A program made the translations under genes and the position numbers. The notes below the pieces were generated by a model. It ran no database searches, was not told the DNA's origin, and was given only the letters and a program-made list of their open reading frames with translations. Of a stretch of DNA of 64,000 nucleotides, positions 1-64,000 are shown piece by piece; the stretch's first letter is position 1; each line of letters begins with the position of its first letter. Location: assembly GCF_001625215.2 (NCBI RefSeq), contig NC_030383.2, forward strand, positions 54,184,380 through 54,248,379, read 5' to 3'. Origin of the DNA: Daucus carota subsp. sativus. Taxonomy: Eukaryota; Streptophyta; Magnoliopsida; Apiales; Apiaceae.

Positions 1-2770
1 ACCTAAAAGTACGTGCCCAAGTCAAAAGTGACCTATAAAAAAAAACAGAGGGAGTAATACTTAACATAGGTTAACGGTCGTTAACGCGAAAAACAGGAGA
101 AACAACGGTTTGACCAAACTTTTGCTATCTTGAAAAAATAACCCTATTTTGTTTTTTTTTATCAAATAACCCTATTTTGTTTATATATGTATATTTTAGC
201 TATCACTCTTGAAATTTATTTTTATTTTTTTTGCCAACTCTTGAAATTTATTTTTATTAGATATATTATGTAAAGAAATTGTTAGTCTGATATAATATAC
301 GACAAGATAAAATAAATTAATGATTTTAAGTTTAAGAAACACAAAAATATAAAAGAGTAAACCTGAAGAATGGAGATTTTAATTTCTCATGATAGTCCAA
401 AAAACTACTTCGAAACATATATTTAAAAAATTTTTGGTGAACATAATTTTGGGTCTTTTGATTTCTTTTATTAAATAATATGAAAAGTCTAAGCATAGGT
501 TCTATTTTCCTTAAATAACATGACATTAACAAAATAAATGAAATGAAATAAGAGGGCATTTGGGAACATACATTTCATTTAAAATGATAGATTTCAAACG
601 ACAAATATTTGAGTTGTTATTTCAAACTAGCATAAAAGCCCGTGCGAGGCACGGGACTCTAGTTTTTGTTGTGTTTTAAATAATATTCGTGTGTCATCAT
701 ATTATTTCGAGCATAACTATTACGTCTTTTTTTTTTTAACAGAATATGTAAATATGAAATGTAACATTTACAATCTAATAGCATTGATATATAGTAATAA
801 TATGTACTATATTTAAAAAAAAATATGGATCAAAAACAACATTTGAACTGATTTTTTTATATTCTAATTCGTTAGGATATAGAGGCCACTACCATATTAT
901 CTACATGTTCAAAATTATATTCGAAATTAATCCTGAAACTTTTAGAATTTAAATATATTATACCTCATTAAAAAGATTTGTAATTTATTGTTAAAAATTA
1001 TTAAATTATTTCATCCAATACGAAAACTTGTTCTTGATATGTGAATTATGATATCCTAAATCATGATTAGATGAAGATGTGTGGTCCGCGTTGTTTTATA
1101 TTTATTTCTCTTTTTTTGAGCGTACGTTTGTGTAATAGTTAAGTGATATATGATAGATAGACCATCAACACATTCTTTTATATCATATGTTGCACACACC
1201 TTGTATAAATAATAATTGAAACATATATTGTATGTAAAAGACCCTACCCTTTATTATAAAAGCATCAATTGAACTACTAACCTTATAATTGTACCCGAAA
1301 AATTTCGGCACGTTTGATGTAGCTTACCCTTTTAATTTTCATATCAATTATATAGTACTTCAATGTCTTATATATTTTTTTGTTAATTTAAAATATTAGA
1401 TGATTATTACTTTGATACCGCGTGTTATAATATTGTCTTGTTATAAAATATTAATTTTTTTATCATTAGTTTTCTGAGTTTGTTGATTAAGACTTTTAAT
1501 GATTTTTCATGTAAATGTTATAAACCAGATCTCAAATAGCAAAAATAGAGTAGATGTCAGTTGGGCACCATGAAGTTCATAAAAATAAGAAATTTTTAGT
1601 TTAATTAGTCGTATAGTTACTTTTTTAGTTTTGTGCAAACTCACATTTTTAAATATTTTGATACTCTTATTTCTTAGGGGTGAGTAATGTAGTATATCAT
1701 GTTCAGTTGTTAAATATCAAATCAGGTGTTCGATATTCTGGATTATGAAAAACTATTCTTGTTCTATTCCCGTTTAATCAGATATTAGTTTTCACCTTAT
1801 CGCGTCGGATTATCCATTTCAAAATTAATTATATTTTATTAGTTTAATTTGTAAATGATTAATTAATTTAATTATAGTTTGAATCATTTTATTTAACTCG
1901 TATGTTATACATTGATGGATGGCATATTAAAATTATAGTTTTAAGACTTTAATATATATATATAACTTATTTCTCTGTGTTATTTTATTTTAAGCAAGTA
2001 AAATTTATAACTCAATTCTTTTTAGTAGGTCTGGTGAACACGTTTTATTATTATTTGGTTGACTTTTGATTAACAGCATAGAATTTTCCTAAATTCACCT
2101 TTGTATCACAAGTTATAATATTTCAAATTCATATATCACCAAAATCACATCATTTAGACATATTTTCTAACACCAAATTTGATGTCTTTGTCACTATTCT
2201 TATATCTATAAAAAAAAATCAGAAAGATTTGGTTACACGTCGAATTCTGAATTCATAAGTTTAAAATAAAATGTAATCTAAATAAAAATATTCTTTCAGT
2301 TATCTTATTTCATGTTCTTCAAAATATTGTAATCTCTTTATAAGTCATCTTTTATAATTAAAAAAAAATATGACATAGTCCATGTTGAAAGTCCATCAAT
2401 TTTTCCTTTCAAAGATGCTCACCGAAATCTTAGTTTTTGTGCTTATTTCTCACATTCATGAATTAAATTTCTCTATATTGTATCGGCACTCGTTTAAAGT
2501 ATTAAGTTAGATTTGTCCAATTTTATTCAAATATGAATTATATCCATTTTTTGAAGTCTGAAACATGGCTCGAGCCCAATTGTTCAAATTCTTTTTCAAA
2601 TTTAAATTTATTACATAAGTAATTAATTTATGAATATTAATCTATCATGTAAAAAACATATGAGACTTACCTAAAATAATAACTTAACTCAAATAAATAA
2701 ATATCGAAAAGAATATAAATACAACAGTTTTAATGTATGAGTTTAATGCTTTTGAATAAAAAGATTAATT
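1..2770. other. AT-rich intergenic sequence
   Basis: Very AT-rich sequence with no credible gene; the short ORFs have low-complexity translations. A hairpin flanked by CTAG on both sides at 627-663 is listed separately. A fragment reading acagagggagta near 46-57 resembles a Stowaway-type MITE end, suggesting an element running off the left edge. Confidence 0.6.
627..663 (-). mobile_element. Possible Helitron 3' terminus (hairpin + CTAG)
   Basis: The sequence has a 7-bp GC-rich stem (CCCGTGC, loop GAG, GCACGGG). On the minus strand it is followed about 11 nt later by CTAG and then T, the layout of a plant Helitron 3' end. The plus strand also has CTAG, but only 3 nt from the stem, which is too close. 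The matching TC end to the right was not found, so this is a terminus candidate only. Confidence 0.35.
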
Positions 2771-2955
2771 GCCTGTGTAGCTCAAGTGGTTTGAGTGGTG
2801 TAATTGTAATGAAGAGGTCTTGGGTTCGAGTCCCATGAATAACATTTTTTTTATATGTATGAGGAGGACTTAGGTTCGGAGTTAGGCTCGAGTTCGGAGC
2901 TAGGTAATTTATTTGCTCAGGAGGGAGGCTTGACACGAACCTGTTGGGCTACTAT
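2771..2955 (+). repeat. tRNA-derived SINE-like repeat
   Basis: An A box (TAGCTCAAGTGG, 2778-2789) and a B box (GGTTCGAGTCC, 2823-2833) are about 34 bp apart, matching the internal RNA polymerase III promoter of tRNA-derived SINEs. The head cannot form a good tRNA cloverleaf and runs into a non-tRNA body, so it is not a functional tRNA gene. The 3' boundary is approximate; no target duplication was found. Confidence 0.55.
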
Positions 2956-3055
2956 ATATATAAGTAGATAAGTAGATATAAGTAGATTCTCATATTTACA
3001 GCAAGAGCATCTCCGGAAGAGTCGTAACAGCTTCCTTAAATATATAATAAAATAT

Positions 3056-3334
3056 ATCTCTCCGTCTTTCTGAGATAATACGTTTGGAATGGACACGGAG
3101 ACCAAAAAAAGTGTATAAATTAATGTAAAGTAATGAGAAAAAGAAAGAAAAGTAGGTAAAGTGGTGGGATCATGCATTTTTAATTGATAGATTTGAAAAA
3201 GTAGATGGAAGTAGTGGGTGAATGGGATTTTTATATTATAAAAGTTTACTATTTTGGAAAGTCTTAAAATGTATAAAATTGAATGGGACATCCCGAAAAG
3301 GAAAGTGTATATAAATCAAGGGACAGAGGGAGTA
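3056..3334. mobile_element. Stowaway-type MITE (degenerate)
   Basis: The right end reads gggacagagggag followed by TA, the typical CTCCCTCYGTCCC terminus of Stowaway/mariner-like MITEs. The left end (ctccgtctttctgag) is a diverged version in the opposite direction. No coding capacity. Boundaries are good to a few bases on the right and less sure on the left. Confidence 0.5.
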
Positions 3335-3936
3335 TCTCTTTTAAGGCATTCCTATATTTTATTGAATGAGAACTCCAACAACATTCCCTATTTACATTCC
3401 TTATCATTATTATAATAATAATATATTTGAAATATCCTATAATTCAAAATTTACCCATCTTTGTGACTTTCATATCGATATAGGCATATAGCACTATCAT
3501 TCTATCCTGCCCAATTTTACTTTCAAACGGCTATAATTTTCTTCTGCTGCATATACACTCAAACGGAAAAAAAATATATTAAAATCTAGAGAGAAACACG
3601 AGGCCTACGATTATGAAAAGTGGGCAACAATTGGTGCTGAACAGATGAGGAATCTGAAAGTTCTATGGTTGTTCATGTGGTTTGAAGTGACGCAGAAAAT
3701 ATGAAGCAAATTTTTGAAAAGACTGTCCGAATTTCAAAAGTACAGTTATGAATTATAATAAGAGCCACGAGAAAATGAGATGGAAAATAAGTTAGAAAAA
3801 GGAGGGAAAGTGCGACAAAAGGAGAAGAGTGAATAATTTATTATTTAAAGTAGTATGAGGAATGGTTCCACAATCCTTAAAAATGAGGAATGAAATGTGC
3901 ATCCTAATTTTTTAAGACATCACTAGGACTATGCTT
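3335..3936. other. Non-coding, probable older TE remnant interrupted by copia
   Basis: No gene seen. Together with 9226-9304 this probably forms one older element. An AGAGCATCTCC end at 3004-3014 is mirrored by GGAGATGCTT at 9293-9302, and the copia insertion plus the Stowaway MITE split it. Confidence 0.35.
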
Positions 3937-4311
3937 TGTTGAATTTCACTTACTAACACTAAACTAACAGTTTTGATACTAATCTTGGAGAGAAAGAAAT
4001 GAATATACTAAGCTTTGCTGTATGTTTTCATATATCAGAATGAATGAATACATAGCTTGCTACTGTTTATATACAGGTCTACTCTAACTGCATCGTGCCT
4101 ATGCTAACTAACTAGGTGTATATACAACTATATTGTATCTAAACATCTAACTAACTAGCAGCTGTTGACAGCTCATGGTGGATGATGTGGCATCTGTAAA
4201 TCATGAAACAATACACTTAAGTCTACTAGTGTATCTTTATGTTGAGCTATTATATCACTGTGGTGAGCACGAGCAACATGTGCTTGACGCTGTGATGTGT
4301 TATACTCAATA
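3937..4311 (-). repeat. 3' LTR of copia element
   Basis: 375 bp, starting TGTTGA and ending TCAATA (read on the plus strand), so the usual terminal TG...CA has become TG...TA. It contains the last ~46 codons of the polyprotein ORF, which run into the LTR. It differs from the other LTR by two single-base changes. Confidence 0.95.
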
Positions 4312-7300
4312 TCCCCCCTCAAGGTAGGAGGGGAAGAAATCACTCCTAGCTTGGATAGAAGAAGATCAAATTGGGAAGCTGGCAGTATCTTTGTGAAAAC
4401 ATCAGCAAGTTGCTGTGTTGTAGGAAGATAAGTAAGCTGCAGAAGACCTTCCATAACCTTGTCTCGAGTGAAATGCATGTCAATTTCAATGTGTTTTGTG
4501 CGTTCATGAAACACGGGATTCTTTGCAATGGCTATAGATGACTGATTGTCACAATGAAGAGTGACTGGTTTCAGGTTTGTGACTCCAAGTTCTTCAAGTA
4601 ATCTTACTGTCCAAGTCACATCAGCTGCAGCAGAAGCCATGGCTCGATATTCACTTTCAGAAGATGATCTTGATACTGTGCTTTGCTTCTTTGATTTCCA
4701 TGCTACAGGAGAGGATCCAAATAGTAAAACATAGCCAGTGATAGAGCGTCGAGTGTTTGGACATGCAGCCCAGTCACTGTCAGAATACGCTTGGAGTGTT
4801 AACTGGTCTGATGCTCGTAGTAAAATACCTTGATGACATGAGTGAGCAATGTAACGTATTGTGTGTATCAAGGCTTCCCAATGTGGGACTCGTGGAGCAT
4901 GCATAAATTGACTGAGAACTTGGACTGAGTAATTAAGATCAGGACGTGTATTTGTGAGATAGTTAAGCTTGCCCACCAAAGAACGGTATATTTCTGGATC
5001 TTGGATCAATGGTCCTGTCTCATTATTCAGTTTGAGTGCAGCAGGCAATGGAGTAGCTACCTTCTTTGAAACATCAAAAGGCAGATTGTGTAGAAGTTCT
5101 TTAGTAAATTTTGACTGAGTTAATACAGTGCCATCTGGTACATAATCAACTTCGATACCAAGAAAGTAATGAAGAACACCCAGGTCCTTAATGCTGAAAG
5201 CAAGATCAAGATGCTGCTTGATTGCTGTAATGGAAGCTATATCTGTTCCTGTGATTATGATATCATCAACGTAGACAGCCATTATTGTAATGTGTGTGTC
5301 ATCCCGCTTGATAAACAAACAACAATCATTTTTAGACTTAACAAAACCCTGATCAAGCAGTTCACTTTGAAGCTTGTCAAACCATTCTCTGGATGCCTGT
5401 TTCAGGCCATACAGAGATTTACGCAGACGACATACAAGATTATGTGGATTGGGAATCCCTTCCGGAACTGTCATGTAAACTTCCTCAGATAAATTGCCAT
5501 GAAGAAACGCGTTGTTTACGTCTAATTGAAATACTTTCCAACTTCTGCTAGCAGCAAGTGCCAGTATGCAACGTATAGTATTCATCTTAACAACTGGTGA
5601 AAATGTTTCCTCGTAATCAATTCCGTATTGTTGATTATATCCCTTTGCAACTAGTCGAGCTTTGCAACGTTCCAGAGAACCATCAGACTTCAGTTTAACT
5701 TTGAATACCCATCTGTGACCAATTGCCTTTTTTCCTTTTGGCAGAGGGACAAGATCCCAAGTTTTGTTTACCAACAATGCTGCAATTTCCTTGTCCATAG
5801 CTTCTTTCCAGAGTGGATGTGAAGATGCCTCTTTATAGGTCTTAGGTTCAGTAAGAAAAGAATTTTGAGACAAAAGAGCGCTGTGATGTGTATATGCAGT
5901 GTGACATTGAAAATCCTTAAGATATTCAGGTTGTTTTCGAACTCTGGTAGATGTGCGTATAGGATCAACATGAGTGTTGGTTTGGGTATTAGTAGTATTC
6001 TCAGAAGTCACAGAATCAGGTTCAGTATGATTTCCAGAATCAAATGCATTAGAATGTTCAGAACTAGATTCATGAGATATAGTATGTGTAGAGGAACTGG
6101 AAGCATGATTAGTATCTGTATACTGATGTACCAGCTCAGAATACAGATCTGTGGTGAGAGTGGTGACAGCTGGTAAATATATACCAGAATTAACATAATA
6201 GTTGGGATCATTTGCTAAGTGATGATATGGAAAATGTAACTCATGGAACTGAACATCTCTGGATACAGATAATTTTTGAGTTTTCAGATCTAGTACCTTG
6301 TATCCTTTTTGTGTTGGTGTATATCCAAGGAAGACACAAGGTGAAGATCGAGGCTCCAGTTTGGATCTATCAACCTTGCAAGTGGCTACATAACAGAGAC
6401 AACCAAAGGGCTTAAGGATAGTGTAATCTGGATCAGTTCCATCATGAAGCAATTTATATGGAGTTTGATTGTTGATAGAAGAAAGTGGCATTCTGTTTAT
6501 TAAGTATGAAGCACATAGAACACATTCTCCCCAGTATTTGTCTGGAACTCTGGACTGAAACAATAGAGCACGAGCTGTCTCCAAGAGGTGTCTATGTTTG
6601 CGCTCTACCACCCCATTTTGTTGGGGTGTGTAAGCACAACTAGTCTGGTGAGCAATCCCTTTATTCTGCAAAAAAAGTTTTAGTCGACCCTCACAGAGTT
6701 CAGATGCATTATCTGATCTTATGCCTAAAACAGACTTTTTAAGTTGTTTTTCAGCATATACAATAAAATTCTCTATTACTGAAGCTGCATCAGACTTGAA
6801 CTTAATGAGTTGAATCCAAGTAAATTTGCTGAAATCATCAACAATAGTAATAAACTGTGTACATCCATAGTGTGTCTTGACCTTGTATGGTCCCCACAAA
6901 TCAATATGTAACAGTTGTAAAATAGCAGTACTCTTAATATTGCTACTAGAAAATGGAAGTCTGGTTTGTCTAGCTAAAGGACAAATTTGACAGATAGTAG
7001 TATCTTTAGCAATCTTTATATCACATGATGGTGACAAATGCTTTAATTGCTGATATGGAATATGACCAAGCCTCAGATGCCAAAGATGAGCTTCATTTGT
7101 AGCAGCAAAACAAACTTTAGGAGCAACTTTAGGAGACTGGGAGTCTACTGTGTAGAGACCATTTCTGAGCTTACCAAGAAGAATTGGCTGTTTGCTCTGA
7201 AAATGGCCCTGTAAAAAACATGAAGTTTTGTTAAATGTGATATCACATTTCAAGTCAGAACACAACTTGTGGACAGAAATTAATCTGAACTGGAATTCTG

Positions 7301-8585
7301 GCACATGTAAAACATCTTGCAGAATGATGTTATTGCCCAAGTCAACTGTCCCTATATGTTGAGCTTTAATTTTTCGACCATCTGGGACAGTAATACAATT
7401 ATCTGAACTGGCAAAAGCAGTATATGAAGTAAAATTCTCCAAGTAAGGAGAAATATGATCTGTTGCACCACTGTCTAAAATCCAACCAGAATCAAGACAA
7501 GATATCATACAAGTTTTACCTGCCAAAAGAGCTTGGCTGGAATCTGTGTCAGTGTTGGATGCAATGTCATGTTTAGAAAGCAGATTTATCAGCTTGTTGT
7601 ATTGATCATTTGAGAGTGAATTTGATCCTTCTGTTCCAGCAGAAGTTGTGACAGCAGCTGCAATTCTCCTCTCCTTTGGCTTAAAGCCTGCAGGATAACC
7701 ATGAATCTTAAAGCATCTATCAATGCTATGACCTGGAACCTTGCAATTAGTACAGTAATAATTTGCTCCTGATTTAGGCTTCCTGTCCTGGCCATTGTTG
7801 TTCCCAAACTTCTGTGAGTAATTTCCAGAATACTGATTCTTATTGTTTCCAGAACCTCTTTGATCTGCATAGAATGCCATACTTTCAGGTTTAGCCAGAG
7901 TCATTTCTTTGTGGTTTTCTTCTTGTGCAATCAACCTGTAAGCTTGATCAACAGTAGGAGGTGGAGACATCATCAAAATATTTGCCCTCACTGCTGAATA
8001 TTGATCATTCAACTTCATTAAAAATTGCATCAAACGATGTTCTTGAGTTTTCTGTTGGACTCTCAAACTGAGACCACAACCACAAGTATTCTGAAGAAAT
8101 GGATCTGCATCATCAAGATTATCCCAGAGAGTTGTAATAGCAGTATAGAATTCAGAAACACTCAATTTTCCTTGAGTGATTTCAGCCAGTTTTTGTTCAA
8201 GAGAATAGACTTGTGTGAGAGACACACTGCCAAATCGAGATTCAAGATTCATCCAGATTTCTTTTGCAGTTTTCTTAAAGAGAACACTTCGAGCAATATT
8301 ATCATCAAGATTGTACAACAGCCAGGTAGCAACCAGAGAATTACAACGTTCCCAAGCCAAAAAATCAACATCATTCTCATCAGGCACTAATATTGTACCA
8401 TTGACAAAACCGAGTTTGTTCTTTACAGTTAAGCTAAGCAACATAGATCGCTTCCAATTAGCGTATCCAGTACCATCAAACTTGACAGAAACAAGTTGAG
8501 TAGAAGTATTATCATTAGGATGGATGTAAAAAGGACTAGCAGGATCCTGATTAGCATTATATGCAGAATTTGTAGTTCGAGACAT
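4173..8585 (-). CDS. Copia gag-pol polyprotein, intact
   Basis: A 1470-aa polyprotein in one frame. The order of domains is diagnostic of Ty1/copia. A gag region spans about residues 1-300 with a CCHC zinc knuckle near 278-291 (YYCTNCKVPGHSIDRC). The aspartic protease motif DSGATD is near 371. The GAG-pre-integrase HLWHLRLGH lies near 501-508, followed by the integrase core with its DDE triad near 562/625/661. Reverse transcriptase has the catalytic YVDD motif, and RNase H (SDSDWA... SSSESEYRA) follows. No stops or frameshifts are seen and all catalytic motifs are present, so this copy could be autonomous. The C-terminal tail after ADVFTKIL extends into the 3' LTR. Confidence 0.96.
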   Translation of the reverse strand: MSRTTNSAYNANQDPASPFYIHPNDNTSTQLVSVKFDGTGYANWKRSMLLSLTVKNKLGFVNGTILVPDENDVDFLAWERCNSLVATWLLYNLDDNIARSVLFKKTAKEIWMNLESRFGSVSLTQVYSLEQKLAEITQGKLSVSEFYTAITTLWDNLDDADPFLQNTCGCGLSLRVQQKTQEHRLMQFLMKLNDQYSAVRANILMMSPPPTVDQAYRLIAQEENHKEMTLAKPESMAFYADQRGSGNNKNQYSGNYSQKFGNNNGQDRKPKSGANYYCTNCKVPGHSIDRCFKIHGYPAGFKPKERRIAAAVTTSAGTEGSNSLSNDQYNKLINLLSKHDIASNTDTDSSQALLAGKTCMISCLDSGWILDSGATDHISPYLENFTSYTAFASSDNCITVPDGRKIKAQHIGTVDLGNNIILQDVLHVPEFQFRLISVHKLCSDLKCDITFNKTSCFLQGHFQSKQPILLGKLRNGLYTVDSQSPKVAPKVCFAATNEAHLWHLRLGHIPYQQLKHLSPSCDIKIAKDTTICQICPLARQTRLPFSSSNIKSTAILQLLHIDLWGPYKVKTHYGCTQFITIVDDFSKFTWIQLIKFKSDAASVIENFIVYAEKQLKKSVLGIRSDNASELCEGRLKLFLQNKGIAHQTSCAYTPQQNGVVERKHRHLLETARALLFQSRVPDKYWGECVLCASYLINRMPLSSINNQTPYKLLHDGTDPDYTILKPFGCLCYVATCKVDRSKLEPRSSPCVFLGYTPTQKGYKVLDLKTQKLSVSRDVQFHELHFPYHHLANDPNYYVNSGIYLPAVTTLTTDLYSELVHQYTDTNHASSSSTHTISHESSSEHSNAFDSGNHTEPDSVTSENTTNTQTNTHVDPIRTSTRVRKQPEYLKDFQCHTAYTHHSALLSQNSFLTEPKTYKEASSHPLWKEAMDKEIAALLVNKTWDLVPLPKGKKAIGHRWVFKVKLKSDGSLERCKARLVAKGYNQQYGIDYEETFSPVVKMNTIRCILALAASRSWKVFQLDVNNAFLHGNLSEEVYMTVPEGIPNPHNLVCRLRKSLYGLKQASREWFDKLQSELLDQGFVKSKNDCCLFIKRDDTHITIMAVYVDDIIITGTDIASITAIKQHLDLAFSIKDLGVLHYFLGIEVDYVPDGTVLTQSKFTKELLHNLPFDVSKKVATPLPAALKLNNETGPLIQDPEIYRSLVGKLNYLTNTRPDLNYSVQVLSQFMHAPRVPHWEALIHTIRYIAHSCHQGILLRASDQLTLQAYSDSDWAACPNTRRSITGYVLLFGSSPVAWKSKKQSTVSRSSSESEYRAMASAAADVTWTVRLLEELGVTNLKPVTLHCDNQSSIAIAKNPVFHERTKHIEIDMHFTRDKVMEGLLQLTYLPTTQQLADVFTKILPASQFDLLLSKLGVISSPPTLRGDIEYNTSQRQAHVARAHHSDIIAQHKDTLVDLSVLFHDLQMPHHPP

Positions 8586-8838
8586 GATGAAAACAGATGA
8601 AATTGTGAAGAAATGTGAATTCAGAACAATTAATCAACAGATCAGAATAACCAGATCAATCAGTGAGACAATCAGATCAATTAGTGAATCAAACAATGAA
8701 TCACTTCGAGAAATCAACAAGTATGGAGTGCAGATGAAGCGTAAATGAACAGAAAACACCTGGATCGGAGATTATACTAGAGAATCGATCAAAGATTGCA
8801 GAGACGAAGATCTGAAATCGCCTAACCAAGGTCGTCCT

Positions 8839-8850
8839 GCTCTGATACCA
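8839..8850 (-). promoter_or_regulatory. Primer-binding site (tRNA-iMet)
   Basis: The minus strand reads TGGTATCAGAGC, the classic plant copia PBS complementary to the 3' end of initiator methionine tRNA, directly next to the 5' LTR. Confidence 0.92.
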
Positions 8851-9225
8851 TGTTGAATTTCACTTACTAACACTAAACTAACAGTTTTGATACTAATCTT
8901 GGAGAGAAAGAAATGAATATACTAAGCTTTGCTGTATGTTTTCATATATCAAAATGAATGAATACATAGCTTGCTACTGTTTATATACAGGTCTACTCTA
9001 ACTGCATCGTGCCTATGCTAACTAACTAGGTGTATATACAACTGTATTGTATCTAAACATCTAACTAACTAGCAGCTGTTGACAGCTCATGGTGGATGAT
9101 GTGGCATCTGTAAATCATGAAACAATACACTTAAGTCTACTAGTGTATCTTTATGTTGAGCTATTATATCACTGTGGTGAGCACGAGCAACATGTGCTTG
9201 ACGCTGTGATGTGTTATACTCAATA
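8851..9225 (-). repeat. 5' LTR of copia element
   Basis: 375 bp, colinear with the LTR at 3937-4311 and differing from it at two positions (one in a catatatca-aatg context, one in an acaact-tattg context). Expected to carry the element's promoter. Confidence 0.95.
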
Positions 9226-9303
9226 TGCTTGAGTTGTATTTTTGTCATATTTCTTATCAAAATAACTTAGGACACCATATAAGTAAGCTGTTGGAGATGC
9301 TTT

Positions 9304-9721
9304 AATATTTGAATGTTTGGATTTCAAATCCAAATTTTTAAACAGGTTATTTAATCAAATTCAAAATTTCAAATTAAATCCAGGTTTCCAAACGAGACAT
9401 AAGAGAATTCATATGGATGATAGTTAAATTCGAAGATCATTTTCAAGGGATTGGAGTTGGATTGAACTGACTGGCTAACTTGGATATGTAAGACATGTAC
9501 AATTTATTAAATGTATAAAAGATTGTGTTTCGATGATATTGAACATATTGATTAGTTGTATTTTGAAAATAGTATGGTATTACAAATGAGATAAAATCTT
9601 GTTAGAGATTTATCACAAATATGTAAAAATTCGATAGATATAATGAATAATGCAAATACATAATTAGAATTAAGTTTTTCCACCAATCAATTTTTTATAT
9701 TTTTCATTTATAATAAATATT
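9304..9721. other. Intergenic, nothing recognised
   Basis: AT-rich, no ORF or repeat structure that I can support. Confidence 0.5.
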
Positions 9722-9900
9722 ACTCTCCCCGTTCCTCTCATTTCTTTATAGTTTTTTCACCGCTCGACACGCATTTCAAGTCTATTATAAAATATAGTTC
9801 CGTAATTTATTTTTGAGATTTTCTTTTCGTATATAAAAATTCAAACATCAATTTTTATTCAAAAGAAAAAATTAAAAAATAAGTCACAAAACAATATTTT
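9722..9900. repeat. Truncated Stowaway-like MITE fragment
   Basis: It begins TACTCTCCCCGTTCC and continues with ttttttcaccgctcgacacgc. That interior closely matches the MITE at 19881-20129 (tttcactgctcgacacgc), so it is the same family. The right end is missing. Confidence 0.5.
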
Positions 9901-9974
9901 TTAAGAGCATTAGAATGCATGCCAAACTCTCGCCCCAAGGTTAACTAGGGTGATTTAGTTCTCGAATAAAATTA

Positions 9975-10198
9975 CTCCTTCTGTTTTGAAATATAGGTCG
10001 CTTGACTCTTTGGCACACACTTTTAAGTCTTTTGACCGCATTGTTAAAATTATTATTTTCAATTTTTTTTAAATAATAATAATCATATATTTTTATTCAA
10101 AAAAATTTAAAAAATAATAATTTTAACTATGCGGCCAAAAGATTTAGAAATGTGTGGCAAAAAGTCAAACGACTTATATTTTATATTTTAAAAGGGAG
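9975..10198. mobile_element. Palindromic Stowaway-like MITE
   Basis: The two halves are imperfect inverted copies over their whole length: left ctccttctgttttgaaatat..., right ...atattttaaaagggag. The element could fold into a long hairpin. A TA precedes the left end; the right duplication is degraded. Non-coding. Confidence 0.6.
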
Positions 10199-10298
10199 AA
10201 AATTTTTACCGACTTGTTTCGGAATGTTATTGACCATAACCAATCGTGACGCGAGACGAGAACCATGTTAGGTCTCCCCATCTCCTGACCCCAACCCC

Positions 10299-10470
10299 GC
10301 CACGTGTGCTCCACGTGGCACATCACCACTCCATCCACTCCCCTCAGCACGCGTGTTTTATTTCCAACCTTCCAGAAACTTCTGGCAAACTCCTGGCTAC
10401 AAACCCTCCACGATCGACCGGCTCACATCACGCCACGTGTCCTACTACCACGTCACTGTCCTACGTGGCA
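10299..10470 (+). promoter_or_regulatory. RCC1-gene promoter: G-box/ABRE cluster and heat-shock element
   Basis: Three CACGTG cores (10301-10306, 10312-10317, 10434-10439), a CACGCGTG (10348-10355), an ACGTCA C-box-like site (10450-10455) and TACGTGG (10462-10468) lie within 170 bp. These are binding cores for bZIP/bHLH factors in light and ABA responses. A perfect three-unit heat-shock element (TTCnnGAAnnTTC) spans 10370-10382. The cluster is about 175-345 bp upstream of the start codon at 10645 and markedly GC-richer than its surroundings. Confidence 0.6.
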
Positions 10471-10644
10471 CCCCCTTAGGTCAAGAATTGATACGCCCCG
10501 ATACAGAAAAGCAGTGAACTCATTTTCTCCCCTTTTTCTACTCTAAATAGCAACAAAAACACACAGCTAGTGGAATATATAGATACAGATTGTTGTGTCT
10601 ATAGGTCGTGTTGTGTGTATACTTACAGATTGTTGTGTGTATAG

Positions 10645-13600
10645 ATGGATGTGAATGGAGTAGGTGAAATGGAGGAGAGGGAGAAGAAGGTGTTTATGTG
10701 GGGGTACTTGCCGGGAGCTTTGCCGCAAAGGTCGCCGATTTTGTCGCCGGTGGAGGTTCCGGCGGGCGGCGCCGTAAGTAAGTGGAAGGATGTTTGTGGC
10801 GGTGGTTGCGGCTTTGCTATGGCGCTCTCAGGTTTTAGATCTCTGTGAATTTGTTTTTTTTTTTTTTTGTTAATTGAGTTTGTGTATTGACATTGTAGTT
10901 GTTAATTTGATAGTTTGAATTTGAGTTGAGGTGTTCTGGTTGTGGCAGATGCATAAAGTTTGATTTTTTTTGAATTTTGGTGGTTGAAGTCTTGATTTTT
11001 AGCTGGTAAACATTGAAAATTTTGAATATTTGATTGGCAAAAAGTAGAAGATTGAGTTTTGGTTTTGTTTCATTTTGAAACTTGACTCACTGGTATCGGG
11101 ACCTCGAAATGGAAGATGGAAATGTTGGCTGGACTGTTTTGTTAGTTATATTGTATGACATTGAGTGTGTGCCAGAGTTTGTCGTGGTTTAGTTCTTGCA
11201 ATTAGCTTTCCTACAGAACCAGACGGACCATACTATGCATAGAACTAACTGTACCGATGTCTATTTTTCTTGATTGCGGTGTTGATATACTTTAATGGAC
11301 AATAACGGTAATCTATGTTGCTTAGAGACAATTAGAGTGAAGGGTGTTTTTTGTTGTTTGTTTATGGTTTTGTTTCTTTGATTGAAATCAGAATCGGGGA
11401 AGCTTATTACATGGGGTTCAACGGATGATCTAGGTCAAAGCTATGTGACATCAGGAAAGCACGGGGTAATTTAACTAGTTTGTTTCTTTTGTTGTCGGGG
11501 ATTTTATAATAATGAATTTTCCAGATATAACCTAAATTCTTGCATTTTAACTGTTAAGGAAACGCCAGAGCCTTTTCCTCTACCTATCGAAACTTCAATA
11601 TCAAAAGCTGCTGCAGGGTGGGCACATTGTGTCGCGGCAACAGGTACTACTGATTATTATTTTAGACTTTAGCATTCACTACTAGCACTTGGCTTATTGG
11701 AAACAGGGCATAGGATTTGCTAAATAGGTTCTATATTAGAGGTATGAGAAAGATGGTATAAGTGCAATGTTGTTCAAATCGTGATCAGTCGTGCATTTCA
11801 CAAGTAGGTGAAGATTTTGTGTGTGCGTATTAGCGATTTAGTGTGATTATCAAATTGGCACAAAATCATCCTAGACTCCCAGAAATAAAGCACAAAACTT
11901 GCAGAAAGAAGTGCAAAAAAACTTGCACTATACTTAGAAATACCGGATAACCCTGAAGTTAATAAACCCTACCTATCTTTTTAACAGCTGATTTTGCACA
12001 TCACTAGTATCTTCTCATCACTCTGTCATTCTCTACATTTCGCTTTCTCTCTGTCTTTCTCTTCATCATTATCTCTATATATACAAATCTAATCTGCATC
12101 CCTACTTTTTCTTTGATGGTTCTTTTTTTTTTTTTTTGAAAAGACTTTTACTTTAATGGTTTGATCTTAAGTATATAGTATATTAGCTATATTTTAAATA
12201 CTACTTCTAATGTTTGTTAGTTTCTGCCTTTTTTGACTTCCAAAATATTATTGATTGATTATGTGATATTTCTACTATGTTTGAATTTATTTAAGTGCTA
12301 TTTTATTGTTGTATTAGAACTCTTAGCTTAAGAACCCTTAGAACCTTTAGCCTTATATCTAGTATTCATTAGGGTTCTGCAGTAGAATTGCACATGCAAA
12401 AAAATGTCGTGTTTATGTATTATACTTTGATATTATTTTGGAACACACACAACGATGCAAAAAACATGTATATGAAATTAGATCCTCAAAATCTTTGATA
12501 GTTTAGGGTTTTGTAGCAGAACCTTAGTGGTTCTAAGGTTCTATTTTAAGGAGTAGTTATCTCTTAAGCGCGACCCTATGTGTGTGTGTGTGTAATTTCA
12601 CATTTGGCAAAAATTCGTGCGAGTAGTCATTCTCACTGAGTTGTGCTTCAAAATTGGATCTTGCTCTTATTAATTTTGTGCATTACAGACTTACAGTATT
12701 ACACAACACTGTAGAAGTAGGATTGTAAATGAACCTGATCGAGTCCAAAAAGTAATGAGCTTAAATTTATAAAACTATAGAGTGCAGGTATGTGCTGGAG
12801 TTCAATTTGAATTCAAAGATGTGATTGAGTTGGGCTCAATATTAAGTTAAGGAAATTTATTGACTTGTACCTCATACCTATCAGCAAGATATTTGGGAAA
12901 TCTTATTATATCCATCTATTACTCATTGCTTATCAAGCACAAAATCACAATCATCAGATGTGACCAAAATATGTAGAGAAAAGACACCTAGGATGAATTT
13001 TCTTACAGGATGCTTGCTACACACAAATTTATCCTTGCGTATTATATATTTACACACGCACATATATATATAGCACTTTTGAATAAATTTCTTTGATTAT
13101 GATGAAATAAGTGTGAGCTGGAATATGTATACAGAAACTGGTGAAGTATATACTTGGGGATGGAAAGAGTGTGTGCCCTCTGGTAAGGTAATCGAAGATC
13201 CATCGATGGGATTGCTTCTAGACAAGGATGTAGTTGACCAGCAGGGTTCACTTTTGACTGAACAAGGTAATTAACTAATTTTGTAGTATTAAGATTAAAT
13301 TAAAAGAAGGTTTGTGTATAATTTTAGAGTTCTGATTAGGGGTGTAATCGAGCCGAGCCGAGTCGAACACTGCCAGGCTCGGCTCGAGCTCGACTGAAAA
13401 GTTCGGGGCTCGGGCTCGAGTTCGAGTTCGACCGAGCTTTTAATTTCAAATTCGAAGTTCGGCTCGTAAGCAGTTCGATAGGCTCGAGTTCGGCTCGAAA
13501 GCTCGAATCGATTCACTAAATATTGACAAAAACTCGAAATATGATTGGTTTGGCTCGAGTTTGATTCGATTAAATATATGAATTATAAATAAAATATTAA

Positions 13601-16600
13601 ATATATTTGTAAATATATATATTTATAATAAAATAATTAAAATATAGTAGAGGCTCGATAAGGCTCGCGAACCTTACGAGCCGAGTAATCTGAAGCTCGA
13701 GCTCGGCTCGGTAAAACATTTAAATAGCTCGAGCTCGAGCTCGGCTCGATTATTACCGAATCAAACTCGAATATTTTACGAGCCGAGCTCGAGTAGCTCA
13801 CGAACCGTTTGGTTTGTTTACACCCCTAGTTCTGATAAGTGCTTCTGCATAGTGAGTGCAAAAGGTTTATGCATAATTTAGACCTCTGATTAGTTCTTCT
13901 GCTTAGTGAGTCCTCAATCCCAGCCACCAAAACCTAGTAGTGGGCCGGCTTCTGCAGGTGGAGAAGAAAGTGCAAATGCAAAGAGAAGAAGAGTATCATC
14001 TGCTAAACAAGCAGCTGAAAGTTCAGCAACTGCTGATGAACCACTGTCAGCATTACCTTGTTTGGTAACACTGAGTCCTGGAGTAAGGATTGCTACAGTT
14101 GCTGCTGGTGGACGTCATACATTAGCTTTGTCAGGTAATCCACCGTCTTTGCTCATAATTGTCTTACTCGTTAGCATCCTAGCAATATAGCTCAAGGGAA
14201 TCAGTGTGCGGGTGGTATGCTAAAAGTTTCTATACTTTTCCTCGACTAAAGATGTTGGACAAGTTTGGGGTTGGGGATACGGAGGTGAAGGACAATTAGG
14301 TCTGGGGTCCAGAATACGCATGGTATCATCACCACATCCTGTGCCTTGTATCGATACATCCCCACTAGGAAAAGATAGATCTGCAGTTACATCTCGAGCA
14401 AGCGTGAGTTCTGAGGCGGAAGGCTGTAGAGTTCCTGGAAGCTATGTGCGAGGCATTGCTTGTGGAGGACGGCACAGTGCAGTAATCACAGGTAAGCATT
14501 AATGTGAAGTGTCTGGTTAGGTAATCAAAATGATCCTTCACATACAAGTTACAACATTATTCATATTTTTCATCGTTTTTTACGTTTCAGAATTTCGTTT
14601 CCTTGTGCAGATGCCGGAGCAATACTTGCTTTTGGATGGGGACTTTACGGACAGGTAAGGTCATTATTTGGTTAGTTGCATTGACTGTATCCTTTCTGCT
14701 AGATATTCTATTTGACTCTGAATGAATTGATCATATATATTTTCCTACCATGTTTTATGTTTCAGTTAGAATAGAGAAGTGTGTGTGTGTGTGTGTGTGT
14801 GTATTATGGGTTGCACTCCAAAAAGAACGTCTTAAAAAAAGAACAAAGAACACTATTATAATACTTAATTTTTCATAGGAAATGATTTGTTAAGATTGTA
14901 ATTATATAGTTAAACACCAATTACACTTAAAATATGAAATCTTACATCCAAGCTCATCCAAATTATTAATATGAATTATTAAAAAATACATAATAGAATC
15001 ATATATATATTTTGCATTAATGAATTTATATAGAATCATGTTATTTTTAATACATATTTATTGTAAACATGTTAGATACTATTATTATTCATAATGAAAG
15101 GTTAATTAGCTCATAATTAAATTTTTATTCAAATTTTAGATGAGATTCTATATTCGATTCTATAGTGTTCTTCTTTTATGGGTGCTCTTTTATTTATAGA
15201 TAACAGATTATTGACTTAATTGCTACATAAACATCTTAGTAACACCTTGAATGGGCATATTTAGACTTGAATAATAACACTATTCTCCTTTTTGTTGTCT
15301 TTGTTGTAAGGGTGTTAGAAGCTATTGAAATGATTGGATATATGAATGAAAATACTTGATAAATATACATCGGCCGAGTAGTAGAGAACATTAATGATAG
15401 GTGTCAACTGAAGTACTGAGATGAAAATAATTTTTATTGCATCAATGATATAGTCAGACGTTGTCAATTGTATTTTTTATTAAGGCTCTTGCTACATGTC
15501 TTTAAAAATGGGAGAACGACATGAGAATAGTATGCACTTTATTGTGGTGCTGATGAGGCTATGCTTTTTCTGACAGAGACTGTAGTACACTGACTTATAG
15601 TTGTAAAAGATGTAAAAACTTTTTACAGCTTGAATGTTGAAAAGGATATAATTACTGAATTTTGCCAGATAGTAAACTTCATGATTTCAGTAAAGATCAA
15701 TGACTCGATGATAGCCTGGTAGTAGCAAGCCTCCTTCGCCCTTTCCCATGACCCCATGGGCATGGGTTTGAATCCTTAATCCCTTCTTACCTTATGCTAA
15801 GAAATCTAGTATGCCTTGAAGTATGCAGCATGCCCCAGAAAATGAGTAATTCCAAGTAATGGTGTTAGGCTGATTAGTGATGTGTGGTGATGACTTTTTC
15901 TTTTTGGACAAAAATGTATGGTGATGACTTATATAGTACTTTGACTAACAAGAAGTACAAAAGTGTGATGTAAAGAATGGTAGGAAAGAAGTTCTATTGT
16001 TCATGAAGTTGTTCTTTTTAATGTGGCATTCAAAGTAGAAGAGATCAAAGCATTGCATGTACAAGCAGTATATATTAAGTATTACGATTTTTATTTTATA
16101 TTGAAACCTGAGAAAGATCGACTATGATACTTACTACTACTTTGCAAAAGCAAGTATGATTTGGAGGAAGGAGTGTGTACAACAAAATTCTGAAACCTTA
16201 GTATCCTACCTAGCTATTAGACAAGCTACAGTATTCCTACTTGCTCGACATGATGAGCATTAAGATAATCATAGTCGTTTCTGATTCTTTAAATATCATA
16301 GAACAAAAAAATTGAGGAAAATATAGGAGCCGAGTCTTATTTACAATTATATATGCATCAATAGAAAAATAGAGCAAGAGTTTGGTTTGATGTCCCGTCT
16401 GTTCTAAATGTTATAGATGAAGCTGGCTTGATGTCCATGCATCAAGTTGGCAGTTATCATTTAAAGCTACTTAAAATTCGTCTGCTCTTAGCATGGTGAG
16501 CATTATGACGAGTTCATACCAATTATTAATCATTCTGCAATATAACGATGTAGGTAAGGTTCAAATGATGGAAGATTTTGGAGAGTAGATGTTCAAGATG

Positions 16601-19081
16601 AGGTTCACTCGGAAAAAAAAGGAATATTTGATTCTATTTTTTTATTATGCTTAGTTTTGCTTCATTGTCTTTTGTGATTAGAATATCTTCACGTCCTGCA
16701 CTTGTCCCATTCATTCATTTTCAATTGTGATGTTTAATGTAGTGTGGGCAAGGAAGTACAGATGATGAACTAAGCCCTACCTGTGTCTCTTCTTTATTGG
16801 GCGTCCAAATAGCGAGTGTTGCTGCAGGACTCTGGCACACTGTCTGCATTTCTGTTGATGGTGATGTATATTCGTTTGGTGGTAATCAATTTGGACAGTT
16901 GGGAACTGGTTCAGATCAGGCTGAGGTACACTACTGTATTTTGGCATCTCCTTGTTGAATTATAATAATTGATAGAATGAATATTTTGGGTTAAAAATAC
17001 CGTGTAATTTTACCATTATGTTTCTGTTCACCAAATTTTGAAATGATGTGAATATTTTTCGGTTTAACCTTTTCCATTGTCCTGTGATATGTAGGTTGAT
17101 GAAAACCACTTGTTAAATGTAAAGTTTTGCATTACTTCAAAAAATTTATGCGGGTGACAAATGATAATAGTCTATACATTACTATAAATAATATTAAAAC
17201 ATTACTATAATTAATATTAAGAAGTTTTGGTATGATTCATCGATGATTTCTGACTAGTATAAATGTTATAGACATTGCCGAGGCTACTTGATGCCCCAGG
17301 GTTTGAGAACATGCGTGCTCGAATAGTATCTTGTGGGGCTCGTCACTCTGCTGTTGTTACAGGTATGCAAAATTATGTCTTCTTTGATTTACTAAGAAAA
17401 GTGTAATCTACCAAGCATGAGGATAACAGCGAACCTTATACCAGCATATATTGGCTCTGGTTCTTGTAGCTCCTAGATGAGTTAGTGTTTGTTATTCTTT
17501 TTGTCTTTATAAGCAGTCACTTGCTGAAGCTTAGTAACAGGATAGGGCTACATGCATGCATTTCTTGTCAAAGGTTGCTGGTTATTGTCTCATAGTTGGG
17601 GTAAATTAAAATGTTCTTGTGTGATACACAATTGACCCGAAATGCCCTACGTCATTTTAAAATTTAAAGAACAAATGCAGAGGTCCTTGCAATCAAGGTA
17701 CATCGCTTTTATTGACCTAGCATATTTATAAATAGGACCTAGTCTCAAAGGGGCCATAATATACTTTTTAGCAAGTTTAAACCCTCTTCACTTTTTTTTT
17801 TTTATTGCAAGTATCAATTGAAAAGACTACTGGTCTGCTGTCTTTCCATGTTTGTATTCAGTTTTCTAGTGATAAGTTTGTCATTCTGATAGTAAAGACC
17901 TAGATAGTTGTTTGTCCATACTCTTTCAGTCTCTTGAGCTTAAGCTCATAAGTTTCTCAAAATACTCAATACTGTTGCCAAACCAAATCACTTATATTCA
18001 CTGAATCACACCTGTAAGAGAGTCTATTTCCTACATGATCCCAGTCTCCGAGAAATGTTTCTGAAGTTTTTTCTGGCAGGTTATAGAAATATGAAATCTG
18101 CTACTTACTAAATCTGAATGGCAGACCAGTATAATATGCATGCTTTTCTTCTTTGGTATATAAATAAGAAGAAAATTGGGCTTTAGTCTACTCTACTAGA
18201 ATCAAGCATCCTGCTAAACTCTCATTTTTCGAAGAAGTTTGAAACTTTAAAGGAAATAGGGGAAATTAAAAAGGTATGTGTAGCTGTTACATTTTTACAT
18301 TCAGAATCTTGTTTGCCAGACCAGAAGTAAAATACCCAGTTGGTGGTGTCATACTATTTTTACTTTTAGGCTATGTTAAAGGACACTCAATTGTATGCTG
18401 AGGGTTCACGTTCACGGTTAGTTGCAGCTTAAACTACTTGTACAATATTCTGATGTATTCCAATGCCCGTCTAAGTGCAAGCTCATTAAAGACTAAATGG
18501 CAACGGATTTCTACAATATGTGGAATGCTTCGTATTATTACAACTGGCAGCAAAGTTTTCTAACCTGGTAGCCAGACAGGCAATGTGTTGTAAATTTCGT
18601 ATCTGAATTTCTTGTTGAATTTGACTAGCAATGTATTTTCCGTTACTCTTTCTGTGTGTTTTTTCCTATCATCTCCAGTGTGTTACTTTTCATTACTCGC
18701 TAGGTGTTACATATATTTGGCAGTGAATTTTTGATTAATTGCTGATTCGTGCACTCTATTGTAGACGATGCAAAGGTGTTTTGCTGGGGATGGAACAAAT
18801 ATGGCCAGGTAAAATTTGTAAACTTAAACAGAGCAATTATTTCTCTTACTAATTTGTTATTTATAATTTTATATACATGTCTGTAATTTGTATTTGTTGA
18901 ATTTGCAAGAGAATGGTGCCATCATCTTTCTGCTTACAACCTACTTTGTTTGATGCAGCTTGGCTTGGGTGATGTGATAGACCGGAACATTCCTTCTGAA
19001 GTACCATTGGATGGTCGTGTGCCAAAGAATGTATCATGTGGGTGGTGGCACACACTTCTCCTAGCTGATGCTCCCACCTGA
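10645..19081 (+). CDS. RCC1-repeat (UVR8-like) protein
   Basis: Eleven exons join in frame: 10645-10831, 11392-11465, 11559-11643, 13135-13266, 13907-14134, 14252-14491, 14611-14654, 16743-16925, 17272-17362, 18765-18808 and 18959-19081. All introns are GT-AG, giving 476 aa. Repeated RCC1 signatures (AAGWAHC, AAGGRHTLALS, ACGGRHSAVIT, AAGLWHT, SCGARHSAVVT, CGWWHTLLL, with paired GWGYGGEGQLGLG-type turns) indicate a seven-bladed beta-propeller as in RCC1 and UVR8. A basic KRRR stretch in exon 5 could be a nuclear signal. It resembles an Arabidopsis RCC1-family protein that I recall as At3g02300; the symbol is not certain. It is not clearly the UV-B receptor, because the C-terminal regulatory tail is absent. 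The molecular role is unknown to me. Confidence 0.88.
13337..13828. mobile_element. hAT-type MITE in RCC1-gene intron 4
   Basis: A 492-bp element with 11-bp terminal inverted repeats (TAGGGGTGTAA / TTACACCCCTA) and a perfect 8-bp target duplication (gttctgat, 13329-13336 and 13829-13836), the hAT hallmark. The ends are packed with GAGCCGAGCTCG-type subterminal repeats on both strands; the middle is AT-rich. No transposase, so it must be mobilised in trans. Confidence 0.88.
14780..14803. repeat. (GT)n microsatellite in RCC1-gene intron 7
   Basis: About twelve GT dinucleotides in a row within the 2.1-kb intron 7. The following ~400 bp (14805-15200) has weakly inverted ends (ccaaaaagaac...gtgttcttcttttatgggtg) and may be another degraded MITE. 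Confidence 0.7.
15705..15830 (+). repeat. Possible SINE remnant in intron 7
   Basis: A B-box-like GGTTTGAATCC (15765-15775) lies ~40 bp after an A-box-like TAGCCTGGTAGTAGC (15712-15726). The spacing fits a tRNA-derived SINE head, but both boxes are degenerate. Confidence 0.35.
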
Positions 19082-19880
19082 GTACCTCATCTAGCCTGAC
19101 ATCTCTGGACAGTTTTGTTAGGTTAGATTAGCAAAAACTAATTTATTGTAGTATACATGTAGATTATGCATCTGTGATCTGTACATATAGTGTTGGTTAT
19201 AGATCTATGCATTATGCATGGGCAAGCATGTTGTAGTGTTATTCTTTCTGTGTTCAAACAGTTGAGATTGATCGAGTGGTTATGCTGTGTTAAGTATGCT
19301 TTGAAGGCTTACAAGATGTTTTAGTCCTCTGTATATTCTTCTGCTAGTGCATGCTTGCGTGACTTAGGTCATATACATTTGTTCTGGAAATGCCTCGGAA
19401 TCTTAATAATATGAAGGATATGTCCATGCATATGTTCCGGCAGAGTGAGAATTGCTCTAATAAGCCCATGCCTTTTCACTTTCTGGATTTATATTTTAAA
19501 TTTTAGTTTCTATACTTCTTGGTATATTTTTTGCTCCTTTTCTTTTTGCTTTTGTGTGAATCACAATCGGTGGGTGATCAGACCTGTAGCGGAGTAGATG
19601 CTCAACAAACGCGTCTCAATGCATCAAAAACCATCGAGGATAAGGCAAAACGAAGCACGAGACGATCCAGACGCTCCCGAACCCGAGTTGTCACTTGTCA
19701 CTGTGTACTTGGAAATTTGGAAGTCGGGAAGTAATAATGAAATTAAATAACTTAGGGCGGGAGAATTGAACATGCAATTAAGGAATTCGCTTTACTGCAG
19801 TTCATGGAGATTTAAAACATAATTAAGGAATTCGCTATGCTGCAGTTATGGAGACCTAAAATCTACTCTCGAAAAAACTA
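19082..19880. other. 3' flank of RCC1 gene
   Basis: Probably holds the 3' UTR and polyadenylation region of the RCC1-like gene. A short ORF at 19519-19734 has no recognisable family features and I do not call it. The gaattcgcttactgcag-like phrase around 19785-19850 occurs twice as a short direct repeat. Confidence 0.5.
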
Positions 19881-20129
19881 CTCCCTCTGTCCCAGTGAAT
19901 TGTATACGTTTCTTTTTCACTGCTCGACACGCTTTTTAAGGCTCTTATAAAACATAGTTTCACAACTTATTTTTAAGATTTTCTTTTTTTGTATAAAAAT
20001 ATAAATGTTATACTTTTATACAAAAAAAAAATCTTAAAAATAATTTACAGAATTATACTATATTGAAGCATTAAAGTCCGTGCCGCGCCCCCGTCCCCCA
20101 ATGTATACTATTGACCGGGACGGAGGGAG
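19881..20129. mobile_element. Stowaway MITE
   Basis: A 249-bp non-coding element with CTCCCTCTGTCCC / GGGACGGAGGGAG ends and TA duplications on both sides (19879-19880, 20130-20131), the textbook Stowaway/mariner form. Related fragments are at 9722 and 3056. Confidence 0.85.
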
Positions 20130-20472
20130 TAGTTGAGAAGCCGCAAGATGCGGCGGATTATAAAAATTATATTAATGATTCAAAATTAGTATTTTTAAGA
20201 TAAAATAAATGTGTGGCAGTCTATAAAGATTATATTAATGATTCAAAATTAATATTTTTAAAATAAAATAAATTTTATATTATAAACATCCCGATGCAAT
20301 ACCAATTTTAGTATATAAAGTTACAAAATTAGACTATAATTCATGAGTGAAAAAAATGAAAATAAAATTCTACATATAATTAGCGATTTAAAGCATGACG
20401 AATCTTAATTTTAGCTGTGTTTTTTTAAAAAGTAATCATGTTTTTCACTAACATTGTAATTAATTTCCAAAC
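20130..20472. other. Intergenic, nothing recognised
   Basis: AT-rich. A short phrase (attatattaatgattcaaaatta) is repeated near 20168 and 20230. No gene. Confidence 0.5.
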
Positions 20473-20995
20473 GGGATAAATATCAAGTAGGTCACTTACT
20501 GCGTCCAAATGTATGAAATGAGTGACTGATTACAAAACTGACTCAATTGAGTCACTCATTAAAAACATTTGTATAAAAAATATCACTATATCGTTAGTCG
20601 AAATTCTGAAAGTATTATATATTGAGTTTTGCACGTTTTTTAATAAATGGTATTAAATCCAAATGAAAGGTTCTAGAAATATTGTTAGATTTTCAAAATT
20701 TTATCAACTATTAATTTTTAATTTTCGAGTGTTTTATTTGATTTAAATAAAAATAAATATTAAATAAATTTTTAAAAAACTAAAAATATTATCTAAAATA
20801 CTAGAATTCAGAATTTTTCATTTGGATGTAATACCATTCATAAAAAATGTGAAAAACTTAATATATAATACTTTCAGAATTTCGACTAATGATAAAGTGA
20901 TATTTTTGATACAAATTTTTCTAATGAGTGACTCATTTGAGTCAGTTTTATTGACTCACTTGGACGCAGTAAGTGACCTACTTTATATTTATCTC
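20473..20995. mobile_element. Fold-back MITE with 10-bp TSD (Mutator-type)
   Basis: A 523-bp element whose two halves are long inverted copies (left gataaatatcaagtaggtcac, right its complement). It is bounded by a perfect 10-bp duplication atttccaaac (20463-20472 and 20996-21005). A 10-bp duplication with long inverted arms points to a Mutator-type MITE. Diverged pieces of the same family occur inside the large MULE (about 50706-50790 and 49630-49745). Confidence 0.7.
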
Positions 20996-21432
20996 ATTTC
21001 CAAACACTACTTCTTAGACATATACACCATGCCTAACATGTAAAAAGCATGCGGCTCATTAACAGAACTGATTGATGACATCCGTTAGCTTGCAAGAACA
21101 TAATTGTGTAAAAGTCAAAAAGATATTGAGATGCAACTCCAAAACCATCCCCAGTTCTAATAGGGATAAAAATTATGTTCTACTTTTACGAACATTAATC
21201 ATGTCGGGACGTATGAATTCCAATCCATGCGAGTGTATATTAGTGACTCCTTCTTCCAATTTCTTTGGATTGGTTGTCCGTAAAAACATCAACTTAAATT
21301 CATGAGATAGCAGTCTACTCCCACATCCGACAAACTTTTACTCTTGTCAATCAATCATCTCTATCGCCATTCAAAACATCTATCATAGTGTAACTCTTTA
21401 TTGTATTAGATGGAGAAGATAAATAGGCAAAG

Positions 21433-22057
21433 AAAAATCATCAATATACTTGTATAAAGAAGAAGCGAGGGGCGCCTCTCATATAGCTCCGTTCTATTTT
21501 TCTAATTTTCTAGAATTTTTGGATGAAAAATATCAAAAATATGATATATCTTGGCATAAATTATCTGATTCTGTTTCAGATTATTTATGGAATATAATAG
21601 CTTGCAAGTTTTTAATAAAAAATATGATATATATCTTGGCATAAATTAATCTGATTCTGTTTCAGATTATTTATGAAATATAATAATTAGAAAGTTTTTA
21701 ATCTGATTCTTTTTCAGATTATTTAATTATGAAAAGAGTAGCACACAAGTCTCTATACACCTATAAATATCCCTGTAGGTTGTATTCGCCCCCTTACCAT
21801 CATAGTGTAACTTATTATTGTATTAGATGGAGAAGATAAATAGGCAAAGAAAAATTATTTATAAAGCGTATTCGCCCCCTTACCGTATGTGTAGAACGAT
21901 AGCAACCCTACAACCTACAGGGGTATTTACAGGTGTAGAGAGACGTGTGTGCTACTCTTTTTCATAATTAAATAATCTAAAACAGAGTCAGATAAAAAAC
22001 TTGCAAACTATTATATTTCATAAATAATCTGAAACAGAATTAGATTAATTTACGCCA

Positions 22058-22093
<36 letters not shown>

Positions 22094-22300
22094 TATTTTT
22101 GATTAAAAACTTGCAAGCTATTATATTCCATAAATAATCTGAAACAGAAACAGATAATTTATGCCAAGATATATATCATATTTTTGATATGTTTCATCCA
22201 AAAATTCCAGAAAATTAGAAAAATAGGAAGGAGCTATTTGAGAGGCGCCAACTACACGCTCATCGCTTCTCTTTTATATAAGTATGTTGATTGTTATAAT
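21433..22300. repeat. Large inverted repeat / fold-back element
   Basis: Sequence from about 21433 (atcatcaatatacttgtata) recurs inverted up to about 22300 (tataagtatgttgat). Arms of roughly 380 bp flank a spacer near 21790-21890. Matching landmarks are ggcgcctctc / gagaggcgcc, the tctgattctgtttcagat motif and gtagcacaca / tgtgtgctac. An (AT)n run sits at 22062-22091. A separate phrase with ttagatggagaagataaat occurs twice in direct orientation (about 21407 and 21822), showing nested rearrangement. Non-coding; a transcript could form a long double-stranded RNA. Confidence 0.75.
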
Positions 22301-23481
22301 ATTTGTTGTATTTGTATAAATATAAAGTGATTGTTAAAAAAGTCTCGCGTTCCATTTTAAAATAATAGCAGCTTCCATTTTCTATATGTAATATACAATA
22401 CAAAAAATATATTTCTACTAATTATTTTTCAAAGAAGAAAAATAAAATAAAATTTTGACATCTATATTTATATTAAAAAAATTGCATGTAGAAACATATT
22501 TTTCTTATATGTGTAAAAATTAAAAGGTATACATTGTCTTGTTTACCCCTCTTTTGCTGGTGTAATTATCCAGCTGCAAGACATCTTATCTCCTTTCCGA
22601 CTCTTCTGCTCGGTGAGTATTCATTTGCGAGCGGGACATATTATTAATCTTTATTTACCGAGGACTTCTTCAAAATAACAAAGATGATTATTGAACCGAG
22701 AAAGTTATTTTATTTGTCCTTTTCTTCTTACTCTGTTGGTCAAACAAATAGCTATTTAATTTAAAGTTAACATATTAAAACAAAAATCACATTACTTGCA
22801 TTGCAATTTGCAAATAGTCCATCAGTTTTCTCTAATATCTTAGGTACATTAACTGATACGTCGGTGAAGTCTGATATATTGTAGTTACTGATATTTTGTA
22901 GTTATAAAGCTCATGCTCATCCAATTAGTTATAGCTCATTCTCATCCAGGTTTGTTTTCGGTAAAATAAAAACAGGATGATCACAAAAATAAAAAGTGTA
23001 TGAAATAATCTGCCACTTGTAATTTCTTCAAAGGATTGTGTTGACTCTATACAGCAGAGATCCTCTAGCCTGTTCTCGCAACCTGTGGTTGTGAGCTGGA
23101 GCAGCCATAACTTATGGCTAGATCGTTTTTTAGTTCTACTAAGCTGACCATAAATTATTACGAGGGGCTAGCAAGGAGAACAAGTGCGACATATTAAGCA
23201 AGGTAGAAGCTACATCTGACAACAATGCTAAAGGCATTTAACTAACATCAGCAGGAGATGAAAAGAAATATCAAAGAAGGGTAAAAACATTGCTGGTGTA
23301 TCTTAAAAGGAAAGAACAGACAATAATGCAAGTATCAGGTTTAATATATTGATGTACTTAGATCAAGTATTAGGAGAAAAAACAATGATGAACAAGCAAC
23401 AAACCGAAGAGACTATCAGCAACATAATGGATGTAAAACTGACCAAAACTCTTAGACAATTCCTCTGGAGATGACAAAATT
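22301..23481. other. Intergenic plus eIF3G 3' UTR
   Basis: The right-hand part (from roughly 23000) should contain the 3' UTR of the minus-strand eIF3G gene. Nothing else recognised. Confidence 0.5.
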
Positions 23482-26397
23482 CTAGTTCACCCTCGGCGTG
23501 GCCCATTCCACATGAAGAATTAGATTGTCATAACCATAACCATTCAACTTCATAATTGCTCTCTCTGCATCTTCCTTGCTCACAAAGTTAACAAAGCCGA
23601 AACCCCTGCTTACCCCCGTCTTCTGATCAATTGCAACATATACACGACTTACTGGGCCAAATGTGCGGAATAGCTCAAGCAAGTCAGGCTCTCTAGTGTC
23701 TTCGGATAAGTTGGTGACCCGAACTGAGTTCTCCTCATTCCGGCGTCTCATATCTGGCACTGCTGGTCTCTCTGCACCAGCTCTCAAGCTTGGAGGAACA
23801 TAAGTTCCCTTTGTGGCGCCAGTAGGCATTGGTACATCAGAGATTGGTGGTTTGTCAACAAAGGCATCAGTCTGCGGAGCAAGATCTTTGTAGGGGCATC
23901 TAGATGTCCAGTGATCACCTTTTTTGCCACATGTTCGGCACAACATAAGAACTGCTCCTTTTCCAAGCTGTGCCAAGGAATCTCCAGACACCTTGCCTTC
24001 ATCTGGTTTAGAACCTGTTGACAAATCACAATAAAATATATTTATAACATCAACTCAACTTCTACATATCCCAATAAGACAATTTATTGGATGTATTCTA
24101 CATTAAAAACGGTGAGTTCTACACAAATTACACGTGCCACTCTGTTTAGCCTGATTTAGATTGAGGGATCCTAATCTCAAAGATTTGCCTCCAACAAATT
24201 GACTGTCTACCAACAAAATTTTTTCAGTTTGTACATGCCATTGGTACGGATGGTGCAAAAGCATGGTATATTAGGTCCAAATCATAGATCTACTAAGTCG
24301 TGTATTTAGAAAATAAGTTAGTCCCCTAATACTTGTTACATAATTCAATTGTAATTGAATTTGCCATTCATATCATCTACGTCCTTGTCTAATCATAGGC
24401 AAATATAAATTCTTTGTGGTAATTGGACATCTGAGCCACTGAAACTCAAATGACAGGACAGACCACTTAAACTTTAACACATTGTTCCTAGAAATAGAGC
24501 TAAAAACGGGACATCCTTCTTCTGAGGATGAAATGAGGAGTGCATCAGTAAATCAGTCAAGTTGTTAAAAACTGAACTGATTTTCATACCCAGTCAATAT
24601 AAATGCTAATTAAATGACCATGCTGAGAATCACTTTTGCAAACTGCTGTCTTTGTAAGATATTGATGATTTTGCTAAAGAAATAATAGTAATAATGATGA
24701 TAATAATCAGTCTACTAGTTACTTGAAGTTTAATGAGAATCCAGAAGCACTATTCACCAACTATAAGGGCGAGACTAAAAAACTGGATTCATGTTCCTAG
24801 ACAGCCTGAACGAAGTGGAGATTATTGTTATTAACTAAACAGCTTGTCCTTGCATGTCGTGATTCAATGATTCCTAAAAGAACTTCAATTCCATTAGCCA
24901 AGTCATAGTTTTGAAATATTTCTGCCAGAGATGGTGAAAATAGATAGTAAACTTGCAAGCATCTAAACTGGAAGCCAAAGCCCAAATCTGGTCACATTGT
25001 GCTCTCACTTCCAAAACCTACAAAAACTTTACTGGCTAAACCACCAACAAAATCCACCTGGAATCTTCCTTCCAGTAGGTCTCTACTTGTCACTGATCCC
25101 CTCTATATCTTCTGGTGATTCCCTTTTGGTCCCTACTAGCTCTATCATCTGTTCTGACTTGTCCATGTGCTTACAACACCTTGGCTCAACTTGGCATCAT
25201 GATAGGTATGATGGGTTAACCGAGTTAATTGATCATCGTCAAATTCATTACAGTCTCAGATTTCATTTGGTAACGTCGGCTCACGCTTGCTCTATTTTAC
25301 TTTGAATTTTAGTACTAATTATTATAGTTCAAATCAAACCGCATCATTTGTGATCATTTTCACTGTAGGTAGATTAATGGAAAGAAATATATACATTTTT
25401 AGTGGCATGAAAATGTTCTGCAAGTAATTAAAAGAAAATGGAGCAGATGATATGTTGAAAACACAAAGGGCAAACCAAACACAAAACCTTAACATCACTA
25501 CCACAAAGATGATAACCAGCATGCCAAAACAGCGCACCAATCAAAGTATTAATTCTCTAATCTGATTATAATCACATCATAAATCCACAAATCATATCTT
25601 TATTACCTCATACTTAGTAGCTCATCTCTTGTCCCCATAAGTTCACAAGTTAGTAACACAACACAAAAACCAACACTTCATCAAACAGTACATCCACAAT
25701 ACCACTAACATAAATCACCTATTCTAATCCAAATTAACATAAACACAAAACAAAAACAACACATACTCCAAAATCACATATAAATAACTAAAAACAAAAA
25801 ACATTTAACACAAAATCCCCATAATGTAACACAAAAAACAACTCTTCATCGCACACAGAAACCAAACCAAACATATCCGGTATATCCCGCGAACATTACA
25901 TCACACATCACCATTCCATCACACACAATATCTACAAATACCATACATCAACACAAACACAAACACATAAAATTAAGAATAAATATAACAAAATATACAA
26001 ACACAAATAATAAAAACAAAACACACAAACCAGGAGGTCTAGGACGTTCAAGAGAGATTTCTTCAGTGGAAACCATAGTAAGCCTAGCACCAACATCCTC
26101 CCTCACGGCATCACCAAACTTGGGCCATGATCGCCTCTCCACGGCCCGTTTGCTCAAACGGGCCTTGGCCAGCTTTCTTACACGTGTTGTCGTAGTGATC
26201 TTTATTTTATTACCATCATCATTAAACTTATATTCGATCACCTTTTTGATCCCGTTTTCATCGGGCCCGATCACTTGTTTCGGTGGTAACAAAAAGTCCA
26301 GGTCCTCGCCGTCGTCTTCGTCGAGCTCGCCCCATCGGAGCTTCCCGGGCTGGTGGTTCGGAGCTGAATCGGGCCTGTCGAACGCCATTGATTGCAT
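23482..26397 (-). CDS. EIF3G: Eukaryotic translation initiation factor 3 subunit G
   Basis: Two exons (26031-26397 and 23482-24014) join in frame across a 2,016-bp GT-AG intron, giving 299 aa. A second ATG three codons in (26388) may be the true start. The N-terminus (KLRWGELDEDDGEDLDFLLPP) is the eIF3g N-terminal domain. A zinc-finger-like C-x2-C-x5-H-x4-C lies at about 148-162 (CRTCGKKGDHWTSRC). A C-terminal RRM (about 219-299) has RNP1 in SRGFGFVNF. Length and domain order are those of plant eIF3G. This subunit binds RNA in the 43S initiation complex and acts in scanning and reinitiation in the cytosol. No defects seen. Confidence 0.95.
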
Positions 26398-27480
26398 TGG
26401 TGAAATGAACAGGCCAGAGAGATGTATACGTGTGTTTATGTTGTTCGTCTAGTTATGTACTTGTGTTTGTGTGTGATGATTTGATCAGGGAATAAAATTT
26501 TATTATTGTCGATAAACAATTTTTGTTAGAATTTATTAGTTGTTTAATTATAGAAAAGAGCAAAGTGGTTCCATGTCAAATCTATTCACAAGTAAAAAAA
26601 ATCAAAGGTAGGTTGTGAGGCATGGGAAATTATGTGCATCCATACTTGTTATTTTGATGTAATGATCGGATTCTTTTTCTCCAGAGTTCTAGAGTTTTCT
26701 TAGAGATGTTTGTGCCTGGCGTGCGTATTATATAATTTTAAGTTGTTTTCGTGTTTTTTCTCAAAAAAAAAGTTGTTTTCGTGTTTAATATATTTTCTAA
26801 CGAGAGTCATTTCTTTGAAATTTAAAAAGTTTTGAGAAAACTTTAAAGATGTGGGTGATATTTAAAATTTTTCCAAATAAATTATATAAATTATTATTAT
26901 GCTTTATGATTTATGCAGAGTACGTTAACATTATTATTATTATTATGTTAGATAATAATATAATATCTAAAAGGAAGGTTCTGCTCTCATCGTTTTTCGG
27001 AAAAAACTATTTTGATTTAAATTTCTATCTTATTAATATATATTTATACATTGAAATAATAATTTAAGTTCAAATTTTTCTTTAAAAGTCGGTGTGAGAG
27101 GGTGTATGGCAAATATTTTAAAAGCTAATATATTGATCATTAATGTATTTGGATGATGGGTTCGGTTCATGACAATAATATGATATAACATGGTTGTAGT
27201 CAAGAGAAAATCTTAAAACCTGCACAATCCCACATTTTAGATAGATTTTCAGGAATTAAATCTAAATAATGTTGTTGTTGTTTTTGCATCGTTATGTTTG
27301 TTCAGAAATAATTTCAAATCAATAATACATAAACACGACATTTTTTGCATGTTCAAATCTTAAAACCTTATTTAATACTGAAACAAAGCTAAAGGTTTTA
27401 AGGGTTATACTTATACATCAACGGTCCAGGTCCCTGGCATATATAATTGCCAAGGACCGTTTAAGTAACATATAGGTTCT
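26398..27480. other. Intergenic: eIF3G promoter side
   Basis: Contains the 5' leader and promoter of eIF3G (minus strand) near 26400-26600, without a clear TATA box. A short ATT repeat lies at about 26927-26947. No other gene. Confidence 0.45.
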
Positions 27481-27481
27481 C

Positions 27482-27669
27482 GACCGTTGGATGAATATCT
27501 AACAGTCAGGATTAAAACAAAATTTTAACATGTTTAAGCGTTGTATGGGGACATCTTCATACAACGGTTAAAAAGCGTTGTACATGAGAATCCATGTACA
27601 GCATTTAAAAAGCGTTGTATATGTTAAATTTTGTTTTAATTCTGACCGCTGGATGAATATCCAGCGGTC
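27482..27669. mobile_element. Small fold-back MITE
   Basis: Two ~48-bp arms are inverted copies: GACCGTTGGATGAATAT... at 27482 and ...ATATCCAGCGGTC ending at 27669. The middle contains three gcgttgta phrases. Non-coding; no clear target duplication. Confidence 0.55.
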
Positions 27670-27990
27670 TAGATACTGTTTGTTATTTAAGAACTCTATG
27701 ATATATGAATGCCCACAAATTAGGACCCTAAATGAAAGATGACCGATATAACATATTATTGATAAATCACATCACCCGCGCTGTCCAATCGTGCTCAAAG
27801 ATGATTAATGATCATAAAATATTATCCTAAAAGGAAATTTTTTATGTCATCTAAAATTAATTATGATGGAACATTGTCCTAAAAAGATATTATCCTACCA
27901 AAGACGATTCAAATCTGATATATTTGACCCTAATACCTTTTAAGAATAAAAATTACTCGGAAAAAAGTGGACAATTAGACATCGTCACAT

Positions 27991-27998
27991 TATAAATA
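27991..27998 (+). promoter_or_regulatory. Candidate TATA box of GDP-mannose pyrophosphorylase gene
   Basis: TATAAATA at 27991, about 30 bp before a plausible first leader exon (about 28022-28163). That exon ends at a GTATGT donor. The matching acceptor may be at 31580, 21 nt before the start codon, which would make a 3.4-kb leader intron. Inferred from consensus sites only. Confidence 0.4.
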
Positions 27999-28163
27999 AA
28001 TCTATTAGAAAAGTGAATCTTTGATATCAAGAATTCCTGCAGCAGCATAGATACATTACCTACAACAGCGTTGGAGTTGGATAAAGACTCATTCATATGT
28101 TCTGCATAAATCTTTCCTGATTCTGCTTCAACTCCTCTTGTCTTTCACTTCATCTCAACTCAT

Positions 28164-31100
28164 GTATGTCTCATTGTTTTCTATACAATCTCATTGCTTT
28201 TGTTTTCATTCTTAATAATTCTGTCTGTATTACTGTATACCATTTGTTTTCATATGTTCTAGCTTAATTTTACGATGTAGTTGCTAAGGTATCTTGATTA
28301 CTAGTGATCATGTGTGTTATATTTTTCGACAGACTTGAATCAATTACAATGCAATTTATGGAGCTCTTTTCTTGAATTTTTTTTCTGTGTGGATCCTAAT
28401 GAATTAACTCGGAAAACTGCTTGCTTTCATTCGAGCTTTAATCACTAATATAGACTAAAAGTAGGAAACAACAATGTGCTGTTTAAAAATTTGTAACCAG
28501 TGATGCACGGTTTTATAAAATTAGGAACCATATACCAATGGTGTGGTTTCGAATTTAAGACCAATTACATTGGATCTTAGGAATTGGGACTAGCCTTGAT
28601 ATCACAATAATTATACATTTACTGTTTTCCGAGAGACTAACCATGTTTTTGATGCCCAATGTTGTGTGAATATACAGTTAAACAAGTACAGCATGATATA
28701 ACATTATCTGGATGATCTTTGAAGGGTTGTGCAGGTTTACATGTTTAGTATTTACACTCTGCCAATGTAGAGCTTTATGTTGTTCGTAAAGATATTATTA
28801 CAGGGCTTTGTGAGAGCCTTCGTAGATAGATTCTGCCTTTGGTTATACTTACAATTTACAAACATATGTAAATAAATTAATAAGGGATTATGTATATAAA
28901 AAAGATTAGTGCTGTTCAGTGTTAATCAGTTCAGTTTCCTGTAAGAGCCACAACCCAACCAAATAAATACAGATTTTTGAAATCAAAAAGTGAAACCAAA
29001 CCAATAACCAATGTTGCGGTTTTTACCTTTATGGTCCATTTATGCTCATCTCTAAGTCAGAGTATAAAACCAAGAGAGGGCACAATCAACTCAGGAAAAA
29101 ACAAATCAATCTTATGGATAAGAAGGTTTTGGCGAAAGAAGTTCTTTGTAATACTTGTCCAAATTCTAATTTTGTGTTTGGTTAGATGAATGAAATTGGA
29201 GTGAATGGATCGAACTTTGAACTATATTATTGGTAAATGTTCAAGATTCCCATTTCTTTCCTAGTAAGTAGTTACCTATACTAGAACTCAAGACTCCAAT
29301 TTGAGAAGGAATTTTCCAATCTCCATCATACCTATTTTCATCACATATTTCTTCATAGAAAATTTGCATTTCTTCCCGAATCTTCCCTCCTACCTCAATT
29401 GTTTTCCTTTAATATCATCTGTTCCATTTCTTTCCATTCTTTGCAACTAAACATGATATAAAGGGTCAATCCCATGGCAAGCAAATTCAGCTACTCAGTT
29501 TCACTGCAAATATCGGTGAGATTTGGTACTTGACCTAAAAATTAGGAAAAAGTCCCAATATGTCTTTGCTACTGGTTGTAACTTCCTGTTAGAGAGGAAT
29601 AGGCCATGAGACGATGTTTCTATTCAATAGACATTATGTTCTGTTAAATATTAAACTACATATCTTTTTGTTTTTTGCTAGGTATTGAAAATCTTTCTTC
29701 TCATATGAAAAAGATTACTAATGAAATTTAGCATTTTGCAACGATAGAAAATCGAGCCTCTTAAAGTTCAGCAACTGACAATTTTTGAGAAACATTTTGA
29801 AGATACCATGTCACAATTACATAATCAATTATTGCAACTTTGTTAGATCAATACATACTTAACAGTGGCCGAGCCAGAAATTTGGTCAAGAAGGGTTACA
29901 TTTCTGGTTGCGCTTTTAAATGGCACACTGCTCCGCTATGATACCTGGACTCGGGTATGAGTGTCAGACACGGGTGCGGATCCAAGAGTTGGATTCTCAG
30001 TTTTAAAATAATTAGGATTCTTGGATATGGATCCGAAATTAGACACGGGTGCTGGGACTCGGCACGTAACCTTAATGCAAGTAAAACCTTACATAGATGA
30101 ATTTATTGTGCATGTATAGAAATAGTGTCTATAACACATAAATCACAAAACACTTCATTATATATGTTAAATTTTAGCACAAAATCAATATAATAACATA
30201 GTAACAATTCATTCATGGACCTTGCTCTATGTATATAAGTGGTAACAAGACCTTAACTTTAATTTTGAACTGGGACGCCACAAGGTGAAGTGTCCAGTTT
30301 TAATAAGAAGGATCCGACTCAGATCCCGTACCCACACCCATGTCATGTTCGGTGGACACAATTATAAGGTCAAAAATGGAGAGTCCGGGTAGTGTAGCTG
30401 CACCGTTTATAGAATATATGTTCAGTGTTGATCTTAACATTAGTTTAGCATATGCAAAGAACAACACTTTTAACACCAACTATGAATAGATCTTCAAAGA
30501 AGTCTATCATAATCTTTAGTCATTATGCACAAAAGAAAGGTATTTTTAAAAGAGGGCTCATCAAGAAAAGTAGGCACTGAATAACATACTTGTGTCCGCA
30601 CAAAAATTGATTAACAACAATTCCTCTTTTAATACTTGAATGTAGATATCATTTGATTCAAAATTTGCATGGGGCTTTCTTGTTTGTCAATACTTCAATT
30701 GATTAGTCTTAAAACTTTAGCGCTAAATTTTGTGCAATATCATGTCTAGTATCCACGTATTAAATTTTCTAGTTTTAGTTATCGAATTGTATTTTCTCTA
30801 CAAAGAGTAAATCTGTGCGTAAGATTTGAAATCACAAATTAAGGTCTATAGCAAGTATTCCTAATTTGATGCATTAGGCCAAACTATAATTCATAATATT
30901 GAAAACACACATGTTTTGTTATATATTTCTCAGTAGATACTTTAGACAAAACTTGAATGCATTAGTCTCTAACATTATTTTTTGCACTTTAACCATCACT
31001 GATGTTATTATGAATTTACACCGTTTATTAGAGATTTCCATTCAGGGAGTCAAACAGTAAAAGTATCTACCTCAAAAAGGAATAATTAAATGCAGCCAGA

Positions 31101-31580
31101 TATTGAAGCAATATCTGTGTTTAAAATGGTTAAACTGATAAATTATTACTTTAGTTGCTCTTGTCATCAGAACCAGGCTGTTACATAGCTGGACTTTGTT
31201 TATTTTTCCCAGCTCAACTTTCTGGACAGTTTTTTTCAATATTATGGCCTTATTCGCTCAATTCAGGACGCGTGTCCTATACTGCTGCTGTTTCTGCGTG
31301 ACACGACTTTACACCTTTAGTACTTGTATTCCTTCCTCACTATCTCCCAAGTTGCTTTTACTTACTTTCTGTCAATCGCAGTTTCTCTCGAAATTTATCC
31401 TTTGAATCAGTAAGCACTAAACATTATCTTCACATGTAGATGTCAATTTAGAGTTCTGCTATTGTACATTTCTTCTGATTACATATGCTGTGATGAAACA
31501 CTTTGCTTCCAATGCTTTAGATAATAAGCCTTTTCATATTTTAAATGTGATCGATTTCTAATTATTTATGTATTATGCAG
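28164..31580. other. Probable 5'-leader intron; non-coding
   Basis: No coding sequence recognised. Part of it (about 29935-30400) holds repeats of the type gtgtcagacacgggt, which resemble a repeat near 61270-61480. Confidence 0.4.
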
Positions 31581-31586
31581 TACTAA

Positions 31587-34228
<2,642 letters not shown>

Positions 34229-34756
34229 AAATGCTCAAGTTGGTTCTACTAAGTTATCATGTTTATCAAGTAAGATGTGAATGTTCAGGGTTTTCTTCTT
34301 ACCATGTACTCTTTTCAAGTGTTAAATTTTCTGTCTCTAGCAAGGTTTCAAACTTTTACTATATAAAGTTACTGTTGACTGTATAATGAATCTGCATTTA
34401 GTTTATGACAAAATCAGTGATGCACAATTCAGCATAATATCCCTTGTTTTGTGGCCTAAACTGCGCACTTCTGTTGTTTTCTTCTGCACAGTTCAGTACT
34501 AGCATACAAATGAAATTGCCACAATTTTATTGGCACTTCAAACTATAAATTTGCATCTCAACTACACATGGTATTTTTTTACAAATACGAAGTAAGGAGT
34601 GCATATCCAAAATACATGTTCGGCAAATGCACATCTCCAGATGACGAAATTTGAGTATCTCTGTGCAGAAGTGCAAGTACTCCTCTCTCTTTTCCGGTTC
34701 TAACAGACACATATATTATGTCCATTCTCTTTGATATAATCAACATTTGATCAATA
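34229..34756. other. 3' flank of GMPP pseudogene
   Basis: Non-coding; presumably the former 3' UTR. Nothing else recognised. Confidence 0.5.
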
Positions 34757-34998
34757 TACAGGGTGTCCAGAAACATTGTTTACACAAACATTGTTTACAC
34801 ACAAGAAATCAGTTTGCCCTCACCCTCAAGCTCTTCCTTTAGTGGTATCGTCCTCGACCCCTTTACGGGAGGTTGAGAGTGTTAAAGGCAAAACTTAGTC
34901 CCGGAAAACAACTTGGTACCTGTGCGAAGAAACAAACATGTTAACATGTTACTAAAAGAAGTATCAGTTGCATGTTCCATAAGAAAATGAAATGGATG

Positions 34999-36810
34999 TT
35001 ACCAATATACATGAACAATGCATAGATGAGTCAGATGGTTATTAGGATTGTTTCTATCAACGGAAGCCAACATCCACAATATTACATAAGAAGAAATAAC
35101 AAGGAGGAATGATATAAAGACCAGGGCCATTAAAATTTCAAACATATTGCATCCAAGTTTCCGATCTCTCTTGCAGAGATTAGAATCTATGACAAAAAGA
35201 ATCATCACTCCTGTGAGTCTGCTGATGAGGATGCAGCTCCTAGTGAAATAAACAGAACAGATGTAACCTACATACAGAAAGTAAAAAAAAAAATGAAAAT
35301 TATGTAAGGATGCAGTAATCTAATTATTTTAAGAATATACAAGATCATTGTAATATATATGTATCTAAAAAACTCAGTGAAGTTAATCATTCATAAGGCA
35401 TGTTAATGAGTGCAGCTATGAATCACTTAAAAAGTGATGTAAATGGAAGAAAGTTCTCCTCCGTGGAAGGATTTCGTCAAAACATGTTACAAAAAATTAA
35501 TTTGAAAAAAGGGAAAATATTGCAGGCATTTCAGATAGTGCAATAGTTGCAGCCAACCTCTATCATTAGAACAGTCAACTGTGGGGCTTCTTAGAACTCT
35601 AATAGAAATTCCTTGATTATAGTAATTGTGTCTATGTTGCTTTGTTTACAGCACCATAATGCTCAAGTATGAGTGAAACTGCAACTACAATAATGAGAAT
35701 TCATGACCTGCAATACCTACCCAATCACCAACAACAAAGAGGCTCACTAGTATAAGAGCTTGCCGTCCTCTCTTCAACCTCAAAGCGTGACTATCAAAGC
35801 ATGCAGGTCCAGAACTCCAAAGAGCTTGAAGACCCATTGATGCAATTAGGTAGCTGAAACCAAATAACTAACAAGTAAAACTTTGCAATTAGTTAATAAT
35901 TAATACACGAGGCATGGATAAACCAATCAGGTAATCACTGATATATTTCAGTGTTGAACCGCAACAAACCTAAGTTTGTTGATGGCAAGGAGAACATTCC
36001 CACTATTCCCCGCTACTCGGTGATACATACAGAAAGGGTCCATTCAACACTGTGTTACTCTCCAGTCAGCTATATTCAACTTAATAAGATACAATTACAC
36101 AAATTCCTAACCCCACTCATCCTGTCATGCACCTCTAGTTTTTCCGCCACTCAAGTTACGTTGCCAAATGCCAACAAACAACATAATAACTATTAACTGT
36201 TTTAACTTTTAAACATGACATAATACAGGCACCCACCGGTGGCACTACAATTTTATTAAATCAACTCTCAGAGCTCGGTCTCAACATTTTGCAAAATAGC
36301 AGTACTCATATCGATCATCCATATACAATAAGCAACACAATATCTTTACATGTTCATCTTGATTACCAACAAGAGCAGTTGTCCTGGGCCGCTGACATAT
36401 AACACACATGTAAAAGATCAAATTTACTGTATCATAGTCATTGCCCAAATACAATAAGCAACACAATAACTTGAAAGAAAAAGATCTCGCAACTTCCTTA
36501 ACATAGTACCCTCAACCCTGTTAAATATCCTTTTTCGGGTAAATTTCTGAATTTTACCAAATACATTCTTGCAAATTACGGGGTACATAGATAGCATCAT
36601 AGTATAATGTGCCCACAACCACACTAGCTGCAGTAAATTAAAACAATTACAAGAGTGAAAAAAATTGAAAAATTAGCTACAAAAGCCATAAAAATATAAG
36701 AAAGCAGTGGAAATGGAGAAACCAGAAGCAGAGGCCATTGACCCAACAAAAGCAACAGCAAATAAAAAACTGCCCACTAGCTTCCCTGGATTCCCAAACA
36801 ACTCTTTCAT
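34999..36810 (-). pseudogene. CASP-like membrane protein, decayed duplicate
   Basis: Three exon remnants match the intact copy at 39432-41431. Exon 1 (start 36808-36810) has lost one base in the GGGAAAGCTAG context and a further 18 bp, which shifts its frame. Exon 2 (about 35720-35855) is intact in frame. Exon 3 (ending near 34999) has a 6-bp gain and an 8-bp gain (ACTCACAG) that bring a stop early. The last exon still shows the fourth membrane segment in another frame. Similarity extends into both flanks (about 34757 to 37000), so this was a segmental tandem duplication, not a retrocopy. Confidence 0.85.
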
Positions 36811-37117
36811 CTCTTTACAATCTTAGTATGATTCTCTGACCCTTTTGGAAAAACCATTTTTACTGAACAAGAAATGAAACAGTAGGTACTTTTTGAACAT
36901 TTTGCGAGTAAAAGCAGGAAAATTGGGGTCATCTGCTGTATGAGTTCTGACTACCGAGTTATCAGTTTGACAGCTTGTTACTCTTGTTTTTTCCTTTTTG
37001 TTACATGTATATTTGTACATGTTTGCTCTGTTCAATGATAACAACTTTTTTGATATGAGTTAAGTCACTAAACCCCTCAAAAGTATTAATTATAACATAT
37101 CGATTTAAATGTAGAAG

Positions 37118-38911
37118 TTACCAAAACTCCCCGCAGGAACAAGTTCCATTTGTGAAATGGTGAAAACGATTATTATCCCTAACAATGATCTTTCGTCCAG
37201 TAATACTCGATGCAAGCTTCATAAAAAGGTGACAATCTCCACAAATTCTAAGATTCTTCATGATCCTTATTGGAGCACAAGAAGGCAAGCACATTAGCCC
37301 AAACGCAAGTGCTAGCTTTTCACTGTGGTGCCACAAAAGCTGCTCCTTCCTATAGTCTTCTAAGTTATGCAAGTCATGTTTAGTCTCACCTCTGTAACCA
37401 AGCTTCTTCATTTCCTCTAATAAATCCTCTAATTTACAATAAATCTCAGAGATTTGAGGATGATTCCTTTCTCCAACCATGAAAGTGTGTACCTTGTCCT
37501 TGGATGCAATCCAGCTCTTGCCTCGTTCCTTTTTTACTTCACTGTCTTTAAGTAACTTCCTTGCTGTTGCAACTTCCTCCCACCTTTTATCTGCTGCATA
37601 TATATTTGATAGCAAGACATGATTGCCTGCATTGTGAGGTTCTATCTCGAATAACTGTTTTGCAGCAACCTCTGCCAACTCAACATTCCCATAAACTCGG
37701 CATGAGGCTAATAGTGAACCCCACATGGAAGCGGTAGCATCAAAGGGCATGTCGTCTATCAGATCCTTTGCTTCATTAATTAAACCTCTCCGACCAAGAA
37801 CATCAACCATGCATGAATAGTGATAAACATTTGGTGAAACATTATGCTCCTTTGACATCATCTCAAAATACTTCCTTCCTTTTTCAACCAGACCCATATG
37901 CCCACATGCTGATAAAACTGAAACATAAGTTACTTTATTCGGCCGTAAGCACATCTGCTGCATTTTCTCAAACAAAACCATTACTTGTATGGAGCAAGCG
38001 TTTCTAGAGAAGCCAGAGATCATTGCATTCCACAGAACAACATTCTTAGATTCTGCACTTGAGAATACGGAGTAAGCTTCTCTTATGCATCCACATTTAG
38101 CATACATGTCTACAAGAGACGATACTACAAAAACATTTGCATAATAACCAGATTTATGTAACACCGCATGCACTTGGTTGCCTTCAATCAAAGCAGCCAA
38201 AGCAGCGCAAGCAGATATAACAGAAGATAATATATACTGGCTATGTTCCAAGCCAGTACCCCGTGCTCGGTGAAATAACAATATTGCTTCTTCATAAAAC
38301 TCATTCTGCACATATCCAGCAACCATTGAACTCCACATGACTTCACTTTTCTCACACATCGACTCAAAAACCAACACAGACTCCTCAATGAGATTACATT
38401 TCGCATAAACATCAACCAACGCAGTAGCCACAAACGTATTCGAATCAATCGATGCCTTGAGCGCAAAAGCATGCAGCTGCTTACACTCCAGCACAGCTGA
38501 TTTGACAGCACAAGCACAAAGAACACTTGAAACCGTAAACTCGCTAAACTCGCAAGCTGCTTCCCTTTGCATCTGCATGAAAAGTTTAAAAGCCTCACTC
38601 TCGCTTCCATTTTGCGTATACGCACCAATGATAGTATTCCAAGAAACAGGGCTTCTTTCAGGCATTTGATCAAACACCTTGCGCGCGTAATCAAGAAGCC
38701 CACATTTCGAATACATGTTTATGAGCATATTTGAAGTTGATGTGTCTGTCTCATGTCCAAACAATTCAATAATTCGAGCATGGCAAGCCGTTCCCTGCGT
38801 GATTGCCCTGTTTTCAGCACATGTTCGCACGTAATGCTGTAAACTTGATAGAACAAATGGGTTCTCATGCAAAAATCTGGATGTAGCAGCTGATAAGTTC
38901 TTAAAAAGCAT
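37118..38911 (-). CDS. DYW-class pentatricopeptide repeat (PPR) protein
   Basis: Intronless 597-aa protein. PLS-type PPR repeats run from about residue 50 to 395 (NMLINMYSKCG, SWNTIIGAYTQNG, ALVDVYAKC, SLVDMYAKCG, WNAMISGFSRN). E/E+ domains follow (about 395-500), then a DYW deaminase-like domain with the zinc and catalytic motif HSEKLA (529-534) and CGDCH (557-561). The protein ends GEFW instead of the canonical GDYW. The N-terminus is Ser/Arg/Ala-rich, consistent with an organelle-targeting peptide. DYW proteins perform C-to-U RNA editing in mitochondria or plastids; the target site cannot be read from sequence alone. It resembles the Arabidopsis protein I recall as At5g04780. It lies between the two CASP-like copies, on the same strand. 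Confidence 0.93.
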   Translation of the reverse strand: MLFKNLSAATSRFLHENPFVLSSLQHYVRTCAENRAITQGTACHARIIELFGHETDTSTSNMLINMYSKCGLLDYARKVFDQMPERSPVSWNTIIGAYTQNGSESEAFKLFMQMQREAACEFSEFTVSSVLCACAVKSAVLECKQLHAFALKASIDSNTFVATALVDVYAKCNLIEESVLVFESMCEKSEVMWSSMVAGYVQNEFYEEAILLFHRARGTGLEHSQYILSSVISACAALAALIEGNQVHAVLHKSGYYANVFVVSSLVDMYAKCGCIREAYSVFSSAESKNVVLWNAMISGFSRNACSIQVMVLFEKMQQMCLRPNKVTYVSVLSACGHMGLVEKGRKYFEMMSKEHNVSPNVYHYSCMVDVLGRRGLINEAKDLIDDMPFDATASMWGSLLASCRVYGNVELAEVAAKQLFEIEPHNAGNHVLLSNIYAADKRWEEVATARKLLKDSEVKKERGKSWIASKDKVHTFMVGERNHPQISEIYCKLEDLLEEMKKLGYRGETKHDLHNLEDYRKEQLLWHHSEKLALAFGLMCLPSCAPIRIMKNLRICGDCHLFMKLASSITGRKIIVRDNNRFHHFTNGTCSCGEFW

Positions 38912-39431
38912 ATCGTTAGAAGAGGTGTAAAATACATGTACATGGTACTTCTCACTGTCCTCTTAGAAATTTCGAAATTGTCCAAAAATAAGTTGGAAAA
39001 TTATGGTTGATAATGATATCCGTGACATGTCTATCTAGTATTAGTAACTTTTTTTTCTGAAATACTATCTTAAATTTGTCTTCCAATAAAATAATTAGAT
39101 ATATATGAACCGATTAATAAATATTTTGTTACCAGCTCGGTTGATCAGATTCTGGTCCACAAGGTGTCCAGAAACATAGCTTAGAACACTACTAACAAGC
39201 TCTTTCTCTAGTGGTATTGTACTCACCGTCTTTACAAGAGGTTGAGAGTATTAAAGGTAAAAACTTAGTGCCAGAAAACAGCTTGCTACCGGTGCAAAGA
39301 AACAAACACGTTGACATTTTACTAAAAGAAACATCAGTTGCATGTCTCATAAAGAAAAGAAAATCAATTTGTATTAATATACATGAAAACCGGATGGTTG
39401 AGTAAGATCCCATATGGTTATTAGGATTGTT

Positions 39432-41431
39432 TTAATCAACAGAAGCCAACATCCACATCATTACATAAGAAGAAATAGCAAGGAGGAACCATGATATAAA
39501 GGCCAGGGCTATTGAAATTCCAAACATATTGCATTCAAGTTTCCGATCTCTCTTGCAGAGATCAGAATCTACCACAAAAAGAATCATCACTCCTGCTGAT
39601 GAGGATGCAGCTCCTAGTGACAGAATAGATGTAACCTGCACACAGAAAGTAGGGGGAAAAAACGAAATTACGAAATTTATATAAGAATGCAGTAATCTAA
39701 TATTTTAAGAATATGCAAAGTGATGTAAATACAAGTTCACTCTCCTCCCTGGAAGTTCCCTTAAAATATGGTACTACAAATATATTTGAAAAAAGGGAAA
39801 GAATTGCAAGTTTCCTTAAAATATGATACATCAAATAAATTTGAAAAAAGGGAAAAAATTGCAAGCACTTCAGATAATGCAATAGTTGCCGGAAACCTTG
39901 ACAGTCTAATGCAATAGTTGCAGGAAACCTCGACAGTCTAATGCAAATGTTTTGTTTCCAATAATTTTTTCTATACTGCTATGTTTACAGCACCGTCATG
40001 CTCAAGTATGAGTGAAACTGCAATTACAATAACAAGATTTCATGATTTGCAACACCTACCCAATCACCAACAGCCAAGAGGCTCAATAGTATAGGAGTTT
40101 GCAATCTTCTCTTCAGCCTCAAAGCATGAATATCAAGGCATGCAAGTCCCAAACTCCAAAGAGCTTGGAGACCCATTGATGCGATTAAATAGCTGAAACC
40201 AAAAAACTAATGCAATTAAATAGCTTTAACCAAAAAACTAACAAGTAAAAATTTGCAATTATTTAATAATTAATAAACAAGGCATGGATCAAATAATCTC
40301 TAATTCATTTCATGTGTTGAACCGCAACAAACATAAATTTGTTGATAGTAAGAAGAACATTCCTATGAGCACTTTTTGCTCGTAATAATACAAGTAGCCA
40401 TTATTCAAATTTTCTCTAAAAAATAGTTTTACTGAAAGTACATTTGTTAACCTCAAATATGTTAAGGATGATGGAAAATAGCTTTCCTCTAGCCCAACAA
40501 GTCATGCATATCTCCCTAACACTAAGGTTTACAGTAGAAATACTTGCATTTGTGTATATATGGTTTGAGTGCATACGTGGCCTGAGCTTAGAGGAAGCAA
40601 CATAACTATTTCCCCTAAACCAACATATGCTATTTTGATTAATGAGACTTCTAATAATTCTAGAATCCTACTAGGATCTCGGTCAAACCGACCCGATAGT
40701 TCAATTAAAATTCATATGCAGGTTTAGTTTCAAAAAACAAATGTCAAGTCATTCATTCAAAAGGTAAATCTAAATGATGATTAGGCAATATCCATAACTC
40801 TGTAAAAATTCAATGGGACCAATACATACCTGATACCCAATTGAAATAATACAAATAAGAAATCGGAATTCTAGCATTGATCTCAAACTTGTCAATTAAG
40901 AAAAATACTAATCTTTCTACCTTTCTGCATAACATGCATAGCAGTTTGCCAAATGACCTGACATTAGCATAGCTTGGCTCCTAATTCTAGTCCTTCAAAC
41001 ATATAAGATTGGCCCCTAGTTTTTGTTCTAAAATTTAACTTCAGTTTACCAGACTTTAAATCTACCAAGAGCTATTTTCTCATCATGCTCGCTACTCTTG
41101 ATACATGCTAAAAGAATTGTTCAAGTTACTCTGCAGTTAGATATATTCAACTTAAAATAAAATTACACAATTCATGGTTAAATTCCTAAATTTACCAAAA
41201 AGATTCTTGCAAATTACTGGGCATGCCCATACCACACTAGCTAAGTAATTAAAATGATTATAAGATTGGAAAAAACTAGACGCAAAAGCAACAAAAATAC
41301 CAGAAAGCAGTGGAAATGGAGAAACCAGCAGCAGAGGCCATTGCCCCAACAGAAGCACCAGCAAAGAAAAACTGCCCTGTTCTTAGAAGAAGCCCACTAG
41401 CTTTCCCTGGACTCCCAAACAACTCCTTCAT
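39432..41431 (-). CDS. CASP-like protein (CASPL5 type), intact copy
   Basis: Three exons (41301-41431, 40060-40192, 39432-39635) join in frame through GT-AG introns, giving 155 aa. The sequence starts [10 protein letters not shown] and contains the family phrases [47 protein letters not shown] and [14 protein letters not shown]. These define a four-helix tetraspan protein of the CASP-like (formerly UPF0497) family, group 5. CASPs build plasma-membrane scaffolds at the Casparian strip; CASPL5 proteins are plasma-membrane proteins of less clear role. The length is normal for the family and no defects are seen. A decayed tandem copy lies at 34999-36810. Confidence 0.93.
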
Positions 41432-42682
41432 CTCTTTGAAACCTTAGTATGATTCTCTGGCCTTTCTGAACTAGAAAAGAGAAAAACAGTTTGGAACTTT
41501 TTAAAGAGAAAAGATGAGCATTGGTGTCAATATAATCATTTTTGGTCAATATATGATGTAGTATGTATTTGTTATCCGTAGAATATAGTATGTGAACTGT
41601 ATCTTAAACTAGGTTCATTTATTTATTGCAGAGAGAGTAAAGCAGGAGAACTCGGGGTCTTCTGCTTATGAGTTCTGACTCATCACGTTGACGATGACTC
41701 TTGCTTTGTTTTGCTTTGGTTACTCTTTAGATTTTGTGACAACCATACCTACATGTGCAATACAAGAAATAAAACATAATTTACGATACAAGTTTAAGTG
41801 CAAGTTTACTGAAGGTAGTGGACCTGGTAATTGTACTCATTATGAGATGTGTCAAATGTTTACGACATGAACTAATTATTATTAAAACGTCAAGATATTT
41901 TGGAAAGTGTAAAAAAGTTGCAAGGGAAAAAGTATGGTGATACTAATAGTAATATCATGCAGTACTCAATATTATAAAATATAAATGAATTTTATTAACC
42001 GAAGTAGTATATACAATAAATATTAATGCATAAATAAAAATAAAATAAGATCGAGTCATACTTTTGTGCTCGGATATGTAAGTCTCTTAAAATTTTTGCA
42101 CATATTTTTAAAGTTTCACAAATGAATTACAAAATATTTGCATTTCTCAAAAAATATTATAATTGGGTATATTAAAATTGTAAGTATAATTCATTTAATA
42201 TTTTGGAAATAGAAAACTGAAAAGGGGTTTTATGTTATTTAATATTTTTATTTTTGTATAAATTAATTTTTTTATAGATTATGTTAGATTTATAAATTTA
42301 ATGTTTAAAAGTTTAATATATTAATATATTTTTCAGTTACGTGGTTACAGAAAATTTAAAATTAGCATAAGCAAAACAAGACTTGGCCTCAACTTTATTC
42401 AAAAGTAAAGTTCAAAAGTGAGAACTAACATCCACGTTGGTGTTAGTGCTGGTGCTCAAACATCCACATCATTCACATCATTCATAAGTTTCTTCACTAC
42501 CCCTAAATAACGGAACCAATTATTATTATTATTATAAGAAAAAGTTTGATGTGGAGGTGATGTTAGTGATAGGATTGACGGATTATGTATTAAATAATGT
42601 CGTTTTAGTGTTACTTAATTAGTCCTGAAATCAGTACTCCTACGTCCAAAATGGAAAAGTTTGATGCAAAAGTTGGAATAGA
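41432..42682. other. Intergenic, up to the MULE insertion
   Basis: 41432-41740 is the CASPL promoter side and still resembles the flank of the decayed copy. The rest is AT-rich with an ATT repeat near 42521-42536. No gene recognised. Confidence 0.5.
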
Positions 42683-42692
42683 GGTGATTACT

Positions 42693-42783
42693 GGCTCCTT
42701 CAAATTACTGACCACCCGGAACAAAATCTTTACAAAACTAACCACCCAAATTTTCGTTTCACAAAACTAACCACCCTAATTCA
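42693..42783 (+). repeat. MULE left terminal inverted repeat
   Basis: 91 bp pairing with 54996-55086. The first 54 bp are identical to the complement of the right end, and the rest is mostly matching. It contains two copies of ACAAAACTAACCACCC. Confidence 0.95.
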
Positions 42784-42792
42784 ACACACCTC

Positions 42793-42890
42793 GGGCGAAC
42801 ATAGCAGAAAACTTTTTTTTCAGCCGAGATCAACCTACGGGCGAACAGGACGAAGCCACGGTGTTGTGTTCGCCCCTGCGACGGGCGAAC
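42793..42890. promoter_or_regulatory. Left subterminal GTTCGCCC octamers (candidate transposase sites)
   Basis: Four copies of the 8-mer GTTCGCCC or its complement: 42793-42800 (-), 42839-42846 (-), 42868-42875 (+) and 42883-42890 (-). Four more lie at the other end (54889-54984). Such end-clustered repeats commonly bind DNA transposases; this function is inferred. Confidence 0.55.
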
Positions 42891-43149
42891 ATGTCTGTGC
42901 AGGTTTGACGTGGCCGGCCCAGTCACGGGCGGCCACCTGTCCATTGAATCACACAAAACCTCCCCAGCCCCTCTTCTTCTTCTTCATTTTGCGACACCAG
43001 CCTCAATTTACACACACATTACACACACATTGCACACACATTGCAAGCTTGAATTTGGAGAAAAAAGTGAGATCCGGACAAAGAAAAGGGAAAAAGGGCG
43101 CTTGCTTTGCTACTTTCACCGAATCAATTAATCAATTTCACCCCATTTT

Positions 43150-44229
43150 CAAGGTTTTTTCACCATTCTCAATTTCATCAAATTGCATGCATGTATTTTT
43201 ATAAATTTTATAATGATTGTTCTTAGCTTGATTAGTAATTTTGTATGATGATTTATAATGAATGTTGTTAGTTGGTATTTGTTAGTAGATTATGTTAATT
43301 TTAGAAATTAGGTTAGTAGATTAAATTTAGAAATTAGGTTAGTAGATTAAATTTGGGTGTTTTACGTTAAAAAATAGAATAAAAATAAGCAATCTCACAT
43401 TTTCGAATTTAATTTGAATTATTTCGAATTTTGGAATTAAAAAATGGAATTATTTCGAATTTTGGAATTTAAAAAATATTATACCGAAATAGGAATTATT
43501 ATGAATTTTTGATTTAATTAAAATAATTTTCGAATTTAATAACAAATATTCCATAAAAAATTAAAAATTAGATCTCATATTTTGAATGAATTAAAAATTA
43601 GACTTGATTAGTAATTTGTTTGATAATTTATAATGGGTTTTGTTAGTTGGTATTTGGTAGTAGCTTATGTTAGTGATAATTTTAGTTTAGATTAGTAGTT
43701 GGTGATGATTGTTGTTGATTAGTAGTGGTAGTGATAATTTTAGTTTAGATTAGTAGTTGGTGATGATTATTGTATTATTTACGTTAAGAGTAGATTAAAT
43801 ATAATAAATTTAATTTTAGCTTTATTGAATTTAATGAAATTAAATTAAATCGAATTTAAAAGTAAACTTGACACCATTAAATTAAATAGATTAGTAGTGG
43901 TAGTGCTAATTTTAGTTTAGATTAGTAGTTTAAATTAAGTAGTGGTAGTGCTAATTTTAATTTAAATTATACAATATTATATTATTCCAATAAATAAAAA
44001 AAATCAGATTTTTAAAAATAGTTAGAGATAATTATTTCGAATTTAAAATTAAGTAATATAAAATATAATATAAAATATAATATAAAATATAATATAAAAA
44101 AAAAATTCAGATTTGTAAAATTAGTTAGACATAAATACATTTACAATTAAAATGAAAATTATTTCGAATATTGGATTTAATGAAACAATTTCAAATTTAA
44201 TAACAAATATTTTGAATTTAATTTCGCAG
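43150..44229. other. AT-rich leader of PMD gene
   Basis: Non-coding stretch between the terminal repeat region and the PMD start codon, probably a 5' leader or leader intron. A tandem acacacattgc repeat lies just upstream (about 43009-43045). About 550 bp (roughly 43510-44056) is duplicated at 45242-45862. Confidence 0.55.
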
Positions 44230-46532
44230 ATGAATGTCGGTCGTTCTGGTCCCGGACCTTTAGACGGGAGTTTGTTGACATTACAGTCTGTGCACAGGTC
44301 TCAGGTTGTGTGGGACAACATAGAGGTAAACTCCTTCTTTAGTGCAATTTTTTTTACATTTGTATGAGTCTGTAGCCTATAGGGACTAATATTTTGTGCA
44401 CTACAATTATTTCAGCCACCCCCTGATTTCAGATTGAGGACAAACTTTGGGGAGTATTGGAAGGCAGTTCGAGCCCACAGACCGCATCAGATGATCATGG
44501 ATGCAATCAGGGATTTAGGATTTGATTGCATATTTAGGCTGGGACAGTTCAAGCACGACAGGGGTTTGATTACAGCCTTTATCGAGAGATGGCGTGGAGA
44601 GACGCACACCTTCCACCTGCCGTTCGGAGAGGCCACTATCACTCTTGAGGATGTTCATCACATTCTCGGGTTACCCACTGAGGGTGATCCACTGATCCTC
44701 CGTGGAGCGAGTAGCAGCGTGGAGGAAAGGCGCGTGCTAGTAGGCGAATTTCTTGGGCTATTACCAGAAGCCAAGGACGATGTTAACCGAGGTGGTTTAA
44801 AGATCAAATGGCTTGTGGATAACTTCGGGTCTTGTGAGCGGTTGGAGCAGTTGGATCCAGAGGATATAGGTTATGGTGTACAGCTTACCTACCATATTCG
44901 GGCGCACCTACTATGCGTTATTGGATCATTGTTCCCCCACAGCAGCGGGAACCGCGTGCAGCTTGACCTTCTATGGTTAATGAGGGACATGGACCAGCTG
45001 CGTCGGTATAGCTGGGGTAGTGCTGTTCTTGGCTTCCTATACCAGAAGCTATGTTCTTCTAGCAGGGCTTACTGTATTGATTTCTGTGGCTACGCCACAT
45101 TGGTACAGGTAATACTAAACCAACCACAACTTTCTTTCTCGTCTTTATTGTTGCATTATTTATTCATCATTTGCACTTGTACTAACCTTGCCGCTAGGTG
45201 TGGATTTACGAGCGCTTTCCGTCACTAGCGTTTTAATTATTTGATTTAATTAAAATAATTTTCGAATTTAATAACAAATATTGCATAAAAAAATCCTAAA
45301 TATAGTACAATTTTTTCGAATTATAAAATTGGGAAAATTAGTGTAGATCTCATATTTTGAATGAATTAAAAATTAGACTTGATTAGTAATTTGTTTGATA
45401 ATTTATAATGGGTTTTGTTAGTTGGTATTTGGTAGTAGCTTATGTTAGTGATAATTTTAGTTTAGATTAGTAGTTGGTGATGATTGTTGTTGATTAGTAG
45501 TGGTAGTGATAATTTTAGTTTAGATTAGTAGTTGGTGATGATTATTGTATTATTTACGTTAAGAGTAGATTAAATATAATCAATTTAATTTTAGCTTTTA
45601 TTGAATTTAATGAAATTAAATTAAATCGAATTTAAAAGTAAACTTGACACCATTAAATTAAATAGATTAGTAGTTGGTGATGATTGTTGTTGATTAGTAG
45701 TGGTAGTGCTAATTTTAGTTTAGATTACTAGTTTAAATTAAGTAGTGGTAGTGCCAATTTTAATTTAAATTATACAATGTTATATTATTCCAATAAATAA
45801 AAAAATTCAGATTTGTAAAAATAGTTAGAGATAATTATTTCGAATTTAAAATTAAGTAATATTTATTTCTCGTCTTTATTGTTGTATTATTTATTCATCA
45901 TGTGCATTTGTACTAACCTTGCCGCTAGGTGTGGATTTACGAGCGCTTTCCGTCACTAGCGCCTAGGCACAGGGGTCAACCCTTGTTCGAGTACCCGCTG
46001 GCGCTGAGGTATGTTGTCACTCCTTTTGTTGATTAACTTCAATTCATATTTGTTGCATGTATAACCTCTGAGCACTTATGCCAACTTCCACTGTAGGTGG
46101 AAGGCGCCACTTAGGCGTTGTCAGGTGCCGCATGCGCAGAGCCGCATGACACAATATGAGTTGGATGCGTTGACACCCCGACAGTTTCGATGGAGGCCAT
46201 ATGCTGATTTACCTGCAGAGCATCACCCGGAGGCCACTGTGTACTTGCGTTGGACGGCTCCCGCCCCCATGATGTACATGTCCTACGTCGAGTGGTGCTA
46301 CACGGACAGGGTGACGAGGCAGTTTGGTTTTATGCAGGGTGTACCATATTCCTCTCCCTACCCTAATCATCAGGACCTGCACGACCACTACAACGAGCAG
46401 GTTGATTGGATGTACGCGAGGGAGCCATTTGTTGATCTTTGGGATACGCGCATGGAGCGTGCCCTCGCATCTAATATGTGTACAATGTATTATGCATTGT
46501 ACATGGGGCACTTCTTGTTCCGCTTCGTATGA
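44230..46532 (+). CDS. Plant mobile domain (PMD, MAIL-like) protein carried by the MULE
   Basis: Exons 44230-44325, 44416-45108, 45929-46008 and 46097-46532 join in frame with GT-AG introns, giving 434 aa. Residues such as FHLPFGEATITLEDVHHILGL, ERFPSLAPR and RWKAPLR are typical of the PMD (aminotransferase-like) domain. It is found in Arabidopsis MAIN/MAIL proteins and in many plant transposons. Host MAIN/MAIL1 act in gene expression and transposon silencing; the role in the element is unknown, possibly anti-silencing. A 43-bp overlap of its 3' end with the transposase end (46490-46532) makes the two genes convergent. Intron 2 contains a duplicated exon-3 start (see repeat at 45132-45960); splicing must use the downstream copy. 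Confidence 0.85.
45132..45960. repeat. Internal duplication inside PMD intron 2
   Basis: The intron end and first ~34 bp of exon 3 (gccgctag then GTGTGGATTTACGAG...) occur twice: around 45135-45230 and 45865-45962. Between them lies a diverged ~620-bp copy (45242-45862) of the leader sequence at about 43510-44056. The first exon copy breaks off after ...CTAGCG; the second continues into the full exon. Confidence 0.8.
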
Positions 46533-49292
46533 CCTTCTTGCTTGCACCGACTACATTTGTGTCCCGTTCGGGAACCGTCCATCTCGGTCCGTATTCTCAC
46601 CGACTGCCCCCTTTGGCCTCGCTTTGCTCTTCTCTTTCGCATGGCCTCGTTCGGCACCACGGTTCCATACCTTTGCCATGCTAATGGGAGTTGCACATCC
46701 CAATAGCCGGTTGCTGGTAACGGATATATCATAGGCTCCCACATATTTTTCAAAACGGGAGTGTAGTGGTAAGGGCCGATCCACTGTTTCCAGTTTATGG
46801 AATTACGATTACACCCAGCAATCAGATGAGAACATGGAAGGCGATGACAGGCCCATTTCCCGCACGTGCAAGTACCCCTTCTGATGTCCACGACTTGTGT
46901 GTTTCCGCCCTTTTCCACACCTTTCAACCTGTACCTACGCGTCTTTACGGAGAATAAACCACTTTGCCGGTTAAATGTTTCAACGTGGTGGGCGTTAGCC
47001 CTCTCAGTATTGGTTTCCAACATTCTCCTAGCTCGCAGGCAGAGTTCATGACCTTCTTGCATGCTTTCTAGAGCAGCGTTTCTCTCCTTGTTCACCGTCC
47101 TTACAGTTTTGTAAAAGAGGAATTCCATCATTGCGGTGACCGGTAGGAAGCGAGCTTGTCGAATGTTGCCATTGAAACTCTCCGTCACGTTGGTAGTGGC
47201 CTGGCCGTAACGAGCGTGGCCTGTGTCATGACAGATGGTCCACAAGGCAGGATTTATCTCCCGCAAATATGTCGCCGCTTGGGGAGAAATGCGGGCAATA
47301 TGTTTCATGTAAGCCTCGTGCTTTCTTATTTGTGGTGTTCGGCCTGCTAGCCACATGAACATCTTCAAGTCATTTCCCGGGTGATGTTTGGAGAAGTTGC
47401 TTCTCACATGGTGGAGGCAGTATCTGTGAACACCAAAAGGTTCAGTGAAGCCGTTGCGCTCGTCATTCACTGCAGCGAGGATCCCGGGGGCACGGTCCGA
47501 TATAATACAAACGCCAAGTCTCTCTCGGCATACATGTATTCGTAGAAGACGTAGGAACCAGGACCAGTTCTCCGTAGTCTCCTCATCCACGAGGGCAAAA
47601 CAGATTGGATATTGGTGGTTGTTAGCGTCCACTCCCACCGCAACCAGCAACTTTCCATTGTACTTTCCCTTGAGGAATGTACCATCAATTGAAATGACTG
47701 GGCGAGCGTGCTGCCAGCCATCAATGATCGCCTTCAGACACCAGAATGCGCGAACAAATACAGATTTGCCAATCTCAGTTTGATGTGGAACCGCATCAAT
47801 CTCCATTACGCTCCCTGGATTTGTACTTGCCATGACAGAGAGGAACCGTGGTAACTCATTATAGGTAGTCTGCCAATTGCCATAAAGGGTCTCCATTGCA
47901 GCCATCTTCCCCCTCCACGCTTTGCTGTAACTAACAATGTGCTGGAACTCATCGTTCACCATTGTTATTATGTTTGTTACCCTAAGATTTGGGGTTTGTG
48001 AAATCTGTTGAAACGAACAAGTATTAACAATCAAAAGGACAAAAAATCAGTGTCAATAAGAGACAATAGGTTGTGCGACTTACGTGTGGAGCAACCAATG
48101 ACCCTATCATTTTTGCTGAAATCTTCTTATGATCCTGTGTCGGCCTATCCAACAAGCACGTGTGTGTCTCAGGACATTCTGTGATTTCAAACATACCGTG
48201 CTGCTTTTTCTTCGCAGCCCTTAACTTCCACTTACAATCATAGACTGTACACTTGACTTTGTATTTTTGCGTAGTGCTTTTTTGCACAACAAAGTTCCGA
48301 TTCATTTTAATATGTGCCTCCTTAACCGCCGAGATTAGAACCTCTTTGTTACGAAACATGGCTCCGACGCCTAACTCATCAACGGATGGATTGAACCCGT
48401 GGGACATGATAGTGTCCACATTGGACACTATCTCAGTCTCGTACTGCTGAGATCCAAACCATGCAGCCCTTGGTACATAAACAGACATATCGCGCGTCTG
48501 CAACGAGGTATTCCCCTCTCGGACTTCATCCGAGTCGGCTTCTGAAAAGTCTTCAGATTCTTCCTCAACCTCTTCGTCTGACAGATTCCAATCCGAATCG
48601 TCACTTGTAGTTAATGCTCTTTCCGTGGCATTTTCTTCATCTTTTTCGTCCCCGTGAAGTGCAAGATTCACAGCTGCACTTCTGTCTCGCGTATGACGAG
48701 GCTGCGACAATTGTATGTCCTCCTCAGCAACTTTTGTATGCCCTACGGTCCCGTAGTTGTAGCCACTTTGGAATACGCTATTTGACCATCCGGCCATAGA
48801 CCCCAACTCGCTTCCTCCATAGTCGCCACCGTAACCCCCACCAGAGTTTCCTGCATAGTTCCCATCATATTGTTGGCTATCAAGAAATGTATGCGACTGC
48901 CCAGATTGTTGGGTCCATGGGGCTTCATAGGGTTGGCTTTGCTGAGCAACACTCTCAGCTTCAACAAACATCCATACGTCTCCCATCCCATACAAAAATC
49001 GTCCGGGGATGCTTAGCATCCTCCTCACATCGTCGTCCGACCTAATGGACTTTACAAAATATCCTGTTACGAGGTTACCGACACCAAGTCTAGGATATTT
49101 GAAACTCAGTTTCAAATTCCAGTGATGCCTACTTATGTTCATAACCTCATACACAATATCGTGTAACTCTTCCAATGTAGTGCCGAATTGGATAAACCTC
49201 ATCTCTTTTGGATCAGCCGTATAGATAACATCGTTATCTTGCTTCACGATTTCACCGCCCCAGAAGATGTTCACGTTTACGTAGCTTGCCAT
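46490..49292 (-). CDS. MURA-type MULE transposase
   Basis: Two exons (48084-49292 and 46490-48004) join in phase 0 across a 79-bp GT-AG intron, giving 907 aa. Order of domains: an N-terminal region with a Gly/Tyr-rich and then an acidic stretch; a MuDR DNA-binding domain (about 309-380, VGAMFRNKEVLISAV...); a MULE DDE core with D510 (SIDGTFLKG), D573 (IISDRAPG) and E678 (NVTESFNG); a SWIM zinc finger (about 782-795, CTCGKWACHRLPCSHL); and a C-terminal zinc knuckle (about 887-902, CSRCKQEGHTKRNKKC). All catalytic residues are present and no stops were seen. It would cut and paste this element and relatives with the same ends. A TATA-like site lies at 49401-49410 (-). No separate mudrB-like gene was recognised. 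Confidence 0.93.
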
Positions 49293-50706
49293 TTTTGTGG
49301 TTGTGTGTTTTTGGGTGTTTGTGTGCTTCTCTAATTTTTTAAGAGTTTCAAACTGGGTTTGCTGTGTTTAGATGTGATTCAATATGCATGGAGAGCTGCA
49401 ACATATAAAGAGAAACATACTGTGCATGAATAGTAGGCTAGCTAGTTGAATAATTGGTGCTTCACAAGTGTAATAATGCATAGGAGGTGACTATAAGTAT
49501 ACTGTGCATGAGCAGGAGGAGTTATAATTGCTCCTTTGATAAAAGGGGTTTCAAGCACTCGTACGAAACAGAAGCATTTACATAAACTTATTGCTTATGG
49601 TGTTAAAGCAATAAATAAACGGGATAAATAAACGGAATAAAAACTTCTCCTATTTATTTTTATTTAAATCAAATAAAACAATCAAAAAATTAAAAATAAA
49701 TAGTTGATAAAATTTTAAAAATCTAAAAATAGTAGCAAAAATTTTTCAAATGAGAACAGTCGTATCTGATAATGCAGAGGTTCACATGATCAACAGTAGG
49801 GCATAAATTAAAGGTTCTGCAAAAAGAAAAGCTGCAGTTCACTAGTAATGCAACATATAAAGAGAAACATACTGTGCATGAATAGTAGGCTAGCTAGTTG
49901 AATAATTGGTGCTTCACAAGTGTAATAATGCATAGGAGGTGACTACACGTATACTGTGCATGAGCAGGAGGAGTTATAATTGCTCCTTTGATAAAAGGGG
50001 TTTCAAGCACTTGTACGAAACAGAAGCATTTACATAAACTTATTGCTTATGGTGTTAAAGCAATAAATAAACGGGATAAATAAACGGAATAAAAACTTCT
50101 CCTATTTATTTTTATTTAAATCAAATAAAACAATCAAAAAATTATAAATAAATAGTTGATAAAATTTTAAAAATCTAAAAATATTAGCAAAAATAGTAGG
50201 ACTCGGAATCTTTCATTTTGGATGTAATACCATTCATAAAAAATGCGTGAAACTAAATATATAATATTTTCAAAATTTCCAAGGGGAATCAATGAATCCT
50301 TCAATAACATATCAAACTGCAATGACTTGTCATATCAAACTTTAAATATGAGTACTCTACTCGCCCCTTTAAATTGCAGTTACTGTTCTTCTGTGCATGC
50401 ATTACAAGTTTGACTGAAAAAGATACAAGAGGTTCTGCAAGAAGACATGGTTCACATGTGTACAGCAATAAGCATGACATGATAGCTTGACAACACACTC
50501 CAACTAGACAAAAAAGCAGCAGAGACTTGTCATTTCGAAATTTTAAACATGCAAGAAGAGCAGTGCAGGGAGTTGCCATAATACAAATTTTGAATTATGT
50601 CATAACTGCAACTACTTTTGAATATACATAATATTACAACAATAATTCAATGTGGAGCTGTCCTATAAATATGTTCTCCCCCATACATTCAACACATACA
50701 CTTCAC
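49293..50706. repeat. Promoter-like block 1 (between transposase and gene X)
   Basis: About 1.3 kb that recurs in direct orientation as block 2 (51567-52556). A part of it (atataaagagaaacatactgtg... to ...ctaaaaata) is itself repeated: first at about 49384-49745, again at 49860-50200. On the left edge it faces the transposase start (TATA-like at 49401-49410, minus). On the right it ends in TATAAATA (50664-50671, plus) and the same leader that precedes gene Y, but no gene follows here. Confidence 0.8.
50664..50671 (+). promoter_or_regulatory. Orphan TATA box copy
   Basis: Same sequence context (gagctgtcctataaatatgt) as the TATA box of gene Y at 52509-52516, but followed by remnants of a fold-back MITE and then the reverse end of gene X. 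A likely leftover of a duplicated promoter. Confidence 0.55.
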
Positions 50707-50914
50707 TCAATTTGAGTCAATTTGGAAATGAGTCACTCAATTGATACATTTGGACGAAACGAGTCACCAACGTGATATTTATCCCATAAATAAACTTAAA
50801 GGAAACAGAAGCATTACATAAACTTAAACGAAACAAAAGCATTACATAAACTGAATTTACATAAACTTAAAGAAAATTACATATTGTTTTCAAATGAGAA
50901 CATGACATAAGTTC

Positions 50915-51433
50915 TCAATCCTTGGTGATGTCCACAATATAGTCGGAACCATATTCTTCGGTTTCATCATCATCGTCCTCAGCGTCAACATCTCCCCAAA
51001 TTGCCCAATAATCAGCTTCATCACGTGCATCAAGTTTAGCCTGCAATGCATCGCATTCTTGCTCAATTCCAGCCATGTATCGATTGTAGCGATCATCAGA
51101 AAATGCAACACCCAACGGACGAAGTCTGTCTTCTAAAAGTTTATCAACTTCAGGATAACGTCTGCCCTCATCCTCAACCTCCTGCTCTGTCGGCACCCAA
51201 TCTTTGCCGTTTCGAGCTCTCCTAGTAGAAAACTTACGTTGCAAATAGTACGCATGATCCCGCTTGATCTCCAACGTCTGTGGTGGTTTGCTTTTAGGAG
51301 GTAATGCAGGTCGTTGGTTGTTTAGGTTGCTGCGCATCCCTCCCAACAATAGCTCCGGTTGTTGTCTTCTCTGTTGTTGCCGTTGCAGGCGTTTTTCGTA
51401 TCCGGGGGACATTGGCCTTTTACCCTTTTCCAT
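50915..51433 (-). CDS. MULE accessory protein X (unrecognised, acidic tail)
   Basis: A 172-aa single-exon ORF with a TATA-like site on the minus strand at about 51508-51516. I do not recognise a family. It shares with gene Y (52610-53254) the N-terminus (KGK/RPMSPGYEKRL), ELLLGGMRSN, RKFSTRRARNGKDWVPT, a helical block with FSDDRYNRYMAGI and ECDALQAKLDARDEA, and WGDV. An acidic C-terminus ends SDYIVDITKD. The middle is basic and rich in Gln/Arg; no membrane segment. Conservation of the coding frame in both paralogues, with differences concentrated in linkers, suggests a real protein. Transcribed divergently from Y; function unknown. Confidence 0.7.
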   Translation of the reverse strand: MEKGKRPMSPGYEKRLQRQQQRRQQPELLLGGMRSNLNNQRPALPPKSKPPQTLEIKRDHAYYLQRKFSTRRARNGKDWVPTEQEVEDEGRRYPEVDKLLEDRLRPLGVAFSDDRYNRYMAGIEQECDALQAKLDARDEADYWAIWGDVDAEDDDDETEEYGSDYIVDITKD

Positions 51434-51566
51434 CTTGGTGCAGTTGAAGTAATGAAAGAAATATTGTTTTCGATGTATTTTCGTAGTTGAAATGTTGAAA
51501 TTGAGTTCAATTTATAAGGCAAATGGCCAAGGAATTAATGTTAGGCAAAAAATCTTAGTAATTGGT

Positions 51567-52556
51567 GCATGGAGAGCTGCAACATATAAAGAGAAACATA
51601 CTGTGCATGAATAGTAGGCTAGCTAGTTGAATAATTGGTGCTTCACAAGTGTAATAATGCATAGGAGGTGACTATACGTATACTGTGCATGAGCAGGAGG
51701 AGTTATAATTGCTCCTTTGATAAAAGGGGTTTCAAGCACTAGAGTACGAAACAGAAGCATTTACATAAACTTATTGCTTATGGTGTTAAAGCAATAAATA
51801 AACGGGATAAATAAACGGAATAAAAACTTCTCCTATTTATTTTTATTTAAATCAAATAAAACAATCAAAAAATTAAAAATAAATAGTTGATAAAATTTTA
51901 AAAATCTAAAAATATTAGCAAAAATAGTAGGACTCGGAATCTTTCATTTTGGATGTAATACCATTCATAAAAAATGTCTGAAACTCAATATATAATATTT
52001 TCAAAATTTCCACTAACGATAGAGTAATATTTTTGATACAAATTTTTCTAATGAGAACAGTCGTATCTTATAATGCAGAGGTTCACATGATCAACAGTAG
52101 GGCATAAATTAAAGGTTCTGCAAAAAGAAAAGCTGCAGGTCACTAGTAATGCATTATTTTCAAGGGGGATCAATGAATTACAACTTTGACTGAAAAAGAT
52201 ACAAGAGGTTCTGCAAAAAGACATGGTTCACATGTGTACAGCAATAAGCATGACATGATAGCTTGACAACACACTCCAACTCTACAGTAATATGCATGCT
52301 TTGTATAAAGTACCTGCAAAAGAAAGCTGAAGATAATTTCAAGATACCCTAGACAAAAATGCAGCAGAGACTTGTCATTTCGAAATTTTAAACATGCAAG
52401 AAGAGCAGTGCAGGGAGTTGCCATAATACAAATTTTGAATTATGTCATAACTGCAACTACTTTTGAATATACATAATATTACAACAATAATTCAATGTGG
52501 AGCTGTCCTATAAATATGTTCTCCCCCATACATTCAACACATACACTTCACTCATT
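51567..52556. repeat. Promoter-like block 2 (between genes X and Y)
   Basis: A second copy of block 1 (49384-50706), about 1 kb. It lies between the starts of X (minus) and Y (plus), the position of a shared bidirectional promoter. It contains the atcttataatgcagaggttcacatgatcaac motif region (52069 on), which also occurs inverted upstream of gene Z. Confidence 0.8.
52509..52516 (+). promoter_or_regulatory. TATA box of gene Y
   Basis: TATAAATA about 100 bp upstream of the ATG at 52610, in a context shared with the orphan copy at 50664. Confidence 0.6.
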
Positions 52557-52609
52557 TTATTGTTTGTCATTGCAACACTTCTTCTTTTAATCACTTCAAT
52601 CACCCCAAA

Positions 52610-53254
52610 ATGGATAAGGGCAAGGCACCAATGACCCCCGGCTATGAAAAACGCCTAAAAAAACAAGAGAGAAGACAACCGGAGCTATTGTTGGGAGGAA
52701 TGCGCAGCAACCAGAACAACCAACAACCGGTCGTGCAACAAAAGCGTCGCCCACCAATGGGACGGATGGCGACGAATCAGCATCCAGGGGGGGCTCCAAT
52801 GAGCCTTAAAGAGGAGATCTTACAGGAGAAACGTCGCCAGGCCGAAGAGCACGCTCGAGAGCTGGCCCAGATGAAATTCAACAACTCTTGCCGCAAGTTT
52901 ACTACTAGGAGAATCCGAAAGGGCAAAGATTGGGTGCCGACATATCAGGAGGTATTAGACGAGTCCGAACGTTATCCTGAAGTTCAACAACTTTATTTTG
53001 ACAGACTTCGTCGGTTGGGTATCCCATTTTCTGATGCTCGCTACAATCGATACATGGCTGGAATTACGAAAGAATGTGATGCACTGCAGAAGAAACTTGA
53101 TGCACGTGAAGAAGCTGAATTTTGGGAAGTATGGGGAGATGTGCCAAATTTTCTTTATGATTGCAATGAAAAGCATACCTCGGTGGCCGCTGATGCTGAA
53201 GATGATGATGAAGATTATGATTCCGACTATTATGTCGACATAACTCAGGATTGA
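52610..53254 (+). CDS. MULE accessory protein Y (paralogue of X)
   Basis: A 214-aa single-exon ORF. It is longer than X because of a middle segment (ATNQHPGGAPMSLKEEI... EHARELAQM, charged and probably helical) and a short insert before the acidic tail. Shared blocks: PMTPGYEKRL, ELLLGGMRSN, RKFTTRRIRKGKDWVPT, RYPEV, FSDARYNRYMAGI, ECDALQKKLDAREEA and WGDV. The tail is Asp/Glu/Tyr-rich and ends YYVDITQD. No known domain recognised. It could be a DNA-binding or chromatin-acting accessory protein, but this is a guess. Mutator's maize relative also has a second gene of unknown function (mudrB); I see no similarity to it. Confidence 0.7.
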   Translation: MDKGKAPMTPGYEKRLKKQERRQPELLLGGMRSNQNNQQPVVQQKRRPPMGRMATNQHPGGAPMSLKEEILQEKRRQAEEHARELAQMKFNNSCRKFTTRRIRKGKDWVPTYQEVLDESERYPEVQQLYFDRLRRLGIPFSDARYNRYMAGITKECDALQKKLDAREEAEFWEVWGDVPNFLYDCNEKHTSVAADAEDDDEDYDSDYYVDITQD

Positions 53255-53459
53255 GAATATTAAAGACCTCGAACTTATCAAATGTACTTTTATTTGCAAT
53301 TTTTATTTTTGCAAATCGGAATGATATGAGCAATATCTATTTATATTAACCTAAACAAAATTATTCATATTACCGAAAAAACCACATATTTTAGTGCTTA
53401 TTTTTTATTATTGTTAATCCAAGCATTACATAAACTGAGGGATGTGTAATTTAAAGGAA

Positions 53460-53540
53460 ACACAAGCATTACATAAAATTAAAAGAACACAAGCATTACA
53501 TAAAATTAAAAGAACACAAGCATTACATAAAGTGAAAATA
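53460..53540. repeat. Short tandem repeat, ~27-bp unit
   Basis: Three near-identical units of acacaagcattacataaa plus spacer downstream of gene Y. The same aagcattacataaa phrase occurs near 50805-50865. Confidence 0.7.
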
Positions 53541-53574
53541 AAATTACATTTGATTAAAATAATTAAAATATTTG

Positions 53575-53970
53575 AAATGACAAGTCTCTGCAGTTCTTGT
53601 ATCTTTTTGAGTCAAACTTGTAATGCAGTAGAACAGTAGCTGCAATTTAAAGGGGTGAGTAGACAACTCATAATTAAAGTTTGATATGACAAGTCCTTGC
53701 AGTTTGATATGTTATTGAAGGATGCAGTTATTCCCCTTCAAAATAATGCATTTACAAGTGGCTAAAAATCTTTCCAGATCTGATTATAATTTTGGATTTT
53801 ACAAGTCCTTTGGCTTTAAGTCTAATGCAGCCTTACTTTCTGCAGAACCTTTACTTTATGACATACTGTTCATCATGTGAACCTCTGCATTATGAGATAC
53901 TACTGTTGATCATGTGAATATCAGCATTATGGGATACAACTGTTGATCATGTGAATATCAGCATTATTTC
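53575..53970. repeat. Inverted partial copy of block 1, upstream of gene Z
   Basis: 53575-53740 is the reverse complement of part of 50286-50530 (landmark tttgatatgttattgaagga versus tccttcaataacatatcaaa). 53840-53970 contains ctgttgatcatgtgaa-type units in tandem, the complement of a motif in blocks 1 and 2. Relative to transcription, gene Z therefore has related upstream sequence to the transposase gene. Confidence 0.7.
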
Positions 53971-53991
53971 GTTGCAATGTTATGCTGTGCC

Positions 53992-53999
53992 TATAAATA
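53992..53999 (+). promoter_or_regulatory. TATA box of gene Z
   Basis: TATAAATA about 70 bp upstream of the ATG at 54070, with a context (gcctataaatagg) like those of gene Y. Confidence 0.6.
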
Positions 54000-54069
54000 G
54001 GTTCACATACAATATGCACAATGCACACACAACCATAGACCTCACAGAAGATATAGTTCATCATAAATC

Positions 54070-54501
54070 ATGAGTTACACACCAGGTGATCTGTTTGTTG
54101 CCATGGGTAGAAAATGGTGGTGTGATGATGACTTTACCTACTCTTTAAACCCTAATTTACGATACTCCCCTCAGTCGATTACCACCATGTTGAATGAGTG
54201 GGAGTGGCGTGTGCGTAGGCATGAAGTGTGCATGGAACGTTGTGCACTAGCTGGGATTCCGATTCCTAAACGAAGGGCTCGTACTATGCCTCGAGAAACG
54301 CCGCAGCAGCTGGAGGCCGCCCTCTTCAGAGCGAGAGAAGAGGAGAATCGCATGAATCTGCGACTGCATCGTCAGAGTCTATACGATGATGCTCGGATGT
54401 TTCGGGAAGAAGGGGACCGGTTTAAGGAACAACAATACCTTGCATTGGTCACCACTCCGGATTATTATTCTGATAGTGTAATGTCGTCCGAGGACGATTA
54501 A
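54070..54501 (+). CDS. MULE accessory protein Z (unrecognised)
   Basis: A 143-aa single-exon ORF. N-terminal part has Trp-rich MGRKWWCDDD, then WEWRVRRHEVCMERC, a basic stretch PKRRARTMPRET, and a charged, probably helical segment (QQLEAALFRAREEENRMNLRLHR...). The acidic C-terminus is YYSDSVMSSEDD. No known family recognised, and no clear similarity to X or Y beyond the acidic tail. A TATA box lies at 53992; the 3' side has AATAAA at 54579 as a possible polyadenylation signal. Likely a third accessory gene of the element. Confidence 0.65.
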   Translation: MSYTPGDLFVAMGRKWWCDDDFTYSLNPNLRYSPQSITTMLNEWEWRVRRHEVCMERCALAGIPIPKRRARTMPRETPQQLEAALFRAREEENRMNLRLHRQSLYDDARMFREEGDRFKEQQYLALVTTPDYYSDSVMSSEDD

Positions 54502-54888
54502 GTGGTCTGTAGTTTCGTCGTGATTGTTTTCTGCTTTTCAATTTAAGTCGTGTTATCGTTGTTTTAATATCTTCTATGAATAAAAGTGCTGTGTTTGATC
54601 AAATGCATTCGGGACAAGATATTACATGACGTTTTCGGATTAACAAAAATAAAACAATAACAATATTATTTATCTTTTATGAGCTTAAATATGAACTTAA
54701 ATATTAAAATATTATATTTTAATATAAAATAATTTTGTAATATTATATCATTATATAATATAATATTATAAAATATAATAATATAAATTATCACAATTTT
54801 CCCTTTTTTTGAATTTTTTATAAATTAAATAAACGAACTGAAAAGTGAAGAATTTTTGAGCAAAACGAACAAAGAATTTCCCTACTAT

Positions 54889-54984
54889 GTTCGCCCGTGG
54901 GGGGGGCGAACATATAAGGAACATTCTTTGTTGTTCGCCCCTGGGAGGGGCCTCCTGCAAAAATTTTTTCTGTGGTGTTCGCCC
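54889..54984. promoter_or_regulatory. Right subterminal GTTCGCCC octamers
   Basis: Copies at 54889-54896 (+), 54904-54911 (-), 54933-54940 (+) and 54977-54984 (+), mirroring the four at the left end. Candidate transposase-binding sites. Confidence 0.55.
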
Positions 54985-54995
54985 CTGGATGATTA

Positions 54996-55086
54996 TGAAT
55001 TAGGGTGGTTAGTTTTGTGAAGTGAAAAAAAAGGTGGTTAGTTTTGTAAAGATTTTGTTCCGGGTGGTCAGTAATTTGAAGGAGCC
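54996..55086 (-). repeat. MULE right terminal inverted repeat
   Basis: Complement of 42693-42783; the outer 54 bp are identical. Confidence 0.95.
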
Positions 55087-55096
55087 GGTGATTACT

Positions 55097-55484
55097 GGTA
55101 AAAAGGACATTAAGAAGGTTTTCAATTTTAAAATAAAAATTATATTATATTATTATGTATATTCTTAATTAAATAATTTCAATTTACTTGACTTCTATAA
55201 ACTTTTCACTTCTCAAAAAATATTACATCAGTTTATATTTTACAAATGAATTATTAAAAATGTGACAAATTATATGTATAGCCACACCTGGAGACATTTT
55301 ATTATTTTAATAGAAAAAAGTATCTCATGTTCAATTATCATTCAAAGTAGTTCCATCAAACTAAACATGAAATGTTAGTAGCAAATAATAAACATTAAAT
55401 TTGACAAATTTAATCTATATCTTCTTAATGTGTGCAATGCCCGTTTTGCCTTTATACCCACGGGTTACCCATGTTTTACCCAAT
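55097..55484. other. Intergenic between MULE and Helitron
   Basis: AT-rich; nothing recognised. Confidence 0.5.
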
Positions 55485-55676
55485 TCCTATATACTAAAAT
55501 ACCTATGTTACTTATCTTGCGCGACCCATTGACAACCTCTTAACCGGCTAGATAACCAACTGATATAGTGCCAGCTTGCCTTCTTCGCGCCTATTAATTC
55601 CCGATTGATTGTGTTGATTGCTAAATACAGATTTCTTCTCTTCCATTATGGAAACTGCACGTAATCAGGGATGCAT

Positions 55677-55796
55677 TTTAGACTGTGCTTTTAATTTTTC
55701 AAAATTCAAACATAATTTCTTTGCTTGCTGTCAAAGAGTTCTTGTGTGGGTTTGTAGAGTGGTTTTTGACAGTATTCTTGCTGGCTATGGATTCAC
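55677..55796 (+). repeat. Direct repeat, copy 1
   Basis: About 120 bp nearly identical to 56383-56502 (starting ttttagact-tgcttttaattttt, ending ggctatggattcac). Confidence 0.85.
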
Positions 55797-55928
55797 GTTC
55801 GCAGCAGCCGATGATTAATTTGTCAGGCTCAGGTTCGTACAAAAGAGGCATGATTTTGCAATAGGATGGGTTTAATTGTGCTTTGCACCTCCGTGTGTGC
55901 GAGACTCATGTGTTGTCTTTCATGTGTA

Positions 55929-57831
55929 GGTCGGAAGAGGAACAAAGAAAATCAATCAGATGCTTCACTTGCTGGTATTCGCGAAACAATTGCCTCACAT
56001 TCATCATTTGAGCCGTGTTTCTTTAGCTTAGGAACACCACGTGTTTGTGTTTTCAATTCATAACCGACACATTGTGGCAGGTATTCGTCAACAAGGTTCT
56101 GAAAATGCTCTGGATTTGTTCCTACAAAGACGCGCTGAAATCATTAAGAGATCCAGGACCATCGGCACTTCGTCAGAGTTCGACAAAAACAGCAGAGGTA
56201 AGAATAGTATCCGCGCATTGTCATTGTGTGCAATTGTTGATTTGTGATCGATGTCTTACACCGTCATGGTCATTCTGCGCTTTTTATCATTGCAGCCACG
56301 AGTCAGGTCCCTCTATCAACTATTGATCAGAGTGCATCATATCAATGTGAGTTCAAACATAATTTTAGACTATGCTTTTAATTTTAGACTATGCTTTTAA
56401 TTTTTCAAAATTCAAACATAATTTCTTTGCTTGCTGTCAAAGAGTTCTTGTGTGGGTTTGTAGAGTGGTTTTTGACAGTATTCTTGCTGGCTATGGATTC
56501 ACAGATTATGTTTCTTTCTAGAGTCACTTCACTGTGTCCAATGTTGATCTTTCATTTGTCTTGCAGCAATCAGGCGTGCCCGGTTGTCCAATTTTGATCA
56601 AAATCCAAGCCCTGGCTCTGTGTTGGATTCTACCGTCACAAACGTGATGCCTTCTACCAATGCAGCCACAGGTTGGATTCAAGTAATTTTAAATAATTTT
56701 TCAAAATAAAATTACATCACTTTTTCCAAAACAATACTAAATATTTGGTGTTAGTTAACTGAAGAAGCATGACATATTAAGAAATTGAAACATTCTATTC
56801 ACCAGGCTTGGAAATATTTTATTTATTCATTAAAATAGTATTTGAGAAGGAGTACATGTTTAAAATGCCTTTCTATTGGCGTCCTCCGAGTAGACATATT
56901 GAAATCTACACTAAATTGCTAAGAGCTACTAATTCCCAACTCACTTAAGAGTGTTGTTAATAGTCTACTGTAAATGATCTAAGCCAAATGAATATTGTTT
57001 TCTGAGCTGGCAAGGCAGTGGAAGTTTAGACTGAAGGCTTAAAGATGCATCATACACTTCTGGTAAACCAGCAAGTGATTTGAATTATGCACGTTGCTCC
57101 ATCGTCACCTTGATCCGTAAAGTGGGGTCATTTCTATGGGTAAAACCTCTAAAATCTTAACCTCATAACTTGAGTTTCTGAATAAAGGCCATCAAGAAGA
57201 GGAGCAATTTTAAAAAGAATCATCAGAAGACCAACAGGTTCACTTCTGAACCCTCTGCAGAGAGAAGTATTTTAGTAACGTTGTTTTATGTTTAATGTAG
57301 TTCTTTTGCGGGCATAAATATAACTTGAACGAATTTCACACATATATTATATAAATGTAGCTGCCAAACGTAGAGGAAGAGGTCCTGGAATAGAAAAGCT
57401 CTATGCGCAGAAGCTTGCCAGCCATTCTCCAAATGTGTCAAACCATCACACCTTAACTAAAGAAGGTATTATCTATACTACGCCAAGCAATATAATTGAC
57501 ATTCCAAATTCACACACATATTTACCATGCTCTGTGCATAGTCTGTTGTAATGGTCAACTATGAGTAGGACGATGTGCAGCTTCCATTGTTAATATTATC
57601 AGTAATTGATAAAGTGTTTTACTTTTAATATATGTTTTAATTTTCTTGACTGGCAACAATTCCAGATCGAGGTGTATAGATACCTCCATTTACTAATTTA
57701 AAAAGTAATCAGACTCGGATTGATCCACGCATTGTAGAAAGCTCTGTTTCAGCCAAACATAAAGAAAATTACCGTCTCATTATAACAACTGCTCTGGAAC
57801 CTGAGCAAATTTGGCTAAAGCGACCTGGTAA
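55929..57831 (+). pseudogene. Decayed multi-exon gene, possibly Helitron-encoded N-terminus
   Basis: Several exon-like pieces with good splice sites: about 55930-55975 (RKRNKENQSDASLAG), 56081-56199 (LQRRAEIIKRSR), 56295-56346, 56565-56671, 57359-57467 (AAKRRGRGPGIEKLYAQKLA) and 57667-57830. The last has an in-frame stop a few codons in (DRGV, stop). The basic RRGRGPG...KLYAQKLA phrase reminds me of the N-terminal part of plant Helitron Rep/helicase proteins, but I am not certain. No helicase motifs follow. Confidence 0.4.
56383..56502 (+). repeat. Direct repeat, copy 2
   Basis: Matches 55677-55796 almost base for base; lies in an intron-like stretch between exon pieces of the decayed gene. 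Confidence 0.85.
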
Positions 57832-58504
57832 ACTTAATGCATTTTCCATTTTTAATTTCATTTTTATATTTCTTTTGCATGGAATCTGTTTCATTGTTGC
57901 AGTTTATTTTCAGCCTATTAACAGTGAGTTTTGTATGATTATGTATTATGTATTCAAAAAGAAAAGAACGATTCAAGCTAAAAAAATTTAATTCAAAATA
58001 AAATATTTTTTCAGAAACTCAGTTGAATTTTTTGTTTTAGTTTTATTATGTGAAGGAAACTATCGTTAGAAACTTAGATTATATATAGTAGGTTTAATTA
58101 TTGAGCTGTATTTTGTTGATGGGTAAATGATAAAATGGGTGAAATCAACCAATCTTGCTAGCTCATATTCTATGTTTTGTTGGTGCTATACAGCTGGGAT
58201 GAATATTTGTAGGTTTGGTTGTGGGATTTGCTTCGATGACCGCTCTATTTACACTTCTGAAGCTCCGCCTGCTAGAATTAGTGTTGGTTTAGTTAGTGCA
58301 AGTGATTTGTAATTCACGTTTACAATTTTTGTCCTATCTTATAAATTTAACATTCATTAGGGTGTGATTTGCTTAAGTTTTATAGTTTCTAACATTTGTG
58401 GTTACACGAGTTTTCTTAGAACATACATTTGTGATGCATTTGTGATGGTGGAACAGTTTTCTCAGTTTTGTCAGTGCAAGAACAGTTTTTCTCAGTTTTG
58501 TCAG

Positions 58505-58740
58505 TGCTGTGCATTATGGAAGAACCTGTTAAAATAATACCTGAGACTCCTTCTATCCTAATTCAAGTCAGATTTTCATTTGAGAGAATCAATTCTTTTC
58601 TGCTTGAGGATGCACTGATAAGAAATGAAAATGCAAGGAAAACATGGGACTCAAAAATCTGGACTACAATACTGAATGACAATTTCAGTTGGGACCTTGA
58701 TTCAGGTATCCCCACGCTTAAAAATATGATCTTCATGTAT
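58505..58740 (+). pseudogene. ABCC (MRP-type) transporter gene fragment
   Basis: The translation contains EEPVKIIPETPSILIQVRF, SFERINSFLLED and NFSWDLDSGIPTLKN. These match the end of the first transmembrane domain and the start of nucleotide-binding domain 1 in plant ABCC transporters. The Walker A and everything downstream are missing, and nothing upstream matches. It is a captured piece, not a gene; its position inside the Helitron fits gene capture. Confidence 0.8.
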
Positions 58741-58767
58741 GTGCTCAGTTCGTTAATATCAATGTGA

Positions 58768-61700
58768 AAAGACCCAGAGGAACACTCATATGCAGGTATG
58801 TAGGGTATTGCTGACTTGAAATTGCGGATTGGGTTTGGTGGTTATTTCTTATATGGGATCTAGAATATATTGCATTGTTTTCAGAAATCTGATCATTAGC
58901 CAGTCAACAAAGTTATGTCAACAGACTCAACAGACATTATTTCGAATCTGACCTTTCTTAATTCAACTTTCTGGAACATCCACTGTGTACTGTAGGTAAT
59001 ATACATTTTTCTTATTTAATTCTTACCCTTTTGTTATTACTATTTTCTGAATTGAGGTCCTGCATATGTGTAGAGAGTTAAGGATATTTTTTTCTATTTG
59101 AACATCAAGGTTATTATCCACAATCCGTAACCCATGACTAATTTTCTTCCATAGCACTACATGAATATTTATTCCTTTAGTAGTTCTGGTGTAACAGATT
59201 ACATTTACCTAAGACATAGATTCAGTTACATATCAAAAATTTTGCGTGTTCAAGAAAATTGGTTCAACTTTTATCAAATGCTCTTATCCAAGATATTGAT
59301 GTTGTGATTAATATGCTAAAAATACTAGACTGAGGCACTGATTGAAATTTTATGATTTTCTTTAGCTATTATCATATTTACATGGAGGCACTGACTGCTT
59401 TACAATTTTTGAACTTATCTAGGTAATTACATATTACAAGTTTGAAATCATGGATCTACATTTTAGCCTTGCCTCTGCTTTACAAGTTTGGAACCAATGA
59501 CTTGAGGATATCATTCAAAATATATTAATTGTTTGATAATCCTTCTGGATTTGTTGCACTGTCCCTGCAATTACATGGATCAATGATCTTTTATTACATA
59601 AATAATAAGCATTATATCGAGCATTCACAAGTTTTATTTAAAATCAAGCATGATTTCCTATTAGTGATACTAGATTGTCCTATTAGTGATGAGAGAAGAG
59701 CAACTCATGGCCATCAAGGATGGTTGTTATTCCTCTGGTGCTCATTTGTTGGTTTTGTATCCGGTGTCTAATCAAGGTTGTTTTCTGGACCATATGATTT
59801 CCTGTAATAGCCTGGTACTTGGTTATGCCTAGGAGTTGTACCAGCATGGCTGTAGAGTTGCTCCGATTAACATCTATAAGAATATAGTGCAGTCTGTTAA
59901 AGCATTTTGACCGAAGATATCTTGAATTGAGTTTGCTGCAGCAACATCCTGTCTGGATAAAGACACCAAACAATTTTCCTTCCTTTCTCACATGAATTCA
60001 TTCTACATGGTTTTTCAGTCTCAATATTTGCTGTAACAACTTCCCTGTGTCATTCTGGCTTAAAAATTCCTTTGAATGCATATACACCTGAATACCTTCC
60101 CTGGCATTGTCCCTGATTACTGAACACATATAATCTCCTGTATGCTTGAGGCTACTCTTTAGTTGCTGCAAAAAAAGGTTGTGTGTGATTTATATTTTTT
60201 TCATAGAAATTTTGAAGTTTGGTAAAGTTTTAAATGGAGGAAAATTTTGGAATGTAATATTTATAATTATGTATTAATTTATTTATCAATCCATAAAAAA
60301 TATATCAACTAATTATTTTAATATTATAGATATTTCCTTTTAAAGAAATTACTCTCCTTATTTTTAATGACTTTTTATTAAATTATAAACTTGATTTATA
60401 TATTTTTAGGATTATTATATAAGTAGTTTTTTATTCACTTTCAAATTTAAATTTAATATTATATGCAAATATAACTCAAGTCCGGAAAATCAACATAATC
60501 AAGAATTATAAGAATCATGATTGTAATTTTTCAATTAAAATTCACAATTACGATCCAATTACTAAGTGTTTAGAGCGAGGTGTTTATAATGTTTACAGGA
60601 TTCGAGTCAAGAAGGCATGAAGAAATTGCTAAAGCATCGGGAATTAACACTAGCAGCAAGATTTTCGGAGAAGCATGTTAAATTCAAGTTACAGGTTTTT
60701 GCAGTGAATTCAAGTTGCAGGTTTTTGCAGGTGCACTCAAGTTAAAGATTTTTACAGGTAAATTGATTAGCATTTGGATAAAGTATGTTTGTGTATCTTT
60801 GATCCTCTGTTTTAAAAATTGATTAGTTTTTAGTCTGGTATTGAGAGGTCTGTGTGGTGTTGCCATCAGAGCACTGAAGTTCATATGACCTGATATGATT
60901 ATGTACTTTGTTTTCACCTGAAATACTCTGGACATTGCTGTCCACTCTGGAAATACTCTAGATATGATGAGACTTCTGATGCCATTGCTTACAGGTTTAA
61001 GTTCAGGTGGAGTGAACATCAGCCGTGTTACTCGAAAATGATGGTGCACAAACTGAAAATAGGAGCCTTTACAAGTGGCACGCTGGTTTCTATTCTTATG
61101 TTTGTTGGAGCCTGCAAAGTGTAGGAGGCTAGATGTTGTAAGCTTCCCTGTCTCTACTCCTTATGCTAATTCTCTTGACTGGCTTGGATGTGGTGAATGA
61201 TGATCGAACCTAAGGTCATTTCAGCATAAGATAATAACACGTTTACCGCTAGGTTGCTACTGTTTTAGGGTATGTTGTCCGGACACTTCATTTTGTCTCG
61301 AGTACCCGTGTCGGACAACCTGTGTCGGACGGTCGGACACTCAGACACTCGAAGATGGGTATGGACACTCCGACACTTATTTTAGACCAAAAATATGTAA
61401 TATTGTCAAATTATTGCCGAGTCCGACATTCAAACACATATGTATGTTGAACATTTTAGGTCGAGTCCGGATACATAAGTTTTAGGTTCCGACTAAACTC
61501 ATTATATGATAAGTCATGACTCATCATACTCAAAATCATAAATAAACAAACAAACCTACAGCAAGGGTCTGAGTAGAGTAAGATATACGCAACCTTATCT
61601 TTATTCTTTTGAATGAGGAGGCACTCTTATTATTAATAAAGAGTTAAGTCATACCTCTATTGGATCCAAAGAATAAGAACTAACATGTTCTTACAGTATC

Positions 61701-62700
61701 ATAAATTTTTTCCTTAGGAACTCTAACAGTGAGTGTAGTACTGTAACTAAAGTGTCTACACGATGATTCCATATTTAAACAAGTTACTGACAGTTCAATT
61801 TCACAGTTTATTTACTCTTACAAAGTTGCAGTTTTTTTTCTTCAGTCCATTTTTACAGGTAATTCATTTTTCGGATACAAGAGTCAGAAACTAGGCTCGA
61901 CATCAGTTACATAGTGCTCTGATGGCAACACCACACAGACATGTCCACTTAATAATCCAGAAATATGCTGACACCGATAATTTATCAGCACAACAATGTC
62001 CAGAGTATTTCAGGTGGATTTACCAGGTGGATAACAATATTAAGTGAATATGACCTGATGATTATGTACTTTGTTTCCAATGTGATCGGATTAATTTTTA
62101 TTTTTCTTTTGGAAAAAAAGAATCATCCTCATTTATGTTAATACATGAATTGTTTAGTTTGATTTCTATCCATAAAATTCATATTTTTAGTCGCATAAAA
62201 AATTTCAGTAGGTATATGATTTTAAATTTCATAATTTATATTCTAATTTAGATCAATGTTAAGATAAAAGTTAATAAATTTTACTCTATCTCTTTCAGAA
62301 AGCATTTAATCTAAATCTCATATAAAAGAGAAATAAGAAAATTCAAAGTCAATTATAGTTGTGAATTACGCAGTCAAATAATGCCAACGCTGATCATCAA
62401 GGTATCATGCTCTCAAGATCCGATTTTTTCAGATATGTTATGGATTAAAATCTATCAGTTTGCATACCAGAAGTAGAATTTATAATATTGCTTCTTCCTG
62501 CAGAAAGGCATAACCATAATGTTGCTGGAACATTTATCATATTCCATTATTTTCATTTATTTAAGGTAGCATCAGCAGATCAACTCCAGCGTCAGGAAAC
62601 CCGCATTCATAAATGTCTACATGTCTGAAATTGATGAGCCTGGTCAGGAAAATCTAATGTTAATACTGATTTAATTTATTTTCAGACCTCATTTTAATGA
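58768..62700. other. Non-coding Helitron interior
   Basis: No gene recognised. Contents include a possible minus-strand SINE head near 61197-61265, a gtgtcggacac-type repeat at about 61270-61480, and an inverted repeat pair at 60858-60887 / 61914-61942. Confidence 0.45.
61197..61265 (-). repeat. SINE-like tRNA-derived head
   Basis: The minus strand reads an A-box-like TAGCAACCTAGCGGTAAACG and, ~45 bp on, a B-box-like GGTTCGATCAT. Spacing and sequence suit a degenerate SINE. Confidence 0.4.
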
Positions 62701-62749
62701 AAATTTTAATAATTTACTCGCACGCGAAGCGCGGGCATAATTCCCTAGT

Positions 62750-63748
62750 GTAATTTAATTGATGTAAATTGACGTAACCGCGTGGTCATTCATATTTATA
62801 ATTAGATGGCTTATTAGCACACTATAAATAAACCGCACATAAAATAAATAATAATTTTATAATCAAATAACTAAACATCATCATGTGGTATAATAAATTA
62901 TTAAGTCGACTGTAGTTCAAATTTGGATGTTATCCCCGTGTGAGATATCCTTCTATACATGATAGTATTAACTAATTTGAATGTTGTCCTCAAGATGAGA
63001 TATCCTTTTATACATAGTAGTATTAACTTATTAAGATCAAAAAGATTGCTAAAGTGGTATTGTTAGCTTTTCATTGCAATGGAAAGAGTGCAAAGTAAAG
63101 TTACCAACTTTTAACACCTTTATCGAATGAAAAAAAGTGTATAAATCACCCTAAAGTCATTTAGTTTCTTATCTTGTTATAATTACACTTGTACAAAATA
63201 TGTGGCAACTTCAGATACCAATTATTGGAGCAAATTTTTATGTAAAAATTGTCGAAAGAAAAAAAATAAAAAAATAATACTTTTGATAATTTATCATTTT
63301 AAGCAATTTTAGTTAGAGATGCTCTAAGGTCCAAATTATTAAACCCTGGTCAAAGAAAACAGGCTTGTATTCGTTTATAACTTTTTCAATGAACTGACCT
63401 GCCATTTCCTCCATTTAAGTTATTAAAATCATGATTATCACATGTTCTGTATATTAAACGAGATCAAAATATTGCAAGTGGAAATTCCATCACAATATTA
63501 ACAAAAATCATTTTTCTAACATTCATTCAAAATAGAAATTGGAGAACCGGAATAAACATAAAAGGTATAAAAAGTTGCATCCTGTTGGTTCTTTATTCCT
63601 CTCTTTTTTATTTTATTCAACAAACAGCTAGAACAAATTATCTAAAAGAAACCACAAACAAAAAAAACCCAAAAAAAACTAGGTAATACATGTCTCAAAC
63701 AAAATTTGATTCAGCAAGATTAGTAGCAAGATTAGTGTCACAAGCTAA
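62750..63748. other. Intergenic plus 3' UTR of SDR gene
   Basis: AT-rich. A pair of phrases (ttgtcctcaagatgagatatcc / ttatccccgtgtgagatatcc) forms a short direct repeat near 62930-63005. The right end should be the 3' UTR of the minus-strand gene. Confidence 0.5.
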
Positions 63749-63913
63749 CTACTTGGAAGCTGTCAACTCCAAGCTGAAATCCCACAGTTTCTTGGCCAGT
63801 TCTTCATCCTTAGCCAAAGAGCCTGGTTCAGCTTGGTTGCTGTCCATAAAATATCCGCCAGAGACACCGTTAACTTTGGGATTCAATGCCAAATAGCATG
63901 ATGTTGCTGCCCC
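63749..63913 (-). CDS. Short-chain dehydrogenase TIC32-like, last exon (partial)
   Basis: A 165-nt terminal exon after a CAG acceptor, encoding 54 aa and a stop. It begins [20 protein letters not shown] and continues with [20 protein letters not shown] and KKLWDFS. This is the C-terminal segment of plant short-chain dehydrogenase/reductases of the TIC32 / WWOX-like group. Those enzymes bind NADP(H); pea TIC32 acts at the chloroplast inner envelope. The catalytic YxxxK and Rossmann parts lie beyond the right edge of the window, so activity cannot be judged. Confidence 0.82.
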
Positions 63914-64000
63914 CTGTAAACAACATGGATTTGTTACTAAATTATGTCATGCTACCTTAAATGAATAACGTAGAGAAACAGATTAGGGGTCTTGGGAAAC

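Follow-up and report, generated by a model that had tools for sequence, protein, structure and literature searches.

A carrot MULE with three accessory genes, likely a deletion derivative of a nine-gene element

The DNA analysed here is a 64-kb stretch of the carrot (Daucus carota) genome, referred to throughout as the window, and it contains a MULE of 12,394 bp at positions 42693-55086. The same ten bases, GGTGATTACT, flank the element on both sides as a TSD (left, 42683-42692; right, 55087-55096). Comparison of the ends further revealed TIRs that match perfectly over 54 bp (left, 42693-42746, + strand; right, 55033-55086, - strand), beyond which an imperfect similarity extends inwards. An earlier note on this DNA had reported a perfect 10-bp TSD and a 54-bp perfect terminal match, and both are borne out. 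The 10-bp TSD, within the 8-11 bp of the MULE superfamily, the TIRs and the MULE (DDE) domain of the encoded transposase all place the element in that superfamily.

The transposase gene is read from the - strand and is spliced from two exons identified by Pfam and splice prediction, exon 1 (48084-49292) with the DBD_Tnp_Mut domain and exon 2 (46490-48004) with the MULE domain, SWIM and zinc knuckle; the splice sites of all window genes are predictions. In agreement with the intact transposase with D/D/E, SWIM and zinc knuckle that the earlier note had described, the product measures 907 aa, its only stop being the terminal one, and matches MULE (PF10551, E 2e-19) and DBD_Tnp_Mut (E 9.6e-10), with SWIM barely over the cut-off and the zinc knuckle under it. 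No TATAAA-type box was found within 200 bp upstream of this gene. On the + strand, antisense to the transposase, lies a PMD gene (PF10536, E 3.2e-41, with the Pfam match in two exons), an arrangement that is a feature of the MUDR group with antisense PMD. Its second exon (44416-45108) was placed by the Pfam PMD match, and gene modelling supplied a predicted exon 1 (44230-44325), exon 3 (45929-46008) and a truncated exon 4 (46097-46532), the final 19 codons of which are not PMD sequence.

Three smaller ORFs complete the set: gene X (50915-51433, - strand, 172 aa), gene Y (52610-53254, + strand, 214 aa) and gene Z (54070-54501, + strand, 143 aa). As the earlier note had stated, they have TATA boxes of their own: all three are open, and TATAAAT stands approximately 78-101 bp upstream of each ATG. 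X and Y are paralogues with 55% identity over the aligned part, and BLASTP gave no meaningful match between Z and Y. No Pfam or NCBIfam family matched X, Y or Z. The structure model of Y is poor (pLDDT 61), and the predicted fold of Z returned no convincing structural match.

The carrot assembly (441,086,747 bases in 11 contigs) was searched with the first 120 bases of the element. This yielded 46 matches, both ends of one element being able to match, and 40 of 190 candidates were scored, so that all copy numbers given here are lower bounds. This comparison with the source genome, of the kind that the earlier note had suggested, revealed further copies, six of which were read end to end: C1:36510293-36525787 (TSD of 9 bp), C5:12347711-12367243 (10 bp), C6:39906651-39922735 (10 bp), C2:58967779-58986700 (10 bp, GACTCTGAAG), C6:6878489-6897362 and C6:6901394-6920279. 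The last two abut their neighbours and have no TSD. A copy at C2:50.27 Mb was read in part. Nine genes are open in C6:6878489-6897362 and in C2:58967779-58986700, where PMD was judged exon by exon. Such complete copies measure 18.9 kb and carry PMD, the transposase and seven small genes. The GRF genes found in the fuller copies match Pfam Zn_ribbon_GRF (E 1.5e-7 and 1.1e-5), GRF2 lying exactly at the Pfam cut-off.

The two C6 copies without a TSD belong to a head-to-tail MULE array at C6:6877900-6920900, with units of 18.9 kb, 4.0 kb and 18.9 kb and partial neighbours. The ends abut with no TSD between them, reading GGAGCC|GGCTCC at three of the four junctions and one base shorter at the fourth, and the 18.9-kb units share 99.2% identity with each other. 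An element of 14.8 kb at C5:13825483-13840331 has related ends and is flanked by a 10-bp TSD, but none of the five window proteins found a match in it; it is probably a non-autonomous relative.

Comparing the window copy with these copies reveals a junction at 46468-46472, marked by the bases CATCT. The sequence missing there amounts to ~6.3 kb relative to C6:6878489-6897362 and 6,953 bp relative to C2:58967779-58986700. All six other fully read copies retain this segment at the same place, wholly or in part: C1:36510293-36525787 lacks the portion with both GRF genes, and C6:39906651-39922735 lacks part of the PMD C-terminus. CATCT is present at both ends of the segment, no inverted repeats of its own were detected at the threshold used, and in the fuller copies the PMD reading frame runs across the junction position into it. 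The simplest reading of the sequences is that the window copy is the product of a microhomology deletion. The spliced PMD model comprises 723 aa in C6:6878489-6897362 and 434 aa in the window, where the frame stops 19 codons after the junction, and the overlap of PMD and transposase at 46490-46532 is an artefact produced by the deletion. Alternatively, the compact form of the window could be ancestral, and the other copies could have gained the extra segment by nested insertion, as the presence inside the segment of a 60-bp terminal-repeat copy might suggest. We consider this very improbable, given that the edges of the segment have CATCT alone in common, that the frame crossing the junction encodes the 723-aa protein, and that not one of the six other copies is without the segment altogether. 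The PMD gene is therefore not intact, as the earlier note had held it to be, and neither is the element, about a third of the larger nine-gene element being gone from the window copy. The earlier count of five genes is correct for what is present, yet these five are the remainder of nine.

The internal 60-bp terminal-repeat copy lies between PMD and GRF1, at element positions 4928-4988 of C5:12347711-12367243, and recurs in further copies, C2:58.97 among them, an arrangement that a fusion of two neighbouring MULEs might leave. Within PMD, a 100-bp direct repeat (45131-45230 and 45862-45961, 96% identity) lies in intron 2 and reaches into the first part of exon 3. The 631-bp block between its two copies is mostly a copy of 43569-44059, and part of it is absent in C1:36.51. 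The first 33 bp of exon 3, including the same acceptor, recur as a decoy at 45198-45230, the use of which would yield a 275-aa product.

Each end of the element also carries a subterminal array of four copies of the 9-mer GGGCGAACA, at 42793-42891 (+ strand; offsets 100, 146, 174 and 190) and in mirror image at 54888-54984 (- strand; offsets 102, 146, 174 and 190), the third motif of each, at offset 174, being reversed. All eight copies of the 9-mer in the 64-kb window fall inside these two arrays, and its GGCGAAC 7-mer core occurs four times in each end region against a maximum of one in 500 shuffles of each. In an ungapped comparison of the left and right ends, the four motifs agree at 31 of 36 positions, and the sequence between and beside them at 28 of 77. 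The arrays are complete at both ends in five of the seven fully read copies, the window copy included, and C6:6878489-6897362 and C6:6901394-6920279 are each one motif short at one end. Five other copies that were scanned hold 4-6 further GGGCGAACA motifs in their interior; the motif is thus not restricted to the ends there.

Between the genes, noncoding sequence is repeated. The block upstream of the transposase (49385-50713) recurs piecewise between X and Y, at 51566-52558, with 97-99% identity. Upstream of Z, at 53863-53955 (+ strand), lie three CTACTGTTGATCATGTGAA modules with 37-bp spacing and 0-2 mismatches, and exact copies are also found at 49781 and 52082 (minus), one per repeated intergenic block. 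Elsewhere in the 64-kb window, a search allowing up to four mismatches returned a single four-mismatch match, at 7939. The nine-gene copy has CTACTGTTGATCATGTGAA at the same five places, a shared putative promoter module that speaks for the accessory-set reading given below. The repeated intergenic blocks also contain twin ORFs with MATPCTALLACLKF near their start (50301-50594 and 52170-52439, minus); a 115-aa form of this ORF, which may be coding, occurs twice in C5:12.35 and also in C2:58.97.

A 530-bp palindrome, a fold-back element, lies at 20469-20999 of the window. Its arms match three stretches of the intergenic MULE blocks (49651-49731, 50103-50279 and 51834-52055), which makes it probable that the MULE harbours a related, nested repeat. 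Other features of the window include an element at 3937-9226, which we take to be Copia and which is probably a recent insertion, with a 1,486-aa open frame and 376-bp LTR matches (3937-4312 and 8851-9226) that are 99.5% identical. A direct duplication of ~2 kb (34827-36845 and 39196-41465, pieces 78-83% identical) flanks a 614-aa ORF, presumably PPR-like, and a 122-bp direct repeat (99.2%; 55675-55796 and 56381-56502) lies just beyond the MULE.

The earlier note had proposed that X, Y and Z form, together with PMD, an accessory set of this MULE. Of 52 long Z matches, 47 have an X/Y match within 10 kb, where ~0.5% would be expected by chance; the remaining five do not. Two diverged MULEs carry both kinds of gene. 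At C1:10498701-10505276, a compact relative retains just a Y-like gene, Z and the transposase of the nine proteins searched, between related ends, and at C2:28.337-28.347 Mb two X/Y relatives and Z accompany a transposase that is 57% and 76% identical in two parts. The transposase is interrupted by stops in both, as is the Y-like gene in one of them. Measured against 14 relatives, which were picked from stop-free matches and are thereby biased to low values, the dN/dS of Z is 0.51-0.61 for eight (dS 0.12-0.14), 0.36 for one (dS 0.17), 0.28-0.29 for four (dS ~0.29) and 0.12 for one (dS 1.42). Between X and Y, dN is 0.21 and dS 0.57 across the full set of aligned codons; in the conserved core the values are 0.18 and 0.32 (dN/dS 0.56). 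When the seven small genes are pooled across the young carrot copies, 19 changes are nonsynonymous and 7 synonymous. Neutral change would give 2.6-3.0 to 1, a ratio close to the one observed, and at this depth the accessory genes thus show no sign of current selection; the corresponding counts for the transposase are 12:3 in exon 1 and 5:6 in exon 2. As estimated from these alignments, the ratios show purifying selection on Z over longer distances and young copies that look neutral.

An ordinary MULE that caught X, Y and Z as host gene fragments by chance, in the manner of a Pack-MULE, would accord with the neutral pooled ratio and with the frequent capture of host sequence by MULEs described in the available text of PMC13317346. 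The linkage of Z to X/Y, the two diverged MULEs in which both accompany a related transposase, and the purifying selection on Z already disfavour such a capture and make it highly unlikely. On the evidence of sequence, X, Y and Z are instead a well-supported accessory-gene set. The five unlinked Z matches, the stops in the diverged relatives, the X/Y core dN/dS of 0.56 and the near-neutral young copies detract from this reading, and the three genes being open in the nine-gene copies adds to its support. Taken together, we consider it likely that the MULE once had nine genes, that the window copy is a deletion derivative, and that X, Y and Z are its accessory set.

The X, Y and Z proteins may act as cofactors of transposition or in anti-silencing, with SUMO binding by SIM-like tails of X and Y as one predicted step. 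Eight of twelve X/Y sequences from databases, X and Y of the window being two of the eight, share a C-terminal end in which an acidic stretch precedes Y(I/Y)VD(I/L)T(Q/K)D. This end is missing from the remaining four, and that of W is unlike it. Ulp1 is a SUMO protease. A strong SUMO-interacting motif has a VIDLT core (PMC3901395, in part), and the Arabidopsis silencing factors MOM1 and PIAL2 are linked to SUMO in the text available of PMC6084981. The X/Y tail is therefore best treated as a candidate SUMO-interacting motif, a lead at the motif level.

How such proteins might act can be considered by analogy with two known systems. If they resembled VANC of VANDAL elements, they would provide sequence-specific anti-silencing by binding repeated noncoding modules. 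The blocks repeated before the transposase, before Z and in the X-Y interval resemble the repeated VANC targets, which form tandem repeats (PMC10398659 and PMC5735166, as far as available), and are candidate binding sites; moreover, some VANC genes have a Ulp1 domain (PMC13317346, partial text), and X and Y have the SIM-like tail. However, searches of the three proteins and their relatives found neither DUF1985 nor any convincing Pfam match, and VANDALs are described in the portion available of PMC6446971 as having degenerate TIRs or none, though some have TIRs. A VANC-like role is thus possible, if doubtful. A role like that of maize MURB, required for the integration step, would be in keeping with the compact relative, which retains Y-like, Z and transposase genes as MuDR retains mudrA and mudrB (PMC6446971, same portion). 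We consider it unlikely, since the three proteins are short and either helical or disordered, and no recognised domain occurs in them.

The overall architecture is reminiscent of the MUDR-type MULEs with antisense PMD tabulated as group 50 (PMC6446971, available part), which have TIRs, 9-10-bp TSDs, a SWIM/CCHC transposase and PMD on the opposite strand. The likeness is one of features, not phylogeny, and the complete carrot copies differ in adding seven small genes, for a length of 18.9 kb. Hvu_Abermu of barley, compared by its description in the accessible text of PMC9168764, is likewise large and has TIRs, one ORF of unknown function on the same strand as the transposase and another ORF on the opposite strand, but its total is three ORFs in 8.2 kb where the carrot element has nine genes. 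VANDAL elements (VANA, VANB and VANC in VANDAL21; PMC5735166, in part) also combine a transposase with accessory genes and repeated noncoding blocks; the carrot element differs by its perfect 54-bp TIRs and in that no DUF1985-type protein was found. MuDR, with mudrA and mudrB, similarly has an accessory gene beside the transposase in one element, whereas the carrot element has more of them, the comparison being one of gene content and not of MURB sequence. In the open-access literature, searched with queries that did not include GRF and with subscription papers and Repbase outside the scope, we found no description of the nine-gene set, and none of the papers PMC6446971, PMC9168764 and PMC13317346 uses 'GRF' in its main text. 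The most coding-rich MULEs found in that literature, as far as its texts were available, have three ORFs.

An element of nine genes, among them three small accessory families in multiple copies, of which at least one (Z) is under purifying selection over longer distances, would offer a direct test of plant-transposon accessory genes, for which the window copy and the other deletion copies in the carrot genome may serve as natural gene-removal variants.
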